Shown piece after piece: positions 1 through 64,000 of a DNA stretch of 64,000 nt. Under the pieces are notes generated by a model. That model was not told the DNA's origin, searched no databases, and saw nothing but the letters and a program-made list of their open reading frames with translations. Location: the NCBI RefSeq assembly GCF_011305995.1, contig NZ_CP049910.1, positions 620,001 through 684,000 on the forward strand, in the 5' to 3' direction. Origin of the DNA: Diaphorobacter sp. HDW4A. Its GTDB lineage: Bacteria; Pseudomonadota; Gammaproteobacteria; Burkholderiales; Burkholderiaceae_C. Numbering within the stretch: position 1 is the first letter of the stretch; each line of letters opens with the position of its first letter. Made by a program: the position numbers and the translations under genes.

Positions 1-1
1 G

Positions 2-2890
2 TCGGCTTCTGCGCTCGACGATGTCCGCAAACGCATTTGGAATCAGAACCTGGCAACGGTGGTGATCGAGCTGCGCGACCGCGAAGCGGTTGCGCTTCCG
101 GTACGAAAGCTCCAGAAGGCTGAGCAGCGTTTCAGTTTGCAAGAAGCCAGGCCGGATGGTCCGTTTTCCGCCCTCGACGTCGCCACTGCGAATCTGTCGC
201 GAAGGCTGCCGGCTTGGTTCGACGTCAAGGCTCGGGTGGACAGCAAGCTGCTTGCGAACTTGTCGGTGACAGTGTCGAAACTTGCGGGTACTGGTTTTCG
301 TGGCGCTGCAAAGACCAGTGACCGCAAGCGATGGGCAGAGCTGCTCATGGGGCAGGTGCTCTTCATCTCCTATCTGGAGCATCGGGAGATTGTTGGAGTG
401 ACCTATCGCGGGCGTCGCGATGTCGGTGAGCTTCATGACCTCGTTGCGCGAATGGACCGCGAGGGCGTGCGCGTGCTGGTCGATCGTCTGCGCGGAGATT
501 TCAATGGCGATTTCCTGGGCGACGACCGGCACGATCCCTGGACCGCCCTCACAGATGACGGATTCGATTTTCTGAACCAGTTTCTGCGCCGAACCGACAT
601 GGAGACGGGGCAGGGCGATTTCTGGAATTACGATTTCAGCTACATCCCCGTCGAATTGCTCTCCGGTCTCTATGAGAAGTTTCTGACGCCAGAGCAGCAG
701 GCCAAAGATGGCGCCTACTACACGCCCCGCAACCTGGCAATGCTGGCGGTTGAACAGGCGCTCATGGCCTCGCCCGATCCGCTGGCGGAGACGATTTTTG
801 ATGGAGCCTGCGGTTCAGGCATCCTGCTGACCACAGCCTATCGTCGCCTGATTGCACTGTGCGAGGCGCGGCAGGGGCGGCAACTCGGATTCGCCGAGCG
901 GGGTGAGCTCCTCAAGCGCAGCATCTTTGGCGGCGACATCAATTTCATGGCGTGCCGCGTGACGGCCTTCAGCCTGTACCTATCCCTCCTTGAGGGGCTG
1001 GCCCCAGCGGACATCTTGGCGGCACAGGAGCGCGATGGAACGAAGCTGCCCTCCCTCAATGGGAGCAACCTCGCCCATGGCAGCCAACGGGCCGACTTCT
1101 TCCGGACTTCCCACACGTTCCACACGCGCCGTTTTTCATTGGTCATCTCCAATCCTCCCTGGGCAGAACCTGAGGGCGAGAGCCGAACGTCGGCGGATGA
1201 CTGGGCGGATCGCGCTGGTGTTCCTTTTGCACGGCGGCAGATCGCCGGTGCCTACGCGCTGCGCGCGCTTGAATTTCTCTCGGAAGGCGGTAGAGCTTGC
1301 CTGATCCTTCCCATCGGCCAATTTCTTGGCGCCTCCAGCGCGGACTTTGTCGCTCACCTTCTCAAGGGATACCGACCGTCGCGCCTGATCAACTTTGGCG
1401 ATCTGCAGGGGCTGCTGTTTCCTACGGCTGAAAACACGTGCCATATCTTCCTGGGGGAGAGACGTCCGGATGGTTTGTTGAGTCACATTCCGTTTGGGGA
1501 GACGTTCGACTATTTGGTGCCGAAAGCCGACCTTAGTCTTGCCCTCGGTCGGTTGACCATGCAGTCCGCCGATCGCCACACGCTGCAGACCCGCTCGGTT
1601 GCCGAGGATCCACAACTGCTTGTCGCCATGATGTGGGGAGATGCCAGTGACCTGTCCATCTGGACGCGGTTGACCTTGCGCGGTACGTTTGCCGATTTCT
1701 GGCGTGGGCCCCGCGAGTTTCGGCGCTGGGTATATCGAAAGGGGATCCATCTCCATGACAAGAGCCGTGAGGCTGTCGATCCCGGCGAGCTGCGCAAGAT
1801 GCCATTCGTGCCCATTGTGGCGCTGCGTGCGGGATCGCCTGTTCTTCATCCCGAACTGCTAGCCAAGTGGCCTGAGGCTCAGGACACGGTCGTGGGTTTG
1901 AACGAAGGGGTGCGTGCCGTTTTCGATGGACCGCGAGTGCTTTTTCCGGATGGTTTCTCCAAGGGTGAGCAGAACATTCGCGCGGTCTACTACGATGGGC
2001 AGGCCTCCTTCACCCACAGCATCGGTGTGATCGCTGGCCGCGAGGAGGACGCTGCCCTGCTTCAGTTCACTGCGGCGTATCTGCGCTCGACGCTCGCCCG
2101 CTACTTTCTCATGATGCGTGGCTGGAAGATGCTGTGCGAACGCAACGGCGTGCATCTGGCTGACGTCGAAACCTTCCCGTTCTTTGTGCCAGAGGATGCG
2201 CCGGATCCGGCGGCGGCACGGGACGCGCTCTTGGCGGTTCAGGCTCGCATGGCGGAACTGATGGCCTTGCCCGAACTTGAGCAAGCATCCCGCTACGACG
2301 AGTTGCGTGACGAGTTTGACGCGGCGGTTTTTTCCTATTTCGGACTCTCCGGTGAAGAGCAGACGCTGATCCGTGAATCGGTTCGCGTCCTCATGCCCTC
2401 TGTGCGGCCGCGCAGTTTCAAAAGTTTGGATACCCCAGCTCAGCATAGGGCCAGCGCCGAGGACTTCGGCATCTATGCGCAGGCACTCGCCAATGCCTTG
2501 ACTGCGTGGAGAACGAAGGCACGCGGCCAAGGCCGATTCCGTGTCGATGTGGTTGCGAACGATCCGAGTCGCGCTGGGCCGTCAGGCATCGTGCGGATTT
2601 CGTATCTGGGAGATTCCACTGACAGGCCCGAGGTCAGCGCGTCGATGAATGACGAGTTGGTGCTTGCGACACTCGCCGAGTTGAGAAAAGCGGGGCTTTG
2701 CGCGATTCCATCGGGAGACTTCCTCTGCCTGGTGCCGGATGTGCATCTCTGGGTTGATGGCGCGCTGTACCTTGTGCGGCCGCTAACCAAGCGCAACTGG
2801 ACAGTGCGAAAGGCTCTTCGAGATGCCGAGCATATCGTCCGTGGTGTGCAAGTGCGCCAATCCGTCGAGAAGGGGGAGGCGACGGCATGA
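2..2890 (+). CDS. N6-adenine DNA methyltransferase of an R-M-like pair, 5'-partial
   Basis: The frame is open to the first bases of the window, so the gene starts upstream; GTG at 59 is only the first start-like codon inside. At least 960 residues are present. An AdoMet-binding motif I (DGACGSG) is encoded near base 800 and the catalytic NPPW of gamma-class adenine methylases at 1151-1162. The preceding AYYTPR stretch is typical of Eco57I/HsdM-like enzymes. The long C-terminal half probably carries target recognition. The stop overlaps the next gene's ATG by 4 bp, so the two are translationally coupled and probably form a restriction-modification or phage-defence pair. The exact type (IIG-like, BREX-like or other) cannot be told without the N-terminus and upstream genes. 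Confidence 0.85.
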   Translation, partial: SASALDDVRKRIWNQNLATVVIELRDREAVALPVRKLQKAEQRFSLQEARPDGPFSALDVATANLSRRLPAWFDVKARVDSKLLANLSVTVSKLAGTGFRGAAKTSDRKRWAELLMGQVLFISYLEHREIVGVTYRGRRDVGELHDLVARMDREGVRVLVDRLRGDFNGDFLGDDRHDPWTALTDDGFDFLNQFLRRTDMETGQGDFWNYDFSYIPVELLSGLYEKFLTPEQQAKDGAYYTPRNLAMLAVEQALMASPDPLAETIFDGACGSGILLTTAYRRLIALCEARQGRQLGFAERGELLKRSIFGGDINFMACRVTAFSLYLSLLEGLAPADILAAQERDGTKLPSLNGSNLAHGSQRADFFRTSHTFHTRRFSLVISNPPWAEPEGESRTSADDWADRAGVPFARRQIAGAYALRALEFLSEGGRACLILPIGQFLGASSADFVAHLLKGYRPSRLINFGDLQGLLFPTAENTCHIFLGERRPDGLLSHIPFGETFDYLVPKADLSLALGRLTMQSADRHTLQTRSVAEDPQLLVAMMWGDASDLSIWTRLTLRGTFADFWRGPREFRRWVYRKGIHLHDKSREAVDPGELRKMPFVPIVALRAGSPVLHPELLAKWPEAQDTVVGLNEGVRAVFDGPRVLFPDGFSKGEQNIRAVYYDGQASFTHSIGVIAGREEDAALLQFTAAYLRSTLARYFLMMRGWKMLCERNGVHLADVETFPFFVPEDAPDPAAARDALLAVQARMAELMALPELEQASRYDELRDEFDAAVFSYFGLSGEEQTLIRESVRVLMPSVRPRSFKSLDTPAQHRASAEDFGIYAQALANALTAWRTKARGQGRFRVDVVANDPSRAGPSGIVRISYLGDSTDRPEVSASMNDELVLATLAELRKAGLCAIPSGDFLCLVPDVHLWVDGALYLVRPLTKRNWTVRKALRDAEHIVRGVQVRQSVEKGEATA

Positions 2891-3594
2891 TGTCTCCAGT
2901 CGACTGGTTTGCTGCCTTTCCGATCCAGCCGGCCACGGAGGCCGTGGAGGCGCTGCGTCAGGGCTGGACAGAATTGGCGGGACGGCCGCGCCCGGATTTC
3001 AATCCCAAGACGAAGGAAGATGGGCTGACCAAACGGCTGAAGGTGTACGTTGAGAACCACGTCGCACGGGAACGCGGCTTGCTCGGTATGTGGGCTGCCG
3101 AAGACATCATCGGGGACGTTGATCCGAACACTGGCGCGATGCTTGAGGAGCGTCGGACCGATATTGTCTACGGCTGGAACGATGACGTCCGCGGCATGAA
3201 GCTGGTCTTCGAGTTCAAACGCCTGGGTCGCCAGAAGAAACACCGTGACCACTATCTACAAGACCAGGGATTGGGGCGATTCGTCACGGGCATCTATAGC
3301 AGAAAGGAGGCCGTTGCGGCCATGGTGGGAGTTCTGCTGGATCCGGAGCCTGAGGTGGTGCCACCCATCAGGGAGGCACTCCAGGACGCTGCGCTTGCCA
3401 CGTTTCTGCGTTTGCGGCGCTTGCCTTCGGGCCTCCCTTATGCCCGGCCTTCTGCGATGTTCACGGGGGCGGATTTCGATACGGAACACGAGCGGGATGC
3501 CGCGCTTGCACCCACGCACGGGACGATTCGCGTATCTCATTTCTTCTTCGCATTCGGCTATCCGACTACCACTCGGAAGCAGAAATCCGCATAG
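2887..3594 (+). CDS. Putative PD-(D/E)XK nuclease partner of the methylase
   Basis: A 235-residue protein overlapping the methylase by 4 bp. I see an acidic residue followed by a strand and ExK: Asp92 (RRTDIVYGW), Glu109 and Lys111 (LVFEFKRLG), preceded by a helix-rich region. This is the usual D...ExK arrangement of restriction-like nucleases. Coupling to a DNA methylase supports a cleavage or restriction role, probably in the cytoplasm on unmodified DNA. I do not recognise the precise family, and the motif alone is weak, so the nuclease call is an inference. It converges with the AraC gene after 19 bp. Confidence 0.6.
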   Translation: MMSPVDWFAAFPIQPATEAVEALRQGWTELAGRPRPDFNPKTKEDGLTKRLKVYVENHVARERGLLGMWAAEDIIGDVDPNTGAMLEERRTDIVYGWNDDVRGMKLVFEFKRLGRQKKHRDHYLQDQGLGRFVTGIYSRKEAVAAMVGVLLDPEPEVVPPIREALQDAALATFLRLRRLPSGLPYARPSAMFTGADFDTEHERDAALAPTHGTIRVSHFFFAFGYPTTTRKQKSA

Positions 3595-3613
3595 GAGCCC
3601 ATTGCCAGCTGGA

Positions 3614-4594
3614 TCATCGGCCGCGCCGTCTGGCCTCTCCCGGATTGACGCCGAACTGCTTGCGAAATGCCGCTGAGAAGTGGCTCATGTTCGAGTAGCC
3701 CAGATCGCACGCCACTGCCGACACACTGGTATCGTCCCTCAGCAGGCGGCGCCGCGCCTCGTTCATGCGCTCATGCTGGAACAGGCCGTACACACTGAAG
3801 CCGTACAGCGCGCGAAACCCGCGCTTCAGTTTCGCCGGGCTCAGCCCGTTCTCGCGCGCCACATCCAGGATCAGCGGAGGCTGCGACAGATCGGACAGGA
3901 GATGCGCGCGCGCACGGGCCAGACGCATTTGATCTGCTCGGTCCAATGCGCCTGTGCCACCTATATCCGCCCGCGCCTCCAAAAGCAGGCTCACCAGCGT
4001 CAGTCCTTGTGCCTGCAGCCACAAGGGGTGCCGGTCCCCTGACGATTCGCCGTCGCCCGGACGGTACCGCATCGCGTGCGCCAATGCTTGGGCCGTGGCA
4101 TGCAATTCCGTGCCGCGGAGCCCGGTCTCAAAACACAGTCCATTTGATAGCGCACGACGCAGCGTCGGTTCGGCGTCGCCCATCAGTTCCTCGAATGCGT
4201 CATGTCGCACCATGACGCCAACGCTCTCATAGACACCGTGCTGGTGAAATCGCCAGCACTGATCGGGGCCAAAAGCGATGTTGCCACTGGCCGCGTGAAC
4301 CTGACGCTCGTCGATCCGCCGGCCGACACCTTGCCCCTTCATGCCGTTCAGCACCGCGAGGGATTCGCCCAGCAATACGTAGCTGAAATGGATGAACCCG
4401 CTGTCATCGAGCACGCTGAGATCGATCGGGTTGGCCAGACGCGTGGACCAGTGCATCAGCTGCACGCCCTCTCGCGTCGCCACCCGCCGATGACTGGACG
4501 TAACAAGGTCCAGCCCCAAGGCTTCGCTGGGGTCTCTGATCATCTCCGTGGCCAGGAGATGGGGTATCGAAGTAGCTGCGTTGGCCCTGGGCAT
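3614..4594 (-). CDS. AraC-family regulator (PchR-like)
   Basis: A 326-residue regulator with an AraC double helix-turn-helix in its last ~100 residues (LDVARENGLSPAKLKRGF, then YSNMSHFSAAFRKQFG). The N-terminal part resembles PchR-type siderophore-sensing regulators. The start at 4594 (MPRANAAT) is chosen because the longer open frame upstream reads through the Fur-box-like promoter region and has no family resemblance. It is divergent from the methyltransferase-TonB operon. As with PchR, it probably activates the receptor/transporter genes when the cognate iron-siderophore is bound, with iron control through the intergenic Fur-like site. Confidence 0.85.
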   Translation of the reverse strand: MPRANAATSIPHLLATEMIRDPSEALGLDLVTSSHRRVATREGVQLMHWSTRLANPIDLSVLDDSGFIHFSYVLLGESLAVLNGMKGQGVGRRIDERQVHAASGNIAFGPDQCWRFHQHGVYESVGVMVRHDAFEELMGDAEPTLRRALSNGLCFETGLRGTELHATAQALAHAMRYRPGDGESSGDRHPLWLQAQGLTLVSLLLEARADIGGTGALDRADQMRLARARAHLLSDLSQPPLILDVARENGLSPAKLKRGFRALYGFSVYGLFQHERMNEARRRLLRDDTSVSAVACDLGYSNMSHFSAAFRKQFGVNPGEARRRGR

Positions 4595-4663
4595 CACTGC
4601 ATCGCTTCCTCTTGCCTCCGTTGATCCGATGCGGGCAGCAATGAGCCCGTTCCGGGTGGCAAT

Positions 4664-4682
4664 CGTAATACGAATCATTATT
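4664..4682. promoter_or_regulatory. Fur-box-like operator
   Basis: The AT-rich 19-mer between the divergent AraC and methyltransferase genes matches the classical Fur consensus at 13 of 19 positions by eye, with the right half (AATCATTAT) nearly perfect. It lies in an otherwise GC-rich 185-bp intergenic region, which fits iron repression of one or both transcription units. Confidence 0.55.
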
Positions 4683-4778
4683 ATTGAACAGGGTTGTAAC
4701 TTTTCCTTGCGTGGGTCCGAGGGGCTGGGCGTTTGCTTTTGCACCACCACGGATCCATCGAATTCCCTTGATCGACTC

Positions 4779-5624
4779 ATGTCCCAAGCACCGCTCAATC
4801 CCGTTTCCGCAGTTGATGCCACGCCGGTGCTATGCGGCGTACCGCAGACCATGTTGTGGACGCTGCACAACCGCGCCACCGAATCCCTGCGGCCCGATGC
4901 TTGGTTTCGTGATCCGGCGGCCGAGCGCATCTTCCAGTCCATCGCTTTTGACTACCGGGCCCATTTCGGCCGTCCCGACAGTTCGCACGCCACCCGCTCG
5001 CAGATGTTCGACGAGGCGCTGCGTCCGTGGCTCGCCGCGCATCCCGGCGGCACGGTGGTCGAACTCGGTTGCGGGCTGGAGACGCAGTTCCAGCGCTGCG
5101 ACGATGGACGGGTGCGCTGGTTGTGTGTGGATGTGCCGGACGCGATTGCCGTGCGCGAGCGCTACCTGGCACCCAGCGAGCGATGCCGCCATGTTGTGCG
5201 CTCCGCGCTCGACTTGAGCTGGATGGATGAGGTCGAGGCGAGCAACGGTGTCTTCGTCACCGCCCAGGGCCTGTTCATGTATTTCCCCGAAGACGAGGTT
5301 GGGTACCTGATCTCGGCGATGGCGAGGCGCTTCAAAGGGGGCGAACTCATGTTCGACACCATTCCGCGCTGGTTCTCGCGCAAGACGATGGCCGGGCTCG
5401 ATATCACGAGCCACTACCGCGCCCCGCCCATGCCCTGGGGTATCAATCGCGACGAAATCGAGACCGTGCTGAGGGCATGGTGCCCACACATCGACTCGGT
5501 GCAGAACGAGCCCTACCGCCGTTTCAGAACCTTCCCTGCGCGGCTGGGCCCCTGGATAGCGCACATACCGGTGCTCGCCAAACTCCTTCCCGCGATCGTG
5601 CGCGTGCGCTTCGCTCGGGAATGA
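4779..5624 (+). CDS. Class I SAM methyltransferase (leucine carboxyl methyltransferase-like)
   Basis: A 281-residue protein from ATG 4779 (MSQAPLNP). The frame extends upstream, but that part crosses the Fur-like site. VVELGCGLETQ is the glycine-rich AdoMet motif, and FVTAQGLFMYFPEDEV resembles post-I motifs of the LCMT/PPM family. It is the first gene of the operon that includes the TonB receptor (61 bp gap). Homologues beside siderophore receptors are plausible small-molecule O- or carboxyl-methyltransferases, perhaps acting on the siderophore or a release product; the substrate is unknown. No biosynthetic NRPS/PKS genes accompany it here. Confidence 0.75.
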   Translation: MSQAPLNPVSAVDATPVLCGVPQTMLWTLHNRATESLRPDAWFRDPAAERIFQSIAFDYRAHFGRPDSSHATRSQMFDEALRPWLAAHPGGTVVELGCGLETQFQRCDDGRVRWLCVDVPDAIAVRERYLAPSERCRHVVRSALDLSWMDEVEASNGVFVTAQGLFMYFPEDEVGYLISAMARRFKGGELMFDTIPRWFSRKTMAGLDITSHYRAPPMPWGINRDEIETVLRAWCPHIDSVQNEPYRRFRTFPARLGPWIAHIPVLAKLLPAIVRVRFARE

Positions 5625-5684
5625 CCGCCCTCTGGCGTCCTCCACAAGCTCCTCTTCGTCCATGCCCGCTCCCCATCTTTCCTC

Positions 5685-8036
5685 ATGACACCCTTCCAAG
5701 CCCGCCCGAACAAAGCCCACCGCATCTCAGCACTTGTCGCACTCGCATCGATCCATTGGACCTGCCTGGCCGCCGAGCTGCCCTTCGACATTCCAACCCA
5801 GCCGCTCGAGGCCGCGCTGAAGCTGTTCGAAGCACAGGCCGGCGTTCCGGTTCAGCGTCCGCTGCAGTGGCCCCAAGGGCTGGCTGAAACCCCGGCCGCT
5901 GCACTGAGCGGCCGCTTCGAGCCAGTGCGGGCGCTGCATCGCCTGCTTGCGGGACACCCCCTCCAGATCGCGGAACACGATGGACGCTTCGTGATCGCGG
6001 TGGTCGAGCAAGCCCAGCCCGCCACCGAGCCGGACAAGACCTTGCCCGCGGTGACGGTCACTGCCCGGCGCGGTGCCGAGCGCGCCAAGGACGTTCCGTT
6101 CAGCGTCAGCACGGTTCAGGGGTTCGAGCTGGAGCAGCGGCGCCTCACCACGCTCGAAGAAGCCCTGCGCGACACCCCTGGCGTGGAGGTCAATGCCTGG
6201 GGCGGCTTCGGCGATGCCAACGTGCGCATGCGCGGCGTGGGGTCGCTGTACCAGGTGAGCAGCGAGGACAGTTCGGTTGTCGTCAATCTGGACGGTACAC
6301 CGCTGTCGGCGCGCAACGCTTCGCTGCCCATGCTGGACGTGGAACGCGTCGAGGTGCTCAAGGGGCCGCAGGGCACGCTCTTCGGCCGCAACAGCGAAGC
6401 CGGCGCCATCAACATCGTCACGCGCAAGCCTACCCGCGAACCCGATGGCTATGCGCGCGTCGAGGCCGGGCAGGAGGGGCAGCGGCTGATCGAGGGCGCC
6501 ATGGGCGGTGCGCTCGCCGAGGATTGGAGCGCGCGCATCGCGCTGCGCAGCCAGCAGTCGGACGACGTGGTCCATAACGTCCAGACCGGCAAGCCGATCA
6601 TGAAGGCCAAGGAACTCGGCCTGCGCGCCAGCGTGCTGTGGCAGCCGCGGGCCGCGACATCTGTGCTGCTGTCCACCGAGCACCAGGACCAGAAGGACAA
6701 GGTCGGCCTGATGCTGCTGCGGCCTTATGGCGATCCGCCCAGCCTGGACGCGACGCCCGGCCTTTTCGGTGCTGACGTGAAGAGCCACCGGCACGCGCTG
6801 GAAATCAATCACGACCTGGCGAGCGCAAGGCTGACGTCTCATACCTCATTCCAGCAGCGCCGCGAAGATCAGACCTCGGGGGCCGACCGCATAGTGGCGG
6901 CCACCGTGTTCGGGATGCCCACCGAGTACCTCAAGCAATATCGCCGCGACGAATCCGCGTGGAACCAGGACCTGCGCCTGTCCTCGCTGCCCGGAGCCGC
7001 GACGTTCTGGGTGGCGGGCGTCAATCTGTACGGCTCCAAGCGCGAGTACGACACCACGGTCGGTGGGATGACCGACAACCTGCGCGACTTCGAGACGCGC
7101 AGCGAGGCGGCCTATGGGGAAGTCACGGTGCCGCTCGCGGCCGCGCTGAAACTCACCGGCGGTCTGCGCTACACGCAGGAGCGCAAGAAATACGACGCCA
7201 GCTTCGTCACCACCGGCTATCCGGCTACTCAGGACAGCCGCTCGCTCGACGACCGGTACGCGACCGGGCGAGTGGCGCTGTCCTGGGCGCTGAACCCCCA
7301 GACCAACCTCTACGGCGTGCTTGCCCACGGACACAAGGCCAAGGGTTTCCAGGACGAGACCTCGCAGGTTGCCGACGGCGATCCCTTCAAGGCCGCCAAG
7401 GTCGACAGCCTGGAACTGGGCATGAAGTTCGAAAGTGCGGACCGCCGTCTCGCATGGACCACCGCCGCCTTCTTCAACCGGGTGCGCGACGATCACATGC
7501 TGGGCTACGACTACACCACCTTCGCGACCAAGGCGATCAACGCCGATACGCGAACCCGGGGCCTGGAGGTCGAAGGCCAGTGGCGGGCGGCGCCCGGTCT
7601 CACCCTCAAGGGCGGCGCCGTCTACACGGATGCCACCATCACCCGGTCGGTAACGGGCGTGTCCGGCGGAGACGTGGCCACCGGCAACCGCGTGCCGGAC
7701 GTGCCGCGCTGGAGCGGCAAGCTCTCCGTCAATTACACCCGGCCGCTGCCCGGTTTCATGGGGCTGGCCTCGCCGCAGCTCACAACGCTGCTGGCCTACC
7801 GGGTCATGAGCACGCGTGCCAACGATCCGCAGAACCACATCTTCCTGCCGTGCTTCCAGAAGATCGACGCGCGTGTCGGCATCGCCTCGGGCGCCGGCGA
7901 ACTCTATCTGTGGGTGGACAACCTGCAGGACAAGCGTTACGACCAGTACGTCTACTACTTCACCCCGAATGCCAATGTGGGCATGCCGACGCGCGGCCGG
8001 ACCGTGGGGCTGGGTTTCACCTGGCAGTTCTTCTGA
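5685..8036 (+). CDS. TonB-dependent siderophore receptor with STN domain
   Basis: A 783-residue outer-membrane receptor. After a signal peptide, a secretin/TonB N-terminal (STN) domain spans roughly residues 28-105 (LPFDIPTQPLEAALKLF). It is followed by a TonB-box-like VTVTA, a plug domain (VEVLKGPQGTLFGRNSEAGA) and a 22-strand-type barrel ending in an aromatic residue (FTWQFF). An STN domain usually means surface signalling or trans-envelope regulation, but no ECF sigma/FecR pair is adjacent; the nearby AraC regulator may take that role. It overlaps the next gene by one base (TGATG). The ligand is probably a ferric siderophore, judging from the YbtP/Q-like transporters downstream. Confidence 0.9.
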   Translation: MTPFQARPNKAHRISALVALASIHWTCLAAELPFDIPTQPLEAALKLFEAQAGVPVQRPLQWPQGLAETPAAALSGRFEPVRALHRLLAGHPLQIAEHDGRFVIAVVEQAQPATEPDKTLPAVTVTARRGAERAKDVPFSVSTVQGFELEQRRLTTLEEALRDTPGVEVNAWGGFGDANVRMRGVGSLYQVSSEDSSVVVNLDGTPLSARNASLPMLDVERVEVLKGPQGTLFGRNSEAGAINIVTRKPTREPDGYARVEAGQEGQRLIEGAMGGALAEDWSARIALRSQQSDDVVHNVQTGKPIMKAKELGLRASVLWQPRAATSVLLSTEHQDQKDKVGLMLLRPYGDPPSLDATPGLFGADVKSHRHALEINHDLASARLTSHTSFQQRREDQTSGADRIVAATVFGMPTEYLKQYRRDESAWNQDLRLSSLPGAATFWVAGVNLYGSKREYDTTVGGMTDNLRDFETRSEAAYGEVTVPLAAALKLTGGLRYTQERKKYDASFVTTGYPATQDSRSLDDRYATGRVALSWALNPQTNLYGVLAHGHKAKGFQDETSQVADGDPFKAAKVDSLELGMKFESADRRLAWTTAAFFNRVRDDHMLGYDYTTFATKAINADTRTRGLEVEGQWRAAPGLTLKGGAVYTDATITRSVTGVSGGDVATGNRVPDVPRWSGKLSVNYTRPLPGFMGLASPQLTTLLAYRVMSTRANDPQNHIFLPCFQKIDARVGIASGAGELYLWVDNLQDKRYDQYVYYFTPNANVGMPTRGRTVGLGFTWQFF

Positions 8037-9043
8037 TGTGCGACGCCATCATGAGTTCTCTGCCCGTGGCGTCCCGAACCTGCCCGCAAGCCGATGCCTT
8101 GGCGCACGCCCATGACTTCGGTCAGGAGGGGATACGCCCGGCCGAGCGCCGGGTCAGCATGGTGGCCATGCTGACCGTCGCGGTGATGGGCCTGGAGATC
8201 GCCGCCGGGTGGTGGACGGGCTCCATGGCGCTGCTGGCCGACGGGGTGCACATGGGGGGACACGCCGTTGCACTGGGCCTTGCGGCTGGCGCCTATGCCA
8301 TGTCGCGGCGCTACGCCCGTGACCGGCGCCTGAGCCTGGGAAGCGGCAAGATCAACGATCTGGCGGCCCACACCAGCGCCCTGATCCTGGCTGTATCCAC
8401 GGTGTGGACCGCCATCGAGTCAGCGCAGCGCCTGCTGAGTCCCGAACCGCTGCGCCCGACGGAAGCCCTGGTCGTGGCCGTGCTGGGGTTGGCGGTGAAC
8501 CTGCTGTCCGCTTGGCTCTTGGGCGGTGCGCACGATCATGAACACGACCACGGACACGGACACGACGATCCTCGCGACCACCCCGGCCACGTGCATGACC
8601 ACAACCTCGGTGCCGCACTGGCGCATGTGCTTGCCGATGCCGTCACGTCGGTGGCCGCCATCGCCGGTCTGCTCGCCGCCTGGGGCTGGACTTGGCTGGA
8701 TCCACTGATTGCGCTGCTGGCACTGGGCGTGGTGGCGCGCTGGGCCGTCCGACTGCTGCGCCAGACCGGCGCGGTGCTGCTCGATGCCGAAGGTCCCGCC
8801 GAACTGCGGCGCCAGGTGAGCGCCCGGCTCGAAGCGGTGGCCGGCAGCCGCGTGACCGATCTGCACCTGTGGTCGGTGGGCCAGGGCGCCTGGACGCTCG
8901 CAGCCTCGGTGGTCAGTCACGGCCCGGCCGCCACCGAGGTGTACAAGGCCGCGCTCGCCGGCCTGCCCGGCATCCATCACCCGATGGTCGAGATCCATGC
9001 CTGCCGCCACTGCCAGAGTTCCCATGGAGCGGAGTTGCCATGA
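8036..9043 (+). CDS. Cation diffusion facilitator (CzcD-like) transporter
   Basis: A 335-residue inner-membrane protein of the CDF family. It has the N-terminal membrane segment with LLADGVHMGGH (the H/D metal site of TM2), a His/Asp-rich cytoplasmic loop at about residues 163-188, LADAVTSV in TM5 (second half of the metal site) and a C-terminal cytoplasmic domain (VTDLHLWSVGQGAWTLA). It probably exports Zn(II), Co(II) or Fe(II). The start ATG overlaps the receptor stop and the stop overlaps the next start. A CDF efflux pump inside a siderophore uptake operon is unusual; it may relieve co-imported metal, or the metallophore may not be iron-specific. Confidence 0.88.
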   Translation: MCDAIMSSLPVASRTCPQADALAHAHDFGQEGIRPAERRVSMVAMLTVAVMGLEIAAGWWTGSMALLADGVHMGGHAVALGLAAGAYAMSRRYARDRRLSLGSGKINDLAAHTSALILAVSTVWTAIESAQRLLSPEPLRPTEALVVAVLGLAVNLLSAWLLGGAHDHEHDHGHGHDDPRDHPGHVHDHNLGAALAHVLADAVTSVAAIAGLLAAWGWTWLDPLIALLALGVVARWAVRLLRQTGAVLLDAEGPAELRRQVSARLEAVAGSRVTDLHLWSVGQGAWTLAASVVSHGPAATEVYKAALAGLPGIHHPMVEIHACRHCQSSHGAELP

Positions 9044-10311
9044 CCGAGTTTGCGACGACGACACGCCTGCGCACCCCGGCCGGCACCTGGTGGCTGCTGG
9101 GCAGTCTCTACACCACCCAGTTCCTCGCGCTCGGCTTTCTGTCGGTGGCACTGGTTGCGCTGCTGCAGGAGCAGGGTGCCTCCATGTCGCGCGTGAGCCT
9201 GATCTATCTGCTCGGCACGGTCTGGGCCTTCAAGCTCCTGTGGGCGCCGCTGCTGGATCATTTCGGCTGGACCCGGCTGGGCCACTACCGCGGCTGGCTG
9301 CTGCTCACTCAGGCCGGGCTGGTGCTCGCGCCGCTGGCCATGATGGCGCTCGATCCGGTCGTGGACTTTCCCGCCGTCTATGCGCTGGCCGTGCTCGTCG
9401 CCGTGCTGTCGGCGACGCAGGATGTGGCCACCGACGCCATTGCCTGCCGCACGCTGCCCGAGACCGAACGCGGTTTGGGCAATGGCATCCAGACGGCAGG
9501 CGGCCTGCTGGGGAATCTGCTCGGCGGCGGGGTGTTGGTGATGGCCTACCCGAGCATCGGCTGGAGCGCGTGCATGGGGTGGCTCGCCGCGGGCACGGCC
9601 GTATCGCTCGCACAGCTCGCCTGGCTGAGCGAGCCCGGGCAGCGCCTGACGCCGCTCGCAGCGCGCACCTTGTACGGCCGCTTGCGCACGTTCTGGCCCG
9701 ATGCCGGGGGCATCGGCTGGCTGTTCGTGCTGCTCCTGTTTCCCTTCGCGTCGGGACTGGCCTATGGCCTGGTGACGCCGTTGCTGGTGGCGTCAGGCTG
9801 GGGCATGGAGCGCATCGGCCTGGTCACCAACGTTGCCGGTTCGCTGCTCTCGGCGGGCTCGGCGCTGGCGGCCGGCTGGCTGCTGCCACGCTGGGGGCGG
9901 CGGCGCGCACTGGTCATGGCCGCGGCCATCAATCTCTTCGGCAGTGCGGCGCTGCTGGCCCCCTGGGCCGGCTGGGGCGGCGTTGGCGGGAGCGACGCTG
10001 CCCTGACGCTGGCCGTGTGCCTCTACTTCCTGTGCTACACGCCGCTGCACGTGGTGCTCGCCACGCTGATGATGGACCGTGTCCACCCCGCCAGCGCAGG
10101 AACCGACTACAGCCTGCAGTTCAGCGTGTTCATGCTGTCCAGCATGGGCTCGGCCACGCTGGCGCCGCTGCTGACCGACGCGCTGGGCATGCGCGACACG
10201 CTGCTCGTCGGCGCCGTCGCCGCCCTCGCGTCGGTGGTGCTGGCTTGGCGCCCCCGCCTGTCGACCCCGCCGGCTCCCGCAACGGCTCCTACACCGGCCC
10301 GTCCGTCATGA
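9040..10311 (+). CDS. MFS transporter, RhtX/FptX-like (first copy)
   Basis: A 423-residue, about 12-TM major facilitator protein. Motifs such as LWAPLLDHFGW and ATQDVATDAIA are characteristic of the RhtX/FptX/AmpG-like branch, whose members carry siderophores (rhizobactin, pyochelin) across the inner membrane. ATG 9040 overlaps the CDF stop by 4 bp, and the stop overlaps the ABC gene start by 4 bp. It probably imports the intact ferric siderophore or exports the apo form. It differs in sequence from the second MFS copy at 12,185, so the pair is not a recent tandem duplication. Confidence 0.85.
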   Translation: MTEFATTTRLRTPAGTWWLLGSLYTTQFLALGFLSVALVALLQEQGASMSRVSLIYLLGTVWAFKLLWAPLLDHFGWTRLGHYRGWLLLTQAGLVLAPLAMMALDPVVDFPAVYALAVLVAVLSATQDVATDAIACRTLPETERGLGNGIQTAGGLLGNLLGGGVLVMAYPSIGWSACMGWLAAGTAVSLAQLAWLSEPGQRLTPLAARTLYGRLRTFWPDAGGIGWLFVLLLFPFASGLAYGLVTPLLVASGWGMERIGLVTNVAGSLLSAGSALAAGWLLPRWGRRRALVMAAAINLFGSAALLAPWAGWGGVGGSDAALTLAVCLYFLCYTPLHVVLATLMMDRVHPASAGTDYSLQFSVFMLSSMGSATLAPLLTDALGMRDTLLVGAVAALASVVLAWRPRLSTPPAPATAPTPARPS

Positions 10312-12188
10312 ACACGTCCAACACCGCGACCGCCGATCGCTCGGCACTGCCTCCCACAGCCGATCCGCAGGCGGGTGACACCGCAGCACCAACGCCTCGA
10401 TCGGTGCGTGCCTCCCCGTGGCGGATCATGCAACCGGTGCGCAGGGGCATCCAGTTCGCCATGGCCCTGTCTGCGCTGGCCACACTGTGCCAATTCGTCG
10501 TGCTCGGGGCGCTGGCCTGGATGGTGCGCGCGCTGCTCGCAGCGACTGACTCAGGTCCATGGCCTTGGCTGGCGCTTGCCGCGGTCGGCACGGTGCTGTT
10601 CCTCGTGCTGCGCATCACGGCCTTCAACCAGTCACACTACGCTGCCTTCCGGCTGGAGACGATCCTGCGCACGCGGGTGGCCGAGCATGCGGCCCGCGTG
10701 TCCATGGGTGAGGTTCAGCGCCTGGGCTCGGGTGCGCTGGCCAAGGTCATGCAGGACGACGTGAATGCGCTGCATGTCTTCGTTGCAGACAGCACTCCCC
10801 TGTTTGCTCGCGCCGCCGTGGCGCCTCTCGCAAGCCTGGCGCTGATGTTCGCGCTGGACTGGCGTCTGGCGCTGGCCGCGCTGGGTGTCGTGCTGGCAGG
10901 CCTGGCCGTGCTGAGCCTGGCCATGCGTGATCGAGTCGAGATGGTGCGCCGGTACAACGAGGCGCGCGAACAGGTGAGCGCCGCTGTGGTGGAGTTCGTC
11001 CAGGCCATGCCGGTGGTGCGCACCTTCGATACCGGCCAGTCCACCTTCGGCCGCTACCAGCGCGCCCTCGACAGTTACCTGGGCGTCCTCGTGCGTTGGT
11101 ACGCGGGCGTGGCATTCAGCGCCCGTTTCGGCATGGCGGCCATGAGCGCGCTGCCCACGCTGGCCGTGCTGCTGGCGCTGGGCGGCTGGCTGTTCCAGGC
11201 CGGTCGGCTCGATTTCGGCACCTGGCTGGCCGTGCTGCTGCTGGGTGCCGGCGTGGCTGAGGCCATGCTGCCGCTGATGACGCTGATGCATCTGGTGGAC
11301 AAGACCATGCTCTCAGTGCGCCGCATCCAGCAGGTGCTGGAACTGCCGGTTCTGCCGCAGCCCGCGGCGGCGCAAGCGCGCACGCCAGCAGACGCCAGCG
11401 TGCGCTTCGAACGCGTCAGCTTCAGCTACGTTGCCGATGCCACCGAGCCCGCCTTGAGCAACGTGAGCTTTTGCGCGGCGCCGGGCACAGTCACCGCCCT
11501 CGTGGGCCCCTCGGGCGCGGGCAAGACGACCGTGGCGCGCCTGATCCCGCGCTTCTGGGACGTGAACGCCGGCCGGGTGCTCGTCGGCGGCGTAGACGTG
11601 CGGGATATGAGCGCCGACACCTTGATGCGGCACGTGGCCTTCGTCTTCCAGGACACCTTCCTCTTCGCCAGCAGCATCGCCGACAACATCCGCCTGGGCT
11701 TGCCCGATGCGACGATGGACGAGGTGATCGCCGCGGCCACCGCGGCGCAGGCGCATGAGTTCATCAGCGCGCTGCCGCGCGGCTACGACACCCCGGCCGG
11801 CGAGCGTGGCGTGTTCCTCTCGGGCGGACAGCGCCAGCGCATCACCATCGCCCGCGCCATTCTGCAAAACCGGCCCATCCTCGTGCTCGACGAGGCCACC
11901 GCCTTTGCCGATCCCGAGAACGAGGCCGCACTGGTGCAGGCGCTGTCGGCCCTGATGCAGGGCAAGACGGTGCTCATGGTCGCGCACCGCCTGGCCACCA
12001 TCCGCGACGCCGACCAGATCCTGGTGTTCGACCGCGGCCGCCTGGCCGAATCCGGCACGCACGAGGCGCTGCTGGCAGGGCAGGGCATGGGCGTAGGACA
12101 AGGCGTTTATGCGCGCCTGTGGGCCGGCTACGAGCGCGCCCAGCACTGGACCTTGCACACCACTCCCGGCTCAAAGGCCCCTGCATGA
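10308..12188 (+). CDS. ABC transporter, fused permease-ATPase, YbtP/IrtA-like
   Basis: A 626-residue half-transporter: an exporter-type 6-TM domain (about residues 40-340) followed by an ATPase with Walker A VGPSGAGKTT, signature LSGGQRQRI, Walker B ILVLDEATAFADPENE and an H-loop HRLATI. The ADPENE extension after Walker B is typical of the YbtP/IrtA class. These heterodimerise with YbtQ/IrtB and, despite the exporter fold, import ferric siderophores. The partner is at 13,504. Four-base overlaps with both neighbours show one translationally coupled operon. Confidence 0.88.
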   Translation: MNTSNTATADRSALPPTADPQAGDTAAPTPRSVRASPWRIMQPVRRGIQFAMALSALATLCQFVVLGALAWMVRALLAATDSGPWPWLALAAVGTVLFLVLRITAFNQSHYAAFRLETILRTRVAEHAARVSMGEVQRLGSGALAKVMQDDVNALHVFVADSTPLFARAAVAPLASLALMFALDWRLALAALGVVLAGLAVLSLAMRDRVEMVRRYNEAREQVSAAVVEFVQAMPVVRTFDTGQSTFGRYQRALDSYLGVLVRWYAGVAFSARFGMAAMSALPTLAVLLALGGWLFQAGRLDFGTWLAVLLLGAGVAEAMLPLMTLMHLVDKTMLSVRRIQQVLELPVLPQPAAAQARTPADASVRFERVSFSYVADATEPALSNVSFCAAPGTVTALVGPSGAGKTTVARLIPRFWDVNAGRVLVGGVDVRDMSADTLMRHVAFVFQDTFLFASSIADNIRLGLPDATMDEVIAAATAAQAHEFISALPRGYDTPAGERGVFLSGGQRQRITIARAILQNRPILVLDEATAFADPENEAALVQALSALMQGKTVLMVAHRLATIRDADQILVFDRGRLAESGTHEALLAGQGMGVGQGVYARLWAGYERAQHWTLHTTPGSKAPA

Positions 12189-13507
12189 CCACTCCCGCCC
12201 CTCAGACCCATCGCAGCGACGACGTATTGCTGGCCGTCCTGTTCTTCGCCCAGGGCCTGCCCACTGGGCTGGCTTGGCTCGGCTTGCCGGCGTGGCTGCG
12301 CAGCCATGACGCCGCGCTGGACACCATCGGCCTGGTGAGCCTGACCTTTCTGCCCTGGGCGCTGAAGTTCCTGTGGGCCGCGCCAGTCGAGCGCCTGGCG
12401 GTGCGGCTGGGTTGCGGCCGCGTCATCGTCGCCACGCAACTTGTCGCGGCCCTGGCCTACGCCGCCCTGGCGGCGGTGGATCTGCGTACGCATTTCCTGC
12501 CCGGATTGGTGCTGCTGACCCTGTTGGCCGCCGCCTGCGCAACGCAGGATGTCGCCACCGATCGTCATGCCATCGTCCGCCGGGGGGCAGTCGGCGCCGC
12601 GCGCATCAACACCCTGCGCTTCGCCGGTTTCACGGGCGGCATGCTGGCGGGCGGATCCGGTCTACTGCTGGCCGGCGCCACGGCGGGCTGGGCCACGTTC
12701 ATGCTCGCCTGCGCGTCGGCCATGATCGTCGCGGCCGCCATGGCGATTCGGATGATGCCGGCGACGCGGACACCCGATGGTGCACTCGAACTTCGAGCCC
12801 GGGACGATGCGGCGCGGGTGCGGATGCGCGGCTTCTTCGAGCGCACGCACCCCTGGACGCTGCTTGCGCTGGCCCTGTTGTTCAAGAGCGCCAGCGCCGC
12901 CAGCGAATCCATGGTCAAGAGCTTCTGGATAGACCACGGCGTCACGCTGGAGCAGGTGGGCATCATGACCGCGGTGAACCTGGGGCTGTGGGGACTGGTG
13001 GGCGCTCCGCTGGGCGCCTGGCTGCTTGGCCGCAAGGGGCTGTCCGCGCGCGGTGTGGCGGCCGGTGCAGGCCTGTGCCTGGCGCTGCTGCTCGGTCTGC
13101 TGGCCGTGTGCATCCATGGTGGCCTCGGCATCACGTGGTTGCCGACATCGGGCATCGAGTGGGATTGGGTCTACGTGCTGCTGCCAGCGCTGCAGGCGGT
13201 GGCCGACGGCGTGGCATCGATGGGCTTCTTCACCGTCTTCACCCGTGCCGTCGTCGGCCGCCAGCCAGGCACCGACCTCACGCTGGTGATGTGCGCAGAG
13301 AGCCTGGGCGGCCTCGTGCTCGGCGCGCTGGCCGGCGTTTCGGCGGCGCGCCTGGGCTACGCGGCGCATTTCGGACTTGCAGGTGCTGCCTACGCCACCT
13401 ACATCGCCTGGGCCTGGCGGGCGCTGCCGCGCGTGGATATCCACGCTGCGGTGGACGAGCGCGCCAGCCAACCCTTCAACGCCACACCGGCCCGAGCTCT
13501 GCCATGA
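12185..13507 (+). CDS. MFS transporter, RhtX/FptX/YbtX-like (second copy)
   Basis: A 440-residue MFS protein with about 12 TM helices. LAVLFFAQGLPTGLAWLG and ACATQDVATDRHAI place it with AmpG/RhtX-like carriers. It sits between the two ABC half-transporter genes and overlaps each by 4 bp. In yersiniabactin-type loci a single MFS (YbtX) accompanies YbtP/Q; here there are two, giving the order MFS-ABC-MFS-ABC. A plausible split is one importer and one recycling or exporting carrier, but sequence alone cannot assign direction. Confidence 0.83.
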   Translation: MTTPAPQTHRSDDVLLAVLFFAQGLPTGLAWLGLPAWLRSHDAALDTIGLVSLTFLPWALKFLWAAPVERLAVRLGCGRVIVATQLVAALAYAALAAVDLRTHFLPGLVLLTLLAAACATQDVATDRHAIVRRGAVGAARINTLRFAGFTGGMLAGGSGLLLAGATAGWATFMLACASAMIVAAAMAIRMMPATRTPDGALELRARDDAARVRMRGFFERTHPWTLLALALLFKSASAASESMVKSFWIDHGVTLEQVGIMTAVNLGLWGLVGAPLGAWLLGRKGLSARGVAAGAGLCLALLLGLLAVCIHGGLGITWLPTSGIEWDWVYVLLPALQAVADGVASMGFFTVFTRAVVGRQPGTDLTLVMCAESLGGLVLGALAGVSAARLGYAAHFGLAGAAYATYIAWAWRALPRVDIHAAVDERASQPFNATPARALP

Positions 13508-15348
13508 GTACTGCAACCATTGCCAACATCGCCCCCCTCGCCACCTGGCGCCAACTGCTGCATCGCCTGCTGCGCAGCACCGGCGGCGAGGCGCAGGCGT
13601 TGCGCGCCAGCCTCGCCGGTCTGGTGGCTGCCTCCGCCGTACAGGGCTTGGCTTTGGCCTGCGTGTTTCCGATGCTCGCCGCTCTGTCGGTAACCGCGCA
13701 ACGCGCGTCCGACGTCGCAGCCGCATCACGCTGGCTGCTCGCCTTCATGGCGCTGGCGCTGATCGCCTCCGCGCTGCGCTGGCGCGCCCAGGGCTTCGAC
13801 TTCCAAGGCCACATGGCACGCGCGACTCACGCCCTGCGCACGCGGCTGGGCGAGCAGTTGCGCCGCATGCCGCTTGAGGCCATCCAGGACAAGCGCGCGG
13901 GTGAACTCAACGCAGCCCTGTTGGGCAACGTGGACGAGAACTTCAACTACACCCTGACCGTTGCCAACTTGATCGCGCAGGTGTTGGTGATGCCGCCGGT
14001 GCTGGCGTTGGCACTAATGTTCGTGGAGTGGCGTCTGGGGCTCGCGCTGCTGCTGGTCTACCCGCCGGTCGTCGTGCTGTACCGCTGGCGCCGCCCCTAC
14101 CAAGCGCGCGGCATGCGCGCGCTGGAAGACGCCCACCGCCGCGCCAACGCCGACATCGTCGAATACACACAGGGCCTGCCGGTACTGCGCGCCGCGCGTT
14201 GCGAGGGTGAAAAGGCCGTCGCGCTGCAGGCCTCGTTTGCGCAGGTCGAGCGCGTGCAGACCATCGGCCAGCGCAAGGCCGCTGGGCCGAAGATGATTTT
14301 TGCCAGCGTGGTCGAACTCGGCCTGCTCGCTACGGCTGCACCGGGCGCGAGCTGGGTCGCCACAGGTACGCTGGAGCCGGCCCTGCTGGCCGCATGGCTG
14401 GTCGTGCTGGTACGCTTCTCTGAGCCGCTGGCCAATTTCCTCAGCTACACCAACATCGTCGAGCTGGTCGAGGTGGCGCTCGACCGCATCGAGGCGCTGC
14501 TGGCCGTGTCCCCGCTGCCGCAGCGCGTGCCGGTGCGCACGCCCACGAGCTTCGGTGTGCAGTTCGAAGGCGTACGCTTCCATTACGCCGGCCAGGATCC
14601 GGCCTGCGACGCGCCTGTTCTCTGCGACTTCAGCGCCGATCTGCCCGAGCGCGGCATGACCGCGCTGGTGGGCCCCTCGGGTTCGGGCAAGACCACCATT
14701 ACCCGTCTGCTGATGCGCCACGCCGACCCCCAAGCGGGTCGCGTTCTCATCGGCGGCGTCGACCTGCGCGAGATGACGCCCGACGTACTCAACGGCCTCA
14801 TCTCCACCGTGTTCCAGGACGTCTACCTGTTCGACGACACCGTCATCGCCAACATCCACATGGCTCGCCCCGATGCAAGCGACGAGGCGGTGCGCGAGGC
14901 CGCTCGCGCTGCGCAATGCCTGGACTTCATCGAACGCCTGCCACAGGGCTGGGATACGCGCCTGGGCGACATCGGCGCGCGCCTGTCCGGCGGCGAACGC
15001 CAGCGCATATCCATCGCCCGCGCCCTGCTCAAGGACGCGCCCATCGTCATCCTTGATGAGCCCACCGCGGCGCTCGATACCGAGAGCGAATTGGCCGTGC
15101 AGCAGGCCATCGACGCGCTGGTGGAGAGCCGTACGGTCATCGTCATCGCCCACCGGCTTTCCACAATCGCGGCAGCCGACCGGGTCCTGGTCATCGACGA
15201 CGGCCGGCTCGTGCAGAAAGGTCGGCACGATGAACTCATCGCGCAGCAGGGACGCTACCGGGCAATGTGGTCTGCACAGCAGCGGGCAAAGGCATGGCAT
15301 GTTCGGCACGCAGGTCCGGCGGAAAGGCAATATCCAGGTCTGCAGTGA
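13504..15348 (+). CDS. ABC transporter, fused permease-ATPase, YbtQ/IrtB-like
   Basis: A 614-residue half-transporter with the exporter fold: TM domain to about residue 330, Walker A VGPSGSGKTT, Q-loop region TVFQDVYLFDD, signature LSGGERQRI and Walker B IVILDEPTAALDTESE. The canonical PTAALD after Walker B, contrasting with the partner's ATAFAD, matches the YbtQ/IrtB half. With the 10,308 gene it should form a heterodimeric inner-membrane siderophore importer. It is the last gene of the coupled run; 132 bp separate it from the next gene. Confidence 0.88.
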   Translation: MSTATIANIAPLATWRQLLHRLLRSTGGEAQALRASLAGLVAASAVQGLALACVFPMLAALSVTAQRASDVAAASRWLLAFMALALIASALRWRAQGFDFQGHMARATHALRTRLGEQLRRMPLEAIQDKRAGELNAALLGNVDENFNYTLTVANLIAQVLVMPPVLALALMFVEWRLGLALLLVYPPVVVLYRWRRPYQARGMRALEDAHRRANADIVEYTQGLPVLRAARCEGEKAVALQASFAQVERVQTIGQRKAAGPKMIFASVVELGLLATAAPGASWVATGTLEPALLAAWLVVLVRFSEPLANFLSYTNIVELVEVALDRIEALLAVSPLPQRVPVRTPTSFGVQFEGVRFHYAGQDPACDAPVLCDFSADLPERGMTALVGPSGSGKTTITRLLMRHADPQAGRVLIGGVDLREMTPDVLNGLISTVFQDVYLFDDTVIANIHMARPDASDEAVREAARAAQCLDFIERLPQGWDTRLGDIGARLSGGERQRISIARALLKDAPIVILDEPTAALDTESELAVQQAIDALVESRTVIVIAHRLSTIAAADRVLVIDDGRLVQKGRHDELIAQQGRYRAMWSAQQRAKAWHVRHAGPAERQYPGLQ

Positions 15349-15480
15349 GACTCGCCAGCACGCTCACCAAAGCGCAGTTGCGTTTTGGACGAGGCTCACT
15401 TGCCTGCCGCCTGCCTTGCGGCCGCCATCAGAGCGTGAGGGCAACGGGCATTGCGCTAGTCAGCTGCGAAAATCCCCCCC

Positions 15481-16131
15481 ATGGACGCTCATATCCTTGA
15501 TCCGGCCGAGGTGCGGGACATTTCCGGATTGCTGCTGGACGAGCAACGCTGCCTTCGTGTGATCCCGTCCAGCGTTCTGGAGGACACCACGCCGCAGGAA
15601 CGGCTGCTCTTCGGCGTGCGTCACGGCCTGTACAGCTTCCCGACCGAGGAACTGTGTTCGTTCCTGCGCGAGCGCATCCGTGGCAGGCGGGCTATCGAGA
15701 TCGGTGCAGGGCACGGCGCGCTCGCGAAAGCGCTGGCGATCCCCGCCACGGACAACCGGCAGCAGGAGGATGAGCGGGTGAAGTCGCACTATGCGGCCCT
15801 TCGCCAACCCACGGTGCCCTATGGCGAGCACGTGGAGAAGCTGGATGCCGCCGCAGCGGTTGAACAGTACCGCCCCGATGTCGTCATTGCGTGCTGGGTG
15901 ACCCATCGCTTCGATCCTGGTCGGCCTCATGCGGGGGGCGGCTCGAGCGGGGTTGACGAGGAGGCGATCATCGCCTCGTGCGACGAGTACATCTTCGTCG
16001 GCAACGAGCATGTCCACGCCCCCAAGCCGATCTGGTCGCTGCCCCACGAGAAGCTGACACCGCCGTGGCTCTACTCGCGTGCTGTGAACGGAAGCCGAGA
16101 CTTCATCGGGATCTGGCGACGCGAACGCTGA
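15481..16131 (+). CDS. SAM-dependent methyltransferase-like protein
   Basis: A 216-residue protein whose AIEIGAGHGALAKAL segment is a good AdoMet-binding motif I, followed by a short Rossmann-like region (DVVIACWVTHRFDP). The sequence just upstream (aatccccccc) is not a ribosome site, so the start is uncertain. The gene follows the siderophore operon in the same direction, but the 132-bp gap makes membership unclear. The substrate is unknown; it may be part of the mobile-element accessory set rather than iron uptake. Confidence 0.6.
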   Translation: MDAHILDPAEVRDISGLLLDEQRCLRVIPSSVLEDTTPQERLLFGVRHGLYSFPTEELCSFLRERIRGRRAIEIGAGHGALAKALAIPATDNRQQEDERVKSHYAALRQPTVPYGEHVEKLDAAAAVEQYRPDVVIACWVTHRFDPGRPHAGGGSSGVDEEAIIASCDEYIFVGNEHVHAPKPIWSLPHEKLTPPWLYSRAVNGSRDFIGIWRRER

Positions 16132-16250
16132 CACCACGGGTGACATCCTTCGCGCTTTGCACCGCTGTCACGGCACTGTAGTCCCGCCTGACTTCCAGCG
16201 GCGCAAGCGCCGCCGCGCGGCCACTTGAACAGCGAGGGTCCGCTGAGAAC

Positions 16251-16279
16251 ATGAATCGTCGGCATGAGCCGGCATTCAT
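16251..16279 (+). promoter_or_regulatory. Leader hairpin abutting the Shine-Dalgarno site
   Basis: ATGAAT...CGGC pairs with GCCGGCATTCAT with one bulge and an ATGA loop, ending directly before aaggag. It resembles other gene leaders in this element where a hairpin abuts the ribosome-binding site. Confidence 0.45.
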
Positions 16280-16292
16280 GAAGGAGCGAACC

Positions 16293-17585
16293 ATGGCGAA
16301 CGCGATCGTCACTGTCCAAGGCGGCGTGCCCGCACTACCTACACTGCTGGGCCAGGGGCCGGCCCGCATCCCCACCGGCGGCAAGATCCGGCCGGGGATC
16401 ATGGTGCTCACCAAGCGTGCGGCCGAGGTGCCTCAGGCCAAGGAAATCTACAAGCAGGGCGTGGCCGATGGCCACTCGTTCGAGCAGATCGAACGCCTCC
16501 TGAAAGAGGCGCTGCCGCAGCTGAAGTCGCCGCTGGTGCCGCGCAACCTGCCTTGGTTCACCGTGCGTGCGGCCGATTTCCCGAATCCCGAGGTCGCGCG
16601 ACAGATCGTCGACGCCTACGGCGAAGACCGCGGCCAGGGGCGGCGCCTGTACCGCTTCCCCGTCGTGTTCCCGGCCGACCACTGGCAGAGCGTGATGCCG
16701 CATGAAATGGCGGCTTGGGGCACGCATGAGAAGCGCTTCTGGTCGCAGTATTCGGCCGATGGCCTGACGCGCCATTGCATGAGCCACGCGCCGATCCCGA
16801 CGGACAACACGGGCCGCCGCACGATCCGCATCTTCGGCGGTCGCAAGACCATGCTGCGCGAGGAGAATGGCGGGGTCTGCGATCCCGAGTCCTGCCCGGA
16901 GTACCAGGCGCGCCAGTGCAACCTGACCGGCCGCTTCCTGTTCTTCATTCCGGGCATCCGCACGATCAGCGCGCTGGAGTTGCCCACCACCAGCTTCTAC
17001 GCCATGTCCAACGCGATCCAGCGCTTCCAGGCCATCGGCCACATGCGCGGCGGGCGGATCTCGGGCTTCCTGGGCCGCGCACGCGAGACCTTCTATCTGA
17101 CCAAGGTGCTGCGCGATGTGCCGCACATCGACGAGACGGGGCGGCCTGTGCGTGTCCCTCAGTGGATCATCGAGCTGGAGGCGCCGATCGACGTCACAGC
17201 GTTGCTGCGCGACGGTGACGATGACGAGGCGGCCATCATGCAGGCGTCGGTGGCCGAGCAAGTGCTGGAAGGCGCGGCATCCCGAGCCCACGCGCAAGAT
17301 GCGAGCGCGGCGGTGTCAGACGTTCAGCCGAGCCACGCCGAAGAAGAGCCACCCATGCGTCCGGGCCATCCCACGCTGGAGCAACTGCTGCACCGTGTCG
17401 AGGCCATGGGTGTGAATCGCGAGAGCTTCCAGCGCTACGCGGATCGGCGTTGGGGCCGGGGCTGGAAGATCAATCCGCATGGCCGCGGCCGAGCCTGGGA
17501 TGAGGTCGAGCGTTATGCGAATGACGCAGAGGGCTACGCGGACAAGATCGACTGCGCCGTGGGGGCGCTGGCGGGGAGGGAATGA
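16293..17585 (+). CDS. Mobile-element Cys-cluster protein, possibly recombination-directionality-factor-like
   Basis: A 430-residue protein. ATG 16293 is chosen because aaggag lies 6 bases upstream. A probable metal-binding cluster is present (GGVCDPESCPEYQARQCN; Cys196, Cys201, Cys209), followed by RFLFFIPGIRTI. From memory, such proteins are annotated as 'hydrolase or metal-binding protein' in ICEs and large plasmids, and resemble gp3-type recombination directionality factors; I cannot confirm the relationship. It overlaps the SbcD-like gene by 4 bp in its longest form, suggesting a shared role in element DNA processing or recombination. Confidence 0.65.
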   Translation: MANAIVTVQGGVPALPTLLGQGPARIPTGGKIRPGIMVLTKRAAEVPQAKEIYKQGVADGHSFEQIERLLKEALPQLKSPLVPRNLPWFTVRAADFPNPEVARQIVDAYGEDRGQGRRLYRFPVVFPADHWQSVMPHEMAAWGTHEKRFWSQYSADGLTRHCMSHAPIPTDNTGRRTIRIFGGRKTMLREENGGVCDPESCPEYQARQCNLTGRFLFFIPGIRTISALELPTTSFYAMSNAIQRFQAIGHMRGGRISGFLGRARETFYLTKVLRDVPHIDETGRPVRVPQWIIELEAPIDVTALLRDGDDDEAAIMQASVAEQVLEGAASRAHAQDASAAVSDVQPSHAEEEPPMRPGHPTLEQLLHRVEAMGVNRESFQRYADRRWGRGWKINPHGRGRAWDEVERYANDAEGYADKIDCAVGALAGRE

Positions 17586-17587
17586 GC

Positions 17588-18886
17588 ATGCGTATCGCGC
17601 ACTTCTCCGATCTGCACTACGGCGCGGCGACGCTGGAAGAAGCAGACCGTTGCTTTGGCGCAGCCATCGACCGTGCGATCGCCGAGGGCGTCGAGGCGGC
17701 CGTCATCTCAGGGGACGCAACCGACCACGGTCTGAACCTGCACGAGCCCGCCACGCGGCGGCTGTGCGCCCAGGTGCGCCGCCTGGCCGATCATTGTCCG
17801 GTGCTGATGCTGCAAGGAACCTTCTCGCATGAACCGCCCGGAACGCTGGCCGTGTTCGGCCTGCTGGGGGCGCGTCATTCGGTTCACGTGGCCGAGTGCA
17901 TCGAGCAGGTGGTCTTGATGGGGGATGGCCGGTGGATGTCCTCGACGGGCTGGCGTTTCGACATGGTGCCGGCCGGTGCTCGCGCGCTGCTCACCTGCGT
18001 GCCGACCATCAACAAGGCCGTGGTGGCCGCGACCGTCGGCGCAGTTGAAGCGCCGCAGGCCGTGGGCGAACACCTGGCCCTCCTGCTGCGAGGCTTCGCG
18101 CCCATCAACCGGCGGGCAAAGGAGCATGGCGTGCCGACGATTGCCGTGTCGCACGGGACGGTGTTCGGCAGCGTCAGCGAACATGGTGTGCCGATGGCGG
18201 GCTTCGACCATGAGTTCAGCACCGGGGTGCTGTTCAGCGCCGAGACCCAGGCCGTGATGCTGGGGCACATCCACCGGCATCAGCACTGGGAACAGGAGGG
18301 GCCGGAGGGCCGTCAGTGCATCGCGTATGCGGGCTCCATCGGGCGCTTCCATTTCGGCGAGCAGGGCGACAAGGGGTTCCTGCTGTGGGAAGTGACGCCT
18401 GACGGTGCGGCGTGCGAGCTGGTGCCGACGCCGGCACGCCGCACCATCGACATCGTGTTCGAAGGGCGGCCCGACCTGGACGTGCTGCGCGAAGCTGCGG
18501 CCCGCCATAGCATCGACGGGGCGCATGTACGCGTGCGCTGGACAGTGGCCGACGAAGATCGCCACGCGGTTGACCGCGCTGCGATTGCCAAGCTGCTGGC
18601 CGGTGCGGCGCAGACAAAACTCGAAGGTCGGATCGTGCCGATCGTGCGCGCTCGCGCCCCGGGCATCAGTCAGTTGACCTCGCTGGCCGACAAGGTGCGG
18701 CGCTGGGCCGATCTGAGCGGGGTCGAGCCGACTTGTGTTCTTGAATGCCTGGAGGCGCTGGCGGAACGTGCGCCAGCGGAGATCGCGGAGCAACTGCTGT
18801 CAAGGTCTGCCGGAACGAAAGAGCCTGAGTCTGGAGGCTCCGGGCAACCGGACGAAGTCCTGGGAAGGGAAGTCGAGTGCGTGTGA
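17588..18886 (+). CDS. SbcD/Mre11-like metallophosphoesterase
   Basis: A 432-residue calcineurin-fold phosphoesterase: DLH (residues 8-10), SGDATDH, QGTFSHE in place of the usual GNHD, VSHGT and LGHIHRHQ supply the two-metal site. ATG 17588 sits 7 bases from ggaggg and is favoured over ATG 17582. The pairing with an SbcC-like ATPase 3.8 kb downstream (22,712) indicates an Mre11-Rad50-type nuclease complex acting on DNA ends or hairpins. The C-terminal ~150 residues are divergent. In related elements I expect the ATPase to follow immediately; here cargo genes intervene. Confidence 0.82.
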   Translation: MRIAHFSDLHYGAATLEEADRCFGAAIDRAIAEGVEAAVISGDATDHGLNLHEPATRRLCAQVRRLADHCPVLMLQGTFSHEPPGTLAVFGLLGARHSVHVAECIEQVVLMGDGRWMSSTGWRFDMVPAGARALLTCVPTINKAVVAATVGAVEAPQAVGEHLALLLRGFAPINRRAKEHGVPTIAVSHGTVFGSVSEHGVPMAGFDHEFSTGVLFSAETQAVMLGHIHRHQHWEQEGPEGRQCIAYAGSIGRFHFGEQGDKGFLLWEVTPDGAACELVPTPARRTIDIVFEGRPDLDVLREAAARHSIDGAHVRVRWTVADEDRHAVDRAAIAKLLAGAAQTKLEGRIVPIVRARAPGISQLTSLADKVRRWADLSGVEPTCVLECLEALAERAPAEIAEQLLSRSAGTKEPESGGSGQPDEVLGREVECV

Positions 18887-18943
18887 GTGTTTCGGTGATT
18901 TCCGCGTCGCCAGTCGGCAAGACAAGCGGGGTGAAGTCGTCAA

Positions 18944-19456
18944 TTACGTGGCGTGCCGTGGGTTCTTCCATTGCAGCTGAGAGGCGATGGCGGAACTGGA
19001 GAGCAGCGCGTACTGAATGGCTCGATCGCACAGGCCGCTGTCCTCCATGGCGTCGATGTGCCCGAAGAGCATCCATATCCCTTCGGTGGCCAGAAATTCG
19101 TTGCGCTGGCGCTTGTCCATCGCGGGCCTGACGCTATCCAGAATCTCCCTGGCGTTGCTGACGCCGCTTGGCATGGGCAAGTCCGCTGCCTTGAATAGCT
19201 TCTTGATGGCAAGCCTTGCATCCACGGAGAGTTCTCGCCAGGCAGCATTCATCGGAATGGTGAGCTGGCCGTTGCCGGTCAGCTCGATGGCATAGATGGC
19301 GCCGGTGCCGCGGACGTAGCAGTTCGCAACGTCAGGGTCTTCTGTCAGGTACAGGGCCGGGCCGAAGGGTGCGTGTTCGTCCCCGTGAACGGGATTGAGT
19401 CGGTCGATGGATCTGTCGTGGGAACCATGAAGCAGGGTGCGGGGAATGGTGTCCAT
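18944..19456 (-). CDS. Putative ADP-ribosyltransferase-fold protein
   Basis: About 170 residues from ATG 19456; a longer start at 19501 is possible and neither has a strong ribosome site. LLHGS near the N-terminus, FGPALYLTEDPDVANCY ~25 residues later and DRAIQYALLSSSAI near the C-terminus resemble the three core strands of ART-fold enzymes (H, Y, and a Q/E-Y motif). If real, it would modify a protein or nucleic acid with ADP-ribose and could be a toxin or phage-defence effector. The third motif has Gln rather than Glu, so activity is uncertain. It converges on the SbcD-like gene and is divergent from the phosphatase gene. Confidence 0.5.
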   Translation of the reverse strand: MDTIPRTLLHGSHDRSIDRLNPVHGDEHAPFGPALYLTEDPDVANCYVRGTGAIYAIELTGNGQLTIPMNAAWRELSVDARLAIKKLFKAADLPMPSGVSNAREILDSVRPAMDKRQRNEFLATEGIWMLFGHIDAMEDSGLCDRAIQYALLSSSAIASQLQWKNPRHAT

Positions 19457-19671
19457 AGGGAGAAGGGGCTTACGGATGGTCTTTCTCGCAATATGGCACA
19501 TCCTGTGTGGCCGGCTGTCTTGGCTGGGCTGTTGATCCCGGCTGATCTTCTTGGTATGTTTGCTGCATACCGTGCGCGCAGCTATGTGATCGATTCGTAA
19601 GCCGCGCAACCTCTGGGAAGAGGAAGGGGACCGCTCGTTGTGGTCAAGCAAAGATCATTCAAGGGGATAGT

Positions 19672-20256
19672 GTGCAGGCAAGTCGTCCGGTACAGATTGT
19701 GTTGCTGAGGCATGGGCTGCCGATGATCGACAGGGATCGACGGGTAAACGCCACAGATTTCGGAGTCTGGGTTTCCGAGTACGATGCCGTCGGCATCGAC
19801 GCGCGGCATCGGCCGCCTCAGGCGGCAATCGAACAGGCAAGAGGTTGCGCGTTCGTCGTGTGCAGCAGCCTTCCTCGCTCGCTGGAGTCGGCCAGAGCTC
19901 TGGGCATGGAGAATATCGGCGCCTGCGAGCCACTGTTCCGGGAAATGGGCATGCCCTATGCGAACTGGCGCTTCCCGCGCCTGGGCTTGGCGGTATGGTC
20001 GGTTCTGTTCAGACTGATGTGGGCGGTCGGATATTCAGCAAATGCCGAGCCATTCAAGGAGGCGAGGGAGCGAGCCCGTGCATGTGCCGAGCGGTTGGCG
20101 GACCTGGCATCCCTGCATGGTACGGTTCTCCTTGTCGGGCATGGTTCCCTGAACTGGTTCATCGCGAGATATCTCAAGAGCATGGGGTGGAAGGGCCCAC
20201 GGAAGTCGCCTCGCAAGCACTGGGATTTCGCCGTTTATTGCCACCAGGCAACGTAA
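19672..20256 (+). CDS. Histidine phosphatase-superfamily protein
   Basis: A 194-residue protein starting at GTG 19672 with aagggg just upstream. The phosphohistidine motif LLRHGLP, the SSLPRSLESA segment and the second catalytic histidine in LVGHGSLNWF define the phosphoglycerate-mutase-like branch. It probably hydrolyses a phosphorylated small molecule or protein; members also occur in phage-defence and signalling cassettes. It is divergent from the ART-like gene (215 bp between starts), so the two may share a regulatory region. No substrate can be inferred. Confidence 0.75.
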   Translation: MQASRPVQIVLLRHGLPMIDRDRRVNATDFGVWVSEYDAVGIDARHRPPQAAIEQARGCAFVVCSSLPRSLESARALGMENIGACEPLFREMGMPYANWRFPRLGLAVWSVLFRLMWAVGYSANAEPFKEARERARACAERLADLASLHGTVLLVGHGSLNWFIARYLKSMGWKGPRKSPRKHWDFAVYCHQAT

Positions 20257-20353
20257 CGACCCCACCGATCCCCATGATTCGTATGGCTTGGCGGCGGGTC
20301 CGAAACACCACAGCAAGGGCTACTGACCCGTTTGCCGCACCCAGGCGGAAAAA

Positions 20354-20758
20354 TCAGAGCGGGAAGGCAGCGAGCAGCTGGCTGAACGTGTGTTCGGCAG
20401 GCAGTGCCGGCAGTTGCTGAGCGCGGTAAGGTGCCGGGACTTCGTCCGGCGCCATCTCACCCTTGCGCACGGCGCGGTTCAGGACGTTCAGGCGCTCGAA
20501 CCAGATCAGCTCGTAGCGCGCGATGGCATCCCATTGCTCGGGCGTGTCACGCTCTAGGTTGAAGGCGTAGCCGGCGGCCACCGGGTCGGTGTCTTCGTAA
20601 CGCACGCAGACTTCGCGGTAGCTGCCGAAATCGTGGGGAAAGGACTTCACGATCAGGCTGGACAGGGCCTCGGCGGGCACAGGGTGCAGGCGTTCGAGCA
20701 TGCGCTTGAACACCTTGCATTCGAGCAGGGACTGCTCGTCGTAGTCGGGGCGGCCCAC
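20354..20758 (-). CDS. Hypothetical protein
   Basis: A 134-residue acidic/aromatic protein, unrecognised, starting at GTG 20758 with no obvious ribosome site; an in-frame stop lies only six codons upstream, so it may be an N-terminally shortened copy of a longer protein. It contains SFPHDFGSYREVCVRYEDTD and an amphipathic helix (YELIWFERLNVLNRAVRKG). It lies between the phosphatase and the Fic gene in the cargo block that separates the SbcD and SbcC genes. Confidence 0.5.
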   Translation of the reverse strand: MGRPDYDEQSLLECKVFKRMLERLHPVPAEALSSLIVKSFPHDFGSYREVCVRYEDTDPVAAGYAFNLERDTPEQWDAIARYELIWFERLNVLNRAVRKGEMAPDEVPAPYRAQQLPALPAEHTFSQLLAAFPL

Positions 20759-20878
20759 CTGGGCCGCGTTCTCTTATCCCTGGGAGCAAGTCCATCGCGT
20801 CGAGTTGGAGAAGCAGGCCAGATTGACCCGAGGGGCAGCCTGCCGGAAGACGTCGGTGCCTCACGGCGCCCGCACCGT

Positions 20879-22450
20879 CTACGCTCCCTCACGTTCCTGT
20901 TGTTCGTCTTCGAACACCGCTCGCACCGCTGCGATGATCTGCGCGTGCCTGCCGTAGAAGGCACCCTCTTCGGCGAAGACTTGAGGCAAGGTCTTGCGCA
21001 GCTTGTTGCTGACCTGCCAGCCACTTTCCTTCAGCGATCGGATGATGCGGTCCGCATCCGGGTCCGGCATCTCCACGAAGTTCTTGATCGCCTCCCGCGC
21101 ATCGTCGTACTGGCGCAGCGTCAGGGCTTCCTGCGCCATTTCCTGTTCGACCGTCTGGCGAAGTACCCCGCTCAGGTAGCGCACCTGCTCGGTTAGATCG
21201 AGATAGCGCCAGGCGTGTTGCGCATCCTCCGAGCGGAGGAACTCGAAATTGGTTTCGACCCCGTCAGGGCAGACCCGCCTTGTCCCGAAACGATAGCCAT
21301 CGGTGTAGACCTGCATGAAAGGACGCGAAAACCCTTCCAGGGCCTGGTCGTAATCGGCGCGCCCCTTGGCTGAGCCTGCGATCGTCGCCGACACCGGCAC
21401 GATGATGTTGGCCGGTACCACCTTGTCGGCCGCGAGCAGGTGGTTGATCAGGAAGCGGTGGATCCGGCCATTGCCATCCGCAAGCGGGTGCAGGTAGACG
21501 AAGGCGAACGACACGGCTGCGGCGCGTGCCACGGCGTTGGTGCCTTGCGTGCGCGTTTCGAACCCGCGCAAGGCGTCGAGCATGCCATCGACCCATTCCT
21601 CGGACGGTGCGACGTAGTGGACGATCTCGTTGATGAAGCTGCGTTCCCCGACGAACACTGGCGATTGTCGGATGCCAACCCGCAACGCAGCTTCGCCGAG
21701 CACGGTTTGCTGCAACTTGAGAAGCTGCTCCGGTGCCATCGGATCGTTCATCCGCCCGCTGTACGTACTGATGGCTGCCGCGAAACGTTTCACCCGGTCC
21801 TGCTTGTCCGCCTCGTGCTCGATGGCGAAACTGGCCCGGGACTCCTTGAACGTGAGCCACGCCGCGCTGCGCAGCAGCAATTCCGGTCCGTAGGTGTCAT
21901 CCAGGGACTGCACGCCGGCTGCCAGGTCGTAGAGCCATTCGCGTTGCTCGGGGGCACCGAGAAAAACCATCGGGCAGAACTCGCGTGAGCCCGGCAGGTT
22001 GTTGTTGACGCGCCAGCGCCGCATGCGATCTGGCCGCCGAGCCGCCAGATACAGGCTGGCGTCGATCGCATCGACATAGCCCACGTTGGGCGCTGTGTCC
22101 GGCACGGCGAGTTGCCGGCCGGTGAACCATTCGTAGAAGAACGCCGCTCGCCGGGCGTAGCTGCCGGTAGGCTCGTCTCTCACCCATGACGCCACCTCTT
22201 CCGGGTCAAGGCGATCGAACAGGCGCGAGAAGAACTCGAAGCTGAGCCGCTCATACTTCAGGCCGAACTCGAAGTGCCCCCGAAAGTTGTCCACGGGCTG
22301 GTACTGGGCCGTCCAGATGCGGGTTTCCTGGCCATTGGCCGTCTCGCGCTGGCGCACCGGCCCCAGCCGGCTGCGGGTGAACAGCGGCTGCACCAGCTGG
22401 ATGCCATGCATCTCAGCGAGTCGGTGGAAGCCCAATAAGGTGTCGGACAT
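20879..22450 (-). CDS. Large Fic-domain protein (AMPylase-like)
   Basis: A 523-residue protein with an intact Fic active loop HPLADGNGRIHR (bases ~21,450-21,490, residue ~320 onward) and a preceding helix-rich domain. Fic enzymes transfer AMP (sometimes other groups) from a nucleotide to Tyr/Ser/Thr of target proteins. ATG 22450 (MSDTLLGF) is chosen over a TTG two codons upstream. The C-terminal ~120 residues form helices likely used for regulation or dimerisation. It is divergent from the SbcC-like gene, with repeated operator-like sequences in its promoter region, suggesting self-repression. Toxin, defence or signalling roles are all possible. Confidence 0.82.
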   Translation of the reverse strand: MSDTLLGFHRLAEMHGIQLVQPLFTRSRLGPVRQRETANGQETRIWTAQYQPVDNFRGHFEFGLKYERLSFEFFSRLFDRLDPEEVASWVRDEPTGSYARRAAFFYEWFTGRQLAVPDTAPNVGYVDAIDASLYLAARRPDRMRRWRVNNNLPGSREFCPMVFLGAPEQREWLYDLAAGVQSLDDTYGPELLLRSAAWLTFKESRASFAIEHEADKQDRVKRFAAAISTYSGRMNDPMAPEQLLKLQQTVLGEAALRVGIRQSPVFVGERSFINEIVHYVAPSEEWVDGMLDALRGFETRTQGTNAVARAAAVSFAFVYLHPLADGNGRIHRFLINHLLAADKVVPANIIVPVSATIAGSAKGRADYDQALEGFSRPFMQVYTDGYRFGTRRVCPDGVETNFEFLRSEDAQHAWRYLDLTEQVRYLSGVLRQTVEQEMAQEALTLRQYDDAREAIKNFVEMPDPDADRIIRSLKESGWQVSNKLRKTLPQVFAEEGAFYGRHAQIIAAVRAVFEDEQQEREGA

Positions 22451-22458
22451 GGTCAACC

Positions 22459-22506
22459 ATTTCGCTATGGGTTGTTCTATTTTGCTATAAAAACCGCTTT
22501 TGCGAC
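22459..22506. promoter_or_regulatory. Operator-like repeats upstream of the Fic gene
   Basis: ATTTCGCTAT (22459-22468) and ATTTTGCTAT (22479-22488) match at 9 of 10 bases and start 20 bp apart; a looser third copy, CTTTTGCGAC, is at 22497-22506. The ~20 bp period puts them on one face of the helix, as expected for a repressor array in the Fic/SbcC divergent promoter. Confidence 0.45.
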
Positions 22507-22711
22507 AAAATCAATATACATCCCGGGCGCAAAGGGGGCTGGCTCGCCTTCCAAGCAGCGCCAGGCGCAAGCATGTCGCGATGTTTCCGGGCGCCGTCTG
22601 GCTCTGGGGCTCCAGAGCCATGGCTGATTCGAAGACCGTGGCGAAGCCAGACCCTTGAACCGCGTTGAACAGGGGGCAAGCTGAAGGCTCTGATCCTTGG
22701 AGCCCGATGCC

Positions 22712-25189
22712 ATGTATCCCCTCTCGCTGACCCTCAAAGGCTTTCGCGGTATCCGCGATGGCCTCGGCATGGATGTGCTGACCCTCGACCTGGAACGTCT
22801 TGCCGGCGATGCCGAACTCGTGGCACTGGCCGGCGCCAATGGCCGGGGCAAGAGCACCATTCTCGACAACCTGCACCCCTTCCTCGTCATGCCGTCGCGG
22901 GCGGCTGGCGTCGGGGGCTTTTCCTACTACGACCATGTGTGCCTGCCTGAGGCCGAGAAGGATCTGCTGTGGCTGCACGAGGGGCGGCGTTACCGCTCGC
23001 AGGTCGTGATCCGCAGCAATGGGCGGCGGGCCACCGATGCCTTCCTGTTCGAGGCCGACGACGAGGGGCGCTGGCGGCCCGTGCAGTTGCCAGATGGAAC
23101 GGTCTCGGACGGCAAGACCGGCACCTATGTGCGGTGCGTCGAATACTTGCTGGGCAGCGCGGAGACCTTCTTCACGTCCGCATTCAGCGCCCAGGGCAAG
23201 CGGCAGCTCAGCAGCTACCAGAACGGCGAGATCAAGACTTTGCTGGCCGACCTGCTGGGACAGGAAGAGATCCGCAACGAAGGCAAGAAGGCCGCGCAGG
23301 TGGCCGATCTGCTGAAAGCCGGTCTGGTGTCCATGCGCCAGCAACAGGCCACGCTCGACGAGCAGATCGGCCGCCAGGATGGCGAGCGGCAGCGCCTGGA
23401 AGAAGCGCCGAAGCGGGTGGTCGAACTCGCCGGCACCCTGAAGGCGGCGCAAACGACCCTGGAGGCCGCACGCGAACGCCTGGCGCAGCAGCGCGCAGTG
23501 CGGGAGCAGGCGCGCGGCACGGAGACGGTGCGCAGTCGGATGAGCAGCGAGCGCACAGCGCTGATCCGCACCGGCAAAGAGGCCATCGAAGCCATCGCCT
23601 CCCAGAAGAAATGCCAGCAACAGCGGCTGGAGCGGCTCGAACAACGTGCCGCGACCCGCCGGACACAGCGTGCATCGCGGGTGCAGGCCCTGGCGCGCCA
23701 GCGGCAGCAGTGCGATGCGGTTCTGGCGCACGAGGCGGGCGTGCAGCGGGCCGTCCGGCGTCTGGAGCTTGCCGAAGCTGTGGCGGCGGCGCATGGCGAA
23801 CGGGTGCGGGCAGCCCGTGAGCAGGTCCAGGCCTTGGCCCGCTGCGACAGCGCGTTGGAGGCGGCAGGCGTTCGCGCCAAGGCGATCGAGCGTGAAGCCG
23901 GGCAGGCCGCCCTGCGGGCCGAAGACCTGGCGCGCCGAATCGGCCTGACGCGGGAGGTGCCCTGCGCCGGGACCGATCTGCAAGGGCAATGCAAGCTGCT
24001 GGGTGACGCCAGGGAGGCGCAGGCGCTGATGCCGAGTGCCCAGGGCGCGATCCGGCGTCTTGCCGATGATCGGGCGGCCACGCGGCGGCAGGAGGCGGCG
24101 CTGGCGGCCCAGCGGCGTGACCTCGAGAGCGGGCCGCAGGCCCTGGCCTGGGCCGAGTGGCGGGAATCGGTGGCCCGCGGCCGGGCGGAGCAGTGCGGCC
24201 GTTTGGCGGAACGGGCCGGAGAGCTTCGCCAGGCCCGCCTGCGCTGCGAAGAGATCGATGGCGAGCTGGCCGGCTTGCAGGTGGGGGGTAGCGACGACGG
24301 GAAGGATGAAACCCCGGAAGAAGTCACCGAGCGCGGTGACATTGCCAAGGTTCTGGAGGCGCTCGCGGCCCAGCAGGAACAGCAGGCCAAGTACTACCGG
24401 CAGTCGCTCGACAGGCTGGATGCGGCACTGGCCGCTTTGCCCCCGGCGTTCGACGAGCAGCGGCTGACAGCAGCGGAGCGTGCGGTAGCGGGAGCGCAAA
24501 CAGCGGCCGTCGAAGCCGAGCGCGCGCATTTGCAGGCGATCCGCGATGTCGAGGTCAAGGTAGCGCTGGATCGTCAGCTGCGTGAGCGCCGGAGCGAACG
24601 TCACCAGCTGGCGGCGCGCGTCGCTCTGGTGGAGTCGCAATTGGGAAGCTGGAACCTGCTGGCCAAGTGCCTGAGCAACGACGGCGTGATTGCGCTGGCG
24701 ATCGACGACGCTGGCCCTACGCTGGCGGGGCTGGCCAACGACCTGCTTCTGGCCTGCTACGGGCCGCGTTTCACGGTGTCGTTGCTGACGCAGCTCGAAA
24801 CGCGCAAGGGCGAGCAGCGTGAGGGCTTTGCCATCGAAGTCCACGACGGTGAATCGGGACAGAGCAAACGGGTGGAGCAGATGAGCGGCGGCGAGAGGGT
24901 CTGGGTGAACGAGTGTCTGGTGCGTGCCGTGGCCTTGTACCTCGGCCAGAACAGCGGGCGCTGCTACGGAACTTTGTTCAGCGACGAAGCGGACGGCGCG
25001 CTGGATCCGGCGCGCAAGCGGATGTTCATGGCGATGAAGCGGGAAGTGCTGCGCCTGGGTGGGTATGCCCGGGAGATCTACATCTCTCAGACGCCCGAGC
25101 TGACGTCAATGGCCGATGCGGTCATCAATCTGGATGGGCTGTGCCAGGCGCAGGGTGATCGAGTGCTGGCGAGCTCGGCTGCTTCGTAG
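22712..25189 (+). CDS. SbcC/Rad50-like ATPase
   Basis: An 825-residue SMC-like ATPase. The N-terminal lobe has Walker A GANGRGKST (residue ~40). A long coiled coil carries a central Cys pair (CAGTDLQGQC) in the place of a zinc-hook-like turn. The C-terminal lobe has signature MSGGERVW and a Walker-B-like FSDEADGALDP. ATG 22712 (MYPLSLTL) has ggag 9 bases upstream. It should pair with the SbcD-like nuclease at 17,588 to process DNA ends or hairpins during element replication, recombination or defence. The Walker B is unusual: DEADGALD rather than DEPTxxLD. Confidence 0.85.
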   Translation: MYPLSLTLKGFRGIRDGLGMDVLTLDLERLAGDAELVALAGANGRGKSTILDNLHPFLVMPSRAAGVGGFSYYDHVCLPEAEKDLLWLHEGRRYRSQVVIRSNGRRATDAFLFEADDEGRWRPVQLPDGTVSDGKTGTYVRCVEYLLGSAETFFTSAFSAQGKRQLSSYQNGEIKTLLADLLGQEEIRNEGKKAAQVADLLKAGLVSMRQQQATLDEQIGRQDGERQRLEEAPKRVVELAGTLKAAQTTLEAARERLAQQRAVREQARGTETVRSRMSSERTALIRTGKEAIEAIASQKKCQQQRLERLEQRAATRRTQRASRVQALARQRQQCDAVLAHEAGVQRAVRRLELAEAVAAAHGERVRAAREQVQALARCDSALEAAGVRAKAIEREAGQAALRAEDLARRIGLTREVPCAGTDLQGQCKLLGDAREAQALMPSAQGAIRRLADDRAATRRQEAALAAQRRDLESGPQALAWAEWRESVARGRAEQCGRLAERAGELRQARLRCEEIDGELAGLQVGGSDDGKDETPEEVTERGDIAKVLEALAAQQEQQAKYYRQSLDRLDAALAALPPAFDEQRLTAAERAVAGAQTAAVEAERAHLQAIRDVEVKVALDRQLRERRSERHQLAARVALVESQLGSWNLLAKCLSNDGVIALAIDDAGPTLAGLANDLLLACYGPRFTVSLLTQLETRKGEQREGFAIEVHDGESGQSKRVEQMSGGERVWVNECLVRAVALYLGQNSGRCYGTLFSDEADGALDPARKRMFMAMKREVLRLGGYAREIYISQTPELTSMADAVINLDGLCQAQGDRVLASSAAS

Positions 25190-25219
25190 GGTGGGATGGG
25201 GTTTCTATCTGACAAATGA

Positions 25220-25268
25220 TGCCGGATGTCCGGCATGGAATGCGACTGTAAGATGTTGTCCGGTATGG
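25220..25268. promoter_or_regulatory. Palindromic operator upstream of the DUF6088/Fic pair
   Basis: TGCCGGA-TG-TCCGGCA (25220-25235) is a perfect 7-bp inverted repeat. Its right half recurs as TGTCCGGTATGG at 25257-25268, 30 bp from the matching TGTCCGGCATGG at 25227-25238. This fits autoregulation by the downstream antitoxin-like protein. Confidence 0.55.
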
Positions 25269-25331
25269 TGAAAGCTGCTTTTCTTTGGTCTGAATGTTAA
25301 AATGCTCTGGCGAACACAAGAGGAGCCAAAC

Positions 25332-26006
25332 ATGAAGCTTGAAGATCGGATGCGGCAGTCGATCAGGCGTCGTTCTGGCACGGTGGTTCTGCGTTCCGAC
25401 GTGGCCGCGCTGGGGGGGCGGACACAGGTCTCCCATGCCCTGGATGCTCTATTGCGCGGCGGGGAACTGGTACGTCTTGGGGCAGGTATCTATGCCAAGG
25501 CCCAGCGCGAATCCCCGGCCGGGCGAGTGCGCCTGCTGGGCAGTCTTGAGGCGATCATTCGTGAGGCCGCCCAGAAATGGGGGGTCATCCTTCATGAGGA
25601 GGGGCTCCCCAGGGACGCCGCAGGCCTTAACGAGCCTGCACTTGTGGTCGAGACAGACACGCCGCGGATTTCGCGCAAACTGATCGTGGACGGGAAGCGC
25701 GTCGAGTTCCGCAGCCGTCGCCGCAAGCCTCGAAGCTACAAGGCAACACCGTTGGCAATTCCCACGGTGGATGTCGCTCGTTTCGTGCAGGAACTGGCTC
25801 GCCGATACAAGGTGGTCTACACCCCCAATGCCATGGATCAGTGGGCCGAAACCGTCACCCGACTGGCTGGGGATGATGTTCGCGCGGACAGTACTGAAGA
25901 CCTGCTGATCGCGTTGAAGCGTGCCGGCAAGATATCCACGACGGACGTCGCTGCGCTGACGATCAACCACCTGAGGGAGCGCAAGCAGCGTGTTCGATCC
26001 CTTTAA
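25332..26006 (+). CDS. DUF6088/AbiEi-like antitoxin and regulator
   Basis: A 224-residue protein; ATG 25332 has gaggag 7 bases upstream. The N-terminal ~70 residues form a winged-helix (VVLRSDVAALGGRTQVSHAL, then GELVRLGAGIYAKA), as in AbiEi/DUF6088 proteins that repress their own toxin operon. The remainder is basic (FRSRRRKPRSYKATPL). It overlaps the downstream Fic gene by 17 bp, the tight coupling typical of antitoxin-toxin pairs. It probably binds the palindrome at 25220-25268. Family assignment is by resemblance from memory. Confidence 0.7.
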   Translation: MKLEDRMRQSIRRRSGTVVLRSDVAALGGRTQVSHALDALLRGGELVRLGAGIYAKAQRESPAGRVRLLGSLEAIIREAAQKWGVILHEEGLPRDAAGLNEPALVVETDTPRISRKLIVDGKRVEFRSRRRKPRSYKATPLAIPTVDVARFVQELARRYKVVYTPNAMDQWAETVTRLAGDDVRADSTEDLLIALKRAGKISTTDVAALTINHLRERKQRVRSL

Positions 26007-26724
26007 GGATTTTGACCAAGCGGGTTACCTGCGCAATCGATACGGTGAGAAGGATCCGCAGATCGTGCGCGAGCTCGAACACACCATGTTTCGTGCCGGT
26101 CTCGACGAGGCGCTGGGTCATGTGGCCAAGCGCAGGACACTCGGCTACGAGGACTTTCTCGCGGTGCATCGCATCCTGTTTTCAGCGTTCTACCCCTGGG
26201 CCGGACAGGATCGAGCGGCCACAACCCCCGACATTGCCATACGCAAGGGTGATACCTTGTTTTGTCACCCGTTCGATGCCCGACGGGCGGTGGAGGAGGG
26301 ATTGCGGATTGGGCAGGACAAGGCGGCGCTACGGCAGCGACCGGGCGAAGTGATGGGGCTGTTTGCCTATGGCCACCCGTTCCTTGACGGCAATGGCCGC
26401 ACGATGCTCGTCCTGCACAGCGAACTGTGCCATCGCGCGGGTTTCTGCATCGAATGGCAGCGCACACGTAAGACCGACTACCTTGCTGCACTCAGCGCGG
26501 AAATCGCATCTCCTGGCAAAGGCCATCTGGATCGCTACCTGCTGGGCTTCATTGGGATGTCACGCGACCGCCAGTTGTGGGGCGGCGTCATTGACGGCAT
26601 CCAGGGACTCAATGGCGGCAGCGTCGACGATGCGGTCGATGACGAGTATTCGGATGCGCATGTGCGGCAGAAGTACCAGGCGTTCGAGTTGAATCGATCT
26701 CGCTCCAAGGCTGGATCGTCTTGA
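25990..26724 (+). CDS. Fic/Doc-family toxin-like protein
   Basis: A 244-residue protein from GTG 25990 with the canonical Fic motif HPFLDGNGRT (residue ~129), the upstream FSAFYPWAGQDR loop typical of Fic flaps and a C-terminal acidic helix. Such proteins AMPylate or phosphorylate cellular targets. The overlapping DUF6088-type gene upstream is the likely antitoxin, so this is a candidate addiction module or abortive-infection system that stabilises the element. It is different in size and sequence from the larger Fic protein at 20,879. Confidence 0.8.
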   Translation: MFDPFKDFDQAGYLRNRYGEKDPQIVRELEHTMFRAGLDEALGHVAKRRTLGYEDFLAVHRILFSAFYPWAGQDRAATTPDIAIRKGDTLFCHPFDARRAVEEGLRIGQDKAALRQRPGEVMGLFAYGHPFLDGNGRTMLVLHSELCHRAGFCIEWQRTRKTDYLAALSAEIASPGKGHLDRYLLGFIGMSRDRQLWGGVIDGIQGLNGGSVDDAVDDEYSDAHVRQKYQAFELNRSRSKAGSS

Positions 26725-26848
26725 TCTTCCGGTTGAGTGGCGTCACGGATCTGATGCTGTCTGGACGCGAGTGGGAATGGGGCACGGTTTGGCGGGCTCG
26801 CGTATGGTTCCAACCCCTTGAATGAGGGTGGTGGTAACTCTTGCCGGT

Positions 26849-26880
26849 AAAAAAACCGCCTCGGCGCGAACCGAGGCGGG
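26849..26880 (-). terminator. Rho-independent terminator for the radC operon
   Basis: CCGCCTCGG-CGCGAA-CCGAGGCGG is a perfect 9-bp stem. Seven As precede it on the plus strand, giving a U-run on minus-strand RNA, 80 bases past the last radC-operon stop. Confidence 0.85.
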
Positions 26881-26963
26881 AAAAGGGCTGCAAGGCCACA
26901 GGGAGGAAATGGCCCGTCGAGGCAGCCTGTCAAATTATGCGTAGCAAATTCTTGTGCGCTGGC

Positions 26964-27308
26964 TCAGTCCGGGCCGCAGGTTTCCACGTCGCCCGTCTCG
27001 TCGGCGGGGTGCTCGACGTAACGGTTGCCGACGTTGAAGGTCTGGTCGAGGTAGATCTGCTCGATCACGCTTGGCGGCACTTTGATGTCCAGGTGCGCCA
27101 GCGTCTCGGTCAAGGTGTTGATGTCGGTCCAGTCCTTCTGGGGCTCATCCAGGCTGTCGTAGATGAACGCCTCGGCCGCATCCCTCGGGGCAGCATCCGA
27201 GCCTTCCCGGATGACGTGGAGGAAGAGTTCGCGCAGCGGTCGGTCGTAGCCGGCGACCACCAGGACGGGCAGGCCGCCGTGGCGGGATCGGGTGAGGTGT
27301 CGGCTCAT
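26964..27308 (-). CDS. Hypothetical protein, radC operon
   Basis: A 114-residue acidic protein starting at ATG 27308 (MSRHLTRSRHGG) with aggag 8 bases upstream. It overlaps the preceding zinc-ribbon gene by ATGA. Contains LPVLVVAGYDRPLRELFLHV and a later helix (LTETLAHLDIKVPPSVIEQI). The family is not recognised. It is last in the radC-zinc ribbon operon, before a strong terminator. Similar small genes travel with radC in ICEs, but no function is inferred. Confidence 0.7.
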   Translation of the reverse strand: MSRHLTRSRHGGLPVLVVAGYDRPLRELFLHVIREGSDAAPRDAAEAFIYDSLDEPQKDWTDINTLTETLAHLDIKVPPSVIEQIYLDQTFNVGNRYVEHPADETGDVETCGPD

Positions 27309-27496
27309 GCTTGATGCTCCTGGATGGTTGGGCGTGCCGGTTGAACGGCGGGCGTGTGCGGCTTCTTCGGGCGTGCAGCCCGGCTGAAATCCATGCCGCA
27401 GTGGCGACAGCGGTACCAGTGCAGGCGGCCAAGGCTGCCGAGGGCAATGCCTGGCCCCTGGCACAGCGGGCAGGTCGGGGGTCTTCTCGTGCCCAT
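27305..27496 (-). CDS. Small zinc-ribbon protein
   Basis: A 63-residue protein with two Cys pairs (CPLCQG and CRHCGMD, 18 residues apart), a compact zinc ribbon, followed by a basic/proline tail (ARPKKPHTPAVQPARP). It starts two bases after the radC stop and overlaps the next gene by 4 bp, so it is translationally coupled. Probably nucleic-acid binding or a small regulatory partner. Confidence 0.65.
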   Translation of the reverse strand: MGTRRPPTCPLCQGPGIALGSLGRLHWYRCRHCGMDFSRAARPKKPHTPAVQPARPTIQEHQA

Positions 27497-27498
27497 GC

Positions 27499-28215
27499 TC
27501 AGATCAACCCGTGTTCGGCGAACGAGTAGTGCTGGTCGCCGGCCACGATGAAGTGGTCGATGACCTGGACGTCGACGAGTGCCAGGCTGGTCTTGAGCTG
27601 CTGGGTGAGCCGCTGATCCGCCGTGCTGGGCTCTGTACTGCCACTGGGGTGGTTGTGCGCGAAAGCGACCGCAGCAGTGTGATGGGCGAGCGCAGCCTTG
27701 ACCACTTCGCGGGGGTAGACCGAGGTCTGGGTCAGCGTCCCCCGAAAGAGCTGTTCGATGGTGATCAGCCGGTGCTGCGCATCCAGGTAGATGACGAGGA
27801 AGACCTCGTAGTCGAGGGCAGCGCAGTGCAGGCGCAGCCATTCGGCCAGCAGCCTGGGTGAATCCATCACGGGGCGGCCCCGCAGATCGTCCAGCATGTC
27901 GCGGCAGAGCAGTTCGCGCGCTGCTTGCAGACGTCGAGCAACCGTGGTCTCCAGTGAGGCGGGCAGGGCTCGACTCGAATCGACGTCGCACACCCGGTAG
28001 ATCTCGTCCTGGCTGACGGACGACACCGGCGCCAGCAGTTCGCGCAGCAGACCTGCACGGCTGAGCTGGCGCGCGTCGAATTCCGTGCCATTGGCGTCAT
28101 TGCTCGAGTGCGCTTTCGGCGCTGAACTCGCGGCAATGGCGCGCAACGTTGTCTTGCCGATGTGGCGGATCGATGCGTTCAGCATCGTCCAAAGATCCAT
28201 GTGAAGCGTGCTCAT
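27499..28215 (-). CDS. radC: RadC-family JAMM-domain protein
   Basis: A 238-residue protein. An N-terminal helix-hairpin-helix-like region (ARQLSRAGLLRELLAPV) is followed by the RadC JAMM core with HNHPSGSTEPSTAD (metal ligands His, His, Asp; bases ~27,619-27,660) and CAALDYEVFLVIYLD. ATG 28215 has caggag 7 bases upstream. RadC homologues on mobile elements are common; despite the name their role in repair is doubtful, and an anti-restriction or recombination-associated function has been suggested. A hairpin leader precedes the gene. It heads a three-gene operon. Confidence 0.88.
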   Translation of the reverse strand: MSTLHMDLWTMLNASIRHIGKTTLRAIAASSAPKAHSSNDANGTEFDARQLSRAGLLRELLAPVSSVSQDEIYRVCDVDSSRALPASLETTVARRLQAARELLCRDMLDDLRGRPVMDSPRLLAEWLRLHCAALDYEVFLVIYLDAQHRLITIEQLFRGTLTQTSVYPREVVKAALAHHTAAVAFAHNHPSGSTEPSTADQRLTQQLKTSLALVDVQVIDHFIVAGDQHYSFAEHGLI

Positions 28216-28233
28216 GGTGTTCTCCTGAAAAGA

Positions 28234-28266
28234 GGGACACCGAACCTCCCTCGGGATCGGTGTCCC
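28234..28266 (-). promoter_or_regulatory. Leader hairpin of radC (radC-RNA-motif-like)
   Basis: On the minus strand, GGGACACCGA (28266-28257) pairs perfectly with TCGGTGTCCC (28243-28234) around a loop containing CCC...GGG, then tctttt and AGGAG before the radC ATG. A 'radC RNA motif' upstream of mobile-element genes has been described (recalled, not checked). Confidence 0.65.
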
Positions 28267-28519
28267 GAATGGATGGGAGGGTGCCCGTTGCATGCGCAAG
28301 GGCGGAAAGGGCGGGTGTCGACCGCGACGCCGGAGGGACCGGAATGGCTTCGTTGATGAAGCCGGGGTGATGACGAAGTCTCGCGCTGAGCGGCTGGCCT
28401 GTGTGATGCCATGGCGCGGGTGCCATCCGCAGGAGACCGCTGGCGAGGGGCTTTTCGGGTGGCGGCTGAGGTGCCGGTGCGGGTGCTCGCCATGCCGGAT
28501 CAGGGATGTCTGGCTTCCC

Positions 28520-28559
28520 AAAAAACAGCCCCGATCACCTGTCATGGTGATCGGGGCTG
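28520..28559 (-). terminator. Rho-independent terminator
   Basis: A 14-bp perfect stem (CAGCCCCGATCACC with GGTGATCGGGGCTG), 6-base loop, followed on minus-strand RNA by six Us. Ends the operon 30,688-28,581. Confidence 0.9.
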
Positions 28560-28580
28560 CAGAAGAGTCAAAGTTGTGAC

Positions 28581-28733
28581 TCAGAGTGAGGCGTGGCCAG
28601 TCGGACGCGGTTCCGAATCGGCGGTTGCAGCAAGGAGCCGAAATTGCCGCAGCAGCGGCCCGCGCTCGAAAGTCTCGAGGTTCATCTCGGCCGGACGCCG
28701 CGCCGCGACGTCCGGGTTGTGGAACGGGGTCAT
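28581..28733 (-). CDS. Small hypothetical protein
   Basis: 50 residues from ATG 28733 (MTPFHNPDVAARRPAEMN), preceded by an excellent aggagg 7 bases upstream. It lies 72 bases after the previous gene and just before a strong terminator, so it is probably expressed. It includes NLETFERGPLLRQFRLL. No family is recognised. Confidence 0.5.
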   Translation of the reverse strand: MTPFHNPDVAARRPAEMNLETFERGPLLRQFRLLAATADSEPRPTGHASL

Positions 28734-28805
28734 GAGAGTCCTCCTGGGCGCAGCGCCCGCTCGGGGCACTGCGCAAGAACTGCCCGTCACACGGACGGAC
28801 AGGGA

Positions 28806-29477
28806 TTACTGGAAGATGCGCGGTTCGATCGTCTCGCCGCGCATGAAGGCGACGTAGGCGCCGGCCTTGCCGATATCCTGGAAGCGCGCCACGACCCGTT
28901 CGTCGTGCAGCACATCCCACGGGCGCTCGGCGTCGTCGCTGGGCCGGATCAGCAGATCCGGCGCACGGTAGCGGGCATGACGAAAGAGAAACTCCCCGCT
29001 CCGCCAATCGACGATGGCCAGCAGGCACGCCGACAGGATGGCGGTTCCGCCATCGGCGCCGGGCTCGACCAGGAGCGGCACCTTGAGCGTGCCCGTCGAG
29101 CGGCCGATCCGGCCGACCACGTCATGCTCATCGAGCCAGGTCCGGCCCGTCTCGGTGTCGCCCTGGATCAGGCGGACCTTGGCGCCGTTCTCGCGGCACC
29201 GCTCCAGAACCCGGGCGGCCTTGGGATCGGTTGCCGGGTCGAAGTAGGTCTTGCGGCTCAGGGCCGATTGGCCCCAGGCGTCGACGGCGGCCAGGTACTT
29301 CTGGTAGCCGCTGAGAGCGCCGAAGTCCGTTTCGCCAAAGGCCAGCTCGGGGCGCTTCAGCCGCTCGGCCATCTGTTTGGCATGGTCACGCGCGTTGGCG
29401 AAGCCGAAGCACGTGTAGCCGTGGCCGTGGTCGAGCACGTAGAGCTGCCGCTCGGCATTGAGGGTGATGTTCGCCAT
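28806..29477 (-). CDS. Hypothetical mobile-element protein
   Basis: A 223-residue protein from ATG 29477 (MANITLNAERQLYVLDHG) with gaggtg in range. It is of a type common on ICEs, but I cannot name the family. It begins with a short beta region and an Ala/Lys-rich helix (NARDHAKQMAERLKRPEL), contains VRLIQGDTETGRTWLDEHDV, and ends in FMRGETIEPRIFQ. It follows the methyltransferase after 8 bases, so they are one operon. Confidence 0.7.
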   Translation of the reverse strand: MANITLNAERQLYVLDHGHGYTCFGFANARDHAKQMAERLKRPELAFGETDFGALSGYQKYLAAVDAWGQSALSRKTYFDPATDPKAARVLERCRENGAKVRLIQGDTETGRTWLDEHDVVGRIGRSTGTLKVPLLVEPGADGGTAILSACLLAIVDWRSGEFLFRHARYRAPDLLIRPSDDAERPWDVLHDERVVARFQDIGKAGAYVAFMRGETIEPRIFQ

Positions 29478-29485
29478 GGCGCACC

Positions 29486-30688
29486 TCATCCTTGCCGATG
29501 GCTGCCTTGAAGCGCGCCCTCGACCTGCTTGACGGCGCGCAGGCGCAGCACCGAGACCTTCGTGCCCGAAGCCTTGAAGGCACCGGCCGGCAAGGCTTCG
29601 ACTTCGGCGCCGATGTTGTCCACGAAGGCGCGGAAGTTGCGCTGCGCTTTCGTGCGCCCGGTGCGCCATCCCGGCGAGGTGAGGCTGACCAGCACGCCGC
29701 CAGGACGCAGGAAGCGCCACATGTGGATCACATGGGTGATGTCCTGATCCTTGCTGAACGGTGGGTTGGCAATGACCACATCGAAGAGACCGATGTCGGC
29801 CAGGCTCAGGGACAGGAAATCCCGCTCTATTACCTCGAAACCCTTGTCGCGCAGGATCTGCGCGCTCGGGCCATTGATCTCCACGGCGATCACCTTGGCG
29901 TCGGCGGCTCGGGCCGGTTCGGCCAGTGCGCCTTCCCCTGCGGAAGGTTCGAGCATCCGCTTGCCGGTCAAATCGCCCAGGCATTCCATCGCCCAGGCCA
30001 CCGTCTCGGCGGCGACATCTTCCGGGGTGTAGAAGGCCTGCCGATCCTTCTTGGGGTTGGGCTTTTCGCCACCCCGCAGACGGTTCAGCACCTGGGTCAC
30101 GTCGATCGCCGCGCCGAACTGAAAGCCATTGCGGCTGTAGACGCCGCCGGCGTTCAGGATCAGCGTCTTGATGTGCGCGTAGTGCTGCAGACGCCGGGCG
30201 GGCAGCTCGATGCGCTGCCCCTTGGCCCGCAGCAGGGCCATCTCGCCTTGCAGCGATGCAGGCTCCGTCTCTGCGGCTTTCGCGGGCTCGGGTGCCTGCA
30301 ATTGCCGGACCGTCTCTTCGAACGATTCGGCCTGTTCATCCGTCATCCGGATCAGCAGGCGCGAACCGAGGATCTGCTGGTACTTCAGCCACAGGCTGCG
30401 TTGCTCGCGGAGGTACTCGACGTAGAAGTCGTCGGCGACCCGGACGTTGCGCAGCGAATAGATCACGCCGCTGTCCAGCACCGCCTGGATCAACCCTTCA
30501 TAGAGCTTCAGGGCGATCTGCGGGCGGGCGCCCGGGGTGTGCTCGGTCTCGACGGATGTCGGGATGCCGAAGATCCGCAGGACACTGCGGTCGCGCGGAT
30601 CGGCCGCGATCACGGCGGCCAGGATGCGGGGGAACTGCTCGGTCGCAAGGACCGGTGTGGGCGCGTCGGCCCAAAGGGTAGAGGACAT
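29486..30688 (-). CDS. N6-adenine methyltransferase (DUF4942-like N-terminus)
   Basis: A 400-residue protein. The N-terminal ~200 residues resemble DUF4942-type regions found in plasmid/ICE methylases. The C-terminal half is a Rossmann methylase: RMLEPSAGEGALA (motif I), VIAVEINGPSA and VIANPPFSKDQD with the catalytic NPPF. It likely methylates adenine in DNA as an orphan (no restriction partner adjacent), perhaps protecting the element from host restriction. It heads the operon ending at 28,581 and has a leader hairpin upstream. Confidence 0.83.
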   Translation of the reverse strand: MSSTLWADAPTPVLATEQFPRILAAVIAADPRDRSVLRIFGIPTSVETEHTPGARPQIALKLYEGLIQAVLDSGVIYSLRNVRVADDFYVEYLREQRSLWLKYQQILGSRLLIRMTDEQAESFEETVRQLQAPEPAKAAETEPASLQGEMALLRAKGQRIELPARRLQHYAHIKTLILNAGGVYSRNGFQFGAAIDVTQVLNRLRGGEKPNPKKDRQAFYTPEDVAAETVAWAMECLGDLTGKRMLEPSAGEGALAEPARAADAKVIAVEINGPSAQILRDKGFEVIERDFLSLSLADIGLFDVVIANPPFSKDQDITHVIHMWRFLRPGGVLVSLTSPGWRTGRTKAQRNFRAFVDNIGAEVEALPAGAFKASGTKVSVLRLRAVKQVEGALQGSHRQG

Positions 30689-30708
30689 GCTCGACTCTTG
30701 ATGAAGAA

Positions 30709-30742
30709 GGGGATGCCCTCGCCCGGCGGGGAGGACATCCCC
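30709..30742 (-). promoter_or_regulatory. Leader hairpin of the methyltransferase operon
   Basis: GGGGATGTCCTC pairs with GAGGGCATCCCC on the minus strand (12 pairs including one G-U) with a CCCG...GGGC loop, ~20 bases before the ATG. Same architecture as the radC leader, different sequence. Confidence 0.6.
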
Positions 30743-30850
30743 GTCGGGTAGGTGAAAGAGGCCATGTGGCCTGGGGGGCAGAGGTCGGTCGGCGTGGACG
30801 GCCCGGACGCGCTTTGGAAAGCGCGCGACGGCCCGTTGCCGAGGCTCACC

Positions 30851-31441
30851 TCAAGCGGCTTGGCGCAGCGCCGTGAAAAGCTGCCGGGCCGGGCCGTGGT
30901 CGCCGTGTTCGAGCGCCATGCACGCCCGCGCGACGTGCAGGTCGACGGTCGGCATCGGCGTCTCAATCGCTTCGACGCGAACCAGGACGGTGCCGTGGTG
31001 CGAGCGCACGGTGAGCGTGCCGCGACCATCGGTCCAGTCGGCCTCGGTCAGATCGTTGGGATCTGCCTTGTGCCGATCCACTGCCAGTTGCACGGCCAGC
31101 GTGAAGCTCTCGACGACGGCCACGTCCTCGAGGTCGCCGTAGTCGCGATCGAAGAGGCGCACCTCGTAGTCGCTCGGCGCCGACGGCAGGATGTCGTCGA
31201 GGGACGGGAGCGGCGGGAAGGGCGGCAGCGGCGGCGCATTGGCCGCGTCGATCGGCCGCACGACTTGGTCGCCATGCAGGCGATCCAGCTTCAACAGCAG
31301 GGCATCCGCGTGGTTCCTGTCCTCGAGGACGAGGCTGGTGCGCATCTTCAAGACCTGCTCCATCATCAGGTGCAGCTCTTGGGCGATGGCGCGTTCGGCG
31401 CGGTGCTCGATCGAGCGCAGGATGTCGGAAACGGTACTCAT
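30851..31441 (-). CDS. Hypothetical protein
   Basis: A 196-residue protein from ATG 31441 (MSTVSDILRSIEHRAERA) with aaaggag 11 bases upstream. The N-terminal ~50 residues are a long amphipathic helix, followed by a Pro-rich linker (PPLPPFPPLPSLDD) and an alpha/beta C-terminal part (GTLTVRSHHGTVLVRVEAIE). No family is recognised. It belongs to the minus-strand accessory block between the 31,630 gene and the methyltransferase. Confidence 0.65.
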   Translation of the reverse strand: MSTVSDILRSIEHRAERAIAQELHLMMEQVLKMRTSLVLEDRNHADALLLKLDRLHGDQVVRPIDAANAPPLPPFPPLPSLDDILPSAPSDYEVRLFDRDYGDLEDVAVVESFTLAVQLAVDRHKADPNDLTEADWTDGRGTLTVRSHHGTVLVRVEAIETPMPTVDLHVARACMALEHGDHGPARQLFTALRQAA

Positions 31442-31629
31442 GATGGGTGGGCTCCTTTCGAGTGAGCGAAAAGTCAGGGGGGAGGCCGCCGTGCATGTGC
31501 ACAGCGGCAGGGGTGAAGCGCCCGCGGCCAGGGGCCGGGGCAGGGAATCGGGGGTGTGGCGCGGAGCGGCAGGGCGAGGCCGCACGGACCGGCGTCGGAG
31601 GACGCCAGGTCGCGTGGGCACATCGCGGC

Positions 31630-32112
31630 TCAGGAGGAAGCTGGTTCGGCTTTCTCCGCGCCAGCCTCTGCGGGGGCAGGGGCATCGGGCCGGGCCTTGC
31701 GGCTGCGGCGGGTCGGCGTGGCAACGCCGGGTGAGGAAGGCGGCAGGGGAGCCTGCCGGTTGGAACGCTCGGGTTCGGGCAACATCTCGATTGCGATGTC
31801 GCGGCTCTCTCCACCGAATTCACGGAGGGCTTGCCACGGCATGACGAACAAGGTGTGGGTCAACCAGCGAACGAAGAAGCCGATGCGCTTGTGTCTTGCC
31901 TGGCGTGCCTTCTCGCGCCGCAAGGTTTCCTTGCAGGATAGGTACAGGGCCAGGTGGCTGCGCTTCATTTCGACATCTCGTTCGAGCTGGACGAGCACTT
32001 CGGCGGCCAGTGCAGCATCGCTGCGTACGCGCCGGTAGAACTCGACCCAGGTGCGTTCTTCCTCGGTTTCGATGCCCGAACGCTTCGGGCGGGGACGTTT
32101 CTCAGGGGACAT
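31630..32112 (-). CDS. Hypothetical protein with charged helix and basic tail
   Basis: A 160-residue protein. An N-terminal charged helix-rich part (EERTWVEFYRRVRSDAALAA) precedes a short hydrophobic segment (FFVRWLTHTLFVMPWQAL), which may be amphipathic or membrane-associated, and a Pro/Ala/basic tail. It starts at ATG 32112 with aaaaggag upstream and a leader hairpin. No known family is seen. Confidence 0.6.
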   Translation of the reverse strand: MSPEKRPRPKRSGIETEEERTWVEFYRRVRSDAALAAEVLVQLERDVEMKRSHLALYLSCKETLRREKARQARHKRIGFFVRWLTHTLFVMPWQALREFGGESRDIAIEMLPEPERSNRQAPLPPSSPGVATPTRRSRKARPDAPAPAEAGAEKAEPASS

Positions 32113-32135
32113 GGCACTCTCCTTTTCAAGAAAAT

Positions 32136-32176
32136 GGGAGGCACTCGTCCCCGACCGGGAGACGACTGGATCTCCC
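32136..32176 (-). promoter_or_regulatory. Leader hairpin of the 31,630 gene
   Basis: GGGAG...TCGTC pairs with GACGA...CTCCC around a CCCGGTCGGGG-type loop, with an internal loop, shortly before aaaaggag and ATG 32112. Confidence 0.5.
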
Positions 32177-32198
32177 TAGGGTTGCGCAGGTGTGCGGC

Positions 32199-32221
32199 GG
32201 GGCTATGCTGAGCGCTGCCCC
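32199..32221 (+). promoter_or_regulatory. Leader hairpin of the 32,241 gene
   Basis: GGGGC and GCCCC flank a 13-base loop, followed by ttttcaggag and ATG 32241. It is the plus-strand member of the leader-hairpin set but lacks the CCC...GGG loop. Confidence 0.4.
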
Positions 32222-32240
32222 TTTTCAGGAGAGCGACAAC

Positions 32241-32498
32241 ATGCTGCGCACAGGCGATTCACTCCGGTTCACACCCGCCGAAGTCGAGGATTTCCGAAAG
32301 CTCGGAATCGACTTCGACGGCGTGCGAACGCAGGCCGACGTCGAGGCGGCGATGGCCACATGGACCAACGTGCTCGGCGAGGAACGGCCGGATCTGCTGG
32401 AGAAGATCGCCGTGGAAATGGCCAGGGCCAAAGGGGTGTTGCCACCCCCACGACTTACTGTCGTTGGCCCCGAACCTGATTCTCCTGAGCAATCCTGA
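32241..32498 (+). CDS. Small hypothetical protein
   Basis: 85 residues from ATG 32241 (MLRTGDSLRFTPAEVEDF) with caggag 9 bases upstream. The rest is acidic-helical (QADVEAAMATWTNVLGEERP). It overlaps the 3' end of the convergent 32,455 gene by 44 bases, so antisense interference is possible. Unknown family, but ribosome site and codon pattern look genuine. Confidence 0.6.
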   Translation: MLRTGDSLRFTPAEVEDFRKLGIDFDGVRTQADVEAAMATWTNVLGEERPDLLEKIAVEMARAKGVLPPPRLTVVGPEPDSPEQS

Positions 32499-32655
32499 TC
32501 CAGCGGTCGGCGATCCGGTCCAGATAGACCAGATCGTCGGCTTCGATGTCACCCGACTCGCGAAGACGGGCGATGACTTCCTTGACCAACTGAGGGTCAT
32601 CCTTGGCGAGTTGGATCGCCATGGCGGCAATGCGCTTGCGGTAAGAGCCGAGCAT
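32455..32655 (-). CDS. Small hypothetical protein
   Basis: 66 residues from ATG 32655 (MLGSYRKRIAAMAIQLAK) with aaaggag 6 bases upstream; all-helical with EVIARLRESGDIEADD. It lies two bases downstream of the 58-residue gene, so the two are co-transcribed. Confidence 0.55.
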   Translation of the reverse strand: MLGSYRKRIAAMAIQLAKDDPQLVKEVIARLRESGDIEADDLVYLDRIADRWIRIAQENQVRGQRQ

Positions 32656-32657
32656 GC

Positions 32658-32834
32658 TCAACTCCTTTCGCTGCGCGAGGGAAGAGCGCCACCGGCCGTA
32701 TCCGAAGAAGACGGCAGGGGACGCAGCAGTGCGGCCACGGGGCGCGACTGCACGGTGAGCGGCCGGCTGTGGCCGGAACCGCCCAACAGCACGCAGGTGC
32801 GTGCGACGGATCGGGTTGCGATCGATGCGAACAT
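32658..32834 (-). CDS. Small hypothetical protein
   Basis: 58 residues from ATG 32834 (MFASIATRSVARTCVLLG) with aaggag 6 bases upstream and a clear leader hairpin, which argue for expression. The composition is Arg/Ser/Pro-rich and the family is unknown. It may be a leader peptide for the following 66-residue gene. Confidence 0.45.
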   Translation of the reverse strand: MFASIATRSVARTCVLLGGSGHSRPLTVQSRPVAALLRPLPSSSDTAGGALPSRSERS

Positions 32835-32854
32835 GGTGTTCTCCTTCGGGTAAA

Positions 32855-32890
32855 GGGAACACCCATCCCCAGACGGGAAACAGTGTTCCC
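32855..32890 (-). promoter_or_regulatory. Leader hairpin of the 32,658 gene
   Basis: GGGAACAC and GTGTTCCC (32890-32883 and 32862-32855 on the minus strand) enclose a loop with CCCGTCTGGGG, followed by aaggagaacaccATG, the same SD-to-ATG segment (AGGAGaacacc) as in the radC leader. Confidence 0.6.
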
Positions 32891-33469
32891 GTTCGGGTGT
32901 GCTCAGCCTGGAAGGGCCAAGCGGCTCGGTGGCAGCACCTTGCGGTGTGCCAGGGTGGTGTCGCCGTGCTTGCGCATGGGGACCAGCGCTCCTGCCAGGC
33001 GGCAAAAGCTCGGGCATCGACTGAGTCGATGCGAAGGAAGCGCATCCGGCTGGCCGGATGTAGGGCACGAAGCCCGGCTACAGGGTCAGCCGTCGCAGCA
33101 GCGGACCGGCCAGGAAAATCTGGCGACCAGAGGGCGGGTAACGACCGCGACGCCAGCGGAGCTGGACTTCAAACCACCCACGATGGGCGGTGTTGAGGGC
33201 TGCGCAGACACGATGTCCGCAAGAAGCAGTGTCAGTATGGACTCAGGCCACGCGGGCTTCAACGCCAGGGCGAGACAACGGCGACAACGCCATCCGCAAC
33301 ACTGGCCCGGTCGGGGTTTGTGCGTGTCGTGTTGCTCGACAGCCTTCAGCTCAGGGGATGAAAGGCTGGCCTGGGCTGCTCCTGTCAGCCCACGAAGTAC
33401 CTGCGTCGCTTCGCGCGATAGTTCGACGGGTCGAGGTGAGAGGGCAGCCATGTCCGCCGCACCGGCCAA
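32891..33469. other. Non-coding stretch upstream of the small-gene operon
   Basis: No gene is supported here. Bases 33134-33154 hold one copy of a 21-bp dispersed repeat also found at 28311-28331 and 48293-48313. The minus strand continues the degraded C-terminus of the GGDEF remnant without recognisable sequence. Confidence 0.5.
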
Positions 33470-33813
33470 CATGACCGCGAACGCACCGCCGCCGAGGCGC
33501 GCTACCGTGTCTTCTGGCCGAGGGCCCCGAGGCAATGCGGCTGCGAAGTACCGCAGTACTGTGTCTCCGGCGGCGTGGACATGGGTATCGTTGATCCATT
33601 TGAAGTCTTCCAGATCATCGCGCGGGAGAGTGCCCTCGGCGGGTCGTTCCCCCGGGGCTGATCACAGGCGTGTCGAAGTCCTCGGCGGTTGGGCAGCGCC
33701 GTCAGATCGTCATGGTGAAGTGCCCGCTGCACTTCAGTAAGCGGCAGTTGCAACTCGACATGCGACTCGTGAGCTTGGGGCGGCGACGACGGGTGAAACA
33801 GGGCTGGCAGCAC
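33470..33813 (-). pseudogene. Degraded GGDEF (diguanylate cyclase) fragment
   Basis: On the minus strand one frame gives HHDDLTALPNRRG (the conserved start of GGDEF domains) at ~33,711-33,679. The other frame, entered near 33,625, gives DDLEDFKWINDTHVHAAGDT and then RLGGGAFAVML at ~33,499-33,479, where GGDEF has become GGGAF. The distance (~77 codons) is normal, so one frameshift explains the split. The sensor domain and C-terminal half are missing. It cannot make c-di-GMP: both the acidic residue of the active-site loop and the frame are lost. It is likely residual cargo. Confidence 0.75.
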
Positions 33814-34035
33814 TGGATGATGGCGGGCGGTGTGGGCGAACCATCACCGTAGGTTCTTCACCCATCGTGGGCGAGGAGCAATTCGAGGCGGATCAAGTCG
33901 TTTTCGACATTGGCGGGATGTGCGGTCGCTCACAGTCCTGCGGTTCGCCGACTAAACATCCTTTCGGTTCATCCGTCTTCAGAAAGAAGGCCCTGGATTT
34001 GGGCGTGGATGTCCTTTGTCCCTGGAGGTGAAGGC

Positions 34036-34710
34036 GTGGCGAGTTTGGGGAGTGCGCTCGATCGCAAACCGGCTCGGTCGGAGTTGGCCGTGCTGCTGTC
34101 CCAGTACGGCAAGGCGCAGACGCGCTGCAGCAGCGTGATCGCTGAGCAGGCTGCGCTGATCGAGGCCTTGCAGGCGGAGCAGGTGCGCCTGCGCGCGGAA
34201 CTGGTGATCCGGGTGACCGCCTTGCAGTTCGAGCGTGAGGATCGGATGCGCCTGGAAGCCATGGCACCTGGGTTGCCACGTAGGGCCGTGCTTGCGCGCC
34301 AGATCGAGTACCTGATGGGACGCATCGAGGCGTTGCTGCGGGAGCAAACCCGCTGGCGCTGGGGGAGGGAATCCCGGCGCGAAGCCCGTCCGTCCTCCCC
34401 GCCGGAAGTCGAGTTTCCGGCACGCGACGGAGCAGGGAGGATGGATGAATGCAGCGCGTTCGCCCCCCGGGAGAATGCATCGACAGCGCCGGTCGAGCAG
34501 GAGGCGCATGTGGATGCCGCCAACTTGCAAGAGGTGGAATTGTTGATCTGCCGCACCGGTTGCATCAGCCACGGCGACTATTGGCGCGTGCAGGATCAAT
34601 GTCGCCGAACGGGCAAGCCCTGCATCCTCGTCGACGAACACCAGGCCATTCACGCCATGCGTCAGGGCGATGGTATCGTGATTCAGGCGTGTCCCGTGCG
34701 CAGTCTGTGA
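34036..34710 (+). CDS. DUF2325-domain protein with coiled coil
   Basis: A 224-residue protein starting at GTG 34036 with ggaggtg 5 bases upstream. Residues ~10-110 form helices with coiled-coil character (AEQAALIEALQAEQVRLRAE). The C-terminal ~55 residues (LLICRTGCISHGDYWRVQDQ, then CRRTGKPCILVDEH) match the DUF2325 pattern with conserved Cys/His residues. Members are frequent on ICEs and plasmids; a nucleotide- or metal-binding role is possible but not established. It is convergent with the 34,741 gene. Confidence 0.75.
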   Translation: MASLGSALDRKPARSELAVLLSQYGKAQTRCSSVIAEQAALIEALQAEQVRLRAELVIRVTALQFEREDRMRLEAMAPGLPRRAVLARQIEYLMGRIEALLREQTRWRWGRESRREARPSSPPEVEFPARDGAGRMDECSAFAPRENASTAPVEQEAHVDAANLQEVELLICRTGCISHGDYWRVQDQCRRTGKPCILVDEHQAIHAMRQGDGIVIQACPVRSL

Positions 34711-34740
34711 CCCACAGATCGTCGCAGGCGGCAAGACGCC

Positions 34741-35511
34741 TCAGCCCTCTTTCCCCAGTGGGCGTACGGCGAAGCAGCCATGTTCCAGGATGCGTTCCCG
34801 CTGGGGCTGAGGAAGGCAATAACCCATCGTCGCGTCATACAGCGCGAGCGCGATCTGCAATGAGTGCTTGATGTCCGCCTCACGCGCATGGCGACCGAAT
34901 TTGCACTGGAGTGCGAACTGGTTTTCGGGGTCCACCTCGTTCTCGAAATAGAGTTCGAGTTCTTCGAACGTCGAGACGTACTCGCCCGCCTCGACGTTCT
35001 TGAAGGGGCATGAGGTGAACAGGGCTGCACCGGAGCGGGTGACGAGCATCTCGATGAGGTAGCGATGATCGCGCAGCAGCTTGGCGAAGCAGGTGCGTTC
35101 GTGCGCGCCCCAGACTTCGAAGTCCAGGGCCACGAACGGTAGGGTGGCGTTGTCTTGCCCGGCAAACCCCCGGCACAGTGCCATCGAGACGGCAAGGCCT
35201 GTGGCGTCGAAGCCGTGCGGATCCTCGGGACGCGGCAGTCGGCGGTTCAATTTGGCGTAGTAGCCGTTCGCAGGGCGCAAGCGGAACTCGGCCACCGAGA
35301 CAGTCGGCTTCCTGCTGCAAAGAACCTCGCGCTTGGACTCCGTCACGACACGGCGGGTGAGATCGCCGGGAAGCGATGCCAGGAGTTTATCCGCGAGGGT
35401 ATGGATTCGCTCGGAAAACTCTGTCGTGACGGAGAGCCAGCGCTGCTCGTCGTCGGAGTAGGACCGGAATGGCAGCGTCTGAGCCATCCGCTGCAAGGTT
35501 TCAGAGAGCAT
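34741..35511 (-). CDS. Hypothetical protein
   Basis: A 256-residue protein, unrecognised. It contains TLPFVALDFEVWGAHERTCF, KLLRDHRYLIEMLVTRSGAA and FENEVDPENQFALQCKFGRH; the alternating strands and acidic residues are compatible with an alpha/beta enzyme fold, but no catalytic signature is convincing. There is no good ribosome site at ATG 35511. It follows the SMEK operon in the same direction at 634 bases, separated by the 35,673 gene, so it may belong to the same defence-like cluster. Confidence 0.6.
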   Translation of the reverse strand: MLSETLQRMAQTLPFRSYSDDEQRWLSVTTEFSERIHTLADKLLASLPGDLTRRVVTESKREVLCSRKPTVSVAEFRLRPANGYYAKLNRRLPRPEDPHGFDATGLAVSMALCRGFAGQDNATLPFVALDFEVWGAHERTCFAKLLRDHRYLIEMLVTRSGAALFTSCPFKNVEAGEYVSTFEELELYFENEVDPENQFALQCKFGRHAREADIKHSLQIALALYDATMGYCLPQPQRERILEHGCFAVRPLGKEG

Positions 35512-35672
35512 AGGAGCGCCAACACGAAGGGTTGAGATTCATGCGTGTCCTTTGGGCGCGGCCCGTTCCGTGCGTGTTCGCGGAGGCGGCCGGAGGCCCT
35601 CGCCACGCATGGAGTGGAAGGTCGCGACAGACCAGTGCAACTATGGTATCGAATGGACAGCGGCATCGCACG

Positions 35673-36008
35673 TCAGGTCAGGTGCGAGTCCAGGAAGTTC
35701 CGTGACTGTGGAGGTAGTTTGGCGACGACGCGACTCAGCACTTCGATCTCGCCATTCGACCAACGCAGCTCACCGGCGTTGTCCTTGAGGTGCAAGCGGC
35801 CCTCTTCGAAGTCGAGGGCGCCGCGCCCTGCTTGCCGTTGGAGTGTCATGACGTGCCGCTCCGCGATCCAGACCCACTCGCTCATTCGCATTTCGCTGTT
35901 GTCACGTGCTCGGGAAATCTCGGCGAGGTGACCACGCGGCGATTTGAAAAGTCTCAAGACGGTATAGGACAGCAAGGGCATGAGGACAACGGCACAGGCA
36001 GGCGGCAA
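35673..36008 (-). CDS. Small hypothetical protein
   Basis: About 111 residues from a TTG start directly after aggagg, or fewer from ATG 35981; neither start is convincing. It begins with a hydrophobic stretch (CAVVLMPLLSYTVLRLF) and continues with a beta-rich part (TLQRQAGRGALDFEEGRLHL). It could be membrane-anchored. It lies between the 34,741 and SMEK genes, all on the minus strand. Confidence 0.45.
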   Translation of the reverse strand: MPPACAVVLMPLLSYTVLRLFKSPRGHLAEISRARDNSEMRMSEWVWIAERHVMTLQRQAGRGALDFEEGRLHLKDNAGELRWSNGEIEVLSRVVAKLPPQSRNFLDSHLT

Positions 36009-36144
36009 CCTCCTACCTTATCACTCGACATCGCTCAGTCCCAAAGCCCGCGTGTGCCGTTGCGTATGGATGGGCATCTTCAGCGGCGCTGCGTGCCCCT
36101 GTTGCCTGGCATCCTGGCAAACGGGATTGTCGCGAAGCGGTGTT

Positions 36145-37185
36145 TCAGAACACGGACAGATCGACCGTGCCGACTACTTTCCGCAAGTCGAGTTGCTTCG
36201 CTTTGATGAAAGTCAGGAACTGGGTGGCCAGATCGTCGCTGTCAAACGTGATGCGCATGCCAATCTCTGGCGGTCCGTAGTTGTAGGGGTCTTCGCCGTC
36301 AATGCTCACGAATCCGGCATGTTTAAGGATGTCCAGCTCTCCCTTGAGGTCTGCGCCCCGATACTCGCGTTCCACCTTGCTGTAAAGCGCATGTGTCCAT
36401 GCGTCCTGGAACCGGCGGGATTTTCCCGTCTCTCTGCGTTCATAGAGCATGACCAGGAATTCTCGGGTGATCCTTGGCAGTCGCGAGAGGCGTTTTCCAA
36501 GCCTCTGGAGCGCCTGACGGATCTCCTTGGTCTCCTTGTCATTTAGATCGGCGCCGACCTCATCGCGCAGGTAGTCGATGAAGGCTTCGCCGTTGCCCAC
36601 CTTGGGCGTAACCCGAGCCTCCCACTTGTCGTACCCCGAGGTGGGATATTTCCCTTCCTCGTTGGGGACTTCAAGCTCGACCTTCAGACGGGCGATCTCG
36701 GTCCGGATCAGTTGGTGCAGCTTCTGCAGCGCGTCGATTGGCAGGCCCACCGTCTTGCGCGCCAGATCATCCATATCCCAGATGTTGTCGACACCAAAGT
36801 GATATGGGGCGCACAGCGCAGGGTCCAGTGTGTAGGAGCCTTGCTTCCTGCCAACCACCAGTACGACGATTTCAGTGAACTTGGCGGCCTGGCCGCCAGT
36901 GATCTTTTGCAGTGTCGAGTGCACCTTGGCCGCATCCGACCGTGATGTCACCTGAATTCCGAGCTTGAGGTTTTCGTCCCCAAGATCCAGCCCGGGTTCA
37001 TTGGAGCGCTCCTGATTGAGGTTCTGCAGATGGCTGCCAAGAAGAACATTCAGGATGTCCCGGAAGAAGTTCTCGGCATAGACCGTCAAGTCCGTCAGAC
37101 CCAGCCTGTTGCGCATCGCTACCTGCTGTGCGACGGTGCTGAGTTCGTCAATGATTTCGCCGATGTAGTGGCCGCGTGTAATCAC
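36145..37185 (-). CDS. SMEK-domain protein
   Basis: A 346-residue protein from GTG 37185 with aaaggaa in range. The N-terminal ~140 residues (TRGHYIGEIIDELSTVAQQV, ENFFRDILNVLLG, LKLGIQVTSRSDAAKVHSTL) match the SMEK domain, which I recall as a small alpha/beta, nuclease-like-fold domain in bacterial conflict proteins. The C-terminal part is helical and ends in a winged-helix-like segment (LDILKHAGFVSIDGEDPYNY). The gene starts 26 bases after the Cys/His-rich 37,212 gene: a two-gene operon with the look of an anti-phage module. Function unproven. Confidence 0.75.
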   Translation of the reverse strand: MITRGHYIGEIIDELSTVAQQVAMRNRLGLTDLTVYAENFFRDILNVLLGSHLQNLNQERSNEPGLDLGDENLKLGIQVTSRSDAAKVHSTLQKITGGQAAKFTEIVVLVVGRKQGSYTLDPALCAPYHFGVDNIWDMDDLARKTVGLPIDALQKLHQLIRTEIARLKVELEVPNEEGKYPTSGYDKWEARVTPKVGNGEAFIDYLRDEVGADLNDKETKEIRQALQRLGKRLSRLPRITREFLVMLYERRETGKSRRFQDAWTHALYSKVEREYRGADLKGELDILKHAGFVSIDGEDPYNYGPPEIGMRITFDSDDLATQFLTFIKAKQLDLRKVVGTVDLSVF

Positions 37186-37211
37186 GGGATTCCTTTGTCG
37201 TTGTGTGGCGC

Positions 37212-38204
37212 TCAGGTGATGAGGACGATCTGCTTCTTGAACTTTGGCGTGAGCGTCAGCTTGTGGGCCACATAGGTGATGGCCCGCGACCGGTCGCGTT
37301 TGTCGGGGGCGGAGTTCTCGACGGGGCCACTCACCTTCCAGAGACCGAACATGACAATCTGGGCATCTGGCGGGAAACCACCGAGCCAGGAAGCATCGGC
37401 GTGCGCGATGCTGACCTCGAACGACTCCACCCGAAGGGGATCATCTGTCTTGCGATACAGCGGCCGGCAGTTGAGGAAGCTGCTCTTGTACCCGGCGCCA
37501 GTGGGCGGCTGATGGAAAGACCGCACTGAGCCGACCAGGGCAACTGGATAGGGGTTGTTGCCGCTCTTGGCAACCAGTTCCCAGGCTTCATCGAAGCGAT
37601 CATGCTCGAAGAAGAACTGTTTCCAGGGGAGCCGCTTGGTGCCCAATCGCAGGAGCAGTTCGGCGGCAAGCAGCGTGTCGGATTCGCACATCGCGCGCAG
37701 GACCAGGATGTCCGCCGTGGTGCGTAGATAACTGTCGAGCCGCTTGTCCGAGGCGATCACCTCGGTTGCCGTCTTGGTCGTTCCGGCGGCGGGGCCGCTG
37801 CCATTGACTGTCGGCGCATTGCCCGACAGTCCGTGCTTGCGAAGTCCATTGTGCAAGGCGAGCAGACGCAGTTCCCGCTTCCCGTCTTCCAAGGCGTTCA
37901 GAAACTCCGGGTCTGATTGCGCCGCAATGATCTTCAGGCTGCCCGAGGCGTCGTATCGGCACCCTGCGGCATGTTCAGACCCGCGGGTCAGGCCAATGTA
38001 GGCGGGGACATCGACAGGCTCGATGCGATTGGCTCTGTTTTGTTGGTAGCGGGGGACAAACCGGACATCGCAGCCACATAACGGATCGTCGCAACGGAGA
38101 TCCGGCGCGGTACCACCCCCATCCGTCATGCCTTGCAGTTCCTCGACCGTGTGACGGTGTCCATGGCGATCCCGTGCCGCGCGCATCTTGATGCCTTTGC
38201 TCAT
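37212..38204 (-). CDS. Zinc-finger-like protein, partner of the SMEK protein
   Basis: A 330-residue protein from ATG 38204 (MSKGIKMRAARD) with aggagg 11 bases upstream. The N-terminal segment CDDPLCGCDVRFVP followed ~40 residues later by HAAGC forms a likely Cys/Cys/Cys-His/Cys metal site. The middle is helical (LLALHNGLRKHGLSG, RAMCESDTLLAAELLLRLG) and the C-terminal ~100 residues are beta-rich. The family is unrecognised. Its position immediately upstream of the SMEK gene suggests a sensor or effector subunit. Confidence 0.65.
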   Translation of the reverse strand: MSKGIKMRAARDRHGHRHTVEELQGMTDGGGTAPDLRCDDPLCGCDVRFVPRYQQNRANRIEPVDVPAYIGLTRGSEHAAGCRYDASGSLKIIAAQSDPEFLNALEDGKRELRLLALHNGLRKHGLSGNAPTVNGSGPAAGTTKTATEVIASDKRLDSYLRTTADILVLRAMCESDTLLAAELLLRLGTKRLPWKQFFFEHDRFDEAWELVAKSGNNPYPVALVGSVRSFHQPPTGAGYKSSFLNCRPLYRKTDDPLRVESFEVSIAHADASWLGGFPPDAQIVMFGLWKVSGPVENSAPDKRDRSRAITYVAHKLTLTPKFKKQIVLIT

Positions 38205-38242
38205 GTCGTCGTCGTGCCTCCTGAAGTGATTGGTTCTGGAAA

Positions 38243-38596
38243 GTGTGCCATGCGGTGAATGCCGAGGCACCGTTTCAATGCGTCGTGCTCCGGACTTCTC
38301 CCGGCAGGCGTTCGTCGAGAAACAGGACAACGGAGCGGAGCCTGGGGGGCTGGACGCCGGGTGCGCTGGTATCGCCGCGCCGACTCGGCCACCGCGAGGC
38401 CATCCAGCGCTTGTGCGCCGAGTTCGACGAAGACGGCCCGGATTGTGGCTACAACGCCGTGATCCAGGACTACGCCAGCATCTGGTGGAAGCAGGCGAAC
38501 AGCGACCCGAACCTCACCCGGTTTCCCGACCATCACCGACAACTGGCGGCGCGCCTGAAACGCATGACGGGCCGCACCCATTCGACAAAGGCCTGA
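38243..38596 (+). CDS. Hypothetical protein, possibly 5'-truncated
   Basis: The plausible coding part is the C-terminal ~75 residues (HREAIQRLCAEFDEDGPDCG, then IWWKQANSDPNLTRFPDHHR); upstream of about 38,380 the frame looks non-coding, so this may be the 3' remnant of a longer gene. It ends two bases before the next ATG, suggesting expression with the 81-residue gene. No family is recognised. Confidence 0.35.
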   Translation: MCHAVNAEAPFQCVVLRTSPGRRSSRNRTTERSLGGWTPGALVSPRRLGHREAIQRLCAEFDEDGPDCGYNAVIQDYASIWWKQANSDPNLTRFPDHHRQLAARLKRMTGRTHSTKA

Positions 38597-38598
38597 CC

Positions 38599-38844
38599 AT
38601 GAAGCTGGATCAGCAACTGCTCGACCGGATCACCTTGAACGACCGCGACGCCTTGCGCGAAGTCGCGCACCTGTTGCGTGAAGCGGATCGCGCCTGGAAC
38701 CGGATCGAACGCGGCAAACAGACCGAACTCAACGCCATGCACCACGATGACGGCTCGCTGGCGTACTGCCTGCGCTGGGCGCAGCAGGCGGCGGACGAGT
38801 TGATCGCGGCAACCCAGGGGGCTGGTTCGCAGACGAGCCGGTGA
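38599..38844 (+). CDS. Small hypothetical protein upstream of the PRTRC cassette
   Basis: 81 residues from ATG 38599 (MKLDQQLLDRITLNDRDA); all-helical, including EVAHLLREADRAWNRIERGK. It is 66 bases ahead of the PRTRC ParB gene in the same direction. Unknown family. Confidence 0.6.
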   Translation: MKLDQQLLDRITLNDRDALREVAHLLREADRAWNRIERGKQTELNAMHHDDGSLAYCLRWAQQAADELIAATQGAGSQTSR

Positions 38845-38910
38845 GGCACGCATGCCCTTGAAAGCGATCCGCCCCGCGAGAGCATGAAGGCATCCCATCA
38901 GGAGACCGTC

Positions 38911-40668
38911 ATGGACACACCGAACCATCCCACCCTGCCGCTGCGCCGCATCGTGCAGGGCAAGAACCCCCGCGAATACTTCGACCCGGCCGAAATGGCC
39001 GAGTTGGAGGATGGCCTGCGCGCTGCCGGCCGCGTCATCCAGCCCATCCTTGTTCGCCCGATCCCCGGCACCGACCGCTACGAAATCGTGGCGGGGGAGC
39101 GCCGCTGGCGCGCCGCCCAGACCGTCTTCGGCGACAACTACGACATGCCCGTCGTCATTGAGGCACTGAGCGACGAGCAGGCCGAAGCCTTCGCCACCAT
39201 CGAAAACCATCACCGTGCCGCCATGTCGCACGCCGAGGAAGCACAAGCCGCCCGCAGCCAGTTGATGCGCCACAAGGGCGACAAGGACGAGGCGGCGGCA
39301 GCGCTCGGCTGGAAGCCCGAACTGCTGGAGCGCCGGCTGGCGCTGCTGACCTGCACGCCTGCCGTGTTGAAGGCGCTCACGCACCGCCAGATTCAGTTGG
39401 GCCACGCCGAACTGCTCGCTGGGGTGCCGCCTGAGAAGCAGGACACCGTGCTGACCGGCGTGATCGCGCACAAGGTGCCGGTGGGCGTCTTGAAGGAGCA
39501 GCTTGGCCGTTTCGCCCGCCGTCTGGCCGACGCCATCTTCGACACCGCGCAGTGTGCGGCCTGCCCGCACAACTCGTCCCGCCAGTCCGGGCTGTTCGAC
39601 GCGAGCCTGGGCGACGGCTTCTGCCAGCACCCCACGCACTACGACGAACTGACGCAGCAGGCCGTCGAGGCCAAGGCCGCGAGCTTGGGCGACCAGTACC
39701 CCGTTGTCCGCATCGTCAGGGCGACAGATGGCTTCTCGCCGCTGCCTGTGGCCGAAGATGGCGCGCTTGGCGTTGGCCCGGCGCAGTACGCGGCCTGCAA
39801 GGGATGCGCCTCCTTCGGCTGTGCCGTTTCGGTCTTGCCGGGGACGCAGGGCGAAGTGATGGCCTCGCTGTGCTTCGATGCGGCGTGCAACAGCCAGAAG
39901 GTCGCCGCGTGGGTGAAGACACAGCGCGAGTGCACGACGCAGGAGAGGGAGGCCGGCAAGGCCGAGGCCCAAGGCGGCAAGCGCCAGCCGGCGTCAAGGA
40001 CGAATGCCAAGCCCGCCTCCGCGCCGAGCAACAAGACGCCGCAGCGCGTCGTGGACTACCGGCTCATGCAGTGGCGCAAATGGGCCGCGAAGGAACTCAT
40101 GGTGCAGCCCGAACGCAACCGGCGCGTGATGGTCGCGCTGGCGCGCTTGGGCCGGGCCCGTGACGTGCGCAGCACCGAGTACGGGCAGGCGGCGAGCCGG
40201 ATCGCCGGCGCAGGTGCGATGGAGGGAACGGGCTTTCGCGGCCTGCTGCAAGAGGTCGATGCCATCGACGCGCAGCACCTGGAGCGGCTGACGCTGGCGA
40301 TCACGGCCGCCGCAGCGTTCGGCGTGACCACACAGGATCTGGAGGCGCTGCTGAACTATCTCCGGGTCGATGAAGGCAAGCACTTCAAGTGGGAGGCCAC
40401 TTTCCTTGAACTGTTCACCTTGAGCGAGCTAGAGGCGCTGGCCGTCGAAGTGGGCCTCAAAGCGAAGATGGGCGCGAGCCTCTACAAGCTGGCCCGCGAG
40501 AAGAAGAAAGCCGACTTCATCAAGGCCCTGCTCGCCGTGCCGAACTTCGCCTACGAGGGCACCGTCCCGGCGGTCATGCGCTATCCACGCAAGACCGAGC
40601 AGCCCACAGTCGAACCGCTCGACCCCGATGCGGCAGAGGAAGCGGAGGACGCCGCCCTGGCGGCGTGA
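38911..40668 (+). CDS. PRTRC-system ParB-family protein
   Basis: A 585-residue protein; ATG 38911 has aggag 7 bases upstream. The N-terminal ParB/Spo0J domain has NPREYFDPAEM and AGERRWRA (the CTP-binding GERRxRA box, residues 62-68), followed by a helix-turn-helix region (AEEAQAARSQLMRHKGDKDE). Two Cys-rich parts follow (CAACPHNS and CKGCASFGC), likely zinc-binding, a feature of the PRTRC ParB subfamily. It is the first gene of the PRTRC (ParB-related, ThiF-related) cassette and probably binds a centromere-like site for partition or regulation of the element. No ParA accompanies it here. Confidence 0.9.
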   Translation: MDTPNHPTLPLRRIVQGKNPREYFDPAEMAELEDGLRAAGRVIQPILVRPIPGTDRYEIVAGERRWRAAQTVFGDNYDMPVVIEALSDEQAEAFATIENHHRAAMSHAEEAQAARSQLMRHKGDKDEAAAALGWKPELLERRLALLTCTPAVLKALTHRQIQLGHAELLAGVPPEKQDTVLTGVIAHKVPVGVLKEQLGRFARRLADAIFDTAQCAACPHNSSRQSGLFDASLGDGFCQHPTHYDELTQQAVEAKAASLGDQYPVVRIVRATDGFSPLPVAEDGALGVGPAQYAACKGCASFGCAVSVLPGTQGEVMASLCFDAACNSQKVAAWVKTQRECTTQEREAGKAEAQGGKRQPASRTNAKPASAPSNKTPQRVVDYRLMQWRKWAAKELMVQPERNRRVMVALARLGRARDVRSTEYGQAASRIAGAGAMEGTGFRGLLQEVDAIDAQHLERLTLAITAAAAFGVTTQDLEALLNYLRVDEGKHFKWEATFLELFTLSELEALAVEVGLKAKMGASLYKLAREKKKADFIKALLAVPNFAYEGTVPAVMRYPRKTEQPTVEPLDPDAAEEAEDAALAA

Positions 40669-40694
40669 GCGCCGCAGCCACTGGAAAACCCCCG

Positions 40695-40733
40695 ATGCCT
40701 TCGTAGCATGGTCTTCGAAGGCATTTCTTTTTT
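40695..40733 (+). terminator. Terminator-like leader between PRTRC ParB and E
   Basis: ATGCCTTCG and CGAAGGCAT form a perfect 9-bp stem with a 12-base loop and a run of tttctttttt, ending directly before aaggag of the PRTRC E gene. It may partly end parB transcription or act as a leader hairpin for E. Confidence 0.65.
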
Positions 40734-40746
40734 GAAGGAGCGTGAC

Positions 40747-41247
40747 ATGACCCTGTTTGCAGAACTCTATGCGCTGGCCCTGACCGCGACGCTGACCATG
40801 ACGGTGAGCGCCGACGAGAAGTCGGGCCGGCTGACCGTGAATGTGATTCCCAAGCCGCGCAAGGACGTGAGCGAGCCGACGCTGACGCAGCCCCTGAGCC
40901 TGACGGCGACCCCGCAGGAATTCGATGAGGGTTTCATCGCGGCGCTGACCGGCTACCGCGAGGTGCGCCAAAGCCTCGCGCAGCAGGCGGAAGCGACCAA
41001 GGAGGTGATCGAGGCGGCGAAGGCCGCTTCGGTGAAGAAAGCCAGCGATGCGGCGAGCAAGGCCGCCAAGTCCGGTGCCGCCACCGGCGTGACCAGCAAG
41101 GTGGCGAGCCCCGCGAACATGCCTGTCCAGGCGACGCCCGCAGAGGATGACGACGAGGGAGCCGACACCGCCTGCACGAGCGCCACGCCCGCCGCTGCGG
41201 CAACCGCAGCAACGGCGGGTGCCGAGTCCTACGACCTCTTCGGTTGA
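40747..41247 (+). CDS. PRTRC-system protein E
   Basis: A 166-residue protein from ATG 40747 (aaggag 7 bases upstream). The N-terminal ~75 residues are a conserved beta-rich domain (DEKSGRLTVNVIPKPRKDVS, LSLTATPQEFDEGFIAALTG). The rest is an Ala/Lys-rich helix and a low-complexity tail ending in SYDLFG. It matches the PRTRC E family in position, size and N-terminal pattern; biochemical role unknown. An adaptor or substrate role in the ubiquitin-like pathway is speculation. Confidence 0.8.
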   Translation: MTLFAELYALALTATLTMTVSADEKSGRLTVNVIPKPRKDVSEPTLTQPLSLTATPQEFDEGFIAALTGYREVRQSLAQQAEATKEVIEAAKAASVKKASDAASKAAKSGAATGVTSKVASPANMPVQATPAEDDDEGADTACTSATPAAAATAATAGAESYDLFG

Positions 41248-41287
41248 GCGCCACCGAAGCGCCGCGACGTGGGCTTGCAACCGCCCC

Positions 41288-41342
41288 TTCGGTTGAGAGA
41301 CTGGATTCCAAGGCGGTCGAAGGCGACCGCCATCTCACCGAA
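41288..41342 (+). promoter_or_regulatory. Two-stem leader of the PRTRC C (Ubl) gene
   Basis: An inner hairpin GGCGGTCG/CGACCGCC (41312-41319 and 41324-41331, loop AAGG) is enclosed by TTCGGTTGAG and CTCACCGAA. It ends just before aaggag and ATG 41360. Confidence 0.5.
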
Positions 41343-41359
41343 CCAAGGAGCAAAACACC

Positions 41360-41827
41360 ATGTCGATTGCAGTTCTCGAAATCAGGCGATCCTTCCGCTA
41401 CAACGGCATCATGCTGCCGGACGTGCCGGGGTTCGAACCCCGCGAAGTGCGCGACCTCTACAGCGCGCAGTACCCCGAACTCGTGAGCGCCGAGGTCGAG
41501 CCCGGCGAGGTGCGCGACGGCGTGCAGGAGTTCAATTTCCGCAAGGCGGTCGGCACCAAGGGCGCAGGCGTTGCGCCTGCCGGGGTGCAGGCCGAAGGCG
41601 GCGAGGCCGGCCCGCGCCTTGCAGCCCTGTTGGCGACGATTCAGGCCGACGAGGCAGGGGCGAGCGGCGCGCAGTCCAAGTTGTCCGCCGCGCTGTCGCG
41701 CCGTAGCGTGCTGGCCCGTTCGACGGCGATGAGCCGGTTCGCCCAGGCCACCCTGGCGAAGCCGCACCTCGATGCGCGCCCGCACCGCTCGGCGGCGACA
41801 AGCGACATGCTGGCGCCGGTGGCATGA
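41360..41827 (+). CDS. PRTRC-system protein C (ubiquitin-like) with long C-terminal extension
   Basis: Residues 1-68 form the compact beta-grasp-like PRTRC C / Prok_Ub domain (FRYNGIMLPDVPGFEPREV, YPELVSAEV, FNFRKAVGTKG). Family members I recall are ~70 residues and end near that final glycine. Here 87 further residues, Ala/Ser/Arg-rich, follow Gly68. A ubiquitin-like protein would be activated by the ThiF-like E1 at its C-terminal glycine, so the tail would have to be removed, probably by the JAMM protein A, or this copy works without exposure of the glycine. ATG 41360 has aaggag 9 bases upstream; the stop overlaps the F gene by 4 bp. Confidence 0.8.
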   Translation: MSIAVLEIRRSFRYNGIMLPDVPGFEPREVRDLYSAQYPELVSAEVEPGEVRDGVQEFNFRKAVGTKGAGVAPAGVQAEGGEAGPRLAALLATIQADEAGASGAQSKLSAALSRRSVLARSTAMSRFAQATLAKPHLDARPHRSAATSDMLAPVA

Positions 41828-42906
41828 CGCCGAACCTGAACATCGGCATGGACAGGCCAGTCTTCGCCGCGATGCCCATCCTGGCGCTGCCTCAACTGAG
41901 TGGGAAGGTGCCGCTGTCGGTGGCCTCGCGTTCGCAGGCCAAGGCGAACGCGGGGCTGTGCCGTTGCCTGATCGATGCGGGCATCGTGCATGAGGATGCG
42001 CTGCCCGCGAACGAACCCGATCCGCTCAAAGCCTGCCAGCAGGCTATCGACGCCTGGATCAAGCGCCTGATCGGGCCGCTGCACTGCCTGCAACCCCGTG
42101 TGGCGATCAACGTGCTCGACGAGCACCAGCACCACCCGGCCAGCCGAGAAGGCAAGCAGAGCGCCTACGCCTACCTCGACCTGTACTGGTGCGAGTACCA
42201 CGAGAGCGAATGGCCGGTGGGCCGGCAACTGGAAGCGCTGAATACGGCGATGCCGGGCCTCGGGGCCACGGTGTTGCAGGTGCTGCGCGAGCAGAGCCGC
42301 TACGTCTATCCCGTCTTCACCCCCGACATTGCCGACGACGTGTCGTCCTATCTGTACTGGCAGGGCGAGTCGGACGAAGAGGCCGCGCTCGACATGATGT
42401 GCGAGGACGACAACGAAGCCGACCGGGAGGCCATGCGCGACGAAATGGTCACCCGCGCAATGCTCGACGCCGCCTATCCCGAGTGGGCGCGGCGCTGGCT
42501 GGTGCGACCGGAGAAGGGGAGGCGTCGGCGCAAGGGCGAGGCGGCCCTGCGACTCTGCGATCTGCGGCGTGCAGCCAAGACCCTGACCGACCCTGCGATG
42601 CGCGCCATCGTCGCCGACGCACTGGCGCTGTCCAAGCTGGCGCTGGACGACAGCTTCCGGCCCGACATCGACGGCGAGTACATCGGCTTCGGGGCCGTGC
42701 TGTCCTGGGACGAGGCCGACATCACGACGCGCATCTACGACGACCTGCTCAACCTCGCGCACCAGTCCGAGTTCTGCGACCGCATGGGCGAGGCAGTGAT
42801 CTCGCTCGACGACCCCGGCGCGCTCGGTGCTTGCTTTGCCCGCCTGGGCCTGCGCTTTGAGGCCATCGCGCTGATCGACCGCTTGATTCACGCCCTGAGC
42901 GACTGA
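41824..42906 (+). CDS. PRTRC-system protein F
   Basis: A 360-residue protein whose ATG overlaps the C stop by 4 bp. Acidic and helical, with DVSSYLYWQGESDEEAALDM and a basic patch (RPEKGRRRRKGEAAL). Order and length match PRTRC F. No catalytic motif is evident; it may be a scaffold or substrate-binding subunit. 26 bases separate it from B, where a small hairpin (CTGAG...CTCAG) overlaps the next ribosome site. Confidence 0.8.
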   Translation: MTPNLNIGMDRPVFAAMPILALPQLSGKVPLSVASRSQAKANAGLCRCLIDAGIVHEDALPANEPDPLKACQQAIDAWIKRLIGPLHCLQPRVAINVLDEHQHHPASREGKQSAYAYLDLYWCEYHESEWPVGRQLEALNTAMPGLGATVLQVLREQSRYVYPVFTPDIADDVSSYLYWQGESDEEAALDMMCEDDNEADREAMRDEMVTRAMLDAAYPEWARRWLVRPEKGRRRRKGEAALRLCDLRRAAKTLTDPAMRAIVADALALSKLALDDSFRPDIDGEYIGFGAVLSWDEADITTRIYDDLLNLAHQSEFCDRMGEAVISLDDPGALGACFARLGLRFEAIALIDRLIHALSD

Positions 42907-42932
42907 GACTGTTCTCAGGAGGTCATTCCAAG

Positions 42933-43682
42933 ATGAACGAAGCCGAGTTTTCCATCCACACCCCGACCGAGAACGTGCTGACGCTCGATCAGGCGGTGCT
43001 GCTCTACCACGGCCGCAACGGCGGCGCGCTGGCCACCGTCCACGAGGTGATGACCGTGGACGGTGCGCCGGTGATCGGCGCGGGCCGCGCCATGACCGCG
43101 CAGGCGGCACGCGAACTGGCCGCAGCCTTGCTCCAGCGGGTGGCCCACAGCGGCTTCCTGCCCGAGACGGTGCTCTACGTGCATGGCGACCTGATCCTGT
43201 GGTGGGTACCGCCTGCACGCCGCCACATTGCCTTCCGGGTGGATGGCGACCATGCCGAAGCCTTCGGCGGTGGCGAGCGCGGGGAGACGGTGCCGCTGCC
43301 GGGGCTGGTCTTCGCGGCATCGAGCCGGACGTGGGGCGTTTGGGCCGTCAAGGGAAGCCGCCGCCCGACGCCGCAGACCCCGCTGTACCAAGCCCCATTC
43401 TTCAACGTCAATGGGCAGGGCGGTATCTGCCAAGGCAATGTGCCGAAGCCCGAAGGCACCACGGTGGAGAAGATCGAAGCCTGGAACGATGCCTTCTTCC
43501 GCTCCTACTTCACCCACCCGAACGTGACCGGCAAGCTGCTGCGCTACCGGGGCGGCGCCTATGCCTTCTGGCGCGACATGCTCGACCGGCGTTTCGCCCG
43601 CTTCCCGGAGCGCGTGCTGGTCGATGTCAAGACGACGCTGGGCGGGCTGCTCGGAGAAAAAGACCGCAAGGGGGCCGCATGA
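42933..43682 (+). CDS. PRTRC-system protein B, E2-like
   Basis: A 249-residue protein. A beta-rich N-terminal half precedes a conserved single Cys in GGICQGNVPKPE (Cys166), the position expected for a ubiquitin-conjugating-type thioester cysteine in the prokaryotic E2-like families placed beside E1-like, JAB and Ubl genes. Later LRYRGGAYAFWRDML is also typical. ATG 42933 has caggagg 9 bases upstream. It would receive the Ubl from ThiF and pass it to a target. The E2 label is by family resemblance; activity is untested here. Confidence 0.8.
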   Translation: MNEAEFSIHTPTENVLTLDQAVLLYHGRNGGALATVHEVMTVDGAPVIGAGRAMTAQAARELAAALLQRVAHSGFLPETVLYVHGDLILWWVPPARRHIAFRVDGDHAEAFGGGERGETVPLPGLVFAASSRTWGVWAVKGSRRPTPQTPLYQAPFFNVNGQGGICQGNVPKPEGTTVEKIEAWNDAFFRSYFTHPNVTGKLLRYRGGAYAFWRDMLDRRFARFPERVLVDVKTTLGGLLGEKDRKGAA

Positions 43683-44380
43683 TGGACGTGCGCGATCAAG
43701 CCTTGCTGGCCTCCTGCCCGGTGGTGGCCGCACCGCGTTTCAGCCCGCTGCCGGACATGGCCAACGGCCAGCGCATCATCGTGGCGAGCAACGGCTGGTT
43801 CGTCCAGACCCGGCTGGACTGGCTCGACTGCATCACCGCACTGAGCCTGGATACCCCGGCGATGCGCCTGCCCTACGGTGAAGTCCGGGAGCACCTGCGT
43901 TTCAGCTTCGGCCAATTGCCGATCCCGCTGATCGAGGCGTTTGTCGCTCATGGCCGCAAGCACCTGCCCGATGAAGCCGCTGGTGTGCTGATCTACTCGC
44001 GCGGCACCGGGCGGCTGCGACTGGCGTTCTGCGAGGCAGTGCGGGCCTCACCCGTTCGCATCGACTACCGAAGGCCACCGATGGCCGACGACGAAACCGT
44101 GGCCGTGGACCTGCACACGCACGGACGGGCTCCGGCGTTCTGGTCAGCCGACGACGACCGGGACGACCAGGGCATCAAGGTGGCGGGGGTGTTCGGTCTG
44201 CTGGATCAGCCCAAGCCGATGGCGCGGTTCCGGCTGGTGATCAACGGCCTGTACCAGGACTTGCCGCGCCACCCGTGGCCGGGGCCTGATGCGTTTGCGG
44301 ACAGGGTGGACGGCGAGGAATCCGCCCCTTGGCCGAACCGCTGGATGCGCAGCGTCATCCGCCGCTGGACAGGCGCTTGA
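43679..44380 (+). CDS. PRTRC-system protein A, JAMM/MPN+ metallopeptidase
   Basis: A 233-residue protein. The zinc motif is complete: Glu99 (DEAAGVLIYS) and H146-T-H148-x7-S156-x-x-D159 (HTHGRAPAFWSADD), the exact H-x-H-x7-S-x2-D JAMM signature of deubiquitinases. It overlaps B by 4 bp. In Ubl pathways JAMM proteins mature precursors or reverse conjugation; with protein C extended past its glycine, a processing role is attractive. It differs from the element's RadC, which is a separate JAMM branch. Confidence 0.88.
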   Translation: MMDVRDQALLASCPVVAAPRFSPLPDMANGQRIIVASNGWFVQTRLDWLDCITALSLDTPAMRLPYGEVREHLRFSFGQLPIPLIEAFVAHGRKHLPDEAAGVLIYSRGTGRLRLAFCEAVRASPVRIDYRRPPMADDETVAVDLHTHGRAPAFWSADDDRDDQGIKVAGVFGLLDQPKPMARFRLVINGLYQDLPRHPWPGPDAFADRVDGEESAPWPNRWMRSVIRRWTGA

Positions 44381-44431
44381 AAGCGGCCCCCGGCGCGGGA
44401 CACTGAGTGCAACACGTCATGGAGGCTGTGC

Positions 44432-45271
44432 ATGGAACATCGAATTGATCCCCGACTGTTGGAGCGCCGGGTGCGTTGCCATCTGGTCGGGGTGGGGGGC
44501 AATGGCGCGCAGATGGCGACATGCCTTGCCCGGCTGGACATTGCGATGCGCGCCCTCGGCCACCCGTACGGGCTGCATGTGCAGGCCTTCGACGCCGACC
44601 GGGTGAGCGAGGCGAATGTCGGGCGGCAGTTGTACAGCGCCGCCGACCTCGGCCGATACAAGGCGCTGGTGACGGTGCATCGGCTCAACCAGTTCTACGG
44701 CCTCGACTGGGACGCCTACCCGATGCGCTACGAGGACTACGTGGAGGGGCACCGGATTTCAGGTGGCGCTGACATCCTGATCAGTTGCGTGGATAGCCGC
44801 GTGGCACGCCGCAACCTGCATCAGTTCCTGTTCCGCGATCACGTTCCGTGTCGCTACTGGCTCGACCTGGGCAACACGGAAACCACTGCCCAAGTGGTGC
44901 TGGGCCAGCCGGACAACCACGCTGTGCTGCGCAACGCGGGCGATGCCCCGAGACTGCCGTGCGTCACCGAGCTTTTCCCGGAACTGCTCGACGAGACGGT
45001 CGTGGAGGACAACCAGCCATCTTGCTCCGTTCGCATGTCGCTGGCCTCGCAGGGGCTGTTCGTCAATGACGTGGCCGTGCGCTTCGGTGCGCTGCTGCTC
45101 TACGAACTTTTCTCCCGTGGCGGACTGGGCCAGCACGGCGTGGTCATCAACCTCGACAGCAAGCGAACCGGCCCCATCGAGGTCGATCCTCGAACCTGGG
45201 CGCGCTTCGGATTCCGGCATTCTCAAGACGATGCCCACGCAGAGCCTGCAGCCGAGGAGGCCATGGTATGA
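44432..45271 (+). CDS. PRTRC-system ThiF-family (E1-like) protein
   Basis: A 279-residue Rossmann protein: nucleotide motif GVGGNG (residues 20-25), FDADRVSEANVGRQLY (the conserved Asp and the R...RQ adenylation motif), ISCVDSRVAR, and a conserved Cys region (NQPSCSVRMSLASQG). It should adenylate the C-terminal glycine of a ubiquitin-like partner with ATP, presumably PRTRC C. ATG 44432 has ggagg 7 bases upstream; it ends with a 4-bp overlap to a 66-residue gene. This is the last named member of the cassette. Confidence 0.88.
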   Translation: MEHRIDPRLLERRVRCHLVGVGGNGAQMATCLARLDIAMRALGHPYGLHVQAFDADRVSEANVGRQLYSAADLGRYKALVTVHRLNQFYGLDWDAYPMRYEDYVEGHRISGGADILISCVDSRVARRNLHQFLFRDHVPCRYWLDLGNTETTAQVVLGQPDNHAVLRNAGDAPRLPCVTELFPELLDETVVEDNQPSCSVRMSLASQGLFVNDVAVRFGALLLYELFSRGGLGQHGVVINLDSKRTGPIEVDPRTWARFGFRHSQDDAHAEPAAEEAMV

Positions 45272-45468
45272 AGGATTGGAACGTGTGGGTCAGCCGTGAA
45301 GGGTGCGGTGTGGTGATCGGCACGGTGTCCGAGGAAAACGAGTCGCTGGCCCGATGCGCGGCGCTTTCTCGCTACGCGGTTGCCGAAGAAGAACTCGCTT
45401 CGGGGGCGGTGCCATCCATGAGATGCGCCATCCTGCCCGACGAGGATTTCGGGGTGTCTCCGGCGTAG
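45268..45468 (+). CDS. Small hypothetical protein, end of PRTRC operon
   Basis: 66 residues overlapping the ThiF stop by 4 bp (MKDWNVWVSREGCGVVIG), with two further Cys. Its coupled position suggests a cassette-related role, but no family is recognised. Confidence 0.6.
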   Translation: MKDWNVWVSREGCGVVIGTVSEENESLARCAALSRYAVAEEELASGAVPSMRCAILPDEDFGVSPA

Positions 45469-45575
45469 TCCGGGGCGCATCGGGGCAAGGGCTGATCCTC
45501 CGATAGACTTGGGACAACCCCGGACGCGGCTTTGCCGACCCGGCGTCAGACGGACAAGCTGCAACGAAAGCGCTC

Positions 45576-45926
45576 ATGGCACGCAAACGCACCCTGCAAG
45601 AGATCGACCGGGAAATCGCCAAGCTGAATCAGGAGGCGGATGCCATCCGCGCATCCGAGAAAGCAGAAGTGGCGGCCAAGATGAAGGACGCCATTGCCTA
45701 CTATGGCTTCACGGCCGCCGACCTCGGTCTGGCTCGCGGCGGCAAGAAGGAGGCGAAGGCCAGCACCAAGGCCAAGCCGAAAGCGGGCAGGGGTGCTGGC
45801 AGCGCCCCGGCACGCATCAAGTACAAGGATGATGCGGGCAACGCATGGTCGGGGTTTGGCCGCAAGCCCAAATGGTTCGTCGAGGCGCTGGCCAGCGGCA
45901 AGACGGCCGAGCAACTGCTCGCCTAG
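45576..45926 (+). CDS. H-NS-family nucleoid protein
   Basis: A 116-residue protein. An N-terminal dimerisation helix (LQEIDREIAKLNQEADAIRA), a Lys/Ala/Gly linker and the C-terminal DNA-binding motif YKDDAGNAWSGFGRKPKWFVE form a typical H-NS-like xenogeneic silencer of the betaproteobacterial type. Mobile elements often carry such 'stealth' H-NS to limit the fitness cost of their AT-rich DNA and host regulation. It lies between the PRTRC cassette and an unknown small gene. Confidence 0.88.
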   Translation: MARKRTLQEIDREIAKLNQEADAIRASEKAEVAAKMKDAIAYYGFTAADLGLARGGKKEAKASTKAKPKAGRGAGSAPARIKYKDDAGNAWSGFGRKPKWFVEALASGKTAEQLLA

Positions 45927-46126
45927 CCCCAGATGGATGGCAGCCCTGGCCGTGGCTGCGATTCATGACGTTTCATTCATCGCACCTTCGAGCGTATGCT
46001 GGCGCAAACCCGCCTCATTTCCGCTCGAAGAATCACACGCATGGATCATCTGAATGACTGGCCCAAGACGGCCATCTGGCCGTCTCCGACGGGCGCGGGA
46101 GCGCCTGAACTTCAATGGGTGACCCG

Positions 46127-46342
46127 ATGAGCGAGGATCATCCCATCATCAAGCAGTTCGAGGCGCAGGCCGAAGTGCTGGACATCACCGGCAGTGCCGA
46201 AGCCATTGACGAGGCCATCGTTCAACTGGCCACCTGGATGGACGGCCTCGAACTCTCCGATGACGACGCGGCCTTGCTGTGCCGCATCGGGTCCATCCTT
46301 TACCGGGAAGGACTGCGCCGGCGCATGGACAAGGCCGGGTGA
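46127..46342 (+). CDS. Small hypothetical protein
   Basis: 71 residues from ATG 46127 (MSEDHPIIKQFEAQAEVL), mostly helical and acidic. It converges with the recombinase gene. Unknown family. Confidence 0.55.
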   Translation: MSEDHPIIKQFEAQAEVLDITGSAEAIDEAIVQLATWMDGLELSDDDAALLCRIGSILYREGLRRRMDKAG

Positions 46343-46411
46343 TCCTTGCGGAATGTGGGAACGGGGCCGCAATGCCCCCGTTCTCTTTGGCGCAGCGCGC
46401 ACCCCTACGGT

Positions 46412-47614
46412 TCAGCGCTCCTCGGGCATCTCTTCATCGCCCGGCGTACTCGGCTTCGCGTCTGGCGGCTGGGCCTTCTGCGCCGCTTGCCGCGCCAGCA
46501 GTCCCCCTAAGTAAGCTCCCGAGGCGCGGGGGCGATTGTGGCCAGCCAAGCGGGCAGCCGAAAGCCTGGCTTGCGCATCCACATCCGGGGGCACGTCCGT
46601 TCTGCCGCGCACCGGGGGTGCAACCCCGGCCTTCGCGCTGTAGTGGTCGATCAATGCTTCATGCCGCAGACCGTGCGACGTGGCGCCCAGCCCTTCCTTG
46701 GTGAGCTGAAAGCGTCCCATCACGTAGTCGAAGCGCCGCAGGTTGCGATCCAGGCTGCGGCGGGGATCGCCCATGTGTGCGTCGTCATCCGTGGCCAGCG
46801 CCTGGGCGAAACGCAGCGCCGCCATGCGCTGCGCTGAATCCAGCGGGACGAAGCGCAGCCGCCCCCCTTTCGCGCCTTCCTTGATCCGCACGTAGCTGTC
46901 GGCCTGTCGTTCTTCGGACGGCAGCCCCGTGGCCTCGAACGGCACCACGCAGCGATGCGGTCGGAACATGACCGATTCCTTCCTCCGCAGGCCAAAGGCG
47001 CGCATCAGCTTGAGCGACGCTCCGATGTAGCGGTCGTAGAGGCACACCTCTTCGATCACCGCGTCGATGTCGATGCCGGCCGCCGTCCAGCTCTTGTCGC
47101 GCTCGGCGTTTTCGTGGCGCTGGTATTCGGCGGGCGTCAGGCCGTAGTGATCCGGCTTGCGGATGAAGCCCGGCTTGCCCAACCACATCGCCAGTCCCCG
47201 CAGGAAACTCAGGTAGGTCTGGATCGTGGCCGGCGCCAGCCGCTCTTTCTGCCAGACGGCGACCATGGCCCGGATGTGGCGATCCCCCAGGTTGCGCGGG
47301 TCGGGCACCATCTTGAAACCGGCCTTCTGGTGCAGGTCGCGGAAGAAGCGCCGCAGGAAGTCGGCGCGCTCCTGCCGGGTCTTGTGCGAGACGGTCTTCT
47401 CCCGTGCGGTGTGCTGGGCGTTGTACAGGGTGATCAGCAGGTCAAGCACACGCATGGGATCGGCGTGGCCGGGCCGCAGCCGTTCAAGGGCTTGCTCCGG
47501 CGACAGGGTGGCGCGCTCCTGGTCGCGGCGCGGCTGGTGATGGTGGGCGTCACGCCACGCGCCCAGGGAACCCTGGACACGGCGGGGGGCGTGTTGTGTG
47601 TTGAATCTGGACAT
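46412..47614 (-). CDS. Second tyrosine recombinase (integrase-domain protein)
   Basis: A 400-residue protein from ATG 47614 (MSRFNTQHAPRR) with cggaga 7 bases upstream. A SAM-like N-terminal DNA-binding part (TIQTYLSFLRGLAMWLG) is followed by a catalytic domain with MRAFGLRRKES (first Arg), SHGLRHEALIDHY (H-x-x-R) and LAGHNRPRASGAYLG (second His and likely nucleophile Tyr). It resembles plasmid/ICE integrase-like proteins rather than the P4 integrase at the element end. It may resolve dimers or act at another site. It lies between the H-NS region and the ParM-like operon. Confidence 0.8.
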   Translation of the reverse strand: MSRFNTQHAPRRVQGSLGAWRDAHHHQPRRDQERATLSPEQALERLRPGHADPMRVLDLLITLYNAQHTAREKTVSHKTRQERADFLRRFFRDLHQKAGFKMVPDPRNLGDRHIRAMVAVWQKERLAPATIQTYLSFLRGLAMWLGKPGFIRKPDHYGLTPAEYQRHENAERDKSWTAAGIDIDAVIEEVCLYDRYIGASLKLMRAFGLRRKESVMFRPHRCVVPFEATGLPSEERQADSYVRIKEGAKGGRLRFVPLDSAQRMAALRFAQALATDDDAHMGDPRRSLDRNLRRFDYVMGRFQLTKEGLGATSHGLRHEALIDHYSAKAGVAPPVRGRTDVPPDVDAQARLSAARLAGHNRPRASGAYLGGLLARQAAQKAQPPDAKPSTPGDEEMPEER

Positions 47615-48819
47615 GGCAAATCTCCGACAGCAGTGCCGTGAGCCGTCCCGGCGGCGCACAGCGGGAATGGGGTGGAATCCATCGGTTCATCGCCTCGCGG
47701 ATTCCGATGCGCGGGCGATGCGTGGTCAGGTGTTTCAGCAAGGCGTGCGACCACGAGCGCGCCATGCCTACCCAGGGGTTTGCCGGTGAGGCGCGGGATG
47801 CGCGTCAGCCGACTCGGTCGTTCTTAAAAATGAACACGGTGATCCGTCTCGCTTTCGCATTTCTGCGTTCGTCGAGAGTTGGGATGCCGTCCCGCCTCAT
47901 GGGCCGGGAACAACATCGGCGCCAAGGTCTGGCCTTGCGCGCCATGGGGGATCAATCCTCTGAATGCGTAGCGTCATCCCCCTGCATGGGTCCGCCCCTT
48001 GACCGAAAGTCCAGGGCAGTGCGAGGTTCACGAGCGAGGGGCACATGGGGAGCCCAACAAGGGGCCAACACAGCCATGTGCTGCGCGAAGTGCGCGTGCT
48101 CGAAGGGATGACGGGAACAGCGGCGCGGCATCAGGTGCCGGCCGGGGAACTGCTCGAACGCAGGACTCGTTCTCGGGGAACGTCTGGCAGATGACTGCCA
48201 GCAATGCACTGCGCTGCTCTACGGGGGAAACACTTCGGGCATGGGCTCAAGGGGCCATGCCGAGCCCGATTCATGGATCGGGACTTGAAGAGGCGGGTAA
48301 CGACCGCAACGCCTTTCGCTCCGCGATGGAGCAGGCCAGGAGGCCTCGGGAGACTGTAGTTCACACCCAGGCCGCGATCGGGTCAATGACGAGCAGGGCC
48401 GCGCCACCCACTTGACGCCAGAACGGCGGCGTTTGCGGGTGGCCCTTGAAATTGCAACGCGAGGGGCGCTTATTTTTGGAAAGCCCTCCGGAATGGCCCG
48501 CCGCCTGGGGTTGACATTGCTCTTGCCTGCCTCTGGTTTTGATCGTGAGGGTTTCGATGCCCATTGACCCCTGGGAGCGCCCTCGGCGCTGAAAGCGTGG
48601 TCTTGACGACGTCCGATCCAGTGAGACCGTAGTCCGACACGGAAGACGCGGGGCGGCGTGGTCGGAGGTACTCGACCTGCACACGGCCTCGGCTCGTATC
48701 GGCTGGGAACACAGTCCGAGCTGATTGCGAGAACGAGGCTTTCCCCAGCGATTTCCGTGTGGAACGGTCGCATCGACAAACCGATGCTGACCCCTCTCGA
48801 ACCCATACAGGAGTCATTC
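47615..48819. other. 1.2-kb intergenic region without a supported gene
   Basis: No convincing coding sequence; open frames here are compositionally odd with no family resemblance. It carries a 21-bp dispersed repeat (48293-48313) and a stable stem near 48,402-48,442 (GCCACCC with GGGTGGC). It separates the minus-strand recombinase from the plus-strand ParM-like operon and may hold their promoters, a centromere-like site for the ParB or ParM systems, or a degraded gene. Confidence 0.45.
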
Positions 48820-49848
48820 ATGGACTTTGTCGTCAGAGCCGTCGACGTCGGCTTCGGAAACACCAAGTACGTCATCAGCGCGTCCGGCAGCGAAATTCGC
48901 TGCGCCAGCTTCCCGTCAGTCGCCTATCCAAGCATGCGGGAACCGTCCGCCCAGCCCGGCTACGAGCGACGCAAGACGGTGGCCATCCCGATCAACGGTC
49001 TCTTCTACGAGGTCGGTCCAGAGGTCGAGCTGGCGGCGGATACCTTCCGCGCGACCCAGATGCACGACCGCTACACCGAGACGCCCGAGTACATGGCGCT
49101 GCTGCGCGGCGCGCTGGCCCTGATGAAGCAGCCGTCGATCGACCTGCTGGTCGTGGGGCTGCCCGTGGCGGCACTCACTACGAAGAAGACCGCACTCGAG
49201 AAGGCCGTGACCGGAACCCACGACATCGGAAACGGCAAGACCGTGGTGGTTCGCAAGGCCTTGGCCATCGCCCAGCCCCAAGGCGCCCTGGTGGACTTCG
49301 CCGTCCAACATGGCAAGGGCGCCACCATCGAGCGGGAGCAGAGCCTGATCCTCGATCCGGGCTCCCGGACCTTCGATTGGCTGGTGGCCAGGGGCATGCG
49401 CCTGGTGCAGGCCAAGAGCCATTCGGTGAACCGGGGCGTCTTCGACATCCTGCAGGCTATTGCGGCCGAGATCGGGCACGACATCGGGACGCCGTACAAC
49501 GACATCGAGGCCATCGACCTGGCACTGCGCACGGGCAAGAACCCGGTGATCTACCAGAAGCCCTACGACATCTCCCGAGCCATGCCCATGGCGCATTCGA
49601 TCGCCCAGCAGGCCGTGGCGTCGATGATGCGCTGGATCGACGCGAGCTACAGCTTCCAGAACATCATCCTGGTGGGTGGGGGCGCATACCTGTTCAAGAA
49701 GGCGGTGAAGGAGGCTTTCCCCAAGCACAAGATCCTGGAGGTCAAGGATCCCTTGCATGCCAACGTCCGCGGTTTCCAGATCGCCGGCATGAACCACGCG
49801 CCCAAGCTCCTGGGAGCACCGGTGGTCGCGGTGCAGGGAGGTGCGTGA
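48820..49848 (+). CDS. PRTRC-system protein D / ParM-StbA-like actin
   Basis: A 342-residue actin-fold ATPase: phosphate-1 VDVGFGNTKY (residues 8-17), phosphate-2 ILDPGSRTFDWLV and adenosine motif ILVGGGAYLF. It matches the PRTRC D / StbA family, filament-forming segregation proteins. ATG 48820 has aggag 7 bases upstream. In most PRTRC descriptions D may lie outside the main cassette, as here (3.5 kb away). It heads a five-gene operon with overlaps. Likely substrate: element DNA segregation. Confidence 0.87.
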   Translation: MDFVVRAVDVGFGNTKYVISASGSEIRCASFPSVAYPSMREPSAQPGYERRKTVAIPINGLFYEVGPEVELAADTFRATQMHDRYTETPEYMALLRGALALMKQPSIDLLVVGLPVAALTTKKTALEKAVTGTHDIGNGKTVVVRKALAIAQPQGALVDFAVQHGKGATIEREQSLILDPGSRTFDWLVARGMRLVQAKSHSVNRGVFDILQAIAAEIGHDIGTPYNDIEAIDLALRTGKNPVIYQKPYDISRAMPMAHSIAQQAVASMMRWIDASYSFQNIILVGGGAYLFKKAVKEAFPKHKILEVKDPLHANVRGFQIAGMNHAPKLLGAPVVAVQGGA

Positions 49849-50150
49849 TGAACGACACCGTGTCCCCGAAGCTGGAAACGATCCGGATGCTATTCGAGCT
49901 GGATCGGGAGGATGACCCGCGGCTCTACGACGACCTGATCCGCTTCAAGAAGGGTACCAAGCGCATCAACCGCTTGCGTCTCCTGGCGCACGAGGCCGTG
50001 CTTGGGCAGTTCAGCCAAGCCGCAAATGGGGCGGGCGGCCCGGCGGTGCCCGTGCCGCCCGCTGCGGGGGTTGCAGTCAGTGGCGTGTCCGCAGCGGCTT
50101 TCGAGATGCCTGCGGCCGCTGACGTCTTTGCCGCGCCCCTCGAGAACTAG
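49848..50150 (+). CDS. Small adaptor-like protein of the actin operon
   Basis: 100 residues; its ATG shares one base with the actin stop. The N-terminal ~60 residues are charged and helical (LETIRMLFELDREDDPRLYD, then KKGTKRINRLRLL) and the tail is Pro/Ala-rich. By position it could be the ParR/StbB-like partner that couples the filament to DNA, but no ribbon-helix-helix is obvious. Confidence 0.6.
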   Translation: MNDTVSPKLETIRMLFELDREDDPRLYDDLIRFKKGTKRINRLRLLAHEAVLGQFSQAANGAGGPAVPVPPAAGVAVSGVSAAAFEMPAAADVFAAPLEN

Positions 50151-50169
50151 CCTTGCCTGGAGAACGTCC

Positions 50170-50664
50170 ATGAATGAATCGAACTTCATGTTCATCCACG
50201 GCTGGGTGGACGATGTCACCCGGGAAGCCGATCAGGATGCGTATCGCCTTCGAGTGAGGTTGGCCAACGGGCAGGTCGCGGACTTCCTGCTCAGGAAAAT
50301 GGAGCGCCCCGTGAGACTGGGCGACGAAGTCAGCATCGTCGTTGAGCGCGATCGGCCCGGGCGGGTGCTGGTCCTCATGGATCACGCCACGGGTGAAGCA
50401 ACGAACCAGCTGCGCGAGGATGACGCTTGCCGGCCAACCGATTCGGATGCCGTCATCGTTGCGGCGACGGCCGGCGGCTTTGCCGTCACGCTGGGCTGGG
50501 CGGCGGTGCCCGCCACCTTGTCGTTTGCCGTGCTGTTCTGGCTGGTCGTGCGCTGGTGGCCTCATGTGCGCCGGCGCCGGACAGCCGCGCTGGTCGACTA
50601 CCTGGTGGATCGAGAGTACTGCCGCTGGCGATCCGGTCTCGACCGCGGAAGGGCGGCGCGATGA
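50170..50664 (+). CDS. Membrane protein with two TM segments
   Basis: A 164-residue protein. The N-terminal ~90 residues are a soluble beta-rich domain (YRLRVRLANGQVADFLLRKM); two hydrophobic segments follow (VIVAATAGGFAVTLGWAAV, and TLSFAVLFWLVVRWWP), then a basic C-terminus. It overlaps the next gene by 4 bp. Likely an inner-membrane protein with both ends in the cytoplasm. Unknown family. Confidence 0.65.
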   Translation: MNESNFMFIHGWVDDVTREADQDAYRLRVRLANGQVADFLLRKMERPVRLGDEVSIVVERDRPGRVLVLMDHATGEATNQLREDDACRPTDSDAVIVAATAGGFAVTLGWAAVPATLSFAVLFWLVVRWWPHVRRRRTAALVDYLVDREYCRWRSGLDRGRAAR

Positions 50665-51122
50665 ATCGGGGCCAGACCTCTCGAGCTCGGGGTGGACGCG
50701 CAGGGGTCAGCGCTTCCGAACTTGCGCAGATGGGCGTTTGCGAGCGGCTCGTATTGTTCGAGCACCGGTATGGTCCGCAACGCTCGGCACAGCAACTTGT
50801 CGCCATGAAACGGGGTGACCGCGAGCATCGTCGGTTCTTTCTGGAGGGACAGATCGAGCGCCGGGGACGCTGCTTCATCGCCACCCTGGTCTATGGGGCG
50901 GGGGAGGAGGTCACGACGCTTCGCTCGTTCCGGGACCGGGTGATGCGTCCCACGCGGCTCGGTCGCGCGCTCATCCTTGCCTACTACCGAACTGCCCCGG
51001 GCGTCTGCCGCTTTCTGGAATGCCATCCTCTTCTGGTGCGGGCTATGCGGGGGCTGCTCAGGCCGGTGGTCTGGATTGCCGCGAAGACCCTGGCCGATCG
51101 GGGAGGGAAGGGCGATGTTTGA
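50661..51122 (+). CDS. CFI-box protein
   Basis: A 153-residue protein with CFIATLVYGAGEEVTTLRSF at residues 71-90, then FRDRVMRPTRLGRALILAYY, the pattern of the CFA/CFI-box domain, whose biochemical role is not established. It is coupled to both neighbours: 4-bp overlap upstream, 8-bp overlap downstream. The C-terminal helix is hydrophobic and could be membrane-associated. Confidence 0.7.
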   Translation: MNRGQTSRARGGRAGVSASELAQMGVCERLVLFEHRYGPQRSAQQLVAMKRGDREHRRFFLEGQIERRGRCFIATLVYGAGEEVTTLRSFRDRVMRPTRLGRALILAYYRTAPGVCRFLECHPLLVRAMRGLLRPVVWIAAKTLADRGGKGDV

Positions 51123-51630
51123 GCGCGGTCTCGTGGCCTTGGCCCTGTCGGCATTCGTTGTCTGGCTGCTGCTGGGGTGGCGCCGACGGCGGAGCGACTG
51201 GCTACCCAGGGAGCTGCGGCGGGCCGAACTGGCCTACGCCGAGAAGCTGTTTCGTGGCGACGGCCCGACTGTTCTGACGGCCAAGGTCGATCGCGCTTAC
51301 CGACTTGAGAGCGGGGTTCTCGTGCTGGTGGAGCTGAAAACCCGTGGGGTCAACCGTCCCTACCGCTCGGACGTGATTGAGCTGTCCGCTCAGCGGGTGG
51401 CCATCATGAAGCAGACTGGCGAAGCCGTGGCCAGGCATGGCTATGTGGTTGTGCAGACCGGAGAAGGTCGCCGCACCGCGCACAAGGTGACCCTGCTGGA
51501 TGGCGCGGAGGTCGAGGCCTTGGTTGATCGTCGGAAGGCGATCCTGGAAGGAAGTGTTCAACCTCTGCGCACTTGCGCACCAAATCTGTGCCGCAAGTGT
51601 GTTTTTGCGAAGAAATGCACGGATAGCTGA
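51115..51630 (+). CDS. Membrane-anchored Cas4-like PD-(D/E)XK nuclease
   Basis: A 171-residue protein. An N-terminal TM helix (residues 2-21, LVALALSAFVVWLLLGW) precedes a RecB/Cas4-like core with Asp59, Glu73 and Lys75 (VLVELKTRG) and a motif-like Q93 helix. The C-terminus has four cysteines (154, 159, 162, 168: CAPNLCRKCVFAKKC), as in Fe-S-binding Cas4-type nucleases. No cas genes or CRISPR array are present. It closes the actin operon, an unusual association that suggests DNA processing at the membrane during element segregation or transfer. Confidence 0.72.
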   Translation: MFERGLVALALSAFVVWLLLGWRRRRSDWLPRELRRAELAYAEKLFRGDGPTVLTAKVDRAYRLESGVLVLVELKTRGVNRPYRSDVIELSAQRVAIMKQTGEAVARHGYVVVQTGEGRRTAHKVTLLDGAEVEALVDRRKAILEGSVQPLRTCAPNLCRKCVFAKKCTDS

Positions 51631-51719
51631 CCAAAAGCCAGTGAACTCATAAACACCGGATGGCCTGAGCCGTCTTAGTGGGCAGAGGAGAACGTCTTCT
51701 CAACGATGACGACAACAGG

Positions 51720-51971
51720 ATGGACACAGACATGCTTGAAATCACTCGCAAGTCTTGCGATCCGGATTTCGATGACGCGTGGCGTCTCTTTACGGCGATG
51801 CATGACAACCCGTCAAGCGCGACGGCCAGGGATCTCATCAAGTGGCTCGAGCAGTGCCCGCAGCATGTTCGGGCCTTTGATGACGTGTTGACGCTGTGGG
51901 CGCTGGCAGGAGGCGGCCTGGTCAGGCGCACCAATCCTGCCGTTTTGGAGGCACCGGTCGCGGTTCAATGA
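51720..51971 (+). CDS. Orphan FecR N-terminal (DUF4880)-like protein
   Basis: 83 residues (DAWRLFTAMHDNPSSATARD, then WLEQCPQHVRAFDDVLTLW) resemble the N-terminal cytoplasmic domain of FecR-type anti-sigma regulators. The membrane and periplasmic domains are absent, and no ECF sigma gene is adjacent. It could be a free sigma-binding fragment or a decayed regulator. It lies just before the P4 integrase in the opposite direction. Confidence 0.5.
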   Translation: MDTDMLEITRKSCDPDFDDAWRLFTAMHDNPSSATARDLIKWLEQCPQHVRAFDDVLTLWALAGGGLVRRTNPAVLEAPVAVQ

Positions 51972-51998
51972 AAGGCTACCCGTGCGCAGCCGTTGCCA

Positions 51999-53255
51999 TC
52001 AGGCGGCCCGGCGCAGGGGTACGACGGTCCAGGGAAGTCCCTGTTCGCAAGCCAGGAGGAAGGCCGCCCACAACTCGAGTGCAGCCTGACGCTCCGGGAG
52101 GTAGTCGTACTGGTCGTAAATCTCTTCCATGCCTTTCAGCACATGGTTCAGAGATCTTTCGGACACCTCGTTGGAGACGCCCATGGCCTTCATGTGTGAC
52201 TTCACCGTACTCCGGGTGTCATGCGGGGTGAATCTCCGGATGTCCAGGCCACCTCTTTCAAACCTGCGGGTCAGCGCTGCCCAAAGTGTGCTGTTGCCGA
52301 CGTGGGTGTCCCCACCGAGTCTGGCGCGTCTGTGACCACGACGAGCGGGAAGAACCCAACGCGAGTCCCCGGCACACTTCTTCAGCTCCCGGAACCATGA
52401 AACGACTGTCGGGCACAGCGGTACTACGTAGCCGCGTCGCGTCTTCACCGTTTCTTCGGTGACGATCCAGGTGCCCTTGTCCAAATCCACGTTGGCCCAC
52501 TGCGCCTTCACAAGCTCGATCGTCCGCACGCAGGTTGCGAGCAGGATTCTGAAGGCGAGGGCGTTTTCGATGCCGATGGAGTTGATGTCTGGCAGCAGCG
52601 TCCGCAACTCGTCTTGAGACAGCATCAACCTGCGGCGTACGGGAGGACGTTGGCCAATGACCGAGATCAGATCAATTCCAACGGTTGGATTGACATGGAT
52701 GAGCCGTTTCCCGAGGGCATGGGCGAACAGCCGGTTGCAGGTCGAACGAAGCCGCTTGCACATCGTCCAAGTCCGCCCTGAATCGGCGATCATGCCGACG
52801 ATGTCTGCGGATGTCACGCTCGTGACCAGCATGGCACCGAGCTTGGGAATGATCACCTGGTCGAGGTCTGCGTTGCGGGCTTCCTGAGTGCTTTCCGCAA
52901 GTGCCACAACAATCTTCTCGCGATAGTCCTCGGCGAGCTCTCGAACACTCCAGGTGGTTCGGACGCGAATCTTCTCCTGCTTTTTTGTGATCGCGGGGTC
53001 GCCACCCTTGTCGATCTCAACGCGCTTTTCGCGTGCAAGTTGGCGTGCGGCAGGGAGGCTGATGTCGGGGTAGTTGCCCAGCGTCAGTTCTCTGGAGCGC
53101 CCTCCGAACTGGTAGCGGAGAACCCAGGTGGCCGTACCGGCCGCAGACAGGGTGAAGGTAAGCCCGTCGCCGTCGGTTCTGGCGATGGGTTCGCGTGCAC
53201 GCACCCAGTGCTGGAGCTGCACCGGCGTCAGTAGATTCTTGCCTCTTTTTGCCAC
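51999..53255 (-). CDS. int: P4-type tyrosine integrase of the element
   Basis: A 418-residue protein. The N-terminal DUF4102 arm-binding domain (LTLGNYPDISLPAARQLARE), core-binding domain and catalytic domain are present, with the first Arg (ATCVRTIELVKAQW), HDTRSTVKS, LNHVLKGM and the nucleophile Tyr in IYDQYDYL. GTG 53255 (VAKRGKNLLTPV) is chosen: ggagg 8 bases upstream; a longer TTG start exists. It reads away from the chromosome junction near 53.4-53.6 kb, the usual layout at the end of an integrated element. No tRNA is seen beside it; it may use a non-tRNA site near folA. Confidence 0.88.
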   Translation of the reverse strand: MAKRGKNLLTPVQLQHWVRAREPIARTDGDGLTFTLSAAGTATWVLRYQFGGRSRELTLGNYPDISLPAARQLAREKRVEIDKGGDPAITKKQEKIRVRTTWSVRELAEDYREKIVVALAESTQEARNADLDQVIIPKLGAMLVTSVTSADIVGMIADSGRTWTMCKRLRSTCNRLFAHALGKRLIHVNPTVGIDLISVIGQRPPVRRRLMLSQDELRTLLPDINSIGIENALAFRILLATCVRTIELVKAQWANVDLDKGTWIVTEETVKTRRGYVVPLCPTVVSWFRELKKCAGDSRWVLPARRGHRRARLGGDTHVGNSTLWAALTRRFERGGLDIRRFTPHDTRSTVKSHMKAMGVSNEVSERSLNHVLKGMEEIYDQYDYLPERQAALELWAAFLLACEQGLPWTVVPLRRAA

Positions 53256-53351
53256 CTTGATGTCCTCCGGGCGCTCTCGGGGGACGATAGGCCGAGGGCA
53301 TGTCTTCAACAGCTCTTTTGCTTCGAGCAGAGGCGCAACATCAACTTCTTA

Positions 53352-53393
53352 GCTACGTCCCTGGCTACAAATTCTAGCTACGAAGCCAGCTAC
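53352..53393. repeat. Four GCTAC iterons upstream of int
   Basis: GCTAC at 53352, 53364, 53377 and 53389: 12, 13 and 12 bp apart, i.e. near helical period, in the int promoter/end region. Likely arm sites for integrase or an excisionase, or an int operator. Confidence 0.6.
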
Positions 53394-53612
53394 AAAGCAA
53401 GCCCGACATGTCCTGAAACGGTGGGGTATGAGATGGCTAAAAACTGTTGTTTGACAATAGTTTATATAGGTTCCGATTGGGACGTCTTGACACGTTTTGA
53501 TGTTGCATTAGGCATTGCAGGTGGCGATTTGCATACGGGCATTCTATGAGCCCGCAGCGGGTGACACTGCTGATGGTGTCATTCGGAGGATTGAGGTGGA
53601 TCGATGGATCGA
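53394..53612. other. Probable element-chromosome junction region
   Basis: An AT-richer stretch with no gene. It includes the imperfect palindrome TGACACTGCTGATGGTGTCA at 53562-53581, a possible crossover core, and GATCGATG repeats beside the folA stop. No tRNA-like sequence is visible, so the exact attachment site is unknown. Confidence 0.4.
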
Positions 53613-54107
53613 TCAGTCGGTCTCGCGCTCGTAGGTCACGAAGCTGAATCGCATACCGTTCGCTGCGACTTGATCGCTGCGTGCGGTTTCCTTCCACTCG
53701 GGGCCGAGTTCGGGCGCGTGGGCGTCGCCCTCGAAGCTCTGGTGGATCTCGGTGACCTCCACGCGCTGGGCCAGTGGCAGGGCAAGCGCATAGATCTGCG
53801 CGCCGCCGATCACCCAGACCGTGTCGGCGCTCTGGCTGGCGATGGCGAGCGCGTCTTCGAGACTGGTGGCGGGCTTGGCACCGTCCTGCTGCCAGACTTC
53901 ATGGCGGGTGACGACGATGTTGGTGCGGCCGGGCAGGGGGCGGAAGCGCTCGGGCAGGGAGTCCCAGGTCTTGCGTCCCATGATCACCGGGCGGCCCACG
54001 GTGAGTTCCTTGAAATGCGCCATGTCCTCCGGCAGATGCCAGGGCATGAGGCCGTCCTTGCCGATGACGCCGTTGTCGGCTCTTGCGAAGATCAGATTGA
54101 TTTGCAT
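53613..54107 (-). CDS. folA: Dihydrofolate reductase
   Basis: A 164-residue NADPH-dependent enzyme that reduces dihydrofolate to tetrahydrofolate. It shows the family N-terminus LIFARADNGVIGKDGLMPWHLPEDM (quoted in part: NGVIGKDGLMPWHL), GRPVIMGRKTWDSLP and the NADPH motif WVIGGAQIYA. ATG 54107 has gaggggaag 7 bases upstream. It follows thyA by 45 bases on the same strand: the common thyA-folA operon of folate/dTMP metabolism. Core chromosome; the mobile element ends just past its 3' end. Confidence 0.96.
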   Translation of the reverse strand: MQINLIFARADNGVIGKDGLMPWHLPEDMAHFKELTVGRPVIMGRKTWDSLPERFRPLPGRTNIVVTRHEVWQQDGAKPATSLEDALAIASQSADTVWVIGGAQIYALALPLAQRVEVTEIHQSFEGDAHAPELGPEWKETARSDQVAANGMRFSFVTYERETD

Positions 54108-54152
54108 GGCGCTTCCCCTCTTGGTCTCATTGGTCAAGGCGTCAACATAATC

Positions 54153-54977
54153 TCAAACCGCCACCGGCGCCTTGATGGCGGCGTGGTGTTCGTAACCCAG
54201 CACTTCGAAATCTTCGTATTCATAGTCGAAGATGGAGTCGGGACGGCGCTTGATATGCAGCGTCGGATAGGCGAATGGCGTGCGCGTCAGTTGTGTCTCG
54301 ACCTGTTCGAAATGGTTGTTGTAAATATGGCAATCACCGCCGGTCCAAACGAAATCCCCGACCGCCAGATCGCATTGCTGGGCCAGCATATGGGTGAGTA
54401 GCGCGTAGCTGGCGATGTTGAACGGCACGCCGAGGAAAATGTCCGCACTGCGCTGGTAGAGCTGGCAACTGAGCTTGCCGTCGGCCACGTAGAACTGGAA
54501 GAACGCATGGCAGGGCATGAGCGCCATCTCGGGCAGGTCGGCTACGTTCCAGGCGCTCACGATGATGCGGCGGCTGTCCGGGTTGGACTTGAGCTGTTTG
54601 ACCACCTCGGCGATCTGGTCGATGTGGCCGCCATCGGGCTTGGGCCAGTTGCGCCACTGCACTCCGTAGACCGGGCCGAGGTCGCCGTCTTCGCGTGCCC
54701 ATTCGTTCCAGATGGTGCAGCCGCGCTCCTGCAGCCACTTCACATTGCTGTCGCCACGCAGAAACCACAGCAGCTCGAGAATGATGGACTTGAGATGCAC
54801 CTTCTTGGTGGTGACCAGCGGAAAGCCTTCTGCCAGATCAAAGCGCATCTGATGGCCGAACACGCTGCGCGTCCCCGTACCGGTACGGTCGGTTTTCGCC
54901 ACGCCATGCTCGTAGACGTGACGCAGAAAATCTTCGTACTGGGAACGCACAGGGCGCAGCGGGGTATTCGTGCTCAT
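54153..54977 (-). CDS. thyA: Thymidylate synthase
   Basis: A 274-residue enzyme making dTMP from dUMP with methylene-tetrahydrofolate. The N-terminus [20 protein letters not shown], the catalytic Cys in [11 protein letters not shown] and the dUMP/folate-binding [20 protein letters not shown] are intact, and the C-terminus ends in APVAV as expected. ATG 54977. It leads the thyA-folA operon. Confidence 0.97.
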
Positions 54978-55256
54978 TGGGGGACCGATACAGTCTGTAC
55001 ATCAGCGGGTGACCAAGTACAGGAAAAACAAGTAGACAGTGCTTAGTGTGCCACGCCCATGAGAGTCTTACACGTGGGTGCAAGAAGCATCTTTGCGAAT
55101 TGAAACAATTCGAAGGGTGGTGTCACTTTTAAGGAGGAAGTGGGTTGCACAAGTGCCTGAAAATGAACTTCCGTATATTTGGAGCTTCGGTGTGCGATTG
55201 ATTCCATGCCTGATCGGAATCGTTCTCGGCCTCGATGCCATGAAAGGTAGATACTT

Positions 55257-55886
55257 GTGGATGTGAATCAACGTTTGTCATGGAAACCCTGTCTGTTGGC
55301 CTGCGCCATCACCCTGAGCCTCAGTGCCTGCGATTCTAAAAACTCGCAGGAGGGGGCCGGTGGCGCGTCATCCTCAGCCTCGCAGGCCTCGGCCGCTCAG
55401 GGCGAGGCGATCGGGCCCGTGATTGAGGCGTCAGCCCCCACGGTGGCTCCACCGCCAACTCCCAGTGTCGCCGAACAGATTCACGCCTATACGTCGCCAC
55501 CTGGCGAGGCCACGCTGGACAGTCTGCGATCGTATCTAGGCAAGTATCCGAACGATGGCAAGGACTACCTGCGACAGGGCATTTTGGCGGAGCGCCTGAA
55601 GAAACTGCTTGGCGATCGCTATGACACTGTAATCAAGAACCTCGAGACCGTCGGTCCACTCACCAAGGAGGGCGGACGCTGGAGCATTGTTGGCAACCGG
55701 CAGCACCAGGGTGGCAAGGAGGCCGCCGCTGTGGTCATCGACCCGGGCCGCAACGGTCTACGCGTTTGGCTACTGAGCAATGGTCGGCAGATGACCTTCA
55801 CCGATCTGGGCGAGGGCCATATCATCCCATGGACACCCAATGTGAAGAATGTGATGGCGAATGCTCCGGGCGACGCTGCAAAGTGA
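55257..55886 (+). CDS. Putative lipoprotein
   Basis: A 209-residue exported lipoprotein from GTG 55257. Signal peptide with lipobox LSLSAC, then a Ser/Ala/Pro-rich linker and a C-terminal domain (LDSLRSYLGKYPNDGKDYLR, then RQHQGGKEAAAVVIDPGRNG) resembling unnamed betaproteobacterial periplasmic domains. It is presumably anchored in the outer membrane. Start choice is uncertain; a second GTG lies two codons later. It is separate from thyA by 280 bp. Confidence 0.8.
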   Translation: MDVNQRLSWKPCLLACAITLSLSACDSKNSQEGAGGASSSASQASAAQGEAIGPVIEASAPTVAPPPTPSVAEQIHAYTSPPGEATLDSLRSYLGKYPNDGKDYLRQGILAERLKKLLGDRYDTVIKNLETVGPLTKEGGRWSIVGNRQHQGGKEAAAVVIDPGRNGLRVWLLSNGRQMTFTDLGEGHIIPWTPNVKNVMANAPGDAAK

Positions 55887-55983
55887 CATGACAGATCATA
55901 GTCCGCACTCAGTCTGCCCTCGAAGGTATTGATCTGCCAGCTGCGAGATAGTTGGCGGGTGGTCGTTTCCTGATCGACGCCAA

Positions 55984-57417
55984 TCAGTCCATCACCACCG
56001 GCAACACCCGCCCCGGATTCATGATCCCCTGCGGGTCCAGCGCGGTCTTGATTGCGCGCATCATCGACAGCGCCACGGGTGATTGGTATTTCTGCAGCTT
56101 GTCGACCTTGAGTTCGCCCACGCCGTGCTCGGCGGAGAATGAGCCGCCGAATTTCGCCACGGCTTCGTAGACCAGATGGTTGACCCGGTCTTCGTGCTCG
56201 CGCATGAAGACCTTGGGGTCGCCTTCGGCCGGGGCCTGCACGTTGTAGTGCAGGTTGCCGTCGCCGAGGTGGCCGAAGTTCACGATGCGCACGCCCGGCA
56301 ACTCGCTTTTGAGCAGGGCGTCGGCATATTCCACGTAGTCAGGAATACGGGATGCGGCGATGGAGATGTCGTGTTTGATGTTCGGGCCTTCCTCGGCCTG
56401 CGCGAGCGGAATGCTCTCGCGGATGTGCCAGAGTTCATGCGCCTGCGCGAGGCTTTCGGCGACCACTGCGTCCAGCACACAGCCGTCCTCAAGCGCCTTC
56501 TCGAGCAGGGCCTCGAAGCGTTCACGTGCATGGTGTTCCGATTCGCTGTCGGAGTTCTCAAGCAGCACGCAGTAGGGCGCGCCCTCCATATCGGCAAACG
56601 GGATGCGCAGCTGCGGCATGTGGCGCGCGACGAAGCTCAGCGCGAACTGGCCCATGACCTCGAACCCCGTGAGCCCCGCGCCGAGCTGTTGGTGCGCAAG
56701 GCCGAGCAACTGCACTGCCGCCTGCATCGATGGCACGGCGGCCCATGCGGTGAGCTGCGCTGCGGGCTTGGGGTAGAGCTTCATCGTCGCGCCAGTGATC
56801 ACGCCGAGAGTGCCTTCGCTGCCGATGAACAGGTCGCGCAGGTCGTAGCCGGTGTTGTCCTTGCGCAGGCCCTTGAGGCCTTCCCAGACCTCACCTTGCG
56901 CGGTGACCACTTCGAGCCCGAGGCACAGCTCGCGCGTGTTGCCGTAGCGCACGACCTGCGTGCCGCCGGCGTTGGTGCCGAGGTTGCCGCCAATTGTGCA
57001 ACTGCCTTCGGCGGCGAGCGAAAGGGGGAACAGAAAGCCTTCGCGATCCGCTGTTTCCTGCAGGCTTTGCAGAATGCAGCCTGCGTCCACGGTCATCGTG
57101 AGATTGGCGTGGTCGATGTGACGCACCGCGTTCATGCGCGTGAGGCTCAGCACCACCTGCTGGCCGGATTCATCGGGGGTGGAGCCGACCGAGAGGCCGG
57201 TGTTGCCGCCTTGCGCCACGATGCTTACCTTCTCATTGGCACAGGCACGAACCACGGACGCCACTTCCTGCGTATTGCCAGGTCGCACCACGGCCAGCGC
57301 TTTGCCGCGCGCGCGGCGACGCCAGTCCTGCTCGTAGGCGATCAGATCACCCTCGGTCAATACGTTGTTCGCGCCGATGATCTGGCGCAGGCGGTCGAGG
57401 AGTGCAGTGGATGGCAT
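55984..57417 (-). CDS. FAD-linked oxidase (GlcD / D-2-hydroxyacid dehydrogenase type)
   Basis: A 477-residue flavoprotein: FAD_binding_4 domain (VSIVAQGGNTGLSVGSTPDE, EGSCTIGGNLGTNAGGTQVV) and a C-terminal FAD-linked oxidase domain (NFGHLGDGNLHYNV, EHGVGELKVDKL). Such enzymes oxidise D-lactate, glycolate or D-2-hydroxyglutarate. ATG 57417 (MPSTALLDRL) is chosen; the longer upstream frame has no homology-like content. It forms a minus-strand pair with the DUF2069 gene after 100 bases. Confidence 0.9.
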   Translation of the reverse strand: MPSTALLDRLRQIIGANNVLTEGDLIAYEQDWRRRARGKALAVVRPGNTQEVASVVRACANEKVSIVAQGGNTGLSVGSTPDESGQQVVLSLTRMNAVRHIDHANLTMTVDAGCILQSLQETADREGFLFPLSLAAEGSCTIGGNLGTNAGGTQVVRYGNTRELCLGLEVVTAQGEVWEGLKGLRKDNTGYDLRDLFIGSEGTLGVITGATMKLYPKPAAQLTAWAAVPSMQAAVQLLGLAHQQLGAGLTGFEVMGQFALSFVARHMPQLRIPFADMEGAPYCVLLENSDSESEHHARERFEALLEKALEDGCVLDAVVAESLAQAHELWHIRESIPLAQAEEGPNIKHDISIAASRIPDYVEYADALLKSELPGVRIVNFGHLGDGNLHYNVQAPAEGDPKVFMREHEDRVNHLVYEAVAKFGGSFSAEHGVGELKVDKLQKYQSPVALSMMRAIKTALDPQGIMNPGRVLPVVMD

Positions 57418-57517
57418 GTAAGGGTTCCCGTGTCGGAGCGAACGATGGCGGAACATTCCGCCGTCTCGATCCGTTGAATTTAGTCGGCGTGCTTTGGCAT
57501 GGCAATGGTGGGGTGAT

Positions 57518-57934
57518 TCACCCCGCCTTGGCGGTGGATTGACGCGCCGCCTTCTGGCGCAGCCGCACATGCAGCGCACACGCGATGAACAGCAGCAGGC
57601 ACAGCGCAATCTCGATCATCGCGAGCCAGTTGCCCGGAGCCTTGTCGCTCCATGCACGCACCACGCCTTCGGTGAAATACAGCCAGACCACCAGACTGAC
57701 CCAGCGGTAGGTGTACATGCGACGTTTGAGCAATCCGGCCAGCGGAATGCACAGCGGCAACGCCTTGAGCACCAGCCACGAACCACCCGGGCGCAGTGGA
57801 GCGAGCCATAACTCCCACAGCACGCTCAGCACGATCAGGCCCAGCAGGCTGCCCACCGCGAGCCAGCGGGTGATTGCCACGTCGCCCTGAACGGCGAGGG
57901 GTGCAGCGGAGTCGTTCGGGGCTGATGCAGTCAT
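57518..57934 (-). CDS. DUF2069 inner-membrane protein
   Basis: A 138-residue protein with four hydrophobic segments (AVGSLLGLIVLSVLWELWLA and three more) and the conserved WVSLVVWLYFTEGVVRAWSD of DUF2069. Function unknown. It is divergent from the YihY-family gene with 96 bases between starts. Confidence 0.88.
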   Translation of the reverse strand: MTASAPNDSAAPLAVQGDVAITRWLAVGSLLGLIVLSVLWELWLAPLRPGGSWLVLKALPLCIPLAGLLKRRMYTYRWVSLVVWLYFTEGVVRAWSDKAPGNWLAMIEIALCLLLFIACALHVRLRQKAARQSTAKAG

Positions 57935-58030
57935 GTAGGCGGGCGAGAAAGGGTTCGTTAAGATGGGCGCCCGCGGCCATCATCGGGTGACCGCAGCAAT
58001 CGTTCTATCAAACCTGCCATCATAGCCACC

Positions 58031-59308
58031 ATGAGTCTGAGTTTCTCGTCCATTCTTGCGCGCCTCGAAGTCTGGGTCGAAGAACTCTCGCACTTTCCAT
58101 GGGGCACCACGGCCCACACCCTGCGCGAACGCTTTCGCGAGGACCGGCTGGGACTCACCGCCAGCAGCCTGACCTTCACCACGCTGCTCGCGCTCGTGCC
58201 GTTCGTGACCGTGGCGCTGGCCGTGTTCACGGCGTTTCCGATGTTCGGCAAGATGCAGGAGCTGCTGCAGCGCTGGCTGGTCGACAGCCTGATTCCCGAT
58301 ACCATCGCGCGCTCGGTGCTCGACTACCTCACGCAGTTCTCGGCCAAGGCCAGCGGGCTCGGAGCGGTCGGCCTGAGCATTTTGTTCATCACTGCGCTCG
58401 CGCTGATCCTTACGATCGACCGCACGCTCAACAACATCTGGCGCGTGCCCAAGCTCAGGCCGCTCGGCCAGCGGGTGCTGATCTACTGGGCCGCGATCAC
58501 GCTCGGCCCGTTGCTGCTGGCGATCAGCCTCACGCTCACCACTTCGATGGCCTCGGCGGCCTCGCGCGGCATCGGGCAGGCGCTGCCGCAGAGCACGCGT
58601 TTCATTTTTGATTCCATCGAATTCGTGCTGCTGGCTGCCGGCATGGCGGGGCTGTATCGCTACGTGCCCAACACGCTGGTGCACTGGCGGCATGCATGGG
58701 CGGGCGGTGTTTTCGTGTCGATAGGCATCGAGGTGGCCAAGAAGGTGCTGGGGCTGTATCTGTCGTCGGTGCCTACTTACTCCGTGCTCTACGGAACGTT
58801 CGCGACGTTGCCGATTCTGCTGCTGTGGATCTATGTGGCCTGGGTCATCGTGCTGCTCGGCGCGGTGGTCGCCGCGTATCTGCCGAGCCTACTGGCCGGG
58901 GTGGCGCGGCGTGCGGGTGGGCCGGGCTGGAACTTCTTGTTGGCGGTGGAGTTGTTGCAGCAACTGCATGCCGAGCGCGACAGTCCCCAATACGGGCTGA
59001 CGGCTGCGCAAGCCGCTCAGCGACTGGGTGTGGAGTCCCTGCAACTGGTGCCCGCGCTGGATGCCTTGACCGCGCTCGACTGGGTGGTGCAGGTCAACGA
59101 GACCGCCGCAGGCGATTCGGACGACGCCGATGCGCGTTATGTGCTGGTGGCCGATCCGGTGACCACGCGCCTGCAGCCGCTGGTGGAGCGACTGCTGATC
59201 GAGCGCACCGATTCGTTGGAGCGCTATTGGACCAACACCGGCATGGAAGTCATCAAGCTCGCCGATGTGCTGCCGCGCAAGGCGGCGGCGCTGAAGGTCA
59301 GTTCGTGA
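58031..59308 (+). CDS. YihY/BrkB-family inner-membrane protein
   Basis: A 425-residue protein. The first ~290 residues hold about six TM helices with the family patterns LTASSLTFTTLLALVPFVTV and YSVLYGTFATLPILLLWIYV. The C-terminal ~130 residues form a winged-helix-like cytoplasmic domain (YGLTAAQAAQRLGVESLQLV). Often misnamed ribonuclease BN; more likely a membrane protein of the BrkB type. It overlaps the hpnE stop by 11 bases, convergent. Confidence 0.9.
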   Translation: MSLSFSSILARLEVWVEELSHFPWGTTAHTLRERFREDRLGLTASSLTFTTLLALVPFVTVALAVFTAFPMFGKMQELLQRWLVDSLIPDTIARSVLDYLTQFSAKASGLGAVGLSILFITALALILTIDRTLNNIWRVPKLRPLGQRVLIYWAAITLGPLLLAISLTLTTSMASAASRGIGQALPQSTRFIFDSIEFVLLAAGMAGLYRYVPNTLVHWRHAWAGGVFVSIGIEVAKKVLGLYLSSVPTYSVLYGTFATLPILLLWIYVAWVIVLLGAVVAAYLPSLLAGVARRAGGPGWNFLLAVELLQQLHAERDSPQYGLTAAQAAQRLGVESLQLVPALDALTALDWVVQVNETAAGDSDDADARYVLVADPVTTRLQPLVERLLIERTDSLERYWTNTGMEVIKLADVLPRKAAALKVSS

Positions 59309-60629
59309 TCAACGCGGCAGCCGCGCTGCCGTTGAGCACGGCGCCTTCCAGCGTAGCGGGATAGGGTCCCGCGACATAGTCGCCGCAGGCCAGCAGACCC
59401 GGCGCGATCTGCATGGCGGGGCGCTTCAGGCCCGGTGTACAGGCAAACGTGGCGCGCTTTTCCACCAAGGTCTGTAGATGCTCCAGGTCGTGCAATCCCA
59501 ACTGCTCGGCGGCCTGCTGCGTCACCTGCTGGACCAGCGCTTCGCGCTCGCCGTTGAACGCACTCACCACAAAGGCCAGCACGCCCGAATCGCCATAAAG
59601 CGTAAAGCGATCAAACACAAACTGCGCCGGACGTGTCGCGCTTGAGCGGAGCGCGGTCATCGGATGCGCGAGCAGTGCCTTGTTGTCGCCACCACGCACC
59701 CGCAGGTAGACCGTGGCAATCGCGCCGAACTGCAGGGCCTGCGTGCAGGCCGCCCAGTCATGCATGGCCTGATCGTGGGGCGTGGCAGCGCTCAAGACCA
59801 GCCGCGCGGCTTCCGCGCTCGGCGTCGCAAGCAGCACCGCATCGAACGCGGCTCCATCCACCATCCACGTCGAGCCTTCACGCTGCAGTGATTGCACGCG
59901 TCGGCCCAGTTGCACATTGTCCGATCCGCGCGCCACTAACCAGTTGCTCGCGGCCTGCGGAAACAGCGCGCCCAGATCGAGGCGCGGCAGCAGCAGATTG
60001 GAGCCGCCGCGCCCGCTGAACAGGCTGTCGCGCAGCACCCGCAGAAACACCTGCCCGCTCGAATCGACCGCCAGCGTGTTGAGTGCGGATACGCACAGCG
60101 GATCGATGAACTCATCCATCAGCCGTGTGGGCAGACCGGCGCAGATGTCGGCCACGCTGGCCGATGCGCTGCATTGAAAACCCTGCAGACGCCACTTGGC
60201 GGCACGCATCAACAAGGCGAATTTTTCCTGTACCGACCAACCGCGTGTGCGAGCAATGCCCAGCAGCGCGTCAAACGGCGGTGCCGCATCCGGCAACTGC
60301 AGACCACCGCCATCGGGAAACACCAGTGTCAGCGGCGTGCGCAGCAGCGCTTTGTCAGGATCGACGCCAACCTTGCGCATGAGCCGCAAACATTCGGCAT
60401 ACGCGCCGATGAGGATGTGCTGGCCGTTGTCGAGCACCAGAGGTTTGCTGCTGCCTGCTGATACGTCATCAACCTGCACGGCCCGAGCCCGTCCGCCCAG
60501 CGTGCGTGCTGCTTCGAAAACGCTCACCTGATGGCCCACCTCGGCCACGCCCACGGCGGCTGCCATGCCGGCCCAGCCCGCACCGATCACCGCAATCCGT
60601 TTGACGGCGCTACTCGATGGATTGGACAC
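59298..60629 (-). CDS. hpnE: Hydroxysqualene dehydroxylase
   Basis: A 443-residue flavin amine oxidase-like enzyme from GTG 60629. The N-terminal FAD motif IAVIGAGWAGMAAAVGVAEVG and GGRARAV are typical of HpnE, which reduces hydroxysqualene to squalene. It follows hpnD by 3 bases in one operon. HpnC is not in the window, although HpnC-D-E together normally make squalene from farnesyl diphosphate. Confidence 0.9.
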   Translation of the reverse strand: MSNPSSSAVKRIAVIGAGWAGMAAAVGVAEVGHQVSVFEAARTLGGRARAVQVDDVSAGSSKPLVLDNGQHILIGAYAECLRLMRKVGVDPDKALLRTPLTLVFPDGGGLQLPDAAPPFDALLGIARTRGWSVQEKFALLMRAAKWRLQGFQCSASASVADICAGLPTRLMDEFIDPLCVSALNTLAVDSSGQVFLRVLRDSLFSGRGGSNLLLPRLDLGALFPQAASNWLVARGSDNVQLGRRVQSLQREGSTWMVDGAAFDAVLLATPSAEAARLVLSAATPHDQAMHDWAACTQALQFGAIATVYLRVRGGDNKALLAHPMTALRSSATRPAQFVFDRFTLYGDSGVLAFVVSAFNGEREALVQQVTQQAAEQLGLHDLEHLQTLVEKRATFACTPGLKRPAMQIAPGLLACGDYVAGPYPATLEGAVLNGSAAAALITN

Positions 60630-60632
60630 CGC

Positions 60633-61472
60633 TTACATGCGCCCCAGCGCCTGCATCTTCCACGCCAGCAACAGCTTGCGCAGCGGCGTAAGGCTGATGC
60701 GCTGGTGCAGCACCTTGAAGTCTTCGCTTTCGATCTCGCGCAGAAGCGTGCGGTAGATGCTGGCCATCATCAGACCGGGCTTCTGCGCGCGGCGGTCGGT
60801 GTCGGGCAGCAGCGCCAGCGCCTCGTCATAAAGCTGGTGCGCGCGCTCAGCTTGAAAGCGCATCAGTTTGGTGAAGTTGTCGGAATACTTGCGGTTGGTG
60901 ATCTCGTGCGCTTTGACGTCGAACTGCTGTAGCTCGGACACGGGCAGGTAGACGCGACCCATCATCGCGTCCTCGCCCACATCGCGGATGATGTTGGTGA
61001 GCTGGAACGCAAGGCCCAGCTTGTGCGCGTATTCCGTCGTCTTGGGGTCGGTCTGGCCGAAGATCTTTGCCGACACCTCGCCCACGACGCCCGCCACCAG
61101 ATGGCAGTAGCGTGTAAGGCCGGGGAAGTCGAGATAGCGGGTCTGCTCCAGATCCATCTGACAGCCCTGAATGATGGCTTGGAACTGCCGCTCTTCGAGC
61201 CCGAAGGCGGGCACGTGCGGCATCATTGCCAGCATCACCGGATGCGTGGGCTTGCCCGCGAAGGCCTGGCTCACCTCGGCCTGCCACCAGGCGAGCTTGG
61301 TGCGCGCGACGCCGGGGTCGGAGACTTCGTCGACCACGTCGTCGACCTCGCGGCAGAAGGCGTAGAAGGCGGTGATGGCGGCGCGTCGCTGTGCCGGGAG
61401 GAACAGGAAGGCGTAGTAAAAACTGCTGCCTGAGCTGGCGGCTTTTTGTTGGACGTACTGTTCCGGATTCAT
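60633..61472 (-). CDS. hpnD: Presqualene diphosphate synthase
   Basis: A 279-residue trans-isoprenyl diphosphate synthase. Two Asp-rich motifs are present: YAFCREVDDVVDE and NIIRDVGEDAMMGRVYLP; also GSSFYYAFLFLP. HpnD condenses two farnesyl diphosphates to presqualene diphosphate, the first step to hopanoids. It is the first gene of the hpnDE operon. Confidence 0.92.
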   Translation of the reverse strand: MNPEQYVQQKAASSGSSFYYAFLFLPAQRRAAITAFYAFCREVDDVVDEVSDPGVARTKLAWWQAEVSQAFAGKPTHPVMLAMMPHVPAFGLEERQFQAIIQGCQMDLEQTRYLDFPGLTRYCHLVAGVVGEVSAKIFGQTDPKTTEYAHKLGLAFQLTNIIRDVGEDAMMGRVYLPVSELQQFDVKAHEITNRKYSDNFTKLMRFQAERAHQLYDEALALLPDTDRRAQKPGLMMASIYRTLLREIESEDFKVLHQRISLTPLRKLLLAWKMQALGRM

Positions 61473-61541
61473 ATTCTTGGGATTGTCCCATGGACGTGGG
61501 GTGTGATTTTCTTTTTAGTGTTTTACTGGTTGTGTTGGTGT

Positions 61542-62045
61542 TTTGAGAGCGGAGGCCGGGAGTTCCGCCCGGCGGCGGAGTAACTTTTTGGTCTTGCCCA
61601 AAAAGTCACCAAAAATGCGTTTTCAATACCCGCGGCAGAACTCGACTTCGCGCTGCGCGCTCCGCTCGGGCAACCGCCGCGAGTCAGAATTTTCATAAGA
61701 GGAGCATTCGGCACATCGCTACGCTCGTGGCGCTCACCTCGCGACTTCGCGAGATGTTGGTGTGCAGGAACTGCGTGATTTGCGAGCGGTCGTTCAAGCA
61801 TTGCAAACTCAAAAGCGCAGTGGGCGTCTGAACCCCAACGCAGCTATGCAAACATCCCGGCACTAGCGCAGCGAAGTGCCGTAAACACCTCTTCCAGACT
61901 GACTTCCGGCGGTTGTCCGAGCAGAGTGACGAAGGAACGCCGCGAGTTCCGCCGGATGACTTCAAAAGCGCGTTTTTGATTACTTTTTGCGCGCAAGCAA
62001 AAAGTGATTGCCCCGCCGGGGGCAGTCCCGGCCTCCGCCCTCAAC
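61542..62045. repeat. Pair of ~85-bp inverted repeats in a 700-bp gene-free gap
   Basis: The left copy (about 61,542-61,625: GCGGAGGCCGGGA, CCCGGCGG, ACTTTTTGG...CAAAAAGT) returns inverted at about 61,965-62,045. Each contains its own short hairpin. Between them no gene is convincing; the scattered open frames look like part of the repeat family. A REP- or MITE-like element of the host chromosome is likely. Confidence 0.65.
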
Positions 62046-62192
62046 GACGCAGCAAGTCCCCAAAACGGAGAAAAAGTCGGCGGCAGCGGCGGCGCTCAAC
62101 GAACTGAGATGCGTGATTTCCCCCCCCATCGTCATCAAAATGCCTTGAATCCTTCACGTCCCTGTCTCTTCCCATCCCCACCATGCAAAGTC

Positions 62193-63107
62193 ATGAAACG
62201 CGAAGATGCTTTGCTAAATGCTTGGAAATCCTCGTCGGCCATGCCGCCCGATGTGCACGGCGACATGTTCGAGGCGTCGCGGCCGCCGCGAAGGTTTCGG
62301 ACTTTGTGGATATCCGATCTGCATCTGGGAACGCCTGGTTGTCAGGCCGCCGCGCTGCTCGATTTTCTCAAACACACCGAGTGCGAGACGCTGTTTCTGG
62401 TGGGCGACATCATCGACGGTTGGCAATTGCGGCGGCAGTGGTACTGGCCGCAGGCGCACAACGATGTCGTGCAGAAGCTGCTGCGCAAGGCGCGCAAGGG
62501 CACGCGGGTGATCTTCATTCCGGGGAATCATGACGAGTTTGCGCGGCGTTATCTGCAGCTGGATTTTGGCGGCGTGCATGTCGCCGAGGACTGGATTCAC
62601 GAGACCGCCGATGGGCGCAAGCTGTGGGTGATTCACGGGGATCTGTTCGATGGCGTGATTCAGTGCGCGAAGTGGCTGGCTTACGTGGGCGATTCGCTCT
62701 ATGAGTTCGCGCTCAAGCTCAACCGGCATCTGAATTCGATGCGTGCCCGCATGGGACTGCCGTATTGGTCACTCTCCAAGTATCTGAAGCTCAAGGTCAA
62801 GCGCGCGGTGAACTATGTGGGTGATTTTGAAAATGCCGTGGCGCGCGAGGCGGGAAAGCGCGGACTGCAGGGCGTTATCTGCGGACATATTCACCATGCG
62901 GAGATGCGCGACATCGACGGCATTCTTTATGCCAACGATGGCGACTGGGTGGAGAGCCTTACAGCGCTAGCCGAGCATTCGGACGGGCGGTTAGAGATCA
63001 TTCAGTGGGCCGATGAAATGAAGTCTGCAGCGTTGGCACGCAAGGACAAGGCGATGGATGAGGAGGCGATGCATGAAGTTGAATCCGCAACAGCAACCAC
63101 CGTCTGA
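62193..63107 (+). CDS. LpxH/UDP-2,3-diacylglucosamine diphosphatase-like metallophosphoesterase
   Basis: A 304-residue protein from ATG 62193. The full calcineurin-type metal set is visible: DLHLGT, VGDIIDGWQ, GNHDEFARR, VIHGDLFDG and GHIHHAE. WQLRRQWYWPQAHNDVVQ is typical of the long LpxH-like family in Burkholderiales; a lipid A or membrane-lipid precursor is the likely substrate. The stop lies inside the next gene's start region, and the glycosyltransferase next door supports a lipid-modification pair. Confidence 0.85.
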   Translation: MKREDALLNAWKSSSAMPPDVHGDMFEASRPPRRFRTLWISDLHLGTPGCQAAALLDFLKHTECETLFLVGDIIDGWQLRRQWYWPQAHNDVVQKLLRKARKGTRVIFIPGNHDEFARRYLQLDFGGVHVAEDWIHETADGRKLWVIHGDLFDGVIQCAKWLAYVGDSLYEFALKLNRHLNSMRARMGLPYWSLSKYLKLKVKRAVNYVGDFENAVAREAGKRGLQGVICGHIHHAEMRDIDGILYANDGDWVESLTALAEHSDGRLEIIQWADEMKSAALARKDKAMDEEAMHEVESATATTV

Positions 63108-64000
63108 CATGCCGGTTGTTGAACTGGTCTATTTCAACGCTGGCGGTGGGCACCGGGCCTCTTCGCTAGCTCTGGAATCGGCGATTGCGCGTGCGGGGCT
63201 GGGCTGGCGGGTCAAGCGCACACATCTGTTCGAGGTGCTCGATCCGAACGCGCGCTTCCGTCACTGGACGGGGATGGAGCCCGAGGACGTCTACAACAAG
63301 CGGCTTGCGCGTGGCTGGACGCTGGGGCTGTCGCAGGAGCTGCGGGTGCTGCAGCAAATGATCCGGTTCGGGCATCGCTCGCTCGTGCAGTCGCTCACCG
63401 CGTATTGGCGTGAGCAGGCTCCTGCGATGGTGGTTTCGTTGATCCCCAATTTCAACCGCGCCATGGCCGACGCGCTGGCCGCAGCGCAACCGGCGAGCCC
63501 GTTCGTCACCGTGATGACCGATCTCGCGGACTGTCCGCCGCGCTTCTGGGCGGAGCCCCAGACGCAGCAGATTCTTGTGTGCGGTTCGCCCTATGCGCTG
63601 GCACAGGCACGCGCTGCGGGGATGGCGCCACATCGCATGTGGGGTGTGTCGGGCATGCTGCTTGGCGAGCAGTTTCATGACGTGGCACCGGTGGATCGCA
63701 ATGCCGAGCGAGCGGCACTCGGGCTTGATCCGTCGCGGCCCGTGGGGCTCGTGCTGTTCGGGGCGGAAGGCTCGAGAGCCATGCTGCCCATCGCGCGGCG
63801 GCTGACAGACACGCAGCTGATTCTGGTCTGCGGGCGCAATGAAGAACTCGCAACGGCCTTGCGCGCCATGAAGCGCAACGCTCCCACTGTCGTGCTGGGC
63901 TACACGCGCGCGATGGCGCGCAGCATGCAGCTCGCGGACTTCTTCATCGGCAAGCCCGGCAGCGGCAGCCTGAGCGAGGCCGTGCACATGGGCCTGCCGC
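63073..64000 (+). CDS. MGDG-synthase/MurG-like glycosyltransferase, 3'-partial
   Basis: The frame is open to the window end (about 309 residues). ATG 63073 has ggagg 8 bases upstream and overlaps the previous gene by 35 bp; ATG 63109 is an alternative. The N-terminal VYFNAGGGHRASSLAL and later LVLFGAEGSRAM, LGYTRAM and KPGSGSLSEAVHMGLP are typical of GT28/MGDG-synthase-type enzymes that transfer a sugar from a UDP-donor to a lipid acceptor. The end of the donor-binding domain is cut off by the window edge. Confidence 0.85.
   Translation, partial: MKLNPQQQPPSDMPVVELVYFNAGGGHRASSLALESAIARAGLGWRVKRTHLFEVLDPNARFRHWTGMEPEDVYNKRLARGWTLGLSQELRVLQQMIRFGHRSLVQSLTAYWREQAPAMVVSLIPNFNRAMADALAAAQPASPFVTVMTDLADCPPRFWAEPQTQQILVCGSPYALAQARAAGMAPHRMWGVSGMLLGEQFHDVAPVDRNAERAALGLDPSRPVGLVLFGAEGSRAMLPIARRLTDTQLILVCGRNEELATALRAMKRNAPTVVLGYTRAMARSMQLADFFIGKPGSGSLSEAVHMGLP

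Follow-up and report, generated by a model that had tools for sequence, protein, structure and literature searches.

Within the window analysed here, a 64,000-nucleotide stretch of the Diaphorobacter sp. HDW4A genome, a PRTRC cassette encodes a ubiquitin-like (Ubl) protein, PRTRC C, whose conserved glycine is internal rather than terminal. How such a protein could become a usable tag, and what the tag would act upon, are the questions raised by this locus. The cassette is of the PRTRC kind (Iyer type 6d), has intact catalytic residues and is probably a Ubl conjugation module of mobile elements, in which C would be matured from a Ubl-GTKG-X precursor by the JAMM protein A.

Gene content, catalytic residues and the proposed partition link

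The initial annotation described a complete PRTRC set with ParB, E, C, F, B, A and ThiF in this order, and profile searches confirmed it. The seven genes lie in a single orientation on the + strand (38911-45271), and each product scores above its curated NCBIfam cut-off (bits, cut-off in brackets): the 585-aa ParB-family protein (38911..40668; TIGR03734, E 1.7e-213, 710 [279]), the 166-aa E (40747..41247; TIGR03741, E 2.3e-29, 101.5 [38]), C (TIGR03738, E 7.7e-29, 99.6 [46]), the 360-aa alpha-helical F (41824..42906; TIGR03742, E 1.5e-100, 337 [58]; PF14456), B (42933..43682; TIGR03737, E 1.5e-79, 267 [131]), A (43679..44380; TIGR03735, E 3.6e-60, 203 [102]) and ThiF (44432..45271; TIGR03736, E 3.2e-90, 302 [145]). 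Pfam assignments are concordant: ParB_N (with HTH_ParB), PRTRC_E, Prok_Ub (E 4.6e-17), alpha-hel2, Prok-E2_D (E 7.9e-50), DUF2016 plus Prok-JAB (E 2.8e-13) and ThiF. The repeated 4-bp overlaps reported earlier hold in part: ATGA overlaps occur at C/F, B/A and ThiF/66-aa gene, but ParB/E, E/C, F/B and A/ThiF are separated by gaps of 78, 112, 26 and 51 nt. The coupled 66-residue gene (45268..45468, +) is matched by tblastn in 17 of the 87 loci fetched, counts that include duplicates of one genome, and is followed by a gene for an H-NS-family protein (45576..45926, +; Histone_HNS E 1.9e-12).

PRTRC D, a ParM/StbA-like actin that escaped the initial annotation, lies 3.5 kb downstream of the cassette, with an opposite-strand integrase in between (48820..49848, +; TIGR03739, 529 bits, E 3.4e-159, profile scan from 48823). 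All eight scanned families of the NCBIfam PRTRC system (TIGR03734-03739, 03741, 03742) are thus present above curated cut-offs. A reading frame of about 100 codons (49845..50150, +) overlaps the stop of D with its start codon (GTG 49845 or ATG 49848). It is matched by tblastn in 22/87 loci and is a possible partition partner of D. Unlike the NCBIfam set, the locus also includes this gene, the 66-residue gene and the C tail described below, none of which matches a Pfam or NCBIfam family.

The cassette is of a known kind, the "operon type 6d" of Iyer, Burroughs and Aravind 2006 (PMC1779556). As set out in the type 6d text of that paper, the common features are a Ubl with a C-terminal Gly (Gly68 here, conserved in 72/73 aligned relatives and internal in the window), an alpha-helical protein, an E1, an E2 with a conserved Cys and downstream His, and a JAB protein with an additional N-terminal domain (DUF2016 at residues 4-75 of A, then Prok-JAB at 83-185). 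The residues that the initial annotation had singled out in B and A are those found: in B, Cys166 is invariant in 82/82 aligned relatives together with N158 and G168, and His195 is kept in 74/82; in A, E99 completes H146/H148/S156/D159 (233-aa numbering), and the five JAMM residues E-H-H-S-D are invariant in 64/64. ThiF is encoded separately from the E2, and its nucleotide site (GxGxxG, D54, N62, R65, K77, D121) and the candidate catalytic Cys198 are invariant in 79/79. The full set of Ubl, E1-like, E2-like and JAMM families is present with intact catalytic residues. The same type 6d text of 2006 had predicted a Ub-like conjugation system from it, and also foresees JAB processing and deconjugation and Ubl systems of plasmids and islands (PMC1779556). 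Among the species listed there are Rmet, Posp., Rfer, Ppro, Ana and Avar, and loci from genera on that list are among those compared here.

Joining a DNA-partition protein and a Ubl pathway in one cassette, the initial annotation suggested that Ubl modification governs how the element is partitioned or transferred, or its copy number, a tentative reading that we regard as doubtful. Of the 80 loci whose upstream sequence reached far enough, 63 have a PRTRC ParB-family gene on that side, the actin-like D occurs in 24/88 stretches (the frameshifted L027 and L105 being excluded from the ParB count and included in the D count), and one paper lists PRTRC among partition systems. Against this, 17 of the 80 testable loci (8 phage, 4 cyanobacterial, 5 others) have no PRTRC ParB upstream, B and ThiF still being found together there; in three of the eight phage loci a weaker ParB-family frame lies about 2-3 kb beyond B. 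The pairing claimed for the cassette does not hold across these loci, and the link between partition and Ubl genes is a loose one.

A ubiquitin-like protein with a fused tail

Window C is 155 residues long. The family domain extends through residue 68 (41360..41563, +), contains a single Prok_Ub domain (residues 7-66) and ends in ..AVGTKG; it is followed by an 87-residue tail (41564..41827, +) ending in ..SDMLAPVA, because of which Gly68 is internal. The GTKG junction (residues 65-68, 41552..41563, +) is the predicted point of cleavage and activation, judging from its conservation (Lys in 69/73 aligned relatives) and its low pLDDT; the C protein of locus L013 has Ala as its last residue. The initial annotation had counted the lack of a beta-grasp fold in C among the objections to its proposal; the AF2 model does give strand-strand-helix-strand-strand over residues 9-62, so that this first objection falls away, although the structural scores are weak (pTM 0.35; no PDB match under E 0.001 by Foldseek). 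Residues 65-81 have pLDDT under 50, and the tail has three predicted helices and is partly well folded.

Homology to separate genes, together with these helices, identifies the tail as a fused small helical protein, X. Of 76 distinct loci, 30 have a C that ends exactly at a GTKG-type terminus, and in most of these a small gene lies between C and F. Its product is clearly homologous to fused tails for some loci: L039 (E 3e-12) and L095 (4e-11), both matching tails of the clade of window C, L115 (3e-6), L013 (1e-5), L011 (6e-5) and the cyanobacterial L126, from Pseudanabaena, against L016 (1e-5). At E 0.05, 9/36 separate X candidates hit a fused tail, three of these hits being weak (E 0.008-0.048 over 15-30 residues). 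A C-terminal LP motif is shared by 25/30 separate X proteins and 25/38 fused tails, versus 24/417 other PRTRC C-termini. For separate X, pN/pS is 0.24-0.66 in 11 of 12 pairs and 0.90 in the remaining one, with control frames at 0.51-1.25. These comparisons suggest a tag produced fused to an overlooked small protein, which the matching protease would cut off.

The distribution of A bears on this proposal. Among the 76 distinct loci, 41 are fused and all have the JAMM gene, 22 are unfused with JAMM (five with 2-5 extra residues on C), and 13 lack JAMM, each with C ending at the terminus (Fisher 9.7e-6 for extension versus JAMM, a test that ignores kinship). For 15 JAMM-less loci, searches of the six whole genomes and of eight plasmid records that contain them found no PRTRC A, the search for the eight plasmids covering the plasmid record alone. 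On a B+ThiF tree, extension forms 10 uniform clades, all with A, and only four clades are JAMM-less; a phylogeny-aware test favours the dependent model (p 0.0075 when any extension is counted, 0.026 when the count is restricted to fusions of at least 30 aa). Since fused loci all have JAMM and JAMM-less loci are all unextended, A is most likely responsible for maturing a Ubl-X precursor, and the 22 unfused loci with JAMM imply that it must also have a role beyond fusion maturation.

It is improbable that the tail stays uncut, with C-X a single two-domain protein and the tail-JAMM link a product of shared ancestry. Partial folding of the tail in the model, purifying selection on it (eight pairs tested, pN/pS 0.13-0.63) and the modest phylogeny-aware p values would fit such a protein. 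The junction nevertheless retains the exact GTKG end that is exposed as the C-terminus in other lineages and is modelled at low confidence, each of the 10 extension clades has A, and in Pseudanabaena L126 the cyanobacterial tail is a gene of its own.

Under the maturation proposal, which draws on domain identities, invariant residues, some homology between tails and separate X, and the co-occurrence of extension with A, C would be synthesised as Ubl-GTKG-X and cleaved by A after GTKG into mature Ubl and free X. ThiF would then adenylate the exposed Gly and carry the Ubl on Cys198, and B would take it on Cys166 and hand it to one or more target proteins; we infer this thioester relay and the conjugates from residue conservation. 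A may also strip the Ubl from targets. In other lineages a gene of its own, placed between C and F, encodes X; C there already stops at its terminus, and A can then be absent. In the part of the literature naming PRTRC that was covered, no experiment on a PRTRC protein was found. The type 6d text of PMC1779556 treats C as a small standalone protein and leaves X, the Ubl-X fusion, JAMM-less sets and ParB, E and D unmentioned; the fusion, its separate-gene counterparts and the JAMM link are new here relative to the predicted system.

Possible roles beyond conjugation chemistry

A part in anti-phage defence or inter-element conflict, similar to Bil or CBASS Cap2, seems unlikely: the neighbours look defensive (SMEK/Aga-type, type IIG restriction) and ThiF weakly matches PADLOC E1-E2 models, but it does so alone among six scanned PRTRC proteins (ParB, C, F, B, A, ThiF), and phages themselves carry the PRTRC set. 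In the portions of PMC11354881 that describe it, Bil (BilABCD) likewise has Ubl, E1, E2 and JAMM proteins, the last cutting the Ubl before use, but BilA has two Ubl domains; assignment to Bil (6e) was rejected, as window C pairs one Ubl with a tail that is helical in the model and has no Pfam match. CBASS type II was also rejected: Cap2/Cap3 have an E1-E2 fusion whereas E1 and E2 are separate genes here, and no cGAS-like enzyme was found among the scanned cassette proteins. A sulfur-carrier pathway like those of ThiS/MoaD and E1-like enzymes, in place of protein conjugation, is very unlikely. In its favour, ThiF and C are related to such proteins, PMC1779556 also places JAB proteins in sulfur/siderophore operons, and on two plasmids, L079 and L119, a gene 1-5 kb beyond ThiF is annotated as PAPS reductase family. 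Against it, there is a dedicated E2-like protein with an invariant cysteine, and no PAPS-reductase-type gene name appears in the other annotated stretches, where many genes are unnamed.

A weak lead connects the system to the replisome. E has an N-terminal domain (in the AF2 model a helix, three strands and a long helix over 3-103, mean pLDDT 62), a long low-confidence linker and a C-terminus ending in ..SYDLFG. L[FW] falls within the last six residues of 48/74 E proteins, whereas the five other PRTRC families tested have it there in 0-1 of 55-82 proteins each (both counts uncorrected for kinship), and the E-like genes of two cyanobacterial sets end in QLTLF and QLSLF, both of which fit the clamp-binding consensus. 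No QLxL[FWL] occurs in the last 60 residues of the 74 E proteins. Of 27 PRTRC plasmid records, 13 have a match to dnaN (above cut-off in 12) and 14 have none; in 7 of the 13 the gene lies about 6 kb or less from the cassette (expected 0.9, simulated p 2e-5). No clamp was found among 20 scanned flanking genes of the window. That E docks on the sliding clamp of the element or host by its C-terminal Leu-Phe/Trp and recruits the Ubl machinery, making PRTRC a replisome-directed Ubl system, is at present a long shot; if true, PCNA modification would have a counterpart in bacteria.

In eukaryotes, ubiquitin-ribosomal protein fusions place the Ubl N-terminal to a small unrelated protein, from which it is released after the terminal Gly. 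Window C has the same arrangement, with release after Gly proposed, and differs in that X matches none of the scanned families and in that fused and separate forms alternate between lineages. Our findings narrow a general prediction to the question of whether A cuts C after Gly68, indicate the likely real C-terminus of the tag, which is needed for seeing conjugates at all, and add X as a component. If confirmed, the cut would provide a parallel in bacteria to the synthesis of ubiquitin as part of a fusion protein.

PRTRC cassette and its island in Diaphorobacter

The window (620001-684000 of a 6.48-Mb contig) carries at 38911..45468 the genes ParB, E, C, F, B, A and ThiF in that order, every one scoring over its NCBIfam cut-off and with Pfam domains that agree with the NCBIfam assignments. 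The complete PRTRC cassette described in the initial annotation is upheld for these seven genes and their order, but that account was somewhat incomplete: PRTRC D (a ParM-like actin) and a small overlapping gene lie downstream at 48820-50150. Between the cassette and D stands an integrase-like gene (Integrase_1, 46412-47659, minus strand) that also matches many of the related loci by tblastn. A second integrase with an Arm-DNA-bind_3 domain (51999-53309, minus strand) adjoins genes for dihydrofolate reductase and thymidylate synthase (ThyA), and the island edge is therefore probably near it.

Directly upstream of ParB (36145-38330, minus strand) are genes coding for a protein with a SMEK domain, similar to an Aga-type restriction model, and for an unknown neighbour, a pair that is likely defence cargo. 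The window also encodes a type IIG restriction-modification protein, two Fic proteins and an SMC-like ATPase (59-2890, 20879-22456, 22697-25189, 25990-26724) as well as a Gp3-like recombination directionality factor (16251-17585).

Cassette proteins were extracted by iterated profiles from 88 stretches (87 fetched related loci and the window); for residue alignments, identical sequences were collapsed and the frameshifted L027 and L105 and the short L028 were excluded. Cys166, Asn158 and Gly168 of the E2-like B are each present in 82/82 sequences, and E98, H145, H147, S155 and D158 of the JAMM protein A (each +1 for the 233-aa start) in 64/64. In the E1-like ThiF the nucleotide site, D121 and C198 are invariant (79/79), which makes C198 a candidate catalytic cysteine. 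In C, Lys67 is found in 69/73 and Gly68 in 72/73. From these alignments the cassette enzymes look active.

X, a hidden gene and a fused tail

The window C is a ubiquitin-like protein (Ubl) followed by an 87-residue tail, the fused form of a small protein, X. In most loci whose C is unextended, C and F are instead separated by a small ORF that often begins within a few nucleotides of the C stop codon and whose product has an LP-rich terminal motif (LPPSQALPPLP in L039, for instance). Similar endings are seen in many fused tails (..SDMLAPLP, ..DSLLIPMA). Separate X of loci L039 and L095 matched window-clade fused tails (44% over 48 residues, 3e-12, and 40% over 48 residues, 4e-11, respectively, in a tiny database with composition correction off). 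Fused-tail matches at E 0.05 or better were obtained for 9/36 separate X candidates, three of the nine being weak. A profile of the window-clade tail searched against all frames of the loci retrieved L095 (2e-14), L039 (5e-12), L111 (1e-7) and L115 (3e-4), the next frame being in L011 (0.046). In Pseudanabaena, a separate, overlapping annotated gene of L126 is the counterpart of the fused tail in L016, L124 and L125.

The LP motif occurs in 25/38 fused tails, 24/417 other PRTRC C-termini, 1650/18,162 frames and 25/30 separate X, although the motif was defined with both sets already known, and the last count is partly circular, as X picks used a similar score. Of 12 pairs, several of which have common members, 11 gave an X pN/pS ratio of 0.24-0.66 and the remaining one 0.90, against 0.51-1.25 for control frames. 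Scanning six X or tail sequences with Pfam and NCBIfam gave no match. X is often absent from gene tables, those of plasmids being themselves incomplete.

Fusion of X and presence of JAMM

For this comparison 79 of the 88 stretches were kept (76 distinct); nine (L014, L027, L028, L029, L089, L091, L105, L109, L127) were dropped for lack of a detected C, a contig edge, a frameshift or an incomplete B or ThiF. A fused C was found in 41 distinct loci with JAMM and in none without; 22 others have JAMM and an unfused C (five with 2-5 extra residues), and the 13 JAMM-less loci show no extension (Fisher p 9.7e-6, kinship ignored). Among the dropped loci, L089 and L091 are likewise JAMM-less with an unextended C, L028 has a fused C and part of A, and L029 has a fused C, its sequence stopping before any possible A position. 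A midpoint-rooted B+ThiF tree showed 10 uniformly extended clades and 4 without JAMM, with 9 parsimony changes for extension, 8 for fusion and 4 for JAMM; a dependent model was favored over an independent one (p 0.0075 for any extension, 0.026 for 30 residues or more).

A search taking in all 15 JAMM-less loci found PRTRC A absent from six whole genomes (G244, G517, G715, G494, G075, G1631) and from eight plasmid records, the latter searched as the plasmid record alone, apart from the hosts' other replicons. Locus L115, with an unextended C, misses A throughout its genome while its clade relatives have it, probably a recent loss. Two Shewanella plasmids without A (L080, L119) carry a BRCT-domain gene between B and ThiF, and the JAMM-less plasmids L079 and L119 a PAPS reductase-family gene a few kb beyond ThiF.

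Core gene set, distribution and standing

PRTRC ParB lies upstream in 63 loci; 17 others, each with 6.5 kb or more of sequence available upstream of B, lack it there (eight phage, four cyanobacterial, L073, L095, L101, L120 and L121). Six loci were too short, and L027 and L105 were excluded. In three of the eight phage loci a downstream reading frame matches the ParB family more weakly (E about 1e-37). Profile search detected E in 77 loci. Five loci with sufficient sequence lack it, including four from cyanobacteria, in which the gene occupying the E position resembles E in location alone. F was inferred from position and annotation in more distant loci, in which its profile failed. The core therefore looks like E-C-X-F-B-(A)-ThiF, with ParB as a frequent companion. 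The set E, fused C-X, F, B, A and ThiF, lacking PRTRC ParB upstream, is present in seven viral contigs (L081-L087) and in a Burkholderia phage whose genes bear Mu-like names (L018). A Deinococcus plasmid (L014) has two B genes, one ThiF and a small gene with an LP-rich end; the profile search gave no C there.

The named cassette relatives (23 loci) belong mostly to beta-proteobacteria, Zoogloea and Acidovorax among them. Genomes with a member of the B family TIGR03737 numbered 12/399 in the order, 15/389 in the family (14 above cut-off) and 3/369 in the class (2 above cut-off), each of these counts including the window's own genome, and 4/298 in a family sampled around G244, with the window's genome outside the count. 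By tblastn, B matched 309/72,556 plasmid records, 121 of these over 80% of its length, and 2/50,697 phage records. In IMG/VR, seven contigs were found with the phage B as query and none with the window B.

A replisome connection of PRTRC is a lead only. Matches to dnaN occur on 13/27 PRTRC plasmid records (one under the family cut-off), 7/13 within 6 kb of the cassette against 0.9 expected, with distances taken from annotation tables and every record treated as circular; excluding the weak match, the combined p is 5e-4. A single DnaN query matched at least 67 records across the whole collection, several of them chromosome-sized, and an L[FW] near the E C-terminus is widespread, not universal (48/74).

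In the portions considered of PMC7466150, PMC12420198 and PMC3826726, PRTRC merely appears in lists, either of an element's contents or of partition systems. The same portions, with those of Iyer et al. 2006 (PMC1779556), PMC11354881 and PMC13373217, mention neither X nor its fusion to the Ubl; other papers, notably on Bub, may do so. The PRTRC system is already known by name and prediction; what is new and testable is the probable Ubl-X precursor and its association with JAMM.
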